Counted from the stretch's first letter, positions 1 through 64,000 are shown. The stretch: 64,000 bases of DNA from Antedon mediterranea (GCF_964355755.1 NC_092670.1:41031795-41095794); one strand, 5' to 3'. A program made the numbers and translations. The notes: generated from the sequence alone by a model not told the origin.

Positions 1-135
1 TGTTCAAACCTGACCTCTCTCAATAATATCCGGTTTTTCTAATGTTCCTAAATGATGTGTGTATATTATATAAGGCTATACAGTAAAGAAAGGATTACTT
101 TCTGTTTTTTTTTTCAATATTTAAATTAATAGAGT

Positions 136-396
136 GCAGCTAGCAACATCAGCAATGCAATTGACATCGCCATCCCAGATCTTGATAAAATATCGGGATA
201 CTATTACGAAAACGAAGCCATGATTGCGTGGTGGAACGACTGGAAAGCAAGAGACCAGAGGGCTCGTATCGAGAAGACGTACATTCATGGAAGATTCTCG
301 AGAGAAAGGCGAACCTTATTTTTTCCCAATGGAAGATGGTACTGCTGCTTTACACAGCAAGGTCTGCTCTCAAAGAATCAGCCTTTAGATAGATAG
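136..396 (+). pseudogene. Small coding unit, copy 1 (probably broken start)
   Basis: An open frame from just after an acceptor-like ...TTAATAG at 130-135 to TAG at 394-396, about 86 codons. It is clearly paralogous to the unit at 2497-2775, sharing AMIAWWNDW-like, GRFSR, PNGRWYCCF and LLSKNQ blocks in the same order. Where copy 2 has an ATG directly after the same TTTAAATTAATAG motif, this copy has GTG, and the GTG lies in a different frame from the conserved body, so the N-terminus looks frame-shifted. It could still be a 3' exon spliced from outside the window. I do not recognise the family and see no signal peptide or membrane segment. Confidence 0.45.
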
Positions 397-2496
397 ATTC
401 CCAGTTGTTAAATAGTACGGTCTATTGAACGACACAATCGTCCGATCAAAATGACAGGAATTTATAACAGACCTAATATTTTAGTAATCAACATTTTTGC
501 GATCACATTTTAGGTTTAGTAGTTCATTTGACACAATTAAAACATAATATAATGGCTTATATACAGATACTGAACTGTAATTTTAAAATGATACAGATCA
601 AGAGTATCATGGCAATTGAATGTTGAGATAAAACGACATACATGATAATGGTTAAGAGTTAATCATTTGGAATATTATACTTTTTCTTTTGTCATATGTG
701 CTAGTTTCTTGTTTTTGATTATGTTTTTATAAATTTATTTTATATAGGCTTTACTTACAGTAATATAAAATGTATTATTACACGACCATGAATATTAGGA
801 TCCATTAAATTAGGTTCCTGCTCGGAAAACTGTTTCATTACATGATTTGAATTTCTAATAAAGATCAGAATTTAACAGTGTAGCGTGTTGACCGCGAATG
901 ACTAACAATACTATCTTCCCAATTACACCTGCATAAACTCATTTGCATAAAAACGCACGGCATATTAACATGTTTAAAATAGAGTCTTCAGTAGCCCCAC
1001 GATGCTTGGGGCTGAGCAAAGACAATTTTGAAAAATAGAGCTGCAAGGTTCCCGCTCGAAAGATGGCCCTTTACATGATTCGAAATTATATGAAACAAAT
1101 TATATAAGACTTACCAAGACAATTTTTAAAAATAGAGCTCGTAGGTCCCCTTAAAGTCCAGCTATTTATTGAAAGTCTCCAGTACTAGCCCATTTTTTAG
1201 TACTTTTGGCTTCTTTTCAACGGATAGTCTTCTTTTCCACATGGGGCTCTTTTCGAGATTACTTTTGCAAACTAAAGGAGGGGAGCTGCTAGGTTCCCGC
1301 CCGGAAAATTGTTTCTTTACATAATTTAAATTTCTAATAAAAATATGTCTATTTATGAAGTAATGATGAATTACTAATACACGTATAAACAGACTATTAT
1401 CATGGTTATTCATGGGTTCTTTTCGAGATTACTAAAAATCTAAGGGGTTAGATCTTCAGTTATATAACCAAATGACAATGGTGAAGTGATCATGGCGGGA
1501 GTTCAAAAGAGCGATAGTTGCTAATGTAAATCGGCAATAATTATGTTTACTCATTAATCTACAAAAAAGATTAGAAAGAGACTTTGTACTAGGGCAAAAC
1601 ATGCAAACACATTGATGATTAGCAATAACCCCAAATCAGCGACGAAACGAATACTAGGCCTATTGTTTAATGAATATCATTTCATATTTTTCACCCTTCA
1701 CGAAACTCTAAAAGAAATTGAAGAAAACAGGTGAATTTACTGAAAAATAGTAAGTTTATATTTATTTTTAGAATGTATAAATTGTAAAATATATTACGTG
1801 GTTAGTACATGGTCGTTCATATTTGTTTGTATATGAAAAAGGTCATATACATGGCTGCAGTCGCGTGCGCAAATTTAAGTTAGTGTTTACCGACAGACCG
1901 ACCGACATAGTGAGCTTTAGAGAGTAAAAATGTTGTAATTCTATAGTGTATATTGTCCATATATCCGGTAATTTAATAAACTTAATGCAGTTTCTTTGTA
2001 AAATTTAAGAAGAGTGTTAATGTTGTTTCGTAACCATCCCTTTAAAATTACATTAGTGCCAAAAGGAGCGTCATATATGTAATATTGATTTTCTAAAGTT
2101 TGTTGGTCACCAGCAACTCGTAAAAAGCAATGACAAATTGTATGCCCATTTTAAGAGTCACACTTTCTTAGTCTGTAATCTGATATTTATAAATCTCTAA
2201 GGTCTAATGCATTGATAAACACAGTGAGCAAGCACTATTGAAAAAGTGCTAATTTCAGCAATCCAGCAGCACCATTATTTGGAAACTTTACTCACATTTA
2301 GCTTCACCAGAGATATTATATTACTATTATTATTATAAATATTATTATTATTATTATTTAATAGTTGTCCCAGGCTTCATAATATACCAAAAAAAAACCA
2401 ATTACATGATTTTGAAAGATTACGATGTTGATGGTTGGTTGGTAGAATATTATTATCTGTTCGTCTTTTCTGACTTGCTGTATTTAAATTAATAGA
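397..2496. other. AT-rich spacer between the two small paralogues
   Basis: No convincing gene. A block containing GGTTCCYGCYCGRAAR followed by a TTACATRATTYRAATT-like stretch occurs three times, near 808-863, 1040-1085 and 1290-1345, so the spacer has itself been partly duplicated. An ATT microsatellite lies at about 2318-2359. The 780-815 segment resembles 3104-3130, so the duplication that made the two paralogues also carried some 3' flank; the offset between copies is about 2.36 kb. Confidence 0.5.
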
Positions 2497-2775
2497 ATGG
2501 ATCCAGCAATAATTATTGATCAAGCAATAAAAGCAGCCATCGCAGTAGCATATAAGATTCTTGATGACATAACGGATTACCATCACGAAGATGAAAACAT
2601 GATTGCGTGGTGGAACGACTGGGAAGCAAGAGATCAGAGAGCAATTTTCGAGAAGACGTACAACAATGGAAGGTTCTCTAGAGTAAGGCGAACCTTAGGC
2701 ATTCCCAATGGAAAATGGTATTGCTGCTTCAAACAAAACTTTCTGCTCTCAAAGAATCAGGCTTTGGATAAATGA
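2497..2775 (+). CDS. Small unrecognised protein, 92 aa (copy 2)
   Basis: ATG to TGA, 92 codons, starting two bases after an acceptor-like TTTAAATTAATAG. The ATG has A at -3 and G at +4, a good initiation context. The protein is hydrophilic and tryptophan/aromatic rich in its middle (MIAWWNDWEARDQRA), then basic (GRFSRVRR), then has a CC pair in KWYCCF. No signal peptide or transmembrane helix is visible. The upstream paralogue at 136-396 conserves these blocks, and substitutions fall mainly outside them, which argues for past selection on the protein. It may be a complete single-exon gene or the last exon of a longer one. Function unknown; I do not recognise the family. Confidence 0.5.
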   Translation: MDPAIIIDQAIKAAIAVAYKILDDITDYHHEDENMIAWWNDWEARDQRAIFEKTYNNGRFSRVRRTLGIPNGKWYCCFKQNFLLSKNQALDK

Positions 2776-3898
2776 TTCCCATTTGCAGTAGGCCTAGAAG
2801 ATTAAAAAAAAAATCTATTAACAGTTAACTTTTTTCAACGAGTGCTGATAGTGGCTTCTCCAATATAAAGTCAGGTTTAGTTTAGCAAATATAATGATCT
2901 GTAATTATAAATAATAGTGAATGATAATGCATATTAATTGCTTATTGATAATAAGTGGCAAGAGTTATAATGAAAAAGAAAAAATAAAAATATTTGTTTG
3001 TTTGGAAATTTTTATTTCAGTATTATTGTGAAAGTTTTTCAGGGAAGCGGTTAAATGACAATACTGTTTCTTTGTTGATTTGTTAAAATAAAATTGATTA
3101 TTACACAACCATGATTAGGATCAATTAAGTTGTTTGTTGTTCCGTCACAAATCAATGCAACATATTTATGAAATAAAAGATATTGATTGTAATGAATCAT
3201 TATTGATGTTAATATATTGATTGTGATAGATAATCTCTCTTTTCAAAGTTGGTATAATTAAATTGATTTTTATTGGATAATAAAAGATAAGCGGATTGTC
3301 TATTAAGGTTAATATTCATGAGTTGATATCCACTATGTAAAATTACCTACTAAAACAAAAAGCCTAGGCCCAAACAGAATATGAAAAACTAGACGTAAAA
3401 AAGTTACTTTGTAAATAAAATAGTTTATTTATGTCTGTATAATATACATCTGTAGATAATAATCTGATTGTCTACCAACCAATCAACTTAAGTAGAAAAA
3501 TACATTTTAAGTATAAAACATGATTTTAAGAACAACATCTCTGGTATCTCTGGTTAAGACACTGGTCTGCGCGTTTAAAGTACACAATTGTGTTTTTACA
3601 ATCATCGTTGAAATATTAAAATAAATATTAAGTACAGTATATAAACCATAATAGTTTCATAGGTATTATTATCAAGCGAACTTTGACCCTTGTGCTTCTA
3701 AGCATACCACAAACAATAAAAAAATACTAAAGAATGGTGTTTATACTAAAGCTTGGTTCCTATTAAATTGCGATGTAAGGCTTATCTGTATCAAAAGTGT
3801 ATTGACCAATCATGAGGGAGCAACGGCCATTCATAAAATGTAACCAACTAGACAATAATACATAACATAATACACCAAATATTCCATTCTAACCAAAC
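2776..3898. other. AT-rich spacer, no gene seen
   Basis: Very AT-rich sequence with stop codons in all frames. No RNA gene or repeat longer than a few units was noticed, apart from the short homology with the 3' flank of the first paralogue near 3104-3130. Confidence 0.5.
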
Positions 3899-4157
3899 AC
3901 TATTCTACTGACATTTACCCCAATCATACCCTATTCAACTGACAATTACCCCAATCATACCCTATTCAACTGACAATTACCTTAATCATACCCTATTCAA
4001 CTGACAATTACCCCAATCATACCCTATTCAACTGACAATTACCCCAATCATACCCTATTCAACTGACAATTACCCCAATCATACCCTATTCAACTGACAA
4101 TTACCCCAATCATACCCTATTCCACTGACAATTACCCCAATCATACCCTATTCAACC
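3899..4157. repeat. 31-bp minisatellite, about 8 copies
   Basis: Tandem copies of a 31-bp unit containing CCCTATTCAACTGACAATTA and ACCCCAATCATA. The first copy is the most diverged; the inner copies are almost identical. Confidence 0.9.
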
Positions 4158-4208
4158 GAATTGGCATCACTTACTATTCAACCCATTATAAACTCTAACC
4201 AATTCTAC

Positions 4209-4238
4209 CATGGAGGAATTATATATATTTCCTCCATG
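4209..4238. repeat. Perfect 10-bp inverted repeat (hairpin)
   Basis: CATGGAGGAA at 4209-4218 is the reverse complement of 4229-4238; the 10-base loop is pure A/T. It resembles the hairpin at 12732-12762, which also has a CCATGGAG core. Confidence 0.7.
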
Positions 4239-5162
4239 ATTCTACCAACCTCTTTTTTCCAATCAACCCATATCATATCATTTTAGTAAGCAAAACAAAG
4301 TTAAACTAGAAAGAGCAGCAGTTTGTTTAAAGTAAAGCTCATCTTTTTTTTTCTATTCACTATAAAAAAACAAACATAAAATATCTAAAAAAATATGGTA
4401 TAATTCTAAAAAAAAATACTATAAAAATGTTAAAATATGATATGTAAATTGCAATACAAAAATTGTATTACAGATAGGTAGGTACTGTACCTTAATCTTT
4501 AGTATGTACTTAACCTTTGGATAAAATAGTTAATATGGTGTTTGCATATGAAACCATTTGACATGCTGGTGGGTAAGTCAGCTTTAAATAAGTTAAAAGG
4601 AATATCAAATTTTAAGTGAAAATTTGTTTTTTTAACCCTTAAAAATAGTAGGGCTACAAAACAATTTTATCTTTTTTTAAAAATTTGGTAATAAATTGAT
4701 GGATATAATATTTATTATAAAATTGCATCCATATATAAACCTGCATATTGAGTAATTTTTTCTGCAATATCAGCAATAACGTACCTCACACTTAAGTTCT
4801 ATCTACAGTTTTTAACTTAAAATTGATAATTCAATTGAAACTGTCAAAATGGTTATAATTTGGCATTATATTTTCCCTGATATTTTTTACCATTTACCTT
4901 GGTAAAGTTTTGCTAAATTATTTGTAAAACATAGAATTCTGCTACTTCTTTGCGAAACAACGTTTTTAATTTAAAAATGTCTCTTTAAATTTTGTTGCTT
5001 CTTCATAAATGAAAACAAACTTTATTTATAAATTGTATATACATAATATACATTTAAACACACTGTATTATTAATTGAATATTTACATTTTGATATATAC
5101 AAGCCACAATGAATTCATAAATTATAAAATATCCCATACCCTTACATCAGTACACACCGACA
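4239..5162. other. AT-rich spacer downstream of the aquaporin gene
   Basis: No gene seen. On the minus strand this is 3' flank, and possibly 3' untranslated region, of the aquaporin gene ending at 5678. Confidence 0.4.
5021..5026 (-). promoter_or_regulatory. Candidate polyadenylation signal of the aquaporin gene
   Basis: AATAAA on the minus strand, about 650 nt beyond the aquaporin stop codon. Chosen by position only; other AT-rich hexamers are present in this region. Confidence 0.3.
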
Positions 5163-5409
5163 TGTCCAAGAACCTTGTTTGTCACAACCCATAAGTGACC
5201 AGGCAAACAAACATAAGTATAAGGTCTTAAGATCCTAGTTTGTCACATGTGTTAACCAATAAGAGACTAGGAAAACAAACTTAAGTAGTGTAAGGTCTTA
5301 AGATCCTAGTTTGTCACATGTGTTAACCAATAAGAGACTAGGAAAACAAACTTAAGTAGTGTAAGGTCTTAAGACCCTAGTTTGTCACATATTTTACCCA
5401 ATAAGTGGC
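5163..5409. repeat. 71-bp tandem repeat, about 3.5 copies
   Basis: A 71-bp unit containing GTGTAAGGTCTTAAGATCCT and AACCAATAAGAGACTAGG, repeated with a more degenerate first copy (from 5163) and a decayed last copy. It lies within or just beyond the aquaporin 3' untranslated region. Confidence 0.85.
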
Positions 5410-5677
5410 AGTTAAATTTATATTTAGGCAAGAAATTAATATTGATCTTTTTTTCTATTTTTGCTGCTTTTTGAATAACTTGGATCTAAGGTGTGAAGAC
5501 CCTAGCCTGGCTGACATATTTTCTAGCAAGCAAATTACAAAATAGCTTAAAACACACTAATGTACTAAACTTGTGATATAAATGTTTATAACCCTAATAC
5601 CTTTGTTACTGTCTTAAAACAAAACCAGTTAGAATACTAATTTAATTCTAAAATCCATCTTAAAGGATATTTATATT

Positions 5678-5830
5678 TTAAGCATCTTCACACCCAGGCA
5701 CTTCCATTTCGACCTCCTCTTTAATATCTAACGTTGAGGGCGACACCCAATGATCGTTGCTAGCGTTGAATATGCACTTGTATATAAAAGCGGCAAGGAC
5801 ACTACCACATACTGGTGCGACAATATACAC
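5678..5830 (-). CDS. Aquaporin exon 5 (C-terminus, stop)
   Basis: Encodes helix 6 (VYIVAPVCGSVLAAFIYKCI) and a tail rich in Glu/Asp, ending EVPGCEDA and TAA at 5678-5680. Acceptor TTGTAG precedes GTG at 5830. Confidence 0.92.
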   Translation of the reverse strand: MYIVAPVCGSVLAAFIYKCIFNASNDHWVSPSTLDIKEEVEMEVPGCEDA

Positions 5831-8800
5831 CTACAATATAAAGACAGTGTGTTATGTAGAGAATCTGAATGTAAGACACTATAATACTACAGAATATTAC
5901 CAGTATGAAAGCTTAGATTCCATAAGATATTTTCCAGTGATCAAGACTGTGATGGTTGTGTGGGAACCTTGCTTCAATGCACAAGTAAATTAAATCATGA
6001 AGCTATCAAACAGTTTGTTGATATTTTATCTAGATATTTCAAAATTTCCTCTCATACTTACCCAAATGTTCTTGAAATCACCAAGGAATACCAATGGTCC
6101 CAAAATCCTAATTGGATTCATACTTGCTCCAGTAAATTTAAACTAAAATTTAAAAAAATCTTGTTTAGACAAAGGTACTTTAGAGTCTAAGGAGACTATA
6201 GCAGCTTGATTAAAGGTTAAAGTTCAACTGTATTTAACCATGGAAACTCAAACATTTTAAGCCATGTCTACACGGACAAAAAAAGTGTGATATGGCAAAT
6301 AGTGATATGCTTAAATATCACCATATCCATATATGGGCACATCACATTTTTTGTCACATAATGTTTAGTAGCGTAGACAATGCTTTAATGGCTTTACTTT
6401 TACAATTTAGATAATGTTTAAGATGTACTATATTTATATTGATGTTTTTTTTATTCTTAAAAATGAAATGAAAGAGAATAGGTAGTTAATTTGACAAGCC
6501 GGAATAGACTACTTACGCCCCATAACGTGTTGAGAAGGAAGGCAAGACCGACAGACACAGCTGCTGATGGCCGATGACCCAACAGATTAGAATCCTCCGT
6601 TGCCGCAACAAATGTAAACATTAAAATGAACGTCATTATTAATTCTAACGCAAACCCTTGAAAATTGTTGATAATACCGAGTTGAAGATCATTCATTGCC
6701 ACGTTTGATTGTACCAAGTCAGGAAGACACCTGTAAGAAATACCAACACATAGAATAACATTGAAGAGGAACGTAATTGAAGAGTTTTTAAAAAGGAGGG
6801 TCACAGTTGATCAAGATTTTGTAGTATTAGTTTAAGTTGGGAAGACACCTGCAAAGAAATATCTTTGTTATAAAGAATAATATTGACAACAAAGGTAATT
6901 GATGAGTTTTCAAAAATGAGGGTCTCATTTTGCAAATCTCATATATTATTTACCTGACACTTCAAACATTCCATGGTAATTTTCATATTTTTGAATTGAA
7001 ATAGAATCAAAAGTTTTCTTTAAATTGGTTTTTAAGAACATTAGGAAGTCACCCTTGTCACCACCAATGTCATTGGTTACAGGTAGTGCTATTGTACTTA
7101 TGGTTCAATGAACTAAATGATTCACTATGGACCTATTATCTGTTAAGATAGGTCCATGGATGCACTATGGTTTAGACTCTATTTAAGCAAAGATGCTTGA
7201 TGATGCATCTTGTGTATATGAATTCGCTTATGGTTATCATTGGCAATTTGCTATATAAAACACAAAAACAAAGCAGAGATAATATATTGATTGAAGCTTA
7301 CCCCTTTAGAAGAGCTGTTCCAGTAAGCGCTCCCACACCCTGTGCTACAATGTACACAATACCAGTTAACAGACTTATCCTCCTAGCTGTTACCATGCCG
7401 ATACTTACAGCAGGATTCATATGTGCTCCGCTTATCCTCTCAAAACAATGCATTAATGTTACAACTAAAAAAAATATTAAAAAATTATTATTTAAATATA
7501 CATTTTTGAAACATTAATTAAAGAAAAGGAAAGCCCTAAGCATTTTTGTATTTTTATACTGCTATATTGCCCCAAATTTGGATCAAAAGGAAAGTTACAC
7601 TGAATTTAACTAAAAAAAAACAACTGTAAAAGAGAAAAATCAACTGAAAGCCCATTGTCTATAAGACAACAGGTTTTGGTTTTATGTATTTATTATTAAT
7701 TTAATTTAACAATATTTTGTCTTTTTATAAGTAAAATCATTATTCCCACACCCCCCAGTTTTTTTTTACAGAATGACCTATTTAAAATTTTACTTATATT
7801 CACTTTCCATTTTTTGAATTTTTGTTTTCACTTTATTCAGTGGCAAATATTTACTACAAGAAAACTAACAATACAGCTTTCTTGAAAAATATGTTTACCA
7901 AAATACTGTAAACTGTTCATTCCTCTAAGCTTCCTTTTGGTTAATCTATAGCTTGTCTGATGGCATGATAACATGCACTTTTAAACATGAAGCAGACAAT
8001 GGCTAACCCCCTAATCTATTCAACATTGAATTATTCAATACACACAGCCTTTTCCGGCGAATTGTTTGTTATACCTGTATTGTTAAAGCTACCGTACATT
8101 ATGTACTCAATAATGGTTCTGATGACAAAGTTTTTTGTCTAATTTTGTTGTATGGAACTTCCTTTCTATTACAAAACAGCTAAAATTAACTATAACGAAT
8201 TACCTATCGCCTTATTTGGCATTATTTTATCGTTTAAAATCACCTAAATAGTACAATAACAATTGATTTATAATTTTATCTTTAAGATATCCTTCTAAAA
8301 ATCTAACTGACAATGGATAATATTTTAATATCAAATCTAAAACTACTGGAGAAGAAACAGATTTCCAAACATTTAATGACAATGAAAATATTAAATCAAG
8401 TGTTAAAATTTAAACAATAGATTCTATAAGAGACAAAAGGAGCGGAAAGACGTGAAAGCTCTGACGACTGGTATACCATTCAGCGGTTTGACAATAAGGA
8501 AACTATGAACGCACAATATAACTTGAATTCATTATTATTATTAACCAATTAAAGTTTATTTTTTCTGTTTGCAGCAATGAAAAACATTCCCAAATCAAAA
8601 ACAATCAAACAAGTGTAGTCTATTAGATCAACTGCTATAGTGTTCAGTATTAGACAGTAATATTTTTGTACTATCACAAAATTTGAAGTGATTTTGGTTT
8701 TTGACTATAAAAAGGACTTTAAAACTTGATTCAATTTTGTATACTAGATGGTACGGTCGCTTCGCTCGCGTACCATCTAGGTCGTGCCCACAGATGGTTC

Positions 8801-11800
8801 TCGAATACATAATAATTTCAGCGTTAAAAAACTGGCGATTTCAAATGTACGTACCGCAGGACAATAATACATGTCGTTTACAGGAACGAATAAATAGACA
8901 CTGTGATTTATGTACTGAACTAAAATTAGCACCCTGGGAATTACTTCCGGAAAAAGAAACTTGTCACAAAATGAGACCAATTGTTTAAGTCAAATTTAAA
9001 CAAACTTAATTTGTGTTTTGTATGTAACATTAGGGTTGAGGGATGGGAAAGAGGATGGGTGCAAAGAGGAACAATTTTTAAATATATTTTTTATCCATGT
9101 AGTAACGAAATATTAATTGTTTTCATGTTTTACAAATAATATACCACTAAACACAGTAAAACATTGCGATGTAATACTTTGTTGAAACTATCACCGTCCT
9201 AGTCGATTGAAATAGTATAGTACATGTAACGATACATCACTACGACGTGTATAATATGTTTATATAATGTAAAACAATTTGTGAAAACCACCCCTATTCG
9301 TGGCAAATCATAAATTCGATTTAATCGTCAATAAATATTAAATCATCTAACTCAACTTAATTAGTAGGCCTAATGGTTTTCAATTGTTTCTTAGAGCCAA
9401 TTCATACTTAAGTTGGTTCCTAACCCTACCCACCAAAGTTGTTCTGCGTTTAGGGCATGTGATGCACCGTAGGCCTATTCTCTACTGGCTTTACAACGCT
9501 ACTCATGCCAGTGAGGGAAGGGTGATGATGTCACGTGGGTGGTTTAACTGCAATAATAAAGATTTGTACATAATATACGACGACTGAAAACGCTAGCTCA
9601 TTATCCGTTAAAAAAAATCTATATCCAACCTCTGCAGCACAGATTTAAAAAAAATGGATCGAATTTCTGTTATGAGTATACAGTACTTGCCTTTACGACG
9701 CCTGAGGGAATAGCCACTTGTGGAACAGAGATTGGAATGTTCCATTCATTTCAAATCAATACATTTGCATAAACATATATTAAATCTATCAAAATAGTAT
9801 TTTTTAAAGAAAATCGGCCTGTCTTCAACATTATGATACTGTACTCGAGCTGTTCAACCGGTTTTCAGCTATTAAAAACAATTATCGTAGGAGGAGATAG
9901 GAAAATGCGAAGCCTCCTCGCATTTTTGTGGCGGGTATTTTTCAAGATGGACATCCATTAGACAGTGTATACCACGATCGGAAAACACCCCTATTTGGGG
10001 CAAATCGTTGAACCTTAATTCGTTTTAATCGTCAATAACTAATTATCTAACTTAATTTAATTAGTAAACAGGGTTACATCAGGTGGTTAAAATCAGTACC
10101 GAAAGTACGAACCAACTTTATATACCATCGAGTAAAAATTCTAAAAGTAAGGCGCGATTTACCGAATTTTGCCCTTACGTAAATTTATATATAGATTAAA
10201 GGGTAAAGGATAAATATATATCCATTAAAGGGTAAAGGATAAATATATACCCATTAAAGGGTGATGGATATATATTTCAGTATTAGGCAATAATCTTTTT
10301 ATACAAGTACGTTCTGATGTTGAATTAAATTAACATTTTTAGTGATTTTGTTTTTTATTATAAAAAGGACTCTAAAACTTGATTCAATTTTGTACAAAGT
10401 GTAATGTATAAATAAATATATATCCATTATATCAGTATTAGGCAGTAATCCTTTTGTACAAGTACGTTCTGATGTTGAATTAAATTTAAATTTTGAGTGA
10501 TTCTAAAACTTGATTCATTTTTGTATTAAATAAATGGTATACAGTATGGATAAATATTTAAATGGTAAGCTTCAATGACATGGGTTAAAACCAAATAAAA
10601 CTCTAAGATTTACAATTTTGTAATTCTGAGTCGAGAGATCTCTAAGAGAGTTTGAACATTGCAATAAATGTATCAAATTTAGCTGCATCCTGTTTTTATA
10701 CAAGTTTCCTATTAATTAATATGATCTGCCTGGACGTGATACATTTATAATTTGATTTGTTGTTTTTTTTGTTTCATGCCTCAAAATGGCTTAAAGTCTG
10801 AAAATAAAAAGAATGGCGGGATTGAAAAATATAAAAGTGTACTATTATTTTAAATGGTTTTACAGTATCAGAAATGTATGGTTTGAATTAATATAAGGAG
10901 TATTGTCTTAAGTTTTTAATTAACATGTTGTGAAGTTTGTGATGGCAAAAACATGCTAAAGATAAGTCACCTTAAGTAACCTTGGTTAAGCACTTACTTA
11001 TAATTAACAAAAGAAGGTGGAATTAATGAAAGTGCTTGTTTGAAAATAAAGCAGGCACTTTGAAACCACAAACTCAATTATATTATCAATTGAACTTTTA
11101 TCTCCCTACTCAATCAATTAAACAGATCATTTTCATATTTTTATGCATCAAAATTTATTTAATGAAATCAAAAAGTTAAGATAACCAATAAGATAAGGTT
11201 TATAAAGCGTAGTTCAAGACACGGGCAACCCAATTAACACCGAATTAAAAATATCAAGAATCTTATTTTTATTGTTCAAACTTTTCATCTAATTACTCAG
11301 CATATTTATTAAACAGATAAATAAATTCCATAACTTTTATGCTTTTAAATTGAATCCAATGATGAAATAAAAACAGTAAAAAAACCGACACATTCAACCC
11401 AATTAACACCTTATTAAATATTGATATCAAATTTCTTTTTTTTCTTAGCAAAATTTCAAGAGCGGCAGCAACATGGTACAAATAGTGCAGTGTTTAACAC
11501 CTATCAAGCTTAAACCAAAAACAATAAACTATTGTAATTGTTTAAAAAGCTTTCATTTTCAAACAGTATTGGTCATACAGTATCAGAGTAAATTTACACA
11601 ATTAAACTTGCCCCAGAATTTAGGAAATCTGAAGAAAAAGACATTTCTTGATATCTTATCCCGTATTTTATTGATTTTATTTAAGTCTCACACTTAATTT
11701 GAAATATTAGAAGCAGCTGCAAGTTTATTTGATTTTAGGATTTCTCCAAGGGAACAATAAACATACAAAACCCACAATTCATTTCAATGCATTCTATTTG

Positions 11801-14800
11801 AGTAAGTTAAGAAACTCAATAGAGTTTTCATACAATACAAGTCATTTTCTATCAAACACACCTTGAACCTTTATTTTTAATGGCTCAAAATTACCCCAAC
11901 ATTTTGGATGTGTTGAAAAAGTTGAATATACTGTATTCTATAATAAAAAAATTGTAAAAAAAACTGAAAGTCTTTTTAATAAATAAAGGTAGTTAATTAA
12001 AGCAAAAAGTGTATTAATTAATAGGACGTGTTACTGTAGGCTAAGAAACATTCTTTAAAGATTAAAGGTTATGGATTCTATTTTGGTTGGCTCTCTCTTT
12101 TAAATCTTTACTACATACAGTATCGGCAACACACAAAGTCTGACCAAATCTTTACTACATATCGGCAACACACAAAGTCTGACCATAATTTGATTGAATT
12201 GCTAAACACTATTTTATACAAAATTGGCTCTATTCTATATACTGTACTTACTATAAATAAAATGCAGAGATGGCCATATAGTCTGAATTAGTAAATTTGC
12301 TTGTTTTTTAGTATTTTAATACAGAAAATCCTATTATCTTTGTAACCAGGGTGAAAATGATGTTGGACCAGGGGGGGGGGGACAAGTAAAAGATACGGTG
12401 TCTTAGGGGTAGTAACTACATTTACCAAGTAGGCCTCATATTTACTATACAAAAGGACACAGGGGTATAGTGTACCAACTGGGCTAATTGTAGCATAGGA
12501 CACAGGGGTATAGTGTACCAACTGGGCTGATTGTAGCATAGGACACAGGGGTATAGTGTACCAACTTGGCTGATTGTAGCATAGGACACAGGGGTATAGT
12601 GTACCAAGTGGGCTGATTGTAGCAGTAGAGCAAACAGTAATTGAATGGGTCAAGTCTACTGATCTTTGTAATTTAAATATAATGGAATCTCTACAGTAGG
12701 AGTGGTGTACAGTAGCTGGATACTACAGTAATACCATGGAGTAAATTCTATACTCCATGGTAATACACTACTGTAAACTATAAATATTACTTGAACACTC
12801 TAACTTTGGAAATTTAATTTCTTAAGCTCTGTCTACACTATCAAACAAAATGACAACAAAATGAGATGTGCCCATATATGGACATGATGATGCCATATCA
12901 CTACCATATTTGGGCATACCACTACCATACAGTATATGGGCACATCACACTTTTTTTGTTTGATAGTATCATATCATATCATATCATTTATTTCGCCAAT
13001 ATACAGAACAGAACAAAAAAACAATACAAAAGTAAGTCAATGAGGCCGGATAACCTAAAAGTTACAAATAAAAATAACCGTTGAGAGGCTCTCCACATCG
13101 AAATACTTACATAAAATGAATAATACATGGATTCTATTAAAATTTAGATAAAACTATAAAATTCAGCAATGTGTTTTTATAAAAAATTGTAAATTTATAA
13201 AGATAGAATTAAGAAAATATCTTTAAAATATACATATGTTCAGATTAAAACAGATTGTTAAAATATTTCTTAAGGCTATGCTTAAAACAGTTTATATTAA
13301 TTAAAAGTTGGTCGCAGAGATCCGCAGGCAGATCTCTAAAATGTCTAACAAAAAAATTAAAGACAGAGTTATGAAATAAATCAGTCCGGGCTATAAAATT
13401 ATTGCGCAACTTAAGGTTATTAACATGTCTGCAATTAATAGATAAATATTTAAAAACATTAACATCATATAATTTGTACATACATTTGGTAACAAAATTA
13501 ATACATAAATACCTAATGCGATTGTTAATGGACATCAGATTAAGGAGTTTCAAACGTTCAGGGTAAGGGGGACTGGCTGATCTTGGGAAGCATGTGCGGG
13601 TGACCCTCCTTTGGACAGCTTCAAGTGTAGACAGAGCTTAACAATAATGATGTAGAATAGGTACTGTAGGTGTAGTAGTAATAAAATCAGTTAAGTGAGC
13701 AACAATCCATTTGTACAGTATAATCCATTTGTACAGTATACAGTAAGTTTGTGTAGAATCTTACGTTACAAATTCTAATAAGGCCGATTTGAAGAATTTA
13801 AGAATAAGTTTATTTTTTAGGAATGATGATAGTGAAAGTGGCTTATGGTGTTCCGGTGGTACAGAGTGGTTTACAATTGTCGTATTCGATTGGGAACTTT
13901 CGTTGTCAACGTAAAGATTCGTTGAATACTTTTTGTATTCGAATTGTAAATTTGTGTTCAACAGATGGTCATTCGAATATAAAACGTTGACAACGAAAGC
14001 TTTTTCGTTAAGAACAATCTCAACGCTCAAAATACTCCGTTAAAGAAGTACTCAACGAAAAACTACTCAACGGTCCACTCGAATACGACAATTGATTGTA
14101 TGTTGTACTGTACATGGATGGTATATTTTACATGACACACAATGTTTTTACATGGTAACTGTACTGTATGCTTTTCTCATGGTATTTTTTACATGACACA
14201 CAATGTTTTTACATGGTAACTGTACTGTATGCTTTTCTCATGGTATTTTTTACATGACACACAATGTTTTTACATGTTAACTGTACTGTATGCTTTTCTC
14301 ATGGTATTTTTTACATGACACACAATGTTTTTACATGGTAACTGTACTGTATGCTTTTCTCATGGTATTTTTTACATGACACACAATGTTTTTACATGGT
14401 AACTGTACTGTATGCTTTTCTCATGGTATTTTTTACATGACACACAATGTTTTTACATGCTAACTGTACTGTATGCGCTTTTCTCATGGTATATTTTACA
14501 TGACACACAATGTTTTTACATGGTAACTGTACTGTATGCTTTTCTCATGGTATATTTTACATGACACACAATGTTTTTACATGCTAACTGTACTGTATGC
14601 TTTTCTCATGGTATTTTTACATGACACACAATGTTTTTACATGGTAACTGTACTGTATGCTTTTCTCATGGTATATTTTACATACTACTGTATGTTTTAA
14701 TATTAAAGTCAACAGGTGAAGTTCCAGCATGTCTCAACAAGTTTTATATCACAGGAAATTAGGGATTTATAAGTATTTTCTGGTTATTGTTCTGAATCTG

Positions 14801-16347
14801 GAATAACAATAAGTAGGTTATTAACCTTCAATGTATTCTTTATTAATATCAGGCAGCCATCTCCAATGTTTGTCTACAGTGCTACTGTTGTACAGCTATC
14901 TCTACACTATTAAACTACTTAATTTGATACAAAGTGTGATGTGCCCAAATATGGTAGTGATATGCCTAAATATGGTAGTGATATGCCCAAATATGGTACG
15001 TAGTGATATGCCCAAATATGGTAGTGATATGACATATGATATTAAAATCTGTCAAATTGCTGTACAGTCAATTAATGCCGTTTCCACTACAGACAGGGGA
15101 TGTTGTCGCAAAGCTAAAAAATCGTCAGCATGTATGCGTATTCATGTAAATGCGTATTCATGTAAATGCGTATTCATGTAAATGCGTATTCATGTAAATG
15201 CGTATTCATGTAAATGCGTATTCATGTAAATGCGTATTCATGTAAATGCGTATTCATGTAAATGCGTATTCATGTAAATGCGTATTCATGTTTCCATCTT
15301 CCAAATTATACCATTCTGCGATGAATTCTATATTCTTATTTTTTTGCTTTCTGTGAACAGTTTCTACTTTTTAAAAATTCGCAACCAATCGGAGCTCAGG
15401 AAATGATTCGCAATCATGTGAATCAAAAAGCTCAGAAAACACATGATGAAAATTAAAATCGCAGCTACTGTATTAGCAATTTTTTTCTCTGTGGAAACAT
15501 TGGATTCATGCGTGACAAACCTCCGAAAAACCATGAGCCAATACTCACACAGTTAAGTGTATTGTAAAATATAATTATAGGCTACATTAATGCATGTTGT
15601 TTTTAATGAATGATGTGTTTTGGCCAAACATGTACTCACAAATTCTCCTTTTACATATCATACATTTAAGTTGCATGCAGGTAAAAAATAATTGTTATTA
15701 AATACTGTAGCGTTCCCAATTCAAAATGTTGCTTCATAAAGTTTGAAAAGTTTATCATTAATCAATATAAGATTTAAAGTTTTATCGCCAAAGAGAAAGA
15801 ATTAGACAATCGTATATAGACCACCATTATGTTAAAATCACCAAACCCAACCTCCAATATAATATAGCCCAGAAAAAGTAGGCATACTGTACAGGATACA
15901 AAATTAAAATTATTTTATTATTAATATTAAAGCAATTGCAAAACAATAAAATCAAGAACGAGTAAAATAAGTAGTACTAGCTCTAGAAGTTTACTTAACG
16001 GCAGATGGCCTCCTACAAACATCTAGGCCTAATGTCCCATTTATTATGGTAGTACCAAACGGTGCTAAACGCTAGCCGCTCAGGCCTAGAATAAACAAAT
16101 ACAAGGGCTGTTTACCTGCCATCCCGAGCGTTAGGCTTGTTTTCATGATATCGGTGTCCGATTGATCACCACTAGGCGTGGCGACTCCGACGATTAAAAT
16201 GAACAGAAACGTACATAAAAACTCAGCAATTAAACGTCTAAATAAATCTACAGTAAAAACGCAGGATTTTGCGGATTTAACACTCGAATTTGACTCTGCA
16301 TCATGGGTACTTCGCCTCCTACCCGCCATAGTCACTACCGACGACAA
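5678..16347 (-). CDS. Aquaporin (MIP family), five exons, 280 aa
   Basis: Membrane water or small-solute channel. Spliced model on the minus strand: exon 1 16347-16116, exon 2 7464-7302, exon 3 6730-6517, exon 4 6142-6062, exon 5 5830-5678. All junctions are GT-AG with agreeing phases, and the total of 843 nt gives 280 residues, the usual size. Seen: a hydrophobic helix at residues 39-58, first box GAHMNPAVS (NPA 94-96), QGFALELIMTFILMFTFVA helix at 156-174, second box TGASMNPIR (NPI 212-214, Arg215) and an acidic C-terminal tail. By alignment from memory with AQP1, the aromatic/arginine filter is Leu74, Thr200, Ala209, Arg215, lacking the usual Phe and His. Family assignment is certain; subtype and substrate are not. 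The start MSSVVTMAG is the first in-frame Met; the second, seven codons in, is possible. Confidence 0.93.
6062..6142 (-). CDS. Aquaporin exon 4 (second box, NPI)
   Basis: 27 codons, phase 0-0: FKFTGASMNPIRILGPLVFL then GDFKNIW. The box is NPI rather than NPA (codon ATT at about 6101-6103), with the selectivity-filter Arg retained. Acceptor AAATTTTAG, donor TGG|GTAAGT. Confidence 0.92.
6257..6388. mobile_element. MITE of the TTAAGCTCTGTCTACAC family, in aquaporin intron 3
   Basis: Ends are imperfect inverted repeats, TTAAGCCATGTCTACACG at the left and a matching ...GTAGACAATGCTTTAA at the right. The interior carries the family words ATATGGGCACATCACA and GTGATATG. Other members are at 12822-13641, 14898-15062, 59426-59717 and 60816-60932. 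Confidence 0.7.
6517..6730 (-). CDS. Aquaporin exon 3 (helices 4-5)
   Basis: Begins after TTTCTTACAG and encodes loop C, the helix with conserved FALELIMTF, the DSNLLGHRPSAAVSVGLAF stretch and the start of helix 5, ending GGGGC|GTAAGT in phase 0. Thr200 occupies the place of the filter His of water-selective aquaporins. Confidence 0.93.
7302..7464 (-). CDS. Aquaporin exon 2 (first NPA box)
   Basis: Starts after a TTTTTTTTAG acceptor. Its first two bases complete a Val codon with exon 1, continuing VTLMHCFERISGAHMNPAVS, then helix 3 (GIVYIVAQGVGALTGTALL). The common GHISG before the first box is ERISG here. It ends AAGGG|GTAAGC, phase 2. Confidence 0.93.
8648..8742. repeat. Dispersed repeat, three copies (8648, 10280, 10434)
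   Basis: The block ending ACTTGATTCAATTTTGTA occurs at 8648-8742 and, with an extra middle segment TACAAGTACGTTCTGATG, at 10280-10395 and 10434-10536. Probably an old mobile or duplicated sequence; no ends recognised. Confidence 0.6.
8744..8780. repeat. Perfect 12-bp stem hairpin with GC-rich loop
   Basis: CTAGATGGTACG at 8744-8755 pairs with 8769-8780; the 13-base loop GTCGCTTCGCTCG is unusually GC-rich for its surroundings. Confidence 0.75.
9284..9366. repeat. Duplicated block (second copy 9979-10070)
   Basis: Both copies start near GGAAAACACCCCTATT and share AATCGTCAATAA and CTAACTTAATTTAATTAGTA. Spacing about 695 bp. Confidence 0.6.
10195..10270. repeat. About 31-bp repeat, 2.5 copies
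   Basis: Copies of CATTAAAGGGTAAAGGATAA followed by ATATATA-type sequence. Confidence 0.7.
12452..12624. repeat. 43-bp minisatellite, 4 copies
   Basis: Unit contains GTACCAACTGGGCTGATTGT and GGACACAGGGGTATAGT. Open frames across it arise only because the repeat lacks stop codons. Confidence 0.9.
12732..12762. repeat. Perfect 12-bp stem hairpin, CCATGGAG core
   Basis: TACCATGGAGTA at 12732-12743 pairs with TACTCCATGGTA at 12751-12762, loop 7 bases. Confidence 0.75.
12968..13623 (-). mobile_element. 5'-truncated non-LTR retrotransposon (LINE) 3' end
   Basis: On the minus strand: coding 3' end of a reverse-transcriptase ORF, an AT-rich 3' untranslated part with AATAAA, then a short ATGAT/TATGA microsatellite tail at 12968-12990, as in CR1/Jockey-like elements. 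The insertion interrupts a MITE and a three-base AGT is shared by both junctions. The clade is inferred, not tested. Confidence 0.75.
13245..13623 (-). pseudogene. C-terminal fragment of a LINE reverse-transcriptase ORF
   Basis: An open frame of about 126 codons runs from the truncated 5' edge to a stop at 13245. It begins LEAVQRRVTRTCFPR and contains LNNRIRYL-like, RTDLFHNSVFNFFVRHF and LPADLCDQ motifs, typical of the tail following the RT domain in many non-LTR elements. No RT catalytic core or endonuclease remains, so it is inactive. Confidence 0.75.
13874..14094. mobile_element. 221-bp MITE with perfect 16-bp terminal inverted repeats
   Basis: CAATTGTCGTATTCGA at 13874-13889 and its exact reverse complement at 14079-14094. 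The interior has further direct and inverted copies of TTCGTTGA/TCAACGAA-like words. No coding sequence; non-autonomous DNA transposon by structure. Confidence 0.8.
14113..14690. repeat. 61-bp minisatellite, about 9.5 copies
   Basis: Unit contains ACATGACACACAATGTTTTT and AACTGTACTGTATGC. Copies vary at a few positions (GGTAAC or GCTAAC; one copy has an extra GC). Confidence 0.92.
14898..15062. mobile_element. Degenerate MITE of the CTGTCTACAC family
   Basis: Left part ATCTCTACACTATTAAAC matches the family terminus. The interior GTGATATGCCCAAATATGGT is internally repeated four times; the right end is decayed. Confidence 0.55.
15134..15290. repeat. 16-bp minisatellite, 10 copies
   Basis: Perfect or near-perfect copies of GCGTATTCATGTAAAT. 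Confidence 0.93.
16116..16347 (-). CDS. Aquaporin exon 1 (residues 1-77)
   Basis: Codes for a Ser/Arg-rich cytoplasmic N-terminus, the first transmembrane helix (LIAEFLCTFLFILIVGVATP) and the start of helix 2, TSLTLGMA. It ends GGCAG|GTAAAC, leaving one base of the next codon (phase 1). The Glu in the AEF motif is the conserved helix-1 glutamate of the family. Confidence 0.93.
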
Positions 16348-16651
16348 AACTTCGCTTTCCTTTTTGATTGAGTTGTTGTTGAGTAAGTAACTTACTTTCA
16401 GCTTTCAGTAGTTGTACGAAACTGGTGTTTGTTTTCAAAAGTATAGAGGGCGGGCAGCAATTTGTTACTGTCCACAGAGATAAAAGTTTTATGATTGATT
16501 GAAGTCGAACTATTCACGTCACAAACATCAAACAATTTTTTTTAAATATTTAAAAGTATAAAAAATTATAAATAATTGAAAAAAAAACTAAATATATAAA
16601 ATGAATAAAAAAATAATAGTAATCAAAAGGATATTAGAAGCTAAATGCAAT
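16348..16651 (-). promoter_or_regulatory. Upstream region of the aquaporin gene
   Basis: About 300 bp between the aquaporin start codon and the tRNA array. It should hold the aquaporin leader and core promoter. I see no clear TATA box at a sensible distance; the distal half is A/T-rich. Confidence 0.35.
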
Positions 16652-17020
16652 GATGTCACATCTCTATGATTCCTGGTTAAACATACTGTATGAATAAAAA
16701 GACGAAAAAAAAAACAGTACTGGCCGATATGGGGCTCGAACCCATGACATTCGCGTTATTAGCACGACGCTCTGCAAACTGAGATAACCGGCCGGTTGGA
16801 TACATAGATGTCACATTTCTATGATTTCTGGTTAAACATACTGTATGACTAAAAAGACGACAAAAATACAGTACTGGCCAATATGGGGTTCGAACCCATG
16901 ACATTCGCGTTATTAGCACGACGTTTTGCCGACTGAGCTAACCGGTCGGTTGGATGTCACATTTCTATGATTCCTGGTTAAACATACTGTATGACTAAAA
17001 AGACGACAAAGGTACAGTAC

Positions 17021-17093
17021 TGGCCGATATGGGGCTCGAACCCATGACATTCGCGTTATTAGCACGACGCTCCGCCGACTGAGCTAACCGGCC
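17021..17093 (-). tRNA. tRNA-Ile(AAU): tRNA-Ile (anticodon AAU)
   Basis: All four stems are kept; the D loop differs from consensus by one base (TCCGCC on the plus strand). A short spacer precedes it: eight bases of the usual ATACATAG segment are missing. Confidence 0.85.
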
Positions 17094-17329
17094 GGTTGGA
17101 TACATAGATGTCACATTTCTATGATTCCTGGTTAAACATACTGTATGACTAAAAAGACGACAAAAGTACAGTACTGGCCGATATGGGGCTCGAACCCATG
17201 AGATTCGCGTTATTAGCACGACGCTCTGCCGACTGAGCTAACCGGCCGGTTGGATACATAGATGTCACATTTCTATGATTACTGGTTAAACATACTGTAT
17301 GACTAAAAAGACGAAAAAAAGTACAGTAC

Positions 17330-17402
17330 TGGCCGATATGGGGCTCGAACCCATGACATTCGCGTTATTAGCACGACGCTCTGCCGACTGAGCTAACCGG
17401 CC
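17330..17402 (-). tRNA. tRNA-Ile(AAU): tRNA-Ile (anticodon AAU), consensus copy
   Basis: Matches the array consensus at every position I checked; a run of seven T follows in the downstream spacer. Confidence 0.88.
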
Positions 17403-17787
17403 GGTTGGATACATAGATGTCACATTTCTATGATTCCTGGTTAAACATACTGTATGACTAAAAAGATGACAAAAATACTGGCCAAAATGGGTTTCGAACC
17501 CATGATATACGCGTTATTAGAACGACATTTTGCCGACTGAGCTAACCGGTCGGTTGGATACATAGATGTCACATTTCTATGATTCCTGGTTAAACATACT
17601 GTATGACTAAAAAGACGAAAAAAAATACAGTATTGGCCGATACGGGGCTCGAACCCATGACATTCGCATTATTAGCACGACGCTCTGCCGACTGAGCTAA
17701 CCGGCCGGTTGGATACATAGATGTCACATTTCTATGATTCATGGTTAAACATACTGTATGACTAAAAAGACGAAAAAAATACAGTAC

Positions 17788-17860
17788 TGGCCGATATGGG
17801 GCTCGAACCCATGACATTCGCGTTATTAGCACGACGCTCTGCCGACTGAAATAACCGGCC
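17788..17860 (-). pseudogene. D-arm-broken tRNA-Ile copy (type example)
   Basis: The D stem GCTC is TTTC, which removes two base pairs and the A-box GC. Many units share this exact change (for example 17942, 19179, 19486, 19640, 20405, 26990, 37280, 39096), so it is an inherited subfamily and not repeated decay. Confidence 0.8.
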
Positions 17861-18252
17861 GGTTGGATACATAGATGTCACATTTCTATGAGTCCTGGTT
17901 ACACATACTGTAGGCCTATGACTAAAAAGAAATTACAGTACTGGCCGATATGGGGCTTGAACCCATGACATTCGCGTTATTAGCACGACGCTCTGCCGAC
18001 TGAAATAACCGGCCGGTTGGATACTAGATGTCACATTTCTATGATTTCTGGTTAAACGTAGTGTATGACTAAAAAGACGAAAAAAAGTACAGTACTGGCC
18101 GATATGGGGCTCGAACCCATGACATTCGCGTTATTAGCACAACGATCTGCCGCCTGAGAGGGCTAACCGGCCGGTTGGATATATAGGTTTCACATTTCTA
18201 TGATTCCTAGTCAAACATACTGTATGACTAAAGACGAAAAAAAATACAGTAC

Positions 18253-18325
18253 TGGCCGATATGGGGCTCGAACCCATGACATTCGCGTAATAAGCATGAC
18301 GATCTGCCGACTGAACTGACCGGCC
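18253..18325 (-). tRNA. Variant tRNA-Ile-like unit with anticodon UAU
   Basis: The anticodon loop reads CTTATTA instead of CTAATAA, giving anticodon UAU, which would read AUA (also Ile). The D stem has a mismatch (GTTC/GATC) and position 8 is C, so it is probably a decayed copy. Confidence 0.5.
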
Positions 18326-18406
18326 GGTTGGATACATAGATATCACGTTTCTATGATTCCTGGTTAAACATACTGTATGACTAAAAAGACGACAAAAGTA
18401 TAATAC

Positions 18407-18479
18407 TGGCCGATATGGGGCTCGAACCCATGACATTCGCGTTATTAGCACGACGCTCTGCCGACTGAGCTAACCGGCC
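18407..18479 (-). tRNA. tRNA-Ile(AAU): tRNA-Ile (anticodon AAU), consensus copy
   Basis: Consensus body; the downstream spacer begins GTATTATAC rather than GTACTGTA. Confidence 0.85.
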
Positions 18480-19793
18480 GGTTGGATACATAGATGTCAC
18501 ATTTCTATGATTCCTGGTTAAACATACTGTATGACTAAAAAGACGACAAAAGTACAGCACTGGCCGATATGGGGCTCGAACCCATGACATTCGCGTTATT
18601 AGCACGACGCTCTGCCGACTGAGCAAACCGGCCGGTTGGATACATAGATGTCACATTTCTATGATTCCTGGTTAAACATACTGTATGACTAAAAAGACGA
18701 CAAAAATACAGTACTGGCCAATATGGGGTTCGAACCCATGACATTCGCGTTATTAGCACGACGTTTTGCCGACTGAGCTAACCGGTCGGTTGGATACATA
18801 GATGTCACATTTCTATGATTCCTGGTTAAACATACTGTATGACTAAAAAGACGAAAAAAAATACAGTACTGGCCGATACGGGGCTCGAACCCATGACATT
18901 CGCATTATTAGCACGACGCTCTGCCGACTGAGCTAACCGGCCGGTTGGATACATAGATGTCACATTTCTATGATTCATGGTTAAACATACTGTATGACTA
19001 AAAAGACGACAAAAGTATAGTACTAGCCGATATGGGGCTCGAACCCATGACATTCGCGTTATTAGCACGACGCTCTGCCGACTGAGCTAACAGGCCGGTT
19101 GGATACATAGATGTCACATTTCTATGATTCCTTGTTAAACATACTGTATGACTAAAAAGACGAAACACAATACAGTACTGGCCGATATGGGGCTCGAACC
19201 CATGACATTCGCGTTATTAGCACGACGCTCTGGCGACTGAAATAACCGGTCGGTTTGATACATATGTCACATTTCTATGATTACTGGTTAAAAATACTGT
19301 ATGACTAAAAAGACGACAAAAATACAGTACTGGCCGATATGGGGCTCGAACCCATGACATTCGCGTTATTAGCACGACGCTCTGCCGACTGAGCTAACCA
19401 GCCGGTTGGATACATATATGTCACATTTATATGATTCCTGGTTAAACATACTGTATGACTAAAAAGACGAAAAAAAATACAGTACTGGCCGATATGGGGC
19501 TCGAACCCATGACATTCGCGTTATTAGCACGACGCTCTGCCGACTGAAATAACCTGCCGGTTGGATACATAGATGTCACATTTCTATGATTCCTGGTTAA
19601 ACATACTGTATGACTAAAAAGACGACAAAAATACAGTATTGGCCGATATGGGGCTCGAACCCATGACATTCGCGTTATTAGCACGACGCTCTGGCGACTG
19701 AAATAACCGGTCGGTTGGATACATAGATGTCACGTTTCTATGATTCCTGGTTAAACATACTGTATGACTAAAAAGACGACAAAAGTACAGTAC

Positions 19794-19866
19794 TGGCCGA
19801 TATGGGGCTCGAACCCATGACATTCGCGTTATTAGCACGACGCTCTGCCGACTGAGCTAACCGGCC
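19794..19866 (-). tRNA. tRNA-Ile(AAU): tRNA-Ile (anticodon AAU), consensus copy
   Basis: Consensus body; the 5' flank has AATCGGCC rather than AACCGGCC. Its partner is at 22398. Confidence 0.86.
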
Positions 19867-20558
19867 GATTGGATACATAGATGTCACGTTTCTATGATTC
19901 CTGGTTAAACATACTGTATGACTAAAAAGACGACAAAAGTACAGTACTAGCCGATATGGGGGCTCGAACCCATGACTTCGCGTTATTAGCACGACGCTCT
20001 GCCGACTGAGCTAACCGGCCGGTTGGATACATAGATGTCACATTTCTATGATTCCTGGTTAAACATACTGTATGACTAAAAAGACGACAAAAATACATTA
20101 CTGGCCGATATGGGGCTCGAACCCATGACATTCGCGTTATTAGCACGACGATCTGCCGACTGAGCTAACCGGTCGGTTGGATACATATGTCACATTTCTG
20201 ATTACTGGTTAAAAATACTGTATGACTAAAAAGACGACAAAAATACAGTACTGGCCGATATGGGGCTCGAACCCATGACATTCGCGTTATTAGCACGACG
20301 CTCTGCCGACTGAGATAACCCGCCGGTTGGATACTAGAAGTCACATTTCTATGATTTCTGGTTAAAGGTACTGTATGACTAAAAAGACGACAAAAATACA
20401 GTACTGGCCGATATGGGGCTCGAACCCATGACATTCGCGTTATTAGCACGACGCTCTGCCGACTGAAATAACCTGCCGGTTGGATACATAGATGTCACAT
20501 TTCTATGATTCCTGGTTAAACATACTGTATGACTAAAAAGACGACAAAAATACAGTAT

Positions 20559-20631
20559 TGGCCGATATGGGGCTCGAACCCATGACATTCGCGTTATTAG
20601 CACGACGCTCTGCCGACTGAGCTAACCGGCC
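20559..20631 (-). tRNA. tRNA-Ile(AAU): tRNA-Ile (anticodon AAU), consensus copy
   Basis: Consensus body; partners at 23163 and 24072. Confidence 0.87.
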
Positions 20632-20934
20632 GGTTGGATACATAGATGTCACATTTCTATGATTCCTGGTTAAACATACTGTATGACTAAAAAATACAGT
20701 ATAGGCCGATATGGGGCTCGAACCCATGACATTCGCGTTATTAGCACGACGCTCTGCCGACTGAGCTAACCGGCCGATTGGATACATAGATGTCACGTTT
20801 CTATGATTCCTCGTTAAACATACTGTATGACTAAAAAGACGACAAAAGTACAGTACTAGCCGATATGGGGGCTCGAACCCATGACTTCGCGTTATTAGCA
20901 CGACGCTCTGCCGACTGAGCTAACCGGCCGGTTG

Positions 20935-23538
20935 GATACATAGATGTCACATTTCTATGATTCCTGGTTAAACATACTGTATGACTAAAAAGACGACAAA
21001 AGTACAGCACTGGCCGATATGGGGCTCGAACCCATGACATTCGCGTTATTAGCACGACGATCTGCCGACTGAGCTAACCGGCCGGTTGGATACATAGATG
21101 TCACATTTCTATGATTCCTGGTTAAACATACTGTATGACTAAAAAGACGACAAAAGTACAGCACTGGCCGATATGGGGCTCGAACCCATGACATTCGCGT
21201 TATTAGCACGACGCTCTGCCGACTGAGCAAACCGGCCGGTTGGATACATAGATGTCACATTTCTATGATTCCTGGTTAAACATACTGTATGACTAAAAAG
21301 ACGACAAAAATACAGTACTGGCCAATATGGGGTTCGAACCCATGACATTCGCGTTATTAGCACGACGTTTTGCCGACTGAGCTAACCGGTCGGTTGGATA
21401 CATAGATGTCACATTTCTATGATTCCTGGTTAAACATACTGTATGACTAAAAAGACGAAAAAAAATACAGTACTGGCCGATACGGGGCTCGAACCCATGA
21501 CATTCGCATTATTAGCACGACGCTCTGCCGACTGAGCTAACCGGCCGGTTGGATACATAGATGTCACATTTCTATGATTCATGGTTAAACATACTGTATG
21601 ACTAAAAAGACGACAAAAGTATAGTACTAGCCGATATGGGGCTCGAACCCATGACATTCGCGTTATTAGCACGACGCTCTGCCGACTGAGCTAACAGGCC
21701 GGTTGGATACATAGATGTCACATTTCTATGATTCCTTGTTAAACATACTGTATGACTAAAAAGACGAAACACAATACAGTACTGGCCGATATGGGGCTCG
21801 AACCCATGACATTCGCGTTATTAGCACGACGCTCTGGCGACTGAAATAACCGGTCGGTTTGATACATATGTCACATTTCTATGATTACTGGTTAAAAATA
21901 CTGTATGACTAAAAAGACGACAAAAATACAGTACTGGCCGATATGGGGCTCGAACCCATGACATTCGCGTTATTAGCACGACGCTCTGCCGACTGAGCTA
22001 ACCAGCCGGTTGGATACATATATGTCACATTTATATGATTCCTGGTTAAACATACTGTATGACTAAAAAGACGAAAAAAAATACAGTACTGGCCGATATG
22101 GGGCTCGAACCCATGACATTCGCGTTATTAGCACGACGCTCTGCCGACTGAAATAACCTGCCGGTTGGATACATAGATGTCACATTTCTATGATTCCTGG
22201 TTAAACATACTGTATGACTAAAAAGACGACAAAAATACAGTATTGGCCGATATGGGGCTCGAACCCATGACATTCGCGTTATTAGCACGACGCTCTGGCG
22301 ACTGAAATAACCGGTCGGTTGGATACATAGATGTCACGTTTCTATGATTCCTGGTTAAACATACTGTATGACTAAAAAGACGACAAAAGTACAGTACTGG
22401 CCGATATGGGGCTCGAACCCATGACATTCGCGTTATTAGCACGACGCTCTGCCGACTGAGCTAACCGGCCGATTGGATACATAGATGTCACGTTTCTATG
22501 ATTCCTGGTTAAACATACTGTATGACTAAAAAGACGACAAAAGTACAGTACTAGCCGATATGGGGGCTCGAACCCATGACTTCGCGTTATTAGCACGACG
22601 CTCTGCCGACTGAGCTAACCGGCCGGTTGGATACATAGATGTCACATTTCTATGATTCCTGGTTAAACATACTGTATGACTAAAAAGACGACAAAAATAC
22701 ATTACTGGCCGATATGGGGCTCGAACCCATGACATTCGCGTTATTAGCACGACGATCTGCCGACTGAGCTAACCGGTCGGTTGGATACATATGTCACATT
22801 TCTGATTACTGGTTAAAAATACTGTATGACTAAAAAGACGACAAAAATACAGTACTGGCCGATATGGGGCTCGAACCCATGACATTCGCGTTATTAGCAC
22901 GACGCTCTGCCGACTGAGATAACCCGCCGGTTGGATACTAGAAGTCACATTTCTATGATTTCTGGTTAAAGGTACTGTATGACTAAAAAGACGACAAAAA
23001 TACAGTACTGGCCGATATGGGGCTCGAACCCATGACATTCGCGTTATTAGCACGACGCTCTGCCGACTGAAATAACCTGCCGGTTGGATACATAGATGTC
23101 ACATTTCTATGATTCCTGGTTAAACATACTGTATGACTAAAAAGACGACAAAAATACAGTATTGGCCGATATGGGGCTCGAACCCATGACATTCGCGTTA
23201 TTAGCACGACGCTCTGCCGACTGAGCTAACCGGCCGGTTGGATACATAGATGTCACATTTCTATGATTCCTGGTTAAACATACTGTATGACTAAAAAATA
23301 CAGTATAGGCCGATATGGGGCTCGAACCCATGACATTCGCGTTATTAGCACGACGCTCTGCCGACTGAGCTAACCGGCCGATTGGATACATAGATGTCAC
23401 GTTTCTATGATTCCTCGTTAAACATACTGTATGACTAAAAAGACGACAAAAGTACAGTACTAGCCGATATGGGGGCTCGAACCCATGACTTCGCGTTATT
23501 AGCACGACGCTCTGCCGACTGAGCTAACCGGCCGGTTG
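20935..23538 (-). repeat. tRNA array block 3: 2604-bp higher-order repeat, copy 2
   Basis: 17 units starting at 21011, 21165, 21319, 21474, 21628, 21783, 21935, 22090, 22244, 22398, 22552, 22706, 22856, 23009, 23163, 23307 and 23461, each 2604 bp from its partner in block 2. Confidence 0.9.
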
Positions 23539-25392
23539 GATACATAGATGTCACATTTCTATGATTCCTGGTTAAACATACTGTATGACTAAAAAGACGA
23601 CAAAAATACATTACTGGCCGATATGGGGCTCGAACCCATGACATTCGCGTTATTAGCACGACGATCTGCCGACTGAGCTAACCGGTCGGTTGGATACATA
23701 AGTCACATTTCTGATTACTGGTTAAAAATACTGTATGACTAAAAAGACGACAAAAATACAGTACTGGCCGATATGGGGCTCGAACCCATGACATTCGCGT
23801 TATTAGCACGACGCTCTGCCGACTGAGATAACCCGCCGGTTGGATACTAGAAGTCACATTTCTATGATTTCTGGTTAAAGGTACTGTATGACTAAAAAGA
23901 CGACAAAAATACAGTACTGGCCGATATGGGGCTCGAACCCATGACATTCGCGTTATTAGCACGACGCTCTGCCGACTGAAATAACCTGCCGGTTGGATAC
24001 ATAGATGTCACATTTCTATGATTCCTGGTTAAACATACTGTATGACTAAAAAGACGACAAAAATACAGTATTGGCCGATATGGGGCTCGAACCCATGACA
24101 TTCGCGTTATTAGCACGACGCTCTGCCGACTGAGCTAACCGGCCGGTTGGATACATAGATGTCACATTTCTATGATTCCTGGTTAAACATACTGTATGAA
24201 TAAAAAGACGAAAAAAAATACAGTACTGGCCGATATGGGGCTCGAACCCATGACATTCGCGTTATTAGCACGACGCTCTGCCGACTGAGCTAACCGACCG
24301 GCCGGTTGGATACTAGATGTCACATTTCTATGATTCCTGGTTAAACATACTGTATGACTAAAAAGACGAAAAAAAATACAGTACTGGCCGATACGGGGCT
24401 CGAACCCATGACATTCGCATTATTAGCACGACGCTCTGCCGACTGAGCTAACCGGCCGGTTGGATACATAGATGTCACATTTCTATGATTCATGGTTAAA
24501 CATACTGTATGACTAAAAAGACGACAAAAGTATAGTACTAGCCGATATGGGGCTCGAACCCATGACATTCGCGTTATTAGCACGACGCTCTGCCGACTGA
24601 GCTAACCGGCCGGTTGGATACATAGATGTCACATTTCTATTATTCCAGGTTAAACATACTGTATGACTAAAAAGACGACAAAAATACAGTACTGGCCGAT
24701 ATGGGGCTCGAACCCATGACATTCGCGTTATTAGCACGACGCTCTGCCGACTGAGCTAACAGGCCGGTTGGATACATAGATGTCACATTTCTATGATTCT
24801 TGGTTAAACATACTGTATGACTAAAAAGACGAAACAAAATACAGTACTGGCCGATATGGGGCTCGAACCCATGACATTCGCGTTATTAGCACGACGCTCT
24901 GGCGACTGAAATAACCGGTCGGTTTGATACATATGTCACATTTCTATGATTACTGGTTAAAAATACTGTATGACTAAAAAGACGACAAAAATACAGTACT
25001 GGCCGATATGGGGCTCGAACCCATGACATTCGCGTTATTAGCACGACGCTCTGCCGACTGAGCTAACCGGCCGGTTGTATACATATATGTCACATTTATA
25101 TGATTCCTGGTTAAACATACTGTATGACTAAAAAGACGAAAAAAAATACAGTACTGGCCGATATGGGGCTCAAACCCATGACATTCGCGTTATTAGCACG
25201 ACGCTCTGCCGACTGAAATAACCTGCCGGTTGGATACATAGATGTCACATTTCTATGATTCCTGGTTAAACATACTGTATGACTAAAAAGGCGACAAAAG
25301 TATAGTACTGGCCGATATGGGGCTCGAACCCATGACATTCGCGTTATTAGCACGACGCTCTGCCGACTGAGCTAACCGGCCGATTGGATACA
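23539..25392 (-). repeat. tRNA array block 4: 909-bp duplication and partial third copy
   Basis: Units start at 23615, 23765, 23918, 24072, 24227, 24385, 24539, 24693, 24848, 25000, 25155 and 25309. The first four repeat 22706-23163 at 909 bp (six monomers). From 24385 the order of variants resembles 18870/21474 onward, so this is a rearranged partial third copy of the 2604-bp repeat. Confidence 0.85.
25000..25072 (-). tRNA. tRNA-Ile(AAU): tRNA-Ile (anticodon AAU), consensus copy
   Basis: Consensus body. The corresponding unit in blocks 2 and 3 (19331, 21935) has C4 changed to T. Confidence 0.86.
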
Positions 25393-26227
25393 TAGATGTC
25401 ACGTTTCTATGATTCCTGGTTAAACATACTGTATGACTAAAAAGACGACAAAAGTACAGTACTAGCCGATATGGGGGCTCGAACCCATGACTTCGCGTTA
25501 TTAGCACGACGCTCTGCCGACTGAGCTAACCGGCCGGTTGGATACATAGATGTCACATTTCTATGATTCCTGGTTAAACATACTGTATGACTAAAAAGAC
25601 GACAAAAATACATTACTGGCCGATATGGGGCTCGAACCCATGACATTCGCGTTATTAGCACGACGATCTGCCGACTGAGCTAACCGGTCGGTTGGATACA
25701 TATGTCACATTTCTGATTACTGGTTAAAAATACTGTATGACTAAAAAGACGACAAAAATACAGTACTGGCCGATATGGGGCTCGAACCCATGACATTCGC
25801 GTTATTAGCACGACGCTCTGCCGACTGAAATAACCTGCCGGTTGGATACTAGAAGTCACATTTCTATGATTTCTGGTTAAAGGTACTGTATGACTAAAAA
25901 GACGACAAAAATACAGTATTGGCCGATATGGGGCTCGAACCCATGACATTCGCGTTATTAGCACGACGCTCTGCCGACTGAGCTAACCGGCCGGTTGGAT
26001 ACATAGATGTCACATTTCTATGATTCCTGGTTAAACATACTGTATGAATAAAAAGACGAAAAAAAATACAGTACTGGCCGATATGGGGCTCGAACCCATG
26101 ACATTCGCGTTATTAGCACGACGCTCTGCCGACTGAGCTAACCGGCCGGTTGGATACTAGATGTCACATTTCTATGATTCCTGGTTAAACATACTGTATG
26201 ACTAAAAAGACGACAAAAATACAGTAC

Positions 26228-26300
26228 TGGCCGATATGGGGCTCGAACCCATGACATTCGCGTTATTAGCACGACGCTCTGCCGACTGAGCTAACCGGCC
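26228..26300 (-). tRNA. tRNA-Ile(AAU): tRNA-Ile (anticodon AAU), consensus copy
   Basis: Consensus body; duplicated at 31534. Confidence 0.87.
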
Positions 26301-26681
26301 GGTTGGATACATAGATGTCACATTTCTATTATTCCTGGTTAAACATACTGTATGACTAAAAAGACGACAAAAATACATTACTGGCCGATATGGGGCTCGA
26401 ACCCATGACATTCGCGTTATTAGCACGACGCTCTGCCGACTGAGCTGACCGGCCTGACCGGCCGGTGGATACTAGAGGTCACATGTCTATGATTTCTGGT
26501 TAAACGTACTATGACTAAAAAGACAGTACTGGCCGATATGGGCCTCGAACCCATGACATTCGCGTTATTAGCACGACGATCTGCCGACTGAGCTAACCGG
26601 TCGGTTGGATACATATGTCACATTTCTATGATTACTGGTTAAAAATACTGTATGACTAAAAAGACGACAAAAATACAGTAC

Positions 26682-26754
26682 TGGCCGATATGGGGCTCGA
26701 ACCCATGACATTCGCGTTATTAGCACGACGCTCTGCCGACTGAGCTAACCGGCC
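26682..26754 (-). tRNA. tRNA-Ile(AAU): tRNA-Ile (anticodon AAU), consensus copy
   Basis: Consensus body; duplicated at 31988. Confidence 0.87.
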
Positions 26755-27598
26755 GGTTGGATACAGATATGTCACATTTCTATGATTCCTGGTTAAACAT
26801 ACTGTATGACTAAAAAGACGACAAAAATACAGTACTGGCCGATATGGGGCTCGAACCCATAACATTCGCGTTATTAGCACGACGCTCTGCCGACTGAGCT
26901 AACCGGCCGGTTGGATACATAGATGTCACATTTCTATGATTCCTGGTTAAACATACTGTATGACTAAAAAGACGAAAAAAATACAGTACTGGCCGATATG
27001 GCGCTCGAACCCATGACATTCGCGTTATTAGCACGACGCTCTGGCGACTGAAATAACCTGCCGGTTGGATACATAGATGTCACATTTCTATGATTCCTGG
27101 TTAAACATACTGTATGACTAAAAAGACGACAAAAGTACAGTACTGGCCGATATGGGGCTCGAACCCATGACATTCGCGTTATTAGCACGACGCTCTGCCG
27201 ACTGAGCTAACCGGCCGGATAGATGTCACATTTCTATTATTCCTGGTTAAACACACTGTATGACTAAAAAGACGACAAAAATACAGTACTGGCCGATATG
27301 GGGCTCGAACCCATGACATTCGCGTTATTAGCACGACGCTCTGCCGACTGAGCTAACAGGCCGGTTGGATACATAGATTTCACATTTCTATTATTCTTGG
27401 TTAAACATACTGTATGACTAAAAAGACGAAAAAAAATAAAGTACTGGCCGATATGGGGCTCGAACCCATGACATTCGCGTTATTAGCACGACGCTCTGCC
27501 GACTGAAATAACCGGCCGGTTGGATACTAGATGTCACATTTCTATGATTTCTGGTTAAACATACTGTATGACCAAAAAGACGAAAAAAAGTACAGTTC

Positions 27599-27655
27599 TG
27601 GCCGATATGGGGCTCGAACCCATGACATTCGCGTTATTAGCACGACGCTCTCCGG
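27599..27655 (-). pseudogene. Truncated tRNA-Ile unit lacking the 5' acceptor/D region
   Basis: About 18 nt of the tRNA 5' part are missing. The same truncated form recurs at 30326, 32905, 36538 and 38356, so it spread by duplication. Confidence 0.85.
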
Positions 27656-27886
27656 TTGGATATATAGGTTTCATATTTCTATGATTCCTAGTAAAACATA
27701 CTGTATGACTAAAGACAAAAAAAAATACAGTACTGGCCGATATGGGGCTCGAACCCATGACATTCGCGTTATTGGCACGACGCTCTGCCGACTGAAATAA
27801 CCGGCCGGTTGGATACTAGATGTCAGATTTCTATGATTTCTGGTTAAACATACTGTATGACTAAAAAGACGACAAAAATACAGTAC

Positions 27887-27959
27887 TGGCCGATATGGGG
27901 CTCGAACCCATGACATTCGCGTTATTAGCACGACGCTCTGCCGACTGAGCTAACCGGCC
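27887..27959 (-). tRNA. tRNA-Ile(AAU): tRNA-Ile (anticodon AAU), consensus copy
   Basis: Consensus body; duplicated at 33193. Confidence 0.87.
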
Positions 27960-28803
27960 GGTTGGATACATAGATGTCACATTTCTATGATTCCTGGTTA
28001 AACATACTGTATGACTAAAAAATACAGTATAGGCCATAATGGGGCTCGAACCCATGACATTCGCGTTATTAGCACGACGCTCTGTCGACTGAGCTAACCG
28101 GCCGGCTGGATACATAGATGTCACATTTCTATGATTCATGGTTAAACATACTGTATGACTAAAAAGACGAAAAAAAATACAGCACTGGCCGATATGGGGG
28201 CTCGAACCCATGACATTCGCTTTATTAGCACAACGCTCTGCCGACTGAGCTAACCGGACGGTTGGATACATAGATGTCACATTTCTATGATTCCTAGTTA
28301 AACATACTGTATGACTAAAAAGACGAAAAAAAATACAGCACTGGCCGATATGGGGCTCGAACCCATGACATTCGCGTTATTAGCACGACGCTCTGCCGAC
28401 TGAGCTAACCGGCCGGTTGGATACATACATGTCACATTTCTATGATTCCTAGTTAAACATACTGTATGACTAAAAAGACGAAAAAAGTATAGTACTGGCC
28501 GATATGGGGCTCGAACCCATGACATTCGCGTTATTAGCACGACGCTCTGCCGACTGAGCTAACCGGCCGGTTGGATACATAGATGTCACATTTCTATGAT
28601 TCATGATTAAAAATACTGTATGACTAAAAAGACGACAAAAATACAGTACTGGCCGATATGGGGCTCGAACCCATGACATTCGCGTTATTAGCACGACGCT
28701 CTGCCGACTGAGCTAACCGGCCGGTTGGATACATAGATGTCACATTTCTATGATTCCTGGTTAAACATACTGTATGACTAAAAAGACGACAAAAATACAG
28801 TAC

Positions 28804-28876
28804 TGGCCGATATGGGGCTCGAACCCATGACATTCGCGTTATTAGCACGACGCTCTGCCGACTGAGCTAACCGGCC
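28804..28876 (-). tRNA. tRNA-Ile(AAU): tRNA-Ile (anticodon AAU), consensus copy
   Basis: Consensus body; duplicated at 34110. The run 28342-28876 has four consecutive intact units. Confidence 0.87.
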
Positions 28877-30460
28877 GATTGGATACATAGATGTCACATT
28901 TCTATTATTCCTGGTTAAACATACTGTATGACTAAAAAGACGACAGAAATACATTACTGGCCGATATGGGGCTCGAACCCATGACATTCGCGTTATTAGC
29001 ACGACCCTCTGCCGACTGAGCTGACCGGCCGGTTGGATACTAAAGGTCACATGTCTATGATTTCTGGTTAAACGTACTATGACTAAAAATACAGTACTGG
29101 CCGCTGTGGGGCTCGAACCCATGACATTCGCGTTATTAGCACGACGCTCTGCCGACTGAGCTAACCGGCCGGTTGGTTACATAGATGTCACATTTCTATG
29201 ATTCCTGGTTAAACATACTGTATGACTAAAAAGACGACAAAAATACAGTACTTGCCATTATGGGGCTCGAACCCATGACATTCGCGTTATTAGCACGACG
29301 CTCTGCCGACTGAGCTAACCGGCCGGTTGGATACATAGATGTCACATTTCTATTATTCCTGGTTAAACATACTGTATGACTAAAAAGACGACAGAAATAC
29401 ATTACTGGCCGATATGGGGCTCGAACCCATGACATTCGCGTTATTAGCACGACGCTCTGCCGACTGAGCTGACCGGCCGGTTGGATACTAAAGGTCACAT
29501 GTCTATGATTTCTGGTTAAACGTACTATGACTAAAAATACAGTACTGGCCGCTGTGGGGCTCGAACCCATGACATTCGCGTTATTAGCACGACGCTCTGC
29601 CGACTGAGCTAACCGGCCGGTTGGTTACATAGATGTCACATTTCTATGATTCCTGGTTAAACATATACTGTATGACTAAAAAGACGACAAAAATACAGTA
29701 CTGGCCGATATGGGGCTCGAACCCATGACATTCGCGTTATTAGCACGACGCTCTGCCGACTGAGCTAACCGGCCGGTTGGATACATAGATGTCACATTTC
29801 TATGATTCCTGGTTAAACATACTGTATGACTAAAAAGACGAAAAAAAATACAGTACTGGCCGATATGGGGCTCGAACCCATGACATTCGCGTTATTAGCA
29901 CGACGCTCTGCCGACTGAAATAACCTGCCGGTTGGATACATAGATGTCACATTTCTATGATTCCTGGTTAAACATACTGTATGACTAAAAAGACGACAAA
30001 TGTATAGTACTGGCCGATATGGGACTCGAACCCATGACATTCGCGTTATTAGCACGACGCTCTGCCGACTGAGCTAACCGGCCGGTTGGATACATAGATT
30101 TCACATTTCTATTATTCCTGGTTATACATACTGTATGACTAAAAAGACGAAAAAAAATACAGTACTGGCCGATATGGGGCTCGAACCGATGACATTCGCG
30201 TTATTAGCACGACGCTCTGCCGACTGAAACAACCGGCCGGTTGGATACTAGATGTCACATTTCTATGATTTCTGGTTAAACGTAGGCCTACTGTATGACT
30301 AAAAAGACGAAAAAAAGTACAGTTCAGGCCGATATGGGGCTCGAACCCATGACATTCGCGTTATTAGCACGACGCTCTCCGGTTGGATATATAGGTTTCA
30401 CATTTCTATGATTCCTAGTAAAACATACTGTATGACTAAAGACGAAAAAAAATACAGTAC

Positions 30461-30533
30461 TGGCCGATATGGGGCTCGAACCCATGACATTCGCGTTATT
30501 AGCACGACGCTCTGCCGACTGAGCTAACCGGCC
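30461..30533 (-). tRNA. tRNA-Ile(AAU): tRNA-Ile (anticodon AAU), consensus copy
   Basis: Consensus body following a truncated unit; eight T downstream. Confidence 0.86.
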
Positions 30534-30698
30534 GGTTGGATACATAGATGTCACATTTCTATGATTCCTGGTTAAACATACTGTATGAATAAAAAGACGA
30601 CAGAAATACAGCACTGGCCGATATGGGGCTCGAACCCATGACATTCGCGTTATTAGCACGACGCTCTGCCGACTGAGCTAACCGGCCGATTGGATACA

Positions 30699-33600
30699 TA
30701 GATGTCACGTTTCTATGATTCCTGGTTAAACATACTGTATGACTAAAAAGACGACAAAAGTACAGTACTAGCCGATATGGGGGCTCGAACCCATGACTTC
30801 GCGTTATTAGCACGACGCTCTGCCGACTGAGCTAACCGGCCGGTTGGATACATAGATGTCACATTTCTATGATTCCTGGTTAAACATACTGTATGACTAA
30901 AAAGACGACAAAAATACATTACTGGCCGATATGGGGCTCGAACCCATGACATTCGCGTTATTAGCACGACGATCTGCCGACTGAGCTAACCGGTCGGTTG
31001 GATACATATGTCACATTTCTGATTACTGGTTAAAAATACTGTATGACTAAAAAGACGACAAAAATACAGTACTGGCCGATATGGGGCTCGAACCCATGAC
31101 ATTCGCGTTATTAGCACGACGCTCTGCCGACTGAAATAACCTGCCGGTTGGATACTAGAAGTCACATTTCTATGATTTCTGGTTAAAGGTACTGTATGAC
31201 TAAAAAGACGACAAAAATACAGTATTGGCCGATATGGGGCTCGAACCCATGACATTCGCGTTATTAGCACGACGCTCTGCCGACTGAGCTAACCGGCCGG
31301 TTGGATACATAGATGTCACATTTCTATGATTCCTGGTTAAACATACTGTATGAATAAAAAGACGAAAAAAAATACAGTACTGGCCGATATGGGGCTCGAA
31401 CCCATGACATTCGCGTTATTAGCACGACGCTCTGCCGACTGAGCTAACCGGCCGGTTGGATACTAGATGTCACATTTCTATGATTCCTGGTTAAACATAC
31501 TGTATGACTAAAAAGACGACAAAAATACAGTACTGGCCGATATGGGGCTCGAACCCATGACATTCGCGTTATTAGCACGACGCTCTGCCGACTGAGCTAA
31601 CCGGCCGGTTGGATACATAGATGTCACATTTCTATTATTCCTGGTTAAACATACTGTATGACTAAAAAGACGACAAAAATACATTACTGGCCGATATGGG
31701 GCTCGAACCCATGACATTCGCGTTATTAGCACGACGCTCTGCCGACTGAGCTGACCGGCCTGACCGGCCGGTGGATACTAGAGGTCACATGTCTATGATT
31801 TCTGGTTAAACGTACTATGACTAAAAAGACAGTACTGGCCGATATGGGCCTCGAACCCATGACATTCGCGTTATTAGCACGACGATCTGCCGACTGAGCT
31901 AACCGGTCGGTTGGATACATATGTCACATTTCTATGATTACTGGTTAAAAATACTGTATGACTAAAAAGACGACAAAAATACAGTACTGGCCGATATGGG
32001 GCTCGAACCCATGACATTCGCGTTATTAGCACGACGCTCTGCCGACTGAGCTAACCGGCCGGTTGGATACAGATATGTCACATTTCTATGATTCCTGGTT
32101 AAACATACTGTATGACTAAAAAGACGACAAAAATACAGTACTGGCCGATATGGGGCTCGAACCCATAACATTCGCGTTATTAGCACGACGCTCTGCCGAC
32201 TGAGCTAACCGGCCGGTTGGATACATAGATGTCACATTTCTATGATTCCTGGTTAAACATACTGTATGACTAAAAAGACGAAAAAAATACAGTACTGGCC
32301 GATATGGCGCTCGAACCCATGACATTCGCGTTATTAGCACGACGCTCTGGCGACTGAAATAACCTGCCGGTTGGATACATAGATGTCACATTTCTATGAT
32401 TCCTGGTTAAACATACTGTATGACTAAAAAGACGACAAAAGTACAGTACTGGCCGATATGGGGCTCGAACCCATGACATTCGCGTTATTAGCACGACGCT
32501 CTGCCGACTGAGCTAACCGGCCGGATAGATGTCACATTTCTATTATTCCTGGTTAAACATACTGTATGACTAAAAAGACGACAAAAATACAGTACTGGCC
32601 GATATGGGGCTCGAACCCATGACATTCGCGTTATTAGCACGACGCTCTGCCGACTGAGCTAACAGGCCGGTTGGATACATAGATTTCACATTTCTATTAT
32701 TCTTGGTTAAACATACTGTATGACTAAAAAGACGAAAAAAAATAAAGTACTGGCCGATATGGGGCTCGAACCCATGACATTCGCGTTATTAGCACGACGC
32801 TCTGCCGACTGAAATAACCGGCCGGTTGGATACTAGATGTCACATTTCTATGATTTCTGGTTAAACATACTGTATGACCAAAAAGACGAAAAAAAGTACA
32901 GTTCTGGCCGATATGGGGCTCGAACCCATGACATTCGCGTTATTAGCACGACGCTCTCCGGTTGGATATATAGGTTTCATATTTCTATGATTCCTAGTAA
33001 AACATACTGTATGACTAAAGACAAAAAAAAATACAGTACTGGCCGATATGGGGCTCGAACCCATGACATTCGCGTTATTGGCACGACGCTCTGCCGACTG
33101 AAATAACCGGCCGGTTGGATACTAGATGTCAGATTTCTATGATTTCTGGTTAAACATACTGTATGACTAAAAAGACGACAAAAATACAGTACTGGCCGAT
33201 ATGGGGCTCGAACCCATGACATTCGCGTTATTAGCACGACGCTCTGCCGACTGAGCTAACCGGCCGGTTGGATACATAGATGTCACATTTCTATGATTCC
33301 TGGTTAAACATACTGTATGACTAAAAAATACAGTATAGGCCATAATGGGGCTCGAACCCATGACATTCGCGTTATTAGCACGACGCTCTGTCGACTGAGC
33401 TAACCGGCCGGCTGGATACATAGATGTCACATTTCTATGATTCATGGTTAAACATACTGTATGACTAAAAAGACGAAAAAAAATACAGCACTGGCCGATA
33501 TGGGGGCTCGAACCCATGACATTCGCTTTATTAGCACAACGCTCTGCCGACTGAGCTAACCGGACGGTTGGATACATAGATGTCACATTTCTATGATTCC

Positions 33601-35540
33601 TAGTTAAACATACTGTATGACTAAAAAGACGAAAAAAAATACAGCACTGGCCGATATGGGGCTCGAACCCATGACATTCGCGTTATTAGCACGACGCTCT
33701 GCCGACTGAGCTAACCGGCCGGTTGGATACATACATGTCACATTTCTATGATTCCTAGTTAAACATACTGTATGACTAAAAAGACGAAAAAAGTATAGTA
33801 CTGGCCGATATGGGGCTCGAACCCATGACATTCGCGTTATTAGCACGACGCTCTGCCGACTGAGCTAACCGGCCGGTTGGATACATAGATGTCACATTTC
33901 TATGATTCATGATTAAAAATACTGTATGACTAAAAAGACGACAAAAATACAGTACTGGCCGATATGGGGCTCGAACCCATGACATTCGCGTTATTAGCAC
34001 GACGCTCTGCCGACTGAGCTAACCGGCCGGTTGGATACATAGATGTCACATTTCTATGATTCCTGGTTAAACATACTGTATGACTAAAAAGACGACAAAA
34101 ATACAGTACTGGCCGATATGGGGCTCGAACCCATGACATTCGCGTTATTAGCACGACGCTCTGCCGACTGAGCTAACCGGCCGATTGGATACATAGATGT
34201 CACATTTCTATTATTCCTGGTTAAACATACTGTATGACTAAAAAGACGACAGAAATACATTACTGGCCGATATGGGGCTCGAACCCATGACATTCGCGTT
34301 ATTAGCACGACCCTCTGCCGACTGAGCTGACCGGCCGGTTGGATACTAAAGGTCACATGTCTATGATTTCTGGTTAAACGTACTATGACTAAAAATACAG
34401 TACTGGCCGCTGTGGGGCTCGAACCCATGACATTCGCGTTATTAGCACGACGCTCTGCCGACTGAGCTAACCGGCCGGTTGGTTACATAGATGTCACATT
34501 TCTATGATTCCTGGTTAAACATACTGTATGACTAAAAAGACGACAAAAATACAGTACTTGCCATTATGGGGCTCGAACCCATGACATTCGCGTTATTAGC
34601 ACGACGCTCTGCCGACTGAGCTAACCGGCCGGTTGGATACATAGATGTCACATTTCTATTATTCCTGGTTAAACATACTGTATGACTAAAAAGACGACAG
34701 AAATACATTACTGGCCGATATGGGGCTCGAACCCATGACATTCGCGTTATTAGCACGACGCTCTGCCGACTGAGCTGACCGGCCGGTTGGATACTAAAGG
34801 TCACATGTCTATGATTTCTGGTTAAACGTACTATGACTAAAAATACAGTACTGGCCGCTGTGGGGCTCGAACCCATGACATTCGCGTTATTAGCACGACG
34901 CTCTGCCGACTGAGCTAACCGGCCGGTTGGTTACATAGATGTCACATTTCTATGATTCCTGGTTAAACATATACTGTATGACTAAAAAGACGACAAAAAT
35001 ACAGTACTGGCCGATATGGGGCTCGAACCCATGACATTCGCGTTATTAGCACGACGCTCTGCCGACTGAGCTAACCGGCCGGTTGGATACATAGATGTCA
35101 CATTTCTATGATTCCTGGTTAAACATACTGTATGACTAAAAAGACGAAAAAAAATACAGTACTGGCCGATATGGGGCTCGAACCCATGACATTCGCGTTA
35201 TTAGCACGACGCTCTGCCGACTGAAATAACCTGCCGGTTGGATACATAGATGTCACATTTCTATGATTCCTGGTTAAACATACTGTATGACTAAAAAGAC
35301 GACAAATGTATAGTACTGGCCGATATGGGACTCGAACCCATGACATTCGCGTTATTAGCACGACGCTCTGCCGACTGAGCTAACCGGCCGGTTGGATACA
35401 TAGATTTCACATTTCTATTATTCCTGGTTATACATACTGTATGACTAAAAAGACGAAAAAAAATACAGTACTGGCCGATATGGGGCTCGAACCGATGACA
35501 TTCGCGTTATTAGCACGACGCTCTGCCGACTGAGCTGACC
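30699..35540 (-). repeat. tRNA array block 6: 5306-bp higher-order repeat, copy 2
   Basis: 32 units starting at 30769, 30923, 31073, 31226, 31381, 31534, 31688, 31836, 31988, 32142, 32296, 32450, 32596, 32751, 32905 (truncated), 33040, 33193, 33337, 33492 (74 nt), 33648, 33802, 33956, 34110, 34264, 34404, 34558, 34712, 34852, 35008, 35163, 35317 and 35472. The identity with block 5 stops inside the last unit, where the sequence switches to the type of unit 34712. Confidence 0.9.
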
Positions 35541-36825
35541 GGCCGGTTGGATACTAAAGGTCACATGTCTATGATTTCTGGTTAAACGTACTATGACTAA
35601 AAATACAGTACTGGCCGCTGTGGGGCTCGAACCCATGACATTCGCGTTATTAGCACGACGCTCTGCCGACTGAGCTAACCGGCCGGTTGGTTACATAGAT
35701 GTCACATTTCTATGATTCCTGGTTAAACATATACTGTATGACTAAAAAGACGACAAAAATACAGTACTGGCCGATATGGGGCTCGAACCCATGACATTCG
35801 CGTTATTAGCACGACGCTCTGCCGACTGAGCTAACCGGCCGGTTGGATACATAGATGTCACATTTCTATGATTCCTGGTTAAACATACTGTATGACTAAA
35901 AAGACGAAAAAAAATACAGTACTGGCCGATATGGGGCTCGAACCCATGACATTCGCGTTATTAGCACGACGCTCTGCCGACTGAAATAACCTGCCGGTTG
36001 GATACATAGATGTCACATTTCTATGATTCCTGGTTAAACATACTGTATGACTAAAAAGACGACAAATGTATAGTACTGGCCGATATGGGACTCGAACCCA
36101 TGACATTCGCGTTATTAGCACGACGCTCTGCCGACTGAGCTAACTGGCCGGATAGATGTCACATTTCTATTATTCCTGCTTAAACATACTGTATGACTAA
36201 AAAGACGACAAAAATACAGTACCGGCCGATATGGGGCTCGAACCCATGACATTCGCGTTATTAGCACGACGCTCTGCCGACTGAGCTAACCGGCCGGTTG
36301 GATACATAGATTTCACATTTCTATTATTCCTGGTTATACATACTGTATGACTAAAAAGACGAAAAAAAATACAGTACTGGCCGATATGGGGCTCGAACCG
36401 ATGACATTCGCGTTATTCGCACGACGCTCTGCCGACTGAAACAACCGGCCGGTTGGATACTAGATGTCACATTTCTATGATTTCTGGTTAAACGTAGGCC
36501 TACTGTATGACTAAAAAGACGAAAAAAAGTACAGTTCTGGCCGATATGGGGCTCGAACCCATGACATTCGCGTTATTAGCACGACGCTCTCCGGTTGGAT
36601 ATATAGGTTTCACATTTCTATGATTCCTAGTAAAACATACTGTATGACTAAAGACGAAAAAAAATACAGTACTGGCCGATATGGGGCTCGAACCCATGAC
36701 ATTCGCGTTATTAGCACGACGCTCTGCCGACTGAAATAACCGGCCGGTTGGATACTAGATGTCACATTTCTATGATTTCTGGTTAAACATACTGTATGAC
36801 TAAAAAGACGACAAAAATACAGTAC

Positions 36826-36898
36826 TGGCCGATATGGGGCTCGAACCCATGACATTCGCGTTATTAGCACGACGCTCTGCCGACTGAGCTAACCGGCC
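36826..36898 (-). tRNA. tRNA-Ile(AAU): tRNA-Ile (anticodon AAU), consensus copy
   Basis: Consensus body; duplicated at 38644. Confidence 0.87.
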
Positions 36899-37741
36899 GG
36901 TTGGATACATAGATGTCACATTTCTATGATTCCTGGTTAAACATACTGTATGACTAAAAAATACAGTATTGGCCGATATGGGGCTCGAACCCATGACATT
37001 CGCGTTATTAGCACGACGCTCTGCCGACTGAGCTAACCGGCCGGTTGGTTACATAGATGTCACATTTCTATGATTCCTGGTTAAACATACTGTATGACTA
37101 AAAAGACGACAAAAATACAGCACTGGCCAATATGGGGCTCGAACCCATGACATTCGTGTTATTAGCACGACGCTCTGCCGACTGAGCTAACCGGCCGGTT
37201 GGATACATAGATGTCACATTTCTATGATTCCTGGTTAAACATACTGTATGACTAAAAAGACGAAAAAAAAATACAGTACTGGCCGATATGGGGCTCGAAC
37301 CCATGACATTCGCGTTATTAGCACGACGCTCTGCCGACTGAAATAACCTGCTGGTTGGATACATAGATGTCACATTTCTATGATTCCTGGTTAAACATAC
37401 TGTATGACTAAAAAAACGACAAAAATACAGTACTGGCCGATATGGGGCTCGAACCCATGACATTCGCGTTATTAGCACGACGCTCTGCCGACTGAGCTAA
37501 CCGGCCGGTTGGATACATAGATGTCACATTTCTATGATTCCTGGTTAAACATACTGTATGACTAAAAAGACGAAAAAAATACAGTACTGGCCAATATGGG
37601 GTTCGAACCCATGACATTCGCGTTATTAACACGACGTTTTGCCGACTGAGCTAACCGGTCGGTTGGATACATAGATGTCACATTTCTATGATTCCTGGTT
37701 AAACATACTGTATGACTAAAAAGACGACAAAGGTACAGTAC

Positions 37742-37814
37742 TGGCCGATATGGGGCTCGAACCCATGACATTCGCGTTATTAGCACGACGCTCTGCCGAC
37801 TGAGCTAACCGGCC
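37742..37814 (-). tRNA. tRNA-Ile(AAU): tRNA-Ile (anticodon AAU), consensus copy
   Basis: Consensus body; the neighbouring unit 37588 is of the altered-acceptor type also seen at 16875, 18715 and 21319. Confidence 0.86.
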
Positions 37815-39249
37815 GGTTGGATACATAGATGTCACATTTCTATGATTCCTGGTAAACATACTGTATGACTAAAAAGACGACAAATGTACAGTACTGGCCG
37901 ATATGGGGCTCAAACCCATGACATTCGCGTTATTAGCACGACGCTCTGCCGACTGAGCTAACCGGCCGGATAGATGTCACATTTCTATTATTCCTTGTTA
38001 AACATACTGTATGACTAAAAAGACGACAAAAATACAGTACCGGCCGATATGGGGCTCGAACCCATGACATTCGCGTTATTAGCACGACGCTCTGCCGACT
38101 GAGCTAACCGGCCGGTTGGATACATAGATTTCACATTTCTATTATTCCTGGTTATACATACTGTATGACTAAAAAGACGAAAAAAAATACAGTACTGGCC
38201 GATATGGGGCTCGAACCGATGACATTCGCGTTATTAGCACGACGCTCTGCCGACTTAAACAACCGGCCGGTTGGATACTAGATTTCACATTTCTATGATT
38301 TCTGGTTAAACGTAGGCCTACTGTATGACTAAAAAGACGAAAAAAAGTACAGTTCTGGCCGATATGGGGCTCGAACCCATGACATTCGCGTTATTAGCAC
38401 GACGCTCTCCGGTTGGATATATAGGTTTCACATTTCTATGATTCCTAGTAAAACATACTGTATGACTAAAGACGAAAAAAAATACAGTACTGGCCGATAT
38501 GGGGCTCGAACCCATGACATTCGCGTTATTAGCACGACGCTCTGCCGACTGAAATAACCGGCCGGTTGGATACTAGATGTCACATTTCTATGATTTCTGG
38601 TTAAACATACTGTATGACTAAAAAGACGACAAAAATACAGTACTGGCCGATATGGGGCTCGAACCCATGACATTCGCGTTATTAGCACGACGCTCTGCCG
38701 ACTGAGCTAACCGGCCGGTTGGATACATAGATGTCACATTTCTATGATTCCTGGTTAAACATACTGTATGACTAAAAAATACAGTATTGGCCGATATGGG
38801 GCTCGAACCCATGACATTCTCGTTATTAGCACGACGCTCTGCCGACTGAGCTAACCTGCCGGTTGGATACATAGATGTCACATTTCTATTATTCCAGGTT
38901 AAACATACTGTATGACTAAAAAGACGACAAAAATACAGTATTGGCCGATATGGGGCTCGAACCCATGACATTCGCGTTATTAGCACGACGCTCTGCCGAC
39001 TGAGCTAACCGGTCGGTTGGATACATAGATGTCACATTTCTATGATTCCTGGTTAAAAATACTGTATGACTAAAAAGACGACAAAAATACAGTATTGGCC
39101 GATATGGGGCTCGAACCCATGACATTCGCGTTATTAGCACGACGCTCTGGCGACTGAAATAACCGGTCGGTTGGATACATAGATGTCACGTTTCTATGAT
39201 TCCTGGTTAAACATACTGTATGACTAAAAAGACGACAAAAGTACAGTAC

Positions 39250-39322
39250 TGGCCGATATGGGGCTCGAACCCATGACATTCGCGTTATTAGCACGACGCT
39301 CTGCCGACTGAGCTAACCGGCC
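39250..39322 (-). tRNA. tRNA-Ile(AAU): tRNA-Ile (anticodon AAU), consensus copy
   Basis: Consensus body, all stems intact. Confidence 0.87.
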
Positions 39323-39713
39323 GGTTGGATACATAGATGTCACGTTTCTATGATTCCTGGTTAAACATACTGTATGACTAAAAAAGACGACAAAAGTATA
39401 GTACTGGCCGATATGGGGCTCGAACCCATGACATTCGCGTTATTAGCACGACGCTCTGCCGACTGATCTAACCGGCCGGTTGGATACTAGATGTCACATT
39501 TCTATGATTCCTAGTTAAACATACTGTATGACTAAAAAAACGAAAAAAAAATACAGTATTGGCCGATATGGGGCTCGAACCCATGACATTCGCGTTATTA
39601 GCACGACGCTCTGCCGACTGAGCTAACCGGCCGGTTGGATACATAGATGTCACATTTCTATGATTTCTGGTTAAACGTACTGTATGACTAAAAAGACGAC
39701 AAAAGTACAGTAC

Positions 39714-39786
39714 TGGCCGATATGGGGCTCGAACCCATGACATTCGCGTTATTAGCACGACGCTCTGCCGACTGAGCTAACCGGCC
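39714..39786 (-). tRNA. tRNA-Ile(AAU): tRNA-Ile (anticodon AAU), consensus copy
   Basis: Consensus body, all stems intact. Confidence 0.87.
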
Positions 39787-39867
39787 GGTTGGATACATAG
39801 ATGTCACATTTCTATGATTACTGGTTAAACATACTGTATGACTAAAAAGACGACAAAAATACAGTAT

Positions 39868-39940
39868 TGGCCGATATGGGGCTCGAACCCATGACATTCG
39901 CGTTATTAGCACGACGCTCTGCCGACTGAGCTAACCGGCC
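39868..39940 (-). tRNA. tRNA-Ile(AAU): tRNA-Ile (anticodon AAU), last complete unit
   Basis: Consensus body at the distal edge of the array. Beyond it only a partial unit remains (40022-40040), after which unique sequence begins. Confidence 0.87.
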
Positions 39941-40040
39941 GGTTGGATACGTTGATGTCACGTTTCTATGATTCCTGGTTAAACATACTGAATGACTAAA
40001 AAGACGACAAAAACACATTTCTGGTCGATATGTGGCGAAC

Positions 40041-40931
40041 TTCTATCAGTAAATCTATTTCACAACCATGTAATATAAAGATAGTAATAATATATTTGTA
40101 GCGTGACTAACAGACAGATAGATAGACAGCCAACAGTATAATTGTTTTCTTTTATTATGGGTCACTTTTGCAAACATTAAGAAATATCAAGTAACCAATC
40201 AAACAAGTAGAAAAAAGAATGTAAATTTGAGCGAACTGGCTTTTTATATTATTTATCCAAATGGATAAATTGAAAAACATGATTGAAACATTTCATAAAA
40301 TATAAAATATAGAAAACTAAATCTATACAAAGTTTGGAAATCAGCAGAAAAAAGATAAGATAAGATTACTACTATTAAAAGCCAAGAAACACTGGTCCCA
40401 CATTGAATGCGTTGCAATGCGGGGATTATTTGTGGCAATTTGCGGAAAGCTGCAGAGTAGGTAACAATGTTAGTCGTGTGTTCACATAAAATGTAAACAG
40501 TTAGTTACATGTATGCGTGGTGATCATACCAATGTAACACATAGCAAGTGGAGCAATGAGGAAGAAAATAAATGTGGTAACAATATGAATTTGGTTATTT
40601 CTGAATAAAATTCTGATGGTACAAGTTACCATGACAGTTTTTTTATACAGCTTTTTGAAAAGAATGACAAGCTAAAATTAAACAAACTGACCTCTAGAGG
40701 GCCAAATACATGGTCAAGAGTCCGGTTTGAGAATAGTTACATGTAATGATAAATTTCTACAGTTATTTTCAGATGCTTCTTATAATTTCAGATTATTGTT
40801 TCCATGACAACATTAATATGTTTTATAAACACTCTAATCATAGCTTAATCTATGGTGGTTGTCGTGGTATCTATTCCAGAGGGTTGCTTAATATTTCAAT
40901 CGTTGGTTTAAATAATTCAGCACCATTTGAT
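40041..40931 (-). other. EXTL3 3' untranslated region and flank
   Basis: Lies between the EXTL3 stop codon and the tRNA array. A minus-strand AATAAA at 40151-40156, about 780 nt past the stop, is a candidate polyadenylation signal. No other gene seen. Confidence 0.45.
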
Positions 40932-41141
40932 TTAAATATACTTAAAACACTTTTGTTTATCGTGAGGTATTCTTGTTTTAAAAAGCACGGAGTCAACACG
41001 AAATTGCGTGTTTAGCAGAGGCGTGTATCCAAACACTTTTGTAAAAAACTTGATGCATGTGTGTCTCTCATTAAAATGAGACTCGTCCAATGAGAGGGCA
41101 TCTGGACATCCTGGACAACGGAACGTCCACCTTGAAGTGAC
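40932..41141 (-). CDS. EXTL3: EXTL3 exon 6 (C-terminus, stop)
   Basis: Encodes [20 protein letters not shown] ... [17 protein letters not shown] ... CFKYI and TAA at 40932-40934. Acceptor TTTTTCACAG. Confidence 0.95.
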
Positions 41142-44100
41142 CTGTGAAAAACAAATGGAAACAAATATTATGATAAAAACGTTTTACTTATAGCAACTCA
41201 GTTGCAAGCTCTTCTCAGTGATAAAAAATTGCAAAAGATGAACTTGGTTAATGAAAAAAAGATGGATGATAATTACGGAAATACTTGACAAAGATCATAA
41301 CGCTGTGCATGGAAAATTCTATACACCATCATCAGCGCAATATAATTCATTCTAATACAACACTTGCCAATTATACATAAATTTCAGTTTTGCTTGATAA
41401 ATTCTATAAACCTTTGATCAGCGCAATATAATTCATCCTAACATAAAACTTGTCATTTACATATCAAATTAAAGTCTTGCTTGATAAATTCTATAAACCT
41501 TTGATCAGCGCAATATAATTCATCCTAACATAACACTTGTCATTTACATATCAAATTAAAGTCTTGCTTGATAAATTTCATGGATCTACTATAATATTAG
41601 CTCTATGCAATAACCAGGCAATATAAATCATCCTAATTATAACATTTGTTAATTAATGTACATGAAAAAAAACACTTTCAGGAGTTTAATACAATATGGA
41701 AACAGGAGTGGAATGCAGAGCTGTAGCTTGGTGGTTAACATGCTTGCCTTCCAATCCTAAGGTCCAGGGCTTCCAATCCTAAGGTCCAGGGTTTAATCCT
41801 GACCTACTGTAGTATCAGGGTTCAATCCTGACCTAGTGCCAGGGTTGTAGCTCACGATTCTTTCAACTCCACTCCCTAAGCCTCAAATGAGACTTTATAA
41901 GCACGATAATTATAAAATAGTTTATCCATCCTGCAATTGGAGAGATTGTGTTCACTGTTGGGTGTGTATAAAAAAAAGAAAGAAGGTGAGGAAGAGAACA
42001 GGAAGGCAAGAGGAAGGAAAGTAGAGGAGGAAAAGAATGAAAAGGAGGGAGAGAAGAGGAGGAAGGGGAGAAGAAAAGAGAAAAGTAGGTATTAATGTAT
42101 ACCTTTTATTCTATTTATTATGTGATTATTAACATACATATTCTGATTGCATTGTTTAAGACTCTGTGACTAAATAATAAATACTATCTTGTACAAACCT
42201 TAATTGGAGGTTTACGAGTGATATGGGAGACTAGAAAGTTCATAGCAATGTCTTCACAGTTAATGTACTCATCAACCTTGTCTCTGATAACCTTAGGCAT
42301 TATGTAGCTGTACACGTACGAATAATACTGAAAAGAGAATGAAACATTTACCAACACTAAATGTATGAATAATACTGAAAAAAAGAAAAAAAAAGTTGTA
42401 AAAGATTAACAGATAATTTATTTAAAATGTTATGTGATATTATGTGTAAGGTTAAAATGAAATTTGGTTAGCCTTCATAAAGAGAGTAGTCAAATTATAC
42501 CAGTATCAACATTATGCCTCAAGTAAGTCACAAATGAGATTTGGTATAATGAAATGCAGTCTAAACAATGACTAACAAAAGACGATAACTGGATTTTCCA
42601 TTGCCCTACTAAATACAAACTGATAGCATTGCCTTCCTTTATGCTCAGTATCCACCCATCCATGATTCCTATTGGGAAACAATAGGTTGTTTTTAAATGA
42701 TTTGCAAGACATCTTCATGCTATTATTAGTGTCAATGAAAACACCAAATTGTGTATTTTAACCAGGAATTAAGTATGCTTAGATTGAATAGGGGGAATAT
42801 GGTACCGATCACGCCCAAATTGTTGAAATGTGGGTATAGGCCAGCCTACTACATTTCGACACTTAAGTCGCTCCCACTTCCAGTTTAACTTAAGAAAGTA
42901 TGAAATAAGACTTGAGTACTGTACTTTACCTTATGAAAGAAAGTATGAGATAAGACTTGAGTACTGTACTTTACCTTATGAAAGAAAGTATGAGATAAGA
43001 CTTGAGTACTGTACTTTACCTTATGAAAGAAAGTATGAGATAAGACTTGAGTACTGTACTTTACCTTATGAAAGAAAGTATGAGATAAGACTTGAGTACT
43101 GTACTTTACCTTATGAAAGAAAGTATGAGATAAGACTTGAGTACTGTACTTTACCTTATGAAAGAAAGTATGAGAAAAGACTTTAAGTACTGTACTTTAC
43201 CTTATGAAAGAAAGTATGAGATAAGACTTGAGTACTGTACTTTACCTTATGAAAGAAAGTATGAGATAAGACTTGAGTACTGTACTTTACCTTATAAAAG
43301 AAAGTATGAGATAAGACTTGAGTACTGTACTTTACCTTATGAAAGAAAGTATGAGATAAGACTTGAGTACTGTACTTTACCTTATGAAAGAAAGTATGAG
43401 ATAAGACTTGAGTACTGTACTTTACCTTATGAAAGAAGGCAGCTCCTGTCAGGACCATAGACAGTTCACACGAATAGTTTGAGTTGTATAAGAAGCCATC
43501 TTTGTTTGACAAATCCCAAGCATGAAACCGGCCAGGAAATCCAACAATACGATCTCTAGCTTCTCGCCACACCCTAAAAAATGACAATACACAATTGTCA
43601 ACACCTTTCTAATTGTTTACCTATGTTCTCAATTTTTACTTTAGGCACAAATTTTGAATCCTGTTGCATGTACTGGTTGCATGTACTGGTTGCATGTACT
43701 GGTTGCATGTACTGGTTGCATGTACTGGTTGCATGTACTGTTGTATGTACTGTTATATGTACTGTACTGTTGCACCTTCATAGTCAACTCTCCCAATACC
43801 AGGCTTTTAGAAAACCAGAAACTCTTCCAAAACCTGTCCCAAATTGATACCATTAGAAAACATTCTGAATACCAGACTTCCCAGAAAACCAGACATGTTA
43901 TTTAGGCCAGCCCAAAGGTGTCCAGTATTATGAGAATTGACTGATAGTGATACTTGGAATGAAGAAGTAAAAATTTATTATTATTTACTACATAAAACGT
44001 AAGATATAATAATGCCTTTTCATCTCCTCTTCATATACTACTCTAAAATGATTAAATTGTACATAGAGATGACAACTAATGGTCTTCTTGGAGATTATTA

Positions 44101-47100
44101 TTTTTGCTATTTATGATTTTTGATGTAGTTGTTCAAGGCCATATAACCACTTGGGTATACAACTAGCATAGTTTATAACTTTTCAAGGCAAAAACAACTA
44201 TTTCTGCAACATTTTGTGCTTTCACTTCCTTCCTATCAGCTTCAGAGGACGAGTACCGGGTGTGTTTGCAATGAACGTTTGAAATTAATAATTCTAATAG
44301 GGGTGATTGACCCAATTGATCATTATTGTCCGGAAAAAGTGTAATACAACAGGGTCAACAAGATAGAGCGTGCATCACATTGGTACTATCGCACTCTTTA
44401 TATCTTTATAAATTGAGATTAAAAAAAATATATATATAATTAGCCCTGCTATCATACAAATCAAATTTGTTGTGTAATAAAGTACTATGAAATAGCTAAG
44501 TTTTATGTTTTTTTCAGTCTTTGTCTGTTTGTCCTTTTCTAGTGCATTAATATATATATTTTTTATTTTTAGCCAAACTATTTGAATCAATATGTGTTAC
44601 AACATAGCATTAGTCATGCTAGCTTGTTTCCAGTACAGTTTACTAAGAACTCAATGATGCTTCATAATTCAACCTAAACTATAAGTCTAGTGTTGACTAG
44701 GAACAGAATGAATCCAGCGTATTGACCATTGAGCAACTTTATAAATTAATTATTATTATATCACTGTGACAATCTAGCGTACAATGTATTATTCAAAGGT
44801 ATAGAAATTAAACATTTAAAACATCTGCTCACAAATTGATCAAAACAGTACTGAAATGTCATCAGCTGCCAAAAAACAGAGAGAAGAAAACATAAATATT
44901 CATTTGTTCATTTGATTGAAAGCATATAATATAACATTTGTTTTTTCCCATAAAACATTATATGGAGATATACTATACATGAATAATGTATTAACATTTG
45001 TTTCAAACATTACTTTACATTGTAAACAATATATGTTGTCCCTCTTTCTATTTCATTATTTATGACCGCTTTAAAGTAATATAATTAATTTGTTTATAGC
45101 TGTAATTATCGATTGAAAAAAAAAGCATTTGTTTTGCAATGCCACACAAAAAGTGTTTGAATAAATAAATCATTGTAAATTATCCTAAGGGTATTGCCAC
45201 TTAATTTAACTTTAAATCTGATGTTGAATATTCTTTCTCTGCCGATGACGTACAAATCAATAATTCTGAATACATAACTGAATTGTGTACATAATAACAA
45301 GCTTATATATTGTAACAGAATAGGCTGTAAATAATTTATGTAGTACCTAAATGACTCACTATTACATGTGCTACAACAAAGTGTCATTTGTACCATTCTA
45401 CAAAATCTAGCTTTTTCTAGTGTACTCATCAGGAGGGCAAATGGGAATATGGCAGGTTCAATTTAGACCACCAACAGACACTGTTTAATACCATATGTTT
45501 AAAACAAATGATGATAATAAAATGAAAAAAGTTATAAAGTAAACATCTTTGTAGGAGTAGCGCTTAGGGTGGAATAATCTATATTAAGGATCTTCTAATG
45601 TTAAACTTAGGCTGAGAAGTCCTCAGACAAGGTGGAGAGGATTGAAAGGGCTAGTAGCACTAGCAAGATCTCTACAAACACTATAAGTACTGTCATGAAG
45701 ACAAATATAATCATCATATTTCTTACCGAAAGCCAAATAGAATCTCATCATGTCTCAGATGAGCATCGTCGTCAATAGACAAAAGCGCGTCCGTTTCTAT
45801 CTCATCATATGGAAGAAACCGGTTATTCAAACTGTTTTTTTTTGTCTTGATAACCTGAAATTTATAAATACATTTCTTTAAATTATTCTGGTGAAACGAA
45901 AAAGTAATGTATGTTTTTGTATTAATAACTGCGGTCTCACTGGCCACTTCTTTTGAGTTGAGATAATACTGAAAGAACACATGCCATAGTAAAGATTTTA
46001 TACTATAACTTCTTTTAAATCTCCTATGCATCCAACAAACTATTTTATAATTTATTATGCTTTTAAAATAATTCTTATTTGAGGCTTAGGGAGTGGAGTT
46101 GAAACGTTTGTGATTTACAATCCTGGCACTAGGTCAGGATTGAACCCCGGCACTAGGTCAGGATTGAACCCTGGACCTTGGGTTTGGAAGGCAAGCACAT
46201 TTTGTACCAAATACATTTATTCATCAAATCACAAATTACAGTAAAAATAATAATATGTACAATGTTTCAAGAAACCTCCACTGCAGTCTGTAGTCAAATG
46301 TAACGACGTCTCTATCACAATGTACAATATAAAGACTTATACGCTGGCATCGTCTCAATCACACTAGCTAGTAAATTCAAAACGTACGTCAGCATCACAT
46401 ACAGTAACATTTTATGCAAATTATTAAGCATTCTACAATCGTAAAGAAAGTATTTAAGCTCGCTTCTTCTGATTATAATTCAAGACACAAATTAATTTAA
46501 TGTTTCTGTGTCATCCTTTTCTTAAACAATTTATATTTACAATCATCAGCATCTGACAATCATTTTGTATGTTGCTATACTACAACAAATGGCTATATGC
46601 ATCAGCATCTGACAATCATTTTGTATGTTGCTATACTACAACAAATGGCTATGCATCATTAAACTCAAGAAGACATGCAGCAAGGACAAACAAATTGTGT
46701 TACTACTTTATGACAAATAAAAGCAAAGGATATTAAAAAACTGTAAAAAATTTAATTACCTTTATCGTAAATTCTAATATATGCTCTTATTCTATATCGC
46801 AAAGCACTTACCTTCTAACCTACCGGTAAGCACTACTCTATAAAAACACGCTAATTCCAATTATCGATTAAACGTTGCTTTTTGATTAGTAAGTATGTTC
46901 TTAAATTCATTTATGTAAAACATGGCACAGTATTCAATAGGTCTACTGTATCCCAATAAATTATTAACTTTTTACTGATTCTTAATTAGCTAATCACAAA
47001 GTCATTTAAAAAATTCATTTTGTATTATAACGAATATTTTAAATGTATTGTATATAGTATTTTAAATGCATTGTATATAGTGCTTTAAATGTATTGTAAT

Positions 47101-50100
47101 ATCCTATCCTGCCAAGGACGATATCTTAGCATTTTGACAAATAAAGTATTATCTGTGTCTAATTCTAAAAAAGCTGGTATACAAACATAGATAGAGTATT
47201 GTTACTGTACCTTGATGGGCACATGGATACGGGGCCAAAGCAGGTCATCTTTGGGAGGCTCTGGTGAATTCCATACAACAATTACCTGCAAGAACAATTC
47301 ATATTAATAGTGTTGTATTAAGTAAACTCTGTAGTAACTAAATTTATTTTAGGTAGATGGGTAAAAAGTGATTTAGAGTGCTTCAATTTGTTTCTTACTT
47401 TGTTAAGAGATACAGGTACTGTATACCTACCTGTCTTACAGGTACTGTATACCTGTCTTACAGGTACTGTATACCTGTCTTACAGGTACGGTACTGTATA
47501 CCTGTCTTACAGGTACTGTATACCTGTCTTACAGGTACTGTATACCTGTCTTACAGGTACTGTATACCTGTCTTACAGGTACTGTATACCTGTCTTACAG
47601 GTACTGTATACCTGTCTTATTTAATTTACTTTTTTCTCATTTCATTTAATTTAATCATTACTTTTTAAAATAAATGAATGAATTGGCTGCTTTTATAGTA
47701 TTTATCGTCCAATATAATTTAAATCAAGAAGTTGTTTTTTGTACATTACCTAAAAAAACTAGTACAGTACTACAACAAACTATGTACAAATATATAGCAT
47801 GTATAAAAGACATAATTCAGGTGGTTTGTATGACAAACTTTCTCTAGAGGATGACCTTGTTTGAACTCTCAGCAAGACTGCTGAGGGTGGCAGAGGTCAA
47901 ATGAGAACTAATTGCCAGGATCTTGCATACATCTAGGTGTAGGTCAAGCATGTGCAATGCATGTCAATTAATAATAATAATCTAAACATTTTATGAAAAA
48001 TAATGAACTTATGAAGGCGTTTTGGAGGAAATGTGATGTAGATTTTATGTTCTATACCTGTTGATCAAGTTAGGTTTGCTATGAAAAATATGTTAATAAT
48101 ATAACTTAAATGTTTCACAAGTAACTTGAGAATTGAGTATCTCATTACAAAAGTCTCAGATATCAACATCAAGGGACAGAGCTGAATTTAATTGCAGTAT
48201 TTATAAATTAATCAATAGTATTTAATATTATTTGGATGAATGACTGCGGCTTCATTGATGCAATTTCAAATAAATACAAAATAAATATTTATTAAAATAA
48301 ATGGATTTTACTTTACTCTATAAGATTTTCAATTTGATGTAATATCATTTATCATCAATCTTAGTGACGAAGAAAACTTTAAAAAGGTTTTAATAATATT
48401 TAAAATGCCCCAGGCACAGTCTGCAAGGATCTAGGCCGCAGTTCGGCTGCTAATTCATGTGTTTTCTTTGATTTTAACATTTAAGACTGTAGTGAATGAA
48501 ATTTAAAATTAATTTTAAATTCTGAGATTTTTATCCACATATTGCATTTCAATTTGATACTGTGAGTACATTTACGACATTATAGCGGATTAGAATATTC
48601 AAGAAATCTAAAATGGAGAAATGGAAAGGTACTGTAACATATGTGAAATTGTAACTTCATAAAACTATATTCAATTAAATAGTATAATTTCGTTATCAAA
48701 AAGATTCATCAATCCACAATGACAGGCAGTAATAGTAGGCAGTAGTAGGTGTGTGTACAATTAGGTGTGTCAAGACAAATGAGATGTATATACAGTAGTA
48801 ATCTCTGCTTGCTAATCATAGGTGTGTACAGTACTGTAGGTGTGCCAGGACAAATGGCCCTGGAGTAAATCCTACAAAGGTAGTTGGTAGATTAAAATAT
48901 GGAGATAACATTTTCACTAATTTATATTTAAGCACTGGTAGATTATGCTTAAATTTAAATCAGTGTTTTAATAATGAATTTTAGAAAACATTGTAAAGAT
49001 TGAATTTTAGCGAGTATTTAGCTATTTTGGTCCTTTAAACTAATTTAATTGATGACAAACTGAATGAAGAAGACTGGCCAAACATTACACACTTTTTATT
49101 TTCAGCAAACACTTGAAAATAAACAAGACTCTCACGAACATAATTCATGTGTCAGATAATCCAAACAGCAAACAACTTGAATTATTGCATGACACAAATT
49201 TAAAAGCATCATGCTACTGAATTAACATTGACATCGTGGACATTAGTAATATAGAAGGGGCTAAGAATAGACAGACTTGGTTAACAATCATGATGAATAC
49301 AAACGACAAGGACACAATATCGCAAACATCATGTTTATCAGACTAAAGAACAGGTTAATATTATGACTAATAATCCTAATCAATGTTACAGAATGACAGA
49401 ACATTAGTTATTTAAGCACTAAGAATAGACAAACTTGGTTAATGAATATGACAAGGCCCAAGCATCACAAACAACATTCATGTTTATCAAACCAAGGAAC
49501 ATCTAGTAATAGTCCAGTGGTTATTAATGATGAATTTTGCTAATTCTAATCAATCAGAATGAACATCAGTTATTCAAGGCACTAAGAATAGACAGACTCT
49601 GACTTTGTTCAATAACATGATGAATAGTCTACAAGGCCCAGCATCATTCTTGTAAAGAGCTAAATTGTGTTGTATTGGATTTGTCCATAATACTGTATGT
49701 CTGAAGAACAATTGATATTTAGATGTACTGTAGTCATCATTTTTTTATATTTTTGCATGTATTTAAAGCCTGTGAAACATCCTGTTGATAGCTAATACAG
49801 CACACGTTACAAACTGATACAAGTGGATGTCTGTGTGTGTCTACCAAGCACATACAGTACTGAATATCCTGTATTTACACACTTATATTTATATAAGAAA
49901 TAAGTAATCTATCTTGCTCCATTACTAGATGATATTCTTGTAATATAAATTCATATATCATTATTCTTTAAATATCAAAGTTGATAATTTCATACTCTAA
50001 AAACACAAGACTGTACACTTTAATCATACACTACAGTAGCTCCGTGCTTAAATTGTACAAAATCAATAATTTGATGCAAATCCAGATTCATTAGATGAGA

Positions 50101-53100
50101 TATTCATTAAGATAATGAAATGTACAGACATTATGCATTAAGAATACAATGCTCTCACTTATAACAGCACACATACATTGAAAGAGTTGCACTTACAATG
50201 CAGCTATTAAAACCAAAGATTGTAAGACTCACAAACCCTAAATTCACCCATTCAGTTCGCTTTGTTTTCTTCAATCAAACTCTCTATACTAATAACTTTC
50301 CTATCGAATTTATTTATTTTTAATTGAATGCTAAGACTAAAAGATGCAAATGTATGTGTCAAAATATCAATATTTTGTAGTTTACTGGTCCATGGCCTGC
50401 TTTCTTTAATTACATATTAAACTTAATGATGAATGATATGTACTGTATATGTTAAATTTCTAAAATTAGATCATGTGTATATTATGTGTGTGTCCTGTCC
50501 TGTTAACATGAATGGTTATAAACATTATTAATCAGAAGAGAATCTTACAAAATCATGATGCCTTCTACACAGTATTTCTGCCTTTTAGCATTTCCTAATA
50601 TCTGAAAACACTACACTCAATCAAAAAAATAATATAGCTAGTGGATAAAGCAGAATGGTTATCAGCTTTTACACAGATGCCCCGAAGATTCTGTCTGTTC
50701 CAACAAGGTTACAATACAATACAATCAATAGAATATCTCACAAGATGAAATATGTATTCAATTGTAGTGTTATACTCATCAATCAGTTGTGTGGTTGATA
50801 ACAGTATTTTAACTTCTGTACAGAATTATTTTCAAGCTATAATAAGGGAAGTGATGACACATGGTACAGACTTTAATGTCAGATTTAAAGATACCCATAT
50901 TCAATTAAATATTTGAACAAGTACAAGTAAGCCAATGGAATAGTAATATCCGGTATAAGCTGAATGTTATTTGATTGTACACTGTACACACAGTATGTTT
51001 GCAGTTGATACACAATAAACTGGGTAATGTGTTCAAATTAGGCTGCTGCCTTCAAAAGCCAATGCAAGATTCAACCTCATCCTACTGTAATATTGCAATG
51101 TAAAATACTGTTTATTTACCTTGTTTAAATATGGCAGTCCAACAAGTCTTTCCAAAGCTGACATCAGAACTTTTTCTCTTTCGTACGTAAGCATCACAAT
51201 CGTAAACTGCTCCCGAGGAACGTTCCCACCAATTGCTTCCTGGAATTCCTTCCCAGCACCACCCACACCGCCCCCAATCGGTCGGAATCCGTGCTGCGAA
51301 CCAATAAACCTTGCATCAGTTGGAAGCAGAGGATCGTTTGGCAATGATGGAAATAAGTATTGAGGTCCAGGTGGATTGTTCCAAATGTATTCTTGATCCA
51401 CGATAGTTGTGGTGAAGTTACGCAGATACTTTGGTGAAGCAAACGGAGGATCAATTGGGCCTAACAATTCCTCTGGGTCTACGGCTACTTTTATTTTCTC
51501 CTCTTTTTTTGGGTGACCAGACGGGAAAATATTGGGAGATGGTTCACTGGGTAAAATACTAGCTGGAATAGAGAGTCTAGTCCTTATTGTGGCTAACAGT
51601 GTGTTTGTTACGGCTTCTGTTGATGATAGGTACGTCGACCAGACAAACCAACCCTGTCGCCGCATAGATAATATATCTTTATCAGAAATTGTTTTAAGAA
51701 AAAAATAAAGCTCTGTTATCCGAGATTTAGGTAAAATAATCGCGCACTTTTTCCAAGAAATAAATTCGTTAAAAGGTAGTTGTATTTGTTCACCTAATAT
51801 AACAGGTATTGCACCGTATCGTAACGCTTCATAAAGTCGAATATAAAGATGAGTTGAAAAAGCTATAGAGTTGTTGGTGGCAAGAATCAATGCAAACGTA
51901 GATTGTTGCAATGTACTAACACGTTCTGTATGTTCCCCACATAAACCCCATTCAACATTCTGTGTTTCCTGTACTTCAAAATTTGATTTTGTACACATAA
52001 AATCTATAAAAAACCTATCTTCTTTTATCTTTTTTAACTTTTCAAGCTCTTCTGTCATAAATAAAATCTCTTCTGCTTCTTCTTTTGTTAAAGTTAAATC
52101 TGCTTTAACTTGTTTACCATTCACATTATTTTGTTCTACATTAATGAATGCAACATTATCTTCTGAAGGTGCCATGTTGTTTGAAAAACTTTTGCCTTGG
52201 AATGTTAAAAAGTAAGTCCTTAAAGCAGGCACTTGGATGGGCGTGTCTTTCCAGTCAAATTTGGAGTCTAAATTCAAGAGCATCGGCGCTACGATATCAA
52301 ATCCAGCTCGAAACTGATTTGTTTCAAAATTTGTTTGAACAACAATTGCACGACCTGTGTCTGTATTTTTTAAATTATTCGATAGCGTTTCATATCTTTG
52401 GAGATTTAGAAGAACATGATTACGACCATCACCGTTCCAATTTGGCAATTTATTTAAATTTGTTTCTAATTTTGCTACAGCACCTTTAGCAGTACTATCT
52501 CCGACACACACTAAATAAATGCATGCCATGTGGGCGTCATAAGCAATGTACGGGCTCGTGGCAAGTATATGCAATAAAGACGTCCTTATACTTGATTCTA
52601 CCGTTTCAGAAATTGGATGACTATTAGGTTTGTAAAAATAAACTGGAAAATGAGACGTGACAGAACAACGTGAATAATCAAAACAATTGTACTGTCGGCA
52701 GCGTTTACTCGACCCTGGTGGCGCTATTTCGACATTATCATCTAAGCTAGGAAGAATTCGTTTTGGTGCAACTATATGCGAGATGGCTTGTAACGCCACT
52801 TCCTCTTTCTCCTTTCTCATATTACTCACCTGCATATGCAAATGATCAAGTTCCTTCTGCGAATGAACAAGTACAGATTGCATTGATTCCTTCTCTTCAT
52901 ACAACGCATGTATGTCGTTATTCATTGACTGACGACGACTTTCCATTTCACGTAACTCATTTGACACGGAAATACGTATACGACATAACTCTTCTAAATG
53001 CGTTTTTAGATCACTCGGTTCCATCGATGTTATACCATCGCAACTTGTCAATGAAAATGGCCCGTAACTAATGGCATCAGAGTTTGTAAGATAATAATGC

Positions 53101-53258
53101 GTTAGCAACGGTAACACTATTAATATCACTAAAAGAATTGTTATCAGCCGCGATAAAAACTTGTTTCGACTCAGCCACCGAGCAAACGATATCTGAGCCG
53201 ACGGACGCATTGCGGGTTGTTCTTTGCGTGCGGCAAACTCCATCCTATTTATAAGCAT
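40932..53258 (-). CDS. EXTL3: Exostosin-like 3 (EXTL3), six coding exons, 942 aa
   Basis: Type II ER/Golgi membrane glycosyltransferase; the EXTL3 family adds the first GlcNAc to the proteoglycan linker tetrasaccharide and so starts heparan sulfate chains. Model: 53258-51120, 47285-47211, 45854-45727, 43573-43426, 42327-42199, 41141-40932, all GT-AG with agreeing phases, 2829 nt. Residues 37-57 form the membrane anchor, about 83-160 a coiled coil (specific to EXTL3 among exostosins), about 187-545 the exostosin GT47 region beginning [12 protein letters not shown], and about 680-942 the GT64 domain, with the metal-binding DDD in [13 protein letters not shown] and the C-terminal CFKYI. Length is close to the 919 aa of the human protein, and similarity in the last 260 residues is very high. 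Met1 versus Met6 (MEFAARKEQ) as start is open; both have A at -3. Confidence 0.97.
41308..41577. repeat. 86-bp tandem repeat, about 3 copies, EXTL3 intron 5
   Basis: Unit includes CTTGATAAATTCTATAAACC and TTTGATCAGCGCAATATAAT; the first copy is the most diverged. Confidence 0.85.
41698..41965 (+). mobile_element. tRNA-derived SINE, EXTL3 intron 5
   Basis: Starts with an A-box-like TAGCTTGGTGGTTAACATG, then B-box-like GGTTCAATCCTG (twice, with CTAGTGCCAGG), an unrelated body (CTCCACTCCCTAAGCCTCAA) and an A-rich end. The CTTCCAATCCTAAGGTCCAG block is also doubled. A second, shorter copy is at 46079-46200 in the opposite orientation. Confidence 0.7.
41969..42088. repeat. Polypurine (GA-rich) tract
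   Basis: About 120 bases almost entirely A and G on the plus strand, polypyrimidine on the EXTL3 sense strand. Its end at 42088 is about 110 nt downstream of exon 5 in the transcript. Confidence 0.85.
42199..42327 (-). CDS. EXTL3: EXTL3 exon 5
   Basis: 43 codons, phase 0-0, including [20 protein letters not shown], a highly conserved GT64 segment with the ED pair. Acceptor CTCTTTTCAG, donor AAG|GTTTGT. Confidence 0.95.
42896..43436 (-). repeat. 45-bp array duplicating the EXTL3 exon 4 donor site, 12 donors
   Basis: In transcript orientation each unit reads GTAAAGTACAGTACTCAAG ... CTTTCTTTCATAAG and recreates exon 4's last bases plus GTAAAG. Donor G positions: 43425, 43380, 43335, 43290, 43245, 43200, 43154, 43109, 43064, 43019, 42974, 42929. 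Units are 45 bp (15 codons) without stops, so the first six donors keep frame, each adding [15 protein letters not shown]. The unit ending at 43154 is 46 bp and brings in a TAA. Confidence 0.93.
43426..43573 (-). CDS. EXTL3: EXTL3 exon 4 (ends in a repeated donor site)
   Basis: Encodes [20 protein letters not shown] through [18 protein letters not shown]. Acceptor TTTTTTAG at 43574-43575; the donor CATAAG|GTAAAG at 43425/43424 joins in phase 0 to [11 protein letters not shown] of exon 5, exactly the conserved continuation. The same exon end and donor are repeated 11 more times downstream. Confidence 0.95.
43665..43770. repeat. 13-bp minisatellite, about 7 copies
   Basis: Copies of GCATGTACTGGTT decaying into ATGTACTGTT variants, about 100 bp upstream (transcript sense) of the exon 4 acceptor of EXTL3. 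Confidence 0.88.
43771..45726 (-). other. EXTL3 intron 3, no further feature
   Basis: AT-rich intron sequence; no coding exon, RNA gene or long repeat recognised. Confidence 0.5.
45727..45854 (-). CDS. EXTL3: EXTL3 exon 3 (DDD motif)
   Basis: Encodes [20 protein letters not shown] and [19 protein letters not shown] is the expected UDP-sugar/metal-binding site. Acceptor AATTTCAG, donor TTTCG|GTAAGA, phase 2. Confidence 0.95.
46079..46200 (-). mobile_element. tRNA-derived SINE, partial copy
   Basis: The reverse complement matches the SINE at 41698-41965 from TGCTTGCCTTCCAA through two GGTTCAATCCTGACCTAG blocks to CTCCACTCCCTAAGCCTCAA. The left third of the element is missing. Confidence 0.7.
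46201..47210 (-). other. EXTL3 intron 2, with a short duplication
   Basis: A tandem duplication of about 57 bp at 46544-46655 (CATCAGCATCTGACAATCAT ... ACAACAAATGGCTAT) and a three-copy 24-bp repeat at about 47033-47098 (TTTTAAATGTATTGTATATAG). Otherwise AT-rich with nothing recognised. Confidence 0.6.
47211..47285 (-). CDS. EXTL3: EXTL3 exon 2
   Basis: 25 codons, phase 0-0: [20 protein letters not shown] then HVPIK. Acceptor TTCTTGCAG, donor AAG|GTACAG. Confidence 0.95.
47411..47625. repeat. 22-bp minisatellite, about 10 copies, EXTL3 intron 1
   Basis: Copies of GTACTGTATACCTGTCTTAC+AG. In the EXTL3 sense each unit contains CAG|GTATAC and CT|GTAAGA, both donor-like, 125-340 nt upstream of exon 2. 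Confidence 0.92.
47640..51119 (-). other. EXTL3 intron 1, main part
   Basis: AT-rich. A degenerate repeat of about 165 bp, 2.5 copies (CACTAAGAATAGACAGACT ... CATGTTTATCA), lies at about 49258-49665. No exon or RNA gene seen elsewhere. Confidence 0.5.
51120..53258 (-). CDS. EXTL3: EXTL3 exon 1 (residues 1-713)
   Basis: One very large exon carries the cytoplasmic tail, anchor, coiled coil, the whole exostosin domain and the start of GT64 ([14 protein letters not shown]), ending at GLPYLNK|GTAAAT in phase 0. A single giant first coding exon is also the arrangement of vertebrate EXTL3. Confidence 0.96.
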
Positions 53259-53405
53259 CCTTTAAGAATTTAACAAACATTTTAATGTCAAAGGTCAAAT
53301 GCTTTTCCATTGGGAATTTATTGACAGTATGCGAACACAATCCAGTTTCTGTGGACGTGTACAGAGTTCATACAGATTCATTGTGAAATTGTTAGGTTAC
53401 ACCAT
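53259..53405 (-). promoter_or_regulatory. EXTL3: EXTL3 5' leader with upstream ORFs
   Basis: An acceptor TTTGTATTTCAG ends at 53406, so the leader probably continues in an upstream exon. In the 147-nt leader I see three upstream ATGs: a two-codon ORF directly after the acceptor, a 28-codon ORF, and one that overlaps the main start in another frame. They may damp translation. Confidence 0.5.
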
Positions 53406-53409
53406 CTGA

Positions 53410-56400
53410 AATACAAAATAAAAATGGATTGGATCAAACAAGAATTTATAATGAAAATTACTTTGCAATACAGTATGTTATTTAATTAAAAAATGTAAAG
53501 TATAGTAACATTGATTTTGAATCTTTTGCTATGATATTATCATAACTTTTATTTTGTTTTCTTGATATTGTTTATTCTATTAATTTGTATACACAGTAAT
53601 AACTTATAATCAGTATATTTATGCAGGCAGTCGTAGATGTAATAATAAACATTTATTATATTTTTGCCTTTGAAAAAATTGCTTTAATATTTCTATTGTC
53701 CACCAGGGTAATGTTCAGAGCTTACACAAAGAGTAAAATATACCATGAAGTACTGTAAAGTATTAGGAACAATATTTACAATATTGATAATAATTGATTG
53801 CTTATATTGTTAATTTTCTGGTGAAAATGTTTCTCTTTTTGTTTTTTGTATAATTTGTATGTGGATGTACATCCATAAATAATGTACTGTACTATCCGAA
53901 ATAAAGAAAATGAATGAATGAATAATCATACAAAATGTCCAAAGCAAGCTCTATGAAAGGTCTGAAGTCAGAGTATTTAATGTGTTTATCATCATAAGTT
54001 ATGAATGTAAGCCATATTGTCGATTTAATATTGCATGCTTTCTATCTGTCTTTGTCTTTTAAGTTTAAGCATTTTATGGTATAACTATAATTAAATATTC
54101 TGCTTCAAGACAAATTGTATATTATACTGTACACTGAAATACAGTAATACTATGCTTTACACTTTTCCCAGAATGATTAATGATAAAATATAGTATGGCT
54201 GAGTACAAATCTACTAATAAAGAATTAGATTACAGATAATAATCTACTGTATCAATACAATAGATTGGAAATGTATTTGTACTGTAGTTTTTTAAATAAA
54301 ATTTTTTGCCAATTATCCCACGGGCACTGCTGTAGCAATCGCTGTTCATAGAATCCCTAGGTATTTCTCAAAGCTTGATGACTATACAATTCATAAAGTG
54401 AAACATTAAATGTGTTCACATAGTGTATTATGTAGTGTGAAAAATGATGGATTTAATGTTTTGTGTAAATATTAAATCTTTCTTTTATAGATAATAATTA
54501 ATATTCAACCTTGACACTTGCAGGGATTGACTTTCAGTATTTAACATCAATATTGTGAAATGTTACCTGATTGTTATTGAACATTACTGTTTGTTGAGAT
54601 CCTTTGCTGTTAAGCTTTTCTAATTTTAGACCTGTTAATGTTATTGTAACTGTTTGCATTGTAATATATAGGCCTAGTTACACTGATGTATTTAATTTAA
54701 GGCATATTTCTTTGTTAGTGTTACAATAATAAAAATTTAATTGATGGTCATGGGAATTGTACTACAAACAAAAATCAAGATTATCAACATACACTATCAA
54801 ACAAAAGATACAGAAAATACCTGTAAACAGTAATTAAATTGTACTGTAAACTTAATCTATTTGGAGAATAGTGATGCCATATTACTTAAATAAATTACAT
54901 TAACAAAAACACACTTACCTGTACATGAGGTATAAATATTTAGACAATAATCATGATTGTTTTAGAGTTAATCTCTTCTAACACAATGTAGTAAGGTCAG
55001 GAATGAGTAAAAACGCTGTAAATATCATACTAACTGCACTGCCTCGCCTCCTGCGATTGGATAGCTGCACCCGTTGGACCTGACAGGAAGATATTAATTC
55101 AGCTAAGAAGTCTAAACATCCTGTTGTATAGGAAAATACATTACAATATGATAATTACAATGTTGATGAAATTACTGGCACAATGTAAATGTTTTTAGAA
55201 TATCAATCCAAAAACGAGAACATTAAGATCCTGTGTGTATGTCCTGGTGTAAACATAACATAATATTTCACATGACCTTTGAACAGTTTTATATGTTTAT
55301 AAAGTAAATTTATAGTACAGTACATACCAAAACTAAATAGTGGATTATGTTTGGCAAAGGAATTCTTGGTAGGATTTGAGATAAAAATGTTAAGTAATGT
55401 CAAATGTGATGCAAATACTTTGATATGTTCACAATGTCAAGGCTGGGGTCCACTTACAACACTCCAGCAGCAATGCTCCACTTCAGCAATGGTGGTTGTA
55501 GAATTGACAAAAATAAAGTTTTTTAAATTGCAAAGGTATTGATTGAATGTTATTACTGTACAGTAATTCAAATATCTAAATATCTTATTAAATTTCATGA
55601 ATACAGTACTACTGTAATGGATTCGAAACTATACAGTGACCTTACAGGTCACCTGACCTTACAGGTTATCTTACTTGAGCTTTGAGACTATAAAGTGACC
55701 TTACAGGTTATCTTACTTGAGCTTTGAGACTATACAGTGACCTTACAGGTTATCTTTGAGCTTTGAGGTCCACATAATAAAGACTGGATTCTTACTTTTA
55801 GTTAGTTATCATAGCAGAATATTTCTATTAATCCATTCTTTGGAGGAAGTACAGTATTTATGTACTGTCGCAATACATTTCTAATTTATAGTTCAATGGG
55901 ATTACCAAGGAAATTAAACTATTTTTGATAATTATAATGAAATTTGCCATGAATTATTTCTATTTGAGAAATTTGTAATTGTAATGAAACAACGATTTAA
56001 TGAATGAAAATGCATGACTTGGTGAGGCTTGCTCTGTCATCAACATCTGGAATGAGGAAGCCATAGTGTCAACAATGTTTTATATACTAGGATTTGATTG
56101 AAGGCTATGGATAATAAACATTCCTATGACTACAGGATTACATATTTATGCATTTCCTAGAACATTACCGCAACAATTAAAATAAATGTAAGGAAGAAAT
56201 TAAAATTATTAGGTATTGGTACCAACATTTTTTTTTTTTCAATAATAATAATGTTGTAACTCAATTCAATGTTGTGTTAACTGTTATGTTATGATGATAT
56301 CATCACAGTTTACTGTAGGTACTGTATAAAAGGTTTAGATTTGTATCCATTATATCTTATTAATGGTATATAAGTATGTATCTCAAATCAAATAGTTATG

Positions 56401-56589
56401 TTATGATAGTATCATCACAATTTACTGTAGGTATTCATTACACTATACCTTATTATAATGGTACAGGTATAAGTGCAGTATGCAACTCCAATCAAATGGT
56501 TGTTGTGGTATGATAATATCCCCACAGACAAGAATCTAGCAACGATGAAATAAAAATATGCACCCTGCAAAAATCAGATACTGTGCAGA
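53410..56589. other. Region upstream of EXTL3, no coding exon seen
   Basis: Holds a 51-bp repeat of about three copies at 55629-55767 (ACAGTGACCTTACAGGTTAT ... TTGAGCTTTGAGACT) and a donor-like GTACAG|GTAAGT on the minus strand near 54915 that could belong to a non-coding EXTL3 leader exon. Otherwise AT-rich. Confidence 0.4.
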
Positions 56590-56593
56590 TAAC

Positions 56594-57157
56594 CCTGTAC
56601 AGTAGTATACAGAGGATAAACCTAGGTTAATCTATGCCTGTACAGTAGTATACAGAGGATAAACCTAGGTTAATCTATGCCTGTACAGTAGTATACAGAG
56701 GATAAACCTAGGTTAATCTATGCCTGTACAGTAGTATACAGAGGATAAACCTAGGTTAATCTATGCCTGTACAGTAGTATACAGAGGATAAACCTAGGTT
56801 AATCTATGCCTGTACAGTAGTATACAGAGGATAAACCTAGGTTAATCTATGCCTGTACAGTAGTATACAGAGGATAAACCTAGGTTAATCTATGCCTGTA
56901 CAGTAGTATACAGAGGATAAACCTAGGTTAATCTATGCCTGTACAGTAGTATACAGAGGATAAACCTAGGTTAATCTATGCCTGTAGTATACAGAGGATA
57001 AACCTAGGTTAATCTATGCCTGTACAGTAGTATACAGAGGATAAACCTAGGTTAATCTATGCCTGTACAGTAGTATACAGAGGATAAACCTAGGTTAATC
57101 TATGCCTGTAGTATACAGAGGATAAACCTAGGTTAATCTATGCCTGTAGTATACAGA
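56594..57157. repeat. 43-bp minisatellite, about 13 copies
   Basis: Unit contains CTGTACAGTAGTATACAGAG and GATAAACCTAGGTTAATCTA; three copies lack the six bases ACAGTA. AACCTAGGTT within each unit is a perfect 10-bp palindrome. Confidence 0.93.
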
Positions 57158-58672
57158 ATTTGATCAAACTACACAATGTGCATTTCAGACAAAAGCAATG
57201 AAATATGATGTAGAAAAGTAGATGATTACACACATGTAAATTTACATAATAAATTGTGGATTTATTTTTGGCAAATAATCAAGATCCTAGTCTGCTTCAC
57301 CTGATTAGACACATTAATCAACAGCTACAACATTAATGTACAGTTACATTAATAACATGAGGAAGATGACATGATCATTTCAAACATTGTAACAAAGAAG
57401 ATCAGTAACATATAGTCACATGAATTATGTTAATAACGGTAACATGATATGTTTAGCTCAAAGAAGAAACAATAAAATCTACTTTTAGTATATTAGAGTT
57501 AGACAATGGACTAGTGCATTGTGCATGCTATTATTCAATATACTAAATTCAGATTAATAAATCTTTCTCAATGGTTAAGTAATTAAGTGAGTTACAGATT
57601 ACAATAATAATCCCTTTTTAGAGTAATCAGAATTGCCATACATCTAAAAATTAAATGAAATTAAGAATTTATGTATAAATTGCTAATTTTGTATCGATCC
57701 AGGATTAAGATATTAGAATAAATTATAATATATTAAAAAGTTTTATATTTAAATTAAATTAATTATTTTGCTTTTATTTTGATTCTTATTGAAATTGAAT
57801 TTATTAATTTGTATAATAAAAAGAGTGGAAATAATAGAGGTGGGTTGCTCCCACGAAAGACAAAAAAACCCTTTTTATTTCAGATAACTAAATCAAAGCT
57901 CCTTTAGTTTAATCAGAGTATTCTTGTACGAATGTTTCTGATTAAAATATTTTCTTTCATATCAACCCAACCCTTCCAATATTATTTGCATTAACTAGGA
58001 CCTTACTGTGTTTGACATTTAAACAATTAATTAGCAGACTTAATTTATGATTGTTGAGACTGTCTTGACAAATTTTATTGGCAAATTTGCCAACCTGTCA
58101 AAAAAAGTAAATAAAAGAAAGGCTTTTAAAATTAATATATATGCTGTGCTTCTAATGTAATCATTAAATATAAAGAAAGCTAGACCTAAAAAACCTAATA
58201 TAAATTTTGGTTTTCACAATTTGAACTCTCTTTCTTAGCTTCTTTCTGTTAAGTTGAGCAGAGTTTTGTGTGTGCAGCCCAACTCACTCAGTTAGTACAC
58301 TCACGCACCTGCTGGATGGCACAGTCAGGCCTACTTACTTACTTACGGCTAGGCTAGCCGAACGGCGTGAAGTTGCAGACATATAAATACAATTTAAATA
58401 CACAAACAAATGCAATTTATAGGAGTAATGTGTAATCAACTATCCTATAATGATGTAAAATCTAAAGATGCCAAACTTACCGAATAATTATTTAAGATAT
58501 TTCGAGACTAATCCTAGACAACACATTTGTCACATATTAAGAACATACTTGACACACACGTCTTTCTGTCCCTGTCTTGTTTTGTGTTTGCTGCCCTCTA
58601 TGAGAGTCTCCAATAGCACTTTTCAAAAAACTAAAATCACTTTCTTCTTTCACTGCTTATCTTTCCTTTTAA
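57158..58672. other. AT-rich spacer with a possible EXTL3 first exon
   Basis: Mostly AT-rich. A GC-richer segment at about 58260-58390 contains, on the minus strand, GGCTAGCCTAGCC|GTAAGTAAG with the donor G at 58346. Its base composition and position would suit a non-coding first exon of EXTL3. Not supported by anything else. Confidence 0.25.
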
Positions 58673-58860
58673 ATTGTAAACAAATTAATTGTCTTCATAT
58701 CCCTCGTCACACCTTGTTAACAATATACACACACATATATATATATTGTAAACAAATTAATTGTCTTCATATCCCTCGTCACACCTTGTTAACAATATAT
58801 ACACACATATATATATTGTAAACAAATTACTTGTCTTCATATCCCTCGTCACAATCAATA
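58673..58860. repeat. About 70-bp tandem repeat, 3 copies
   Basis: Unit contains ATTGTAAACAAATTAATTGT and CTTCATATCCCTCGTCACAC plus a CA/TA dinucleotide stretch. Confidence 0.85.
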
Positions 58861-58938
58861 TTACCGCTTTATATTATTTTCTAATTAAATAAGAACATGT
58901 CAATAACAATAATAACCAAAACACCCTTTTCTATTGCT

Positions 58939-58944
58939 TTTATT
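58939..58944 (-). promoter_or_regulatory. Candidate polyadenylation signal of the 59-64 kb gene
   Basis: AATAAA on the minus strand, 213 nt past the stop codon at 59157-59159. Confidence 0.45.
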
Positions 58945-59156
58945 CTTTTCAATTATTACTTATAGTATTACAGTTCCATGAAGATGCAGATTAAGAGAGG
59001 GACCAAGTGGATTTAGCAAGGAAACCAATTCAGCTTCAATTTTTGAAAGGTTATACTGATTTCAAATTGAAGTTCTTAATTATAATGAACCTGTTCCAGT
59101 ATAATAAAACCATTGGACACAATGTTCACGATTGTAATTACTATAGCAATACAATT

Positions 59157-59306
59157 TCAGTCGTCTAACAATGATTGTAATTTTAATTCTGCTAACTGAT
59201 TGGCTCGTCGATCTCGTTGTATACTTTCACGTAATTCTTGGAGTTTGTCCTCTATTGTGCATCCAATGTATTCAAAAGGTTGTGTTACCTTGCTCTCTTG
59301 TGGTAG
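59157..59306 (-). CDS. Unrecognised gene, last exon
   Basis: 50 codons including TGA, phase 0 start after TTTTTTATAG. Encodes EYIGCTIEDKLQELRESIQR and a Leu-rich helical end, probably coiled coil. Confidence 0.75.
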   Translation of the reverse strand, partial: LPQESKVTQPFEYIGCTIEDKLQELRESIQRDRRANQLAELKLQSLLDD

Positions 59307-62300
59307 CTATAAAAAAATAAAATAAATTGTGGTTTAAAACAAAAAGCCTTGTTTCTTATTTAAAATATTGTATTGCTGTGTATAGTAAGATTCAATAATG
59401 TATTAAAATATATAGTGTACAAGTGTTAAGGTCTGGCTACACTATCAAACTGACAACAAATGTGATGTGCCATGGACATAATGGCATGTTTGTATGTATG
59501 TATTTTTGTTATTGCTATGTATATTTTAAGGGGGAATGTGGATAGAGGTGCTTGTCACCTGTCCATCCCTTTCTTTTCGCTGCTTGTTTTGTTTTGTGTT
59601 TTTGTATGCAGTGATAAAGTTTAATAAATAAAAAAAAAAAATTGTCATATAACTACCATATTTGGGCACATCACACTTTGTTTGTCAAACTAGTTTGATA
59701 GTGTAGACAGAGCTTTATTGCAAGATGTGTGTCTTAAGTACATGCAAGATGTGTCTTAAGTACATGCAAGATGTGTCTTAAGTACATGCAAGATGTGTCT
59801 TAAGTACATGCAAAATGTGTCTTAAGTACATGCAAAATGTGTCTTAAGTACATGCAAGATGTGTCTTAAGTACATGCAAGATGTGTCTTAAGTACATGCA
59901 AGATGTGTCTTAAGTACATGCAAGATGTGTCTTAAGTACATGCAAGATGCGTCTTAAGTACATGCAAGATGTGTCTTAAGTACATGCAAGATGTGTCTTA
60001 AGTACATGCAAAATGTGTCTTAAGTACATGCAAGATGTGTCTTAAGTACATGCAAGATGTGTCTTAAGTACATGCAAGATGTGTCTTAAGTACATGCAAG
60101 ATGTGTCTTAAGTTCATGCAAGATGTGTCTTAAGTTCATGCAAGATGTGTCTTAAGTACATGCAAGATGTGTCTTAAGTACATGCAAGATGTGTCTTAAG
60201 TACATGCAAGATGTGTCTTAAGTACATGCAAGATGTGTCTTAAGTACATGCAAGATGTGTCTTAAGTACATGCAAAATGTGTCTTAAGTACATGCAAGAT
60301 GTGTCTTAAGTACATGCAAGATGTTTCTTAAGTACATGCAAGATGTGTCTTAAGTACATGCAAGATGTGTCTTAAGTACATGCAAGATGCGTCTTAAGTA
60401 CATGCAAAATGTGTCTTAAGTACATGCAAAATGTGTCTTAAGTACATGCAAGATGTGTCTTAAGTACATGCAAAATGTGTCTTAAGTACATGCAAGATGT
60501 GTCTTAAGTACATGCAAGATGTGTCTTAAGTACAGTACCAACGTATCCATTAAATACAATGCAACTTAGAAATAAACCTTTAATTGAAATGTTGGAGTAA
60601 AGTGTGCTAAGGGGTCTTCACCAGGTTCACTGCATGCTGACAACAGCTTGTCCAGTCTATAAAAAGAAAATAGTATTTTGACAATATACATTTAAAGTGT
60701 AGATTTATTATATAGTTATGTAGAAGCAACCATTTTATTTAGTGTGACATTAGACACCCTCACATTCAAAGAAAAGAAAATTATATTAAAATTAAACTTT
60801 TCTTATTTAAAGAGTGAGCTGTAGTTTAAAGCATATGCCCATATATGGACATGATGATGTCATACCACTACCATATTTGAGAACATCATATTTTTTTTTT
60901 TAAATTATGTTGACAGTGTAAACAGAACCTTAGGACCTTGTACTAAATGAGAGTGTATTTCTTTTACAACCAATCAATGTATTACTGTGAGTTACCACTC
61001 ACTACAACATTCAGACACAATACAAAATCCTCAATATGATCTCTGCAATAACTTCTCAATTACCTTTTCATTTCTTCTTTTTCTTTGGTAAGTTGATGTT
61101 TAAAATCTTCAACCGTCTCACTTGTTTCTTTCACAATAGCAATTGGTTTTGAAATCACTTTAATTAGTGTTAGCATGTCCGCACCATCAGTTTGCTCATT
61201 ACTCTCGTCCCTCTTTTTGTTTGCACTTTCATAGAATGACTTGACAATTCTGTAAAAAACATAATCAAAATTCACAATTAATAATATTCCTGCAAAAACA
61301 TAATAACTAATATGACATAATGACTATATTTCCTAATCTATGATGATAAGACTTTAAACACTCATATAGGATTATGACAGTGAAAACATTTTTGTTTGGT
61401 TTCTATTATTAAATCATTGATTGTAAACCAAAATTAATACTGGTTTACAATCAATGATTATGTTGTCACTGACAAGATGAGATTGAATGGTTTCTTACTT
61501 TTCAGGGTGAAAACGCCTATCATCAGCAGTCTGCTTAGTTGCAAGTTTCCAGGAATGTGGTGGTTTGTAAGTACTTAAGTCAGATTCTAGATAATATACT
61601 AAAAACAAGCGTGGGTCTCCATCCAATTCTACAAAAGAAACAAATTAATTTCCACCTCATTTTTTTTGTACAATGTTTACTTTGTTGCAATAAAATAATT
61701 TGAACCGTTCATGAAATTATTTGTACTATTGCACTCATAAACATTAATTATTCTGTATAATATGTGAGCTTAGTGATGAATATACAACTATAACACTGGC
61801 TAGAAATATCAATTGTCAATTCAGAAAACAAGATGCTAAAATAACTAAGTGGAGTTGATAGGGCCTTACCTTCTTGGTACTGCATGGCATCTTGCAGCAT
61901 TGCCAACTTATAGCTAATACATGTCTCTACTATCTTAATCCATGGAATATGAGCTACAGTAGGTACACGGCCACTTTGATCAAAACTTAATAACTAAGTG
62001 CAGTTGATAGGGCCTTACCTTCTTGGTATTGCATGGCATCTTGCAGCATTGCCAACTTATAGCTAATACATGTCTCTACTATCTTAATCCATGGAATATG
62101 AGCTACAGTCGGCACACAGCCACTTTGATCAAAACTTAATAACTAAGTGCAGTTGATAGGGCCTTACCTTCTTGGTATTGCATGGCATCTTGCAGCATTG
62201 CCAACTTATAGCTAATACATGTCTCTACTATCTTAATCCATGGAATATGAGCTACAGTCGGCACACAGCCACTTTGATCAAAACTTAATAACTAAGTGCA

Positions 62301-64000
62301 GTTGATAGGGCCTTACCTTCTTGGTATTGCATGGCATCTTGCAGCATTGCCAACTTATAGCTAATACATGTCTCTACTATCGTAATCCATGGAATATGAG
62401 CTACAGTCGGCACACAGCCACTTTGATCAAAACTTAATAACTAAGTGGAGTTGATAGGGCCTTACCTTCTTGGTATTGCATGGCATCTTGCAGCATTGCC
62501 AACTTATAGCTAATACATGTCTCTACTATCGTAATCCATGGAATATGAGCTACAGTCGGCACACAGCCACTTTGATCAAAACTTAATAACTAAGTGGAGT
62601 TGATAGGGCCTTACCTTCTTGGTATTGCATGGCATCTTGCAGCATTGCCAACTTATAGCTAATACATGTCTCTACTATCTTAATCCATGGAATATGAGCT
62701 ACAGTCGGCACACAGCCACTTTGATCAAAACTTAATAACTAAGTGGAGTTGATAGGGCCTTACCTTCTTGGTATTGCATGGCATCTTGCAGCATTGCCAA
62801 CTTATAGCTAATACATGTCTCTACTATCGTAATCCATGGAATATGAGCTACAGTCGGCACACAGCCACTTTGATCAAAACTTAATAACTAAGTGGAGTTG
62901 ATAGGGCCTTACCTTCTTGGTATTGCATGGCATCTTGCAGCATTGCCAACTTATAGCTAATACATGTCTCTACTATCTTAATCCATGGAATATGAGCTAC
63001 AGTAGGTACACAGCCACTTTGATCAAAACTTAATAACTAAGTGCAGTTGATAGGGCCTTACCTTCTTGGTATTGCATGGCATCTTGCAGCATTGCCAACT
63101 TATAGCTAATACATGTCTCTACTATCTTAATCCATGGAATATGAGCTACAGTAGGTACACAGCCACTTTGATCAAAACTTAATAACTAAGTGCAGTTGAT
63201 AGGGCCTTACCTTCTTGGTATTGCATGGCATCTTGCAGCATTGCCAACTTATAGCTAATACATGTCTCTACTATCTTAATCCATGGAATATGCGCTACAG
63301 TAGGTACACAGCCACTTTGATCAAAACTTAATAACTAAGTGCAGTTGATAGGGCCTTACCTTCTTGGTATTGCATGGCATCTTGCAGCATTGCCAACTTA
63401 CAGCTAATACATGTCTCTACTATCTTAATCCATGGAATATGCGCTACAGTAGGTACACAGCCACTTTGATCAAAACTTAATAACTAAGTGCAGTTGATAG
63501 GGCCTTACCTTCTTGGTATTGCATGGCATCTTGCAGCATTGCCAACTTATAGCTAATACATGTCTCTACTATCTTAATCCATGGAATATGAGCTACAGTA
63601 GGTACACAGCCACTTTGATCAAAACTTAATAACTAAGTGCAGTTGATAGGGCCTTACCTTCTTGGTATTGCATGGCATCTTGCAGCATTGCCAACTTATA
63701 GCTAATACATGTCTCTACTATCTTAATCCATGGAATATGAGCTACAGTCGGCACACAGCCACTTTGATCAAAACTTAATAACTAAGTGGAGTTGATATGG
63801 CCTTACCTTCTTGGTATTGCATGGCATCTTGCAGCATTGCCAACTTATAGCTAATACATGTCTCTACTATCTTAATCCATGGAATATGCGCTACAGTAGG
63901 TACACAGCCACTTTGATCAAAACTTAATAACTAAGTGCAGTTGATAGGGCCTTACCTTCTTGGTATTGCATGGCATCTTGCAGCATTGCCAACTTACAGC
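59157..64000 (-). CDS. Unrecognised protein, 3' part of gene (four exons plus amplified exon)
   Basis: Spliced model: a repeated 84-bp exon (copy nearest the 3' end 61953-61870), then 61628-61499, 61249-61064, 60656-60578 and 59306-59157, all GT-AG with agreeing phases (1, 0+2, 2, 0). The C-terminal protein reads HIPWIKIVETCISYKLAMLQ in the repeated exon, then LDGDPRLFLVYYLESDLSTY, IVKSFYESANKK, an acidic/charged coiled-coil-like stretch (VEDFKHQLTKEKEEMKR), FTPTFQLKLPQESKVTQPF and QLAELKLQSLLDD with a stop. It looks cytosolic, helical and charged, with no membrane segment. I do not recognise the family. The 5' part is outside the window. Confidence 0.75.
59426..59717. mobile_element. MITE interrupted by a poly(A) retroelement fragment
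   Basis: Outer ends TTAAGGTCTGGCTACACTAT and ...TGATAGTGTAGACAGAGCTT belong to the same MITE family as 12822-13641. The middle, about 59487-59642, ends ...TTTAATAAATAAAAAAAAAAAA on the plus strand, the 3' end of a LINE- or SINE-like insertion. Lies in the last intron of the unrecognised gene. Confidence 0.7.
59727..60533. repeat. 22-bp minisatellite, about 37 copies
   Basis: Copies of GTCTTAAGTACATGCAAGAT+GT, with scattered AAAATG, GCGTC and TTCATG variants. It fills most of the last intron of the unrecognised gene. Confidence 0.95.
60578..60656 (-). CDS. Unrecognised gene, penultimate exon
   Basis: The first base completes an Arg codon, then LDKLLSACSEPGEDPLAHFT PTFQLK, donor AAG|GTTTAT. 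Acceptor TTTTTATAG. Confidence 0.75.
60816..60932. mobile_element. Degenerate MITE of the CTGTCTACAC family
   Basis: The interior GCCCATATATGGACATGATG and CCACTACCATATTTG matches the other family members; both ends are decayed. Confidence 0.6.
61064..61249 (-). CDS. Unrecognised gene, third exon from the end
   Basis: Encodes KIVKSFYESANKKRDESNEQ, then VISKPIAIVKETSETVEDFK and a run rich in Lys/Glu. Acceptor TTTTTTACAG, donor AAAAG|GTAATT, phase 2. Confidence 0.78.
61499..61628 (-). CDS. Unrecognised gene, fourth exon from the end
   Basis: Encodes ELDGDPRLFLVYYLESDLST YKPPHSWKLATKQ and HPE. Its first two bases AA complete the Glu codon begun by the last G of the repeated exon, which ties the exon array to this gene. 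Acceptor TTTTGTAG, donor GAAAA|GTAAGA. Confidence 0.78.
61843..64000 (-). repeat. 149-bp array amplifying a complete exon, 14 full copies and one cut
   Basis: Each unit contains an acceptor (...CTACTGTAG or ...CGACTGTAG), an 84-bp open exon and the donor CAAGAAG|GTAAGG. Exon copies occupy 61870-61953 plus multiples of 149 bp, the last being 63956 onward, cut by the window edge. Exon phase is 1-1 and no copy has a stop. Differences include Lys-to-Thr (copies near 62317, 62466, 62764), Tyr-to-Cys (near 63360 and 63956) and synonymous changes. The predicted intron between neighbours is only 65 nt. Confidence 0.92.
61870..61953 (-). CDS. Amplified exon, 3'-most copy (type copy)
   Basis: CT|CAT ATT CCA TGG ... 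CAA GAA G, encoding HIPWIKIVETCISYKLAMLQ DAMQYQE and half of two flanking codons. This copy differs from the others by a synonymous CAG Gln codon before TAC. It is the copy adjacent to the next constitutive exon. Confidence 0.8.

Follow-up and report, generated by a model that had tools for sequence, protein, structure and literature searches.

In Antedon mediterranea, a single tRNA-Ile(AAU) gene has probably been amplified in place into a satellite-like array that would constitute a redundant reserve of tRNA-Ile genes. The array forms a block of approximately 23 kb within the window, by which we mean the whole 64-kb stretch of DNA analysed, and its monomer consists of a single 73-base tRNA gene and a spacer (Table 1). 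TRF reported a 154-bp period with 153.5 copies and 91% matches, and ARAGORN called 141 tRNA-Ile(aat) genes in the window, every one on the minus strand, and none in the rest of the window outside the array. To reduce the bias of the tRNA callers, a permissively set profile was used to extract the gene bodies. It recovered 153, among which 150 have a length of exactly 73 nt, and the spacers measure 62-87 bp (mode 81). The coordinates, monomer length, copy number and AAU anticodon given in a preliminary description of this DNA were all reproduced by TRF, ARAGORN, Rfam and profile extraction. The copy number of 153 is a count from one assembly, and 94 of 152 units are distinct. We regard it as extremely improbable that the assembly has expanded a true array that is much smaller; the two internal duplications, being more than 99% identical, could be an assembly error, but the 94 distinct units, the unique flanks on both sides, the chromosome-scale contigs and the similar arrays elsewhere argue against such an expansion, and about 100 units are left even if both duplicates are removed.

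The commonest copy in the array is a complete pol III gene, with an A box, a B box, a cloverleaf and a T-run terminator. On folding, the consensus adopts a cloverleaf, and a common variant with changes in the acceptor and D stems does not. The two features by which a functional tRNA-Ile(AAU) gene is recognised, i.e. a cloverleaf above the threshold of the tRNA model and the anticodon AAT, were found in 145 of the 153 units (Rfam RF00005, gathering score 29 bits; best score 65.8, most intact copies 63.4) and in 149 units, respectively. The B-box pattern is matched by 149/153 units and the A-box pattern by 101/153, and a run of at least four T lies within 40 nt downstream in all 152 units that have a further unit behind them, mostly starting 8-9 nt past the gene. 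All 21 stem pairs are intact in 69 units, in agreement with the 65-70 estimated earlier, and 43 of the 153 do not differ from the consensus. The complete set of pol III tests was passed by 62 of the 153 units, each of which has both internal boxes and a T-run terminator; together with the 145 units that pass Rfam, this speaks against the array being nearly all pseudogenes, the outcome that the preliminary description had named as telling against its own reading. As an intact unit holds both internal boxes and, about 8 nt past the gene, a terminator of its own, unit-by-unit transcription of the intact copies by pol III is plausible on sequence grounds.

Table 1 Features of the window (positions counted from its first base) and tRNA arrays at other places in the genome (C1 to C8).
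Feature	Position	Strand	Unit or extent	Basis
tRNA-Ile(AAU) array, 153 head-to-tail units	16652..40036	-	~154 bp	TRF, ARAGORN, Rfam, profile extraction
Right array edge, diverged and truncated partial unit	39941..40036	-		sequence
Example intact unit, tRNA-Ile gene identical to consensus, first unit in transcription direction	39868..39940	-		ARAGORN, Rfam 63.4 bits
A box of example unit (TAGCTCAGTCGG)	39922..39933	-		sequence, pattern test
Anticodon AAT of example unit	39905..39907	-		ARAGORN
B box of example unit (GGTTCGAGCCC)	39879..39889	-		sequence, pattern test
Spacer 3' of example unit, array-private type	39787..39867	-	81 bp	spacer search, extraction
T5 terminator in spacer of example unit	39855-39859	-		sequence
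Recent internal duplication, 35 units	25132..30295, copy at 30438-35601 (offset 5306)			25 mismatches in 5164 bp
Recent internal duplication, 17 units	18293..21108, copy at 20897-23712 (offset 2604)			21 mismatches in 2816 bp
Aquaporin-like gene, first-exon ORF, ATG at 16329	16072..16404	-	~320 bp from left array edge	ORF
MIP-matching exon, aquaporin-like	6457-6810	-		Pfam MIP
EXTL3 (exostosin-like 3) large exon, right-hand neighbour	51033..53261	-		PDB match E 2.8e-155; Pfam PF03016
Minisatellite	14118-14683		61 bp x 9	
Minisatellite	42892-43437		45 bp x 12	
Minisatellite	56594-57148		43 bp x 13	
Minisatellite	59719-60534		22 bp x 37	
Minisatellite, runs off window	61840-64000		149 bp x 14.5	
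Lys(UUU) array	C8		~175 bp	ARAGORN
Lys(CUU) array	C3		146 bp	ARAGORN
Gly(UCC) array	C2		137 bp	ARAGORN
Cys(GCA) array	C2		137 bp	ARAGORN
Pro array, AGG, CGG and TGG mixed	C1		~160 bp	ARAGORN
Pro array, mainly UGG	C6		220 bp	ARAGORN
Leu(AAG/UAG) arrays, two places	C3		~184 bp	ARAGORN
Leu(CAG) arrays, two places	C7		~250 bp at one of them	ARAGORN
Leu(UAA) array	C5		155 bp	ARAGORN
His arrays	C1 and C4		~242 and 216 bp	ARAGORN
Putative intron-containing Leu(CAA) array	C8		240 bp	by eye, unnamed by ARAGORN
Putative intron-containing Arg(UCU) array	C5		205 bp	by eye, unnamed by ARAGORN

Distinct substitution variants per site are equally frequent in the gene and in the spacer of the Ile array (0.99 vs 0.98), and changes per site amount to 0.030 in the gene vs 0.037 in the spacer. 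Distinct length changes are fewer in the gene (one deletion and two insertion columns) than in the spacer (12 and 6), which hints either at some constraint on the gene or at the A/T homopolymers of the spacer. Within the gene, the anticodon and T arms are less variable than the acceptor and D arms (p 0.005, for regions picked post hoc and related, non-independent copies). The equal substitution variants and the internal duplications are the properties of a satellite, i.e. a long tandem array with unequal exchange whose monomers are individually unconstrained. The equal base change in gene and spacer and the recent duplications therefore indicate satellite-like evolution of the copies around a consensus that is still a valid gene, and the pattern would be the expected residue of unequal exchange and segment duplication. 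The earlier phrase of a tRNA gene turned satellite fits these observations, the monomer being made of the gene and its private spacer. Strong methylation decay was rejected, as the excess of CpG transitions is not significant (12/17 CpG vs 13/26 other G/C sites, p 0.22, with low power).

The whole genome (354.4 Mb in 18 contigs) was searched for close Ile(AAU) matches using a 30-mer that spans the anticodon and T arms, two mismatches at most being allowed. Since 145 of the 150 matches lie in the window and five outside it, approximately 97% of the close Ile(AAU) matches of the genome sit in the array, and in gene number the array bears out the suggestion that it could be a dominant tRNA-Ile source. 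Four of the five dispersed genes equal the array consensus in all 73 nt; three of these lie on C3 near 37.79 Mb and the fourth on C2. The fifth gene, on C3 near 37.81 Mb, differs in one T-loop base in the ARAGORN output. The five genes have T-run terminators and perfect or near-perfect bodies, and their flanks are unrelated to the array spacer; the three C3 genes share AGACAT upstream and GGTAA followed by T runs downstream. With the array spacer as the query, a search suggested in the preliminary description and run here on the whole genome, no match was found outside the Ile array. A tRNA-derived SINE or SINE array was rejected as the nature of the block, given that the spacer has no dispersed copies and that the units stand in register, head to tail.

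Given the five sound genes outside it, the array is probably not required for ordinary needs, and such redundancy would explain how individual copies can drift although the consensus is kept functional by exchange. The same five genes, including the C3 trio with its shared flank motifs, are also what would be expected if they made all tRNA-Ile and the array were silenced heterochromatin, a mere by-product of amplification. We consider this possible but doubtful. The finding that per-copy substitution is not reduced in the gene relative to the spacer is consistent with an inert block, as is the silencing of a tandem tRNA cluster of Arabidopsis in most tissues (PMC12308677). However, the consensus is fully functional by sequence and terminators stand behind every unit, the CpG transitions carry no significant excess as a mark of germline methylation at the low power noted above, and the Leu(UAA) array of the same genome shows clear gene conservation. 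We therefore favour a gene reserve, part of which may be transcribed, over an inert satellite.

The array lies directly 5' of the first exon of an aquaporin-like gene, to which the first-exon ORF and the MIP exon are both inferred to belong; the array, this gene and EXTL3 are on the minus strand throughout. This position, together with the surplus of B boxes over A boxes and the boundary role proposed for the human 1q23.3 tRNA tandem repeat (PMC4041453), would suit a block of TFIIIC sites that separates the aquaporin-like gene from EXTL3. Such a function is nevertheless very unlikely, as 153 copies far exceed what an insulator needs and similar arrays of many tRNA types occur at other places. 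The window is also rich in minisatellites unrelated to the array (Table 1). Short repeats with the B-box-like GGTTCAATCC were seen at window positions 41748-41846 and 46125-46171, and are possibly remnants of tRNA-derived elements.

The Ile array had been presented by implication as unique, which did not hold: the same genome contains at least a dozen further compact arrays, almost every one devoted to the tRNAs of a single amino acid, and Hydractinia arrays have been published (PMC11067881). Apart from the Lys(CUU) array, which surfaced in another search, the arrays were sought with a pattern that pairs two B boxes at the distance of one repeat, in B-box forms that largely exclude the Ile array itself. 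Paired B boxes at periods of 132-192 bp gave 539 + 426 matches vs 1 + 2 for the control, those at periods of 194-254 bp gave 113 + 83 vs 0 + 2, and another B-box form gave 127 + 141 vs 15 + 3. Pieces of the matched places were read and their tRNAs called by ARAGORN; the tally, drawn from the matches listed and from a subset of B-box forms and periods, is a lower bound. At least eight amino acids are represented (Ile, Lys, Gly, Cys, Pro, Leu, His and, by eye, Arg). Most arrays hold a single isoacceptor, and the C1 Pro and C3 Leu arrays mix isoacceptors of one amino acid; the C1 His piece has calls on both strands, plus single Asn and Trp calls. The spacers of the arrays seen are unrelated to each other, except those of the two C3 Leu(AAG/UAG) blocks. 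A chance match to the B-box pattern, the 85-bp satellite at C2:10333500-10335500 (10.33 Mb), contains no tRNA and was discarded.

Several of these arrays allow the gene to be compared with its own spacer, with the reservation that the p values are rough because the copies within an array are related. In variants per site, the Lys(UUU) array (gene 1.19 vs spacer 1.13) and the Cys array (0.79 vs 0.75) resemble the Ile array. In the Leu(UAA) array, by contrast, the gene is approximately seven times more conserved than its spacer (changes per site 0.0155 vs 0.104, variants 0.23 vs 0.62; p 0.00014); these figures come from the larger sample of 60 units, in which the conservation seen at first persisted. 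Conservation of the C6 Pro(UGG) gene, seen in a small sample, was reversed in a larger one and was dropped. Only 6 of the 38 units of the Cys array (C2:14180000-14186000) have a run of at least four T within 40 nt of the gene, in contrast to the other sampled arrays; units of this array may thus be read through or silent. The presence of the anticodons AGG, CGG and TGG in one repeat set of the Pro array at C1 30.276-30.299 Mb shows that anticodon switches happen inside an array, and the clearly related spacers of the Leu(AAG/UAG) arrays at C3 11.56 Mb and 14.01 Mb, 2.4 Mb apart, show that an array was copied, beyond the gene alone. In the Lys(CUU) array (C3:8099000-8103000), ARAGORN called two units with tta, an anticodon that would decode a stop codon. 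A dispersed tRNA-Val-like family on C1 (TAGCTCAGTCGTCTGAGCGTCGTGTTAACAACACG...) resembles a tRNA-derived SINE.

We propose that one tRNA-Ile(AAU) gene, together with some 81 bp of flanking DNA, was multiplied at its own site to 153 units, presumably through unequal exchange and the duplication of segments, and that the resulting array is now a satellite in its mode of change, subject to concerted evolution. Approximately 40% of the copies are predicted to be individually transcribable, and part of them may indeed be transcribed, while the remaining copies would drift towards pseudogenes without visible cost. The array would then serve as a large stock of redundant tRNA-Ile genes, resembling a 5S rRNA array, beside the five dispersed genes, and many other tRNA types of this genome would have undergone the same process. 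A stage-specific role of the Ile array, as reported for Xenopus and the Arabidopsis SYY cluster, is put forward as a hypothesis only. It is rather unlikely, in our judgement, that most tRNA genes lie in compact single-isoacceptor satellites as part of a two-tier system of the 5S kind, in which arrays would supply a stage of high demand (oogenesis or the early embryo) and a few dispersed genes the adult cells.

Tandem blocks of one tRNA have so far been clearly described in few organisms, for instance the hydroid Hydractinia and the amoeba Entamoeba, which are the closest precedents in that order. The head-to-tail repeats with homogenised spacers of the Ile array, and the placement of several tRNA types of the genome in tandem arrays, are the features of this group. 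In Hydractinia, all 20 amino acids are reported to have tRNA genes in tandem arrays, with spacers longer than the 81 bp of the Ile array and the approximately 65-170 bp of the other sampled arrays (PMC11067881). In Entamoeba, nearly all tRNA genes are in tandem arrays, homogenised by concerted evolution and of unclear function; their units hold up to five different tRNA genes, as opposed to one gene per unit here, and the genes of E. histolytica and E. dispar are separated by short tandem repeats (PMC2652664). Very large tRNA gene clusters are also known from Nematostella, where 89% of tDNAs are clustered and clusters reach 50 or more, and from zebrafish and stickleback, but in Nematostella and zebrafish neighbouring genes mostly differ in amino acid, whereas the arrays described here are nearly all of one (PMC2888827). 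The SYY and Pro clusters of Arabidopsis likewise consist of tandem tRNA genes with drifting copies, and the SYY cluster is a model for the tissue-restricted use of an otherwise silent array; however, it is a plant cluster with a mixed Ser/Tyr/Tyr unit and fewer copies than the Ile array (PMC12308677). The human 1q23.3 VNTR is a copy-variable tandem repeat of tRNA genes (9-43 copies), proposed as a CTCF boundary, with a 7.3-kb unit in place of one of about 154 bp (PMC4041453). The oocyte-type tRNA genes of Xenopus, a vertebrate, share the tandem arrangement and can be switched on in the embryo (PMC11500080, a commentary). The kind of array is therefore already known, if rarely described; what sets the present case apart is the shortness and simplicity of the units, together with a measured difference between arrays in the constraint on single copies.

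With nearly all copies of one tRNA gene in one block and five elsewhere, the Ile array offers a direct entry to tRNA gene redundancy, and it also bears on how concerted evolution holds copies together. The relaxed Ile array and the conserved Leu(UAA) array in one genome provide a built-in control. Natural unit-specific variants tag many of the copies, and tRNA sequencing could show which units work.
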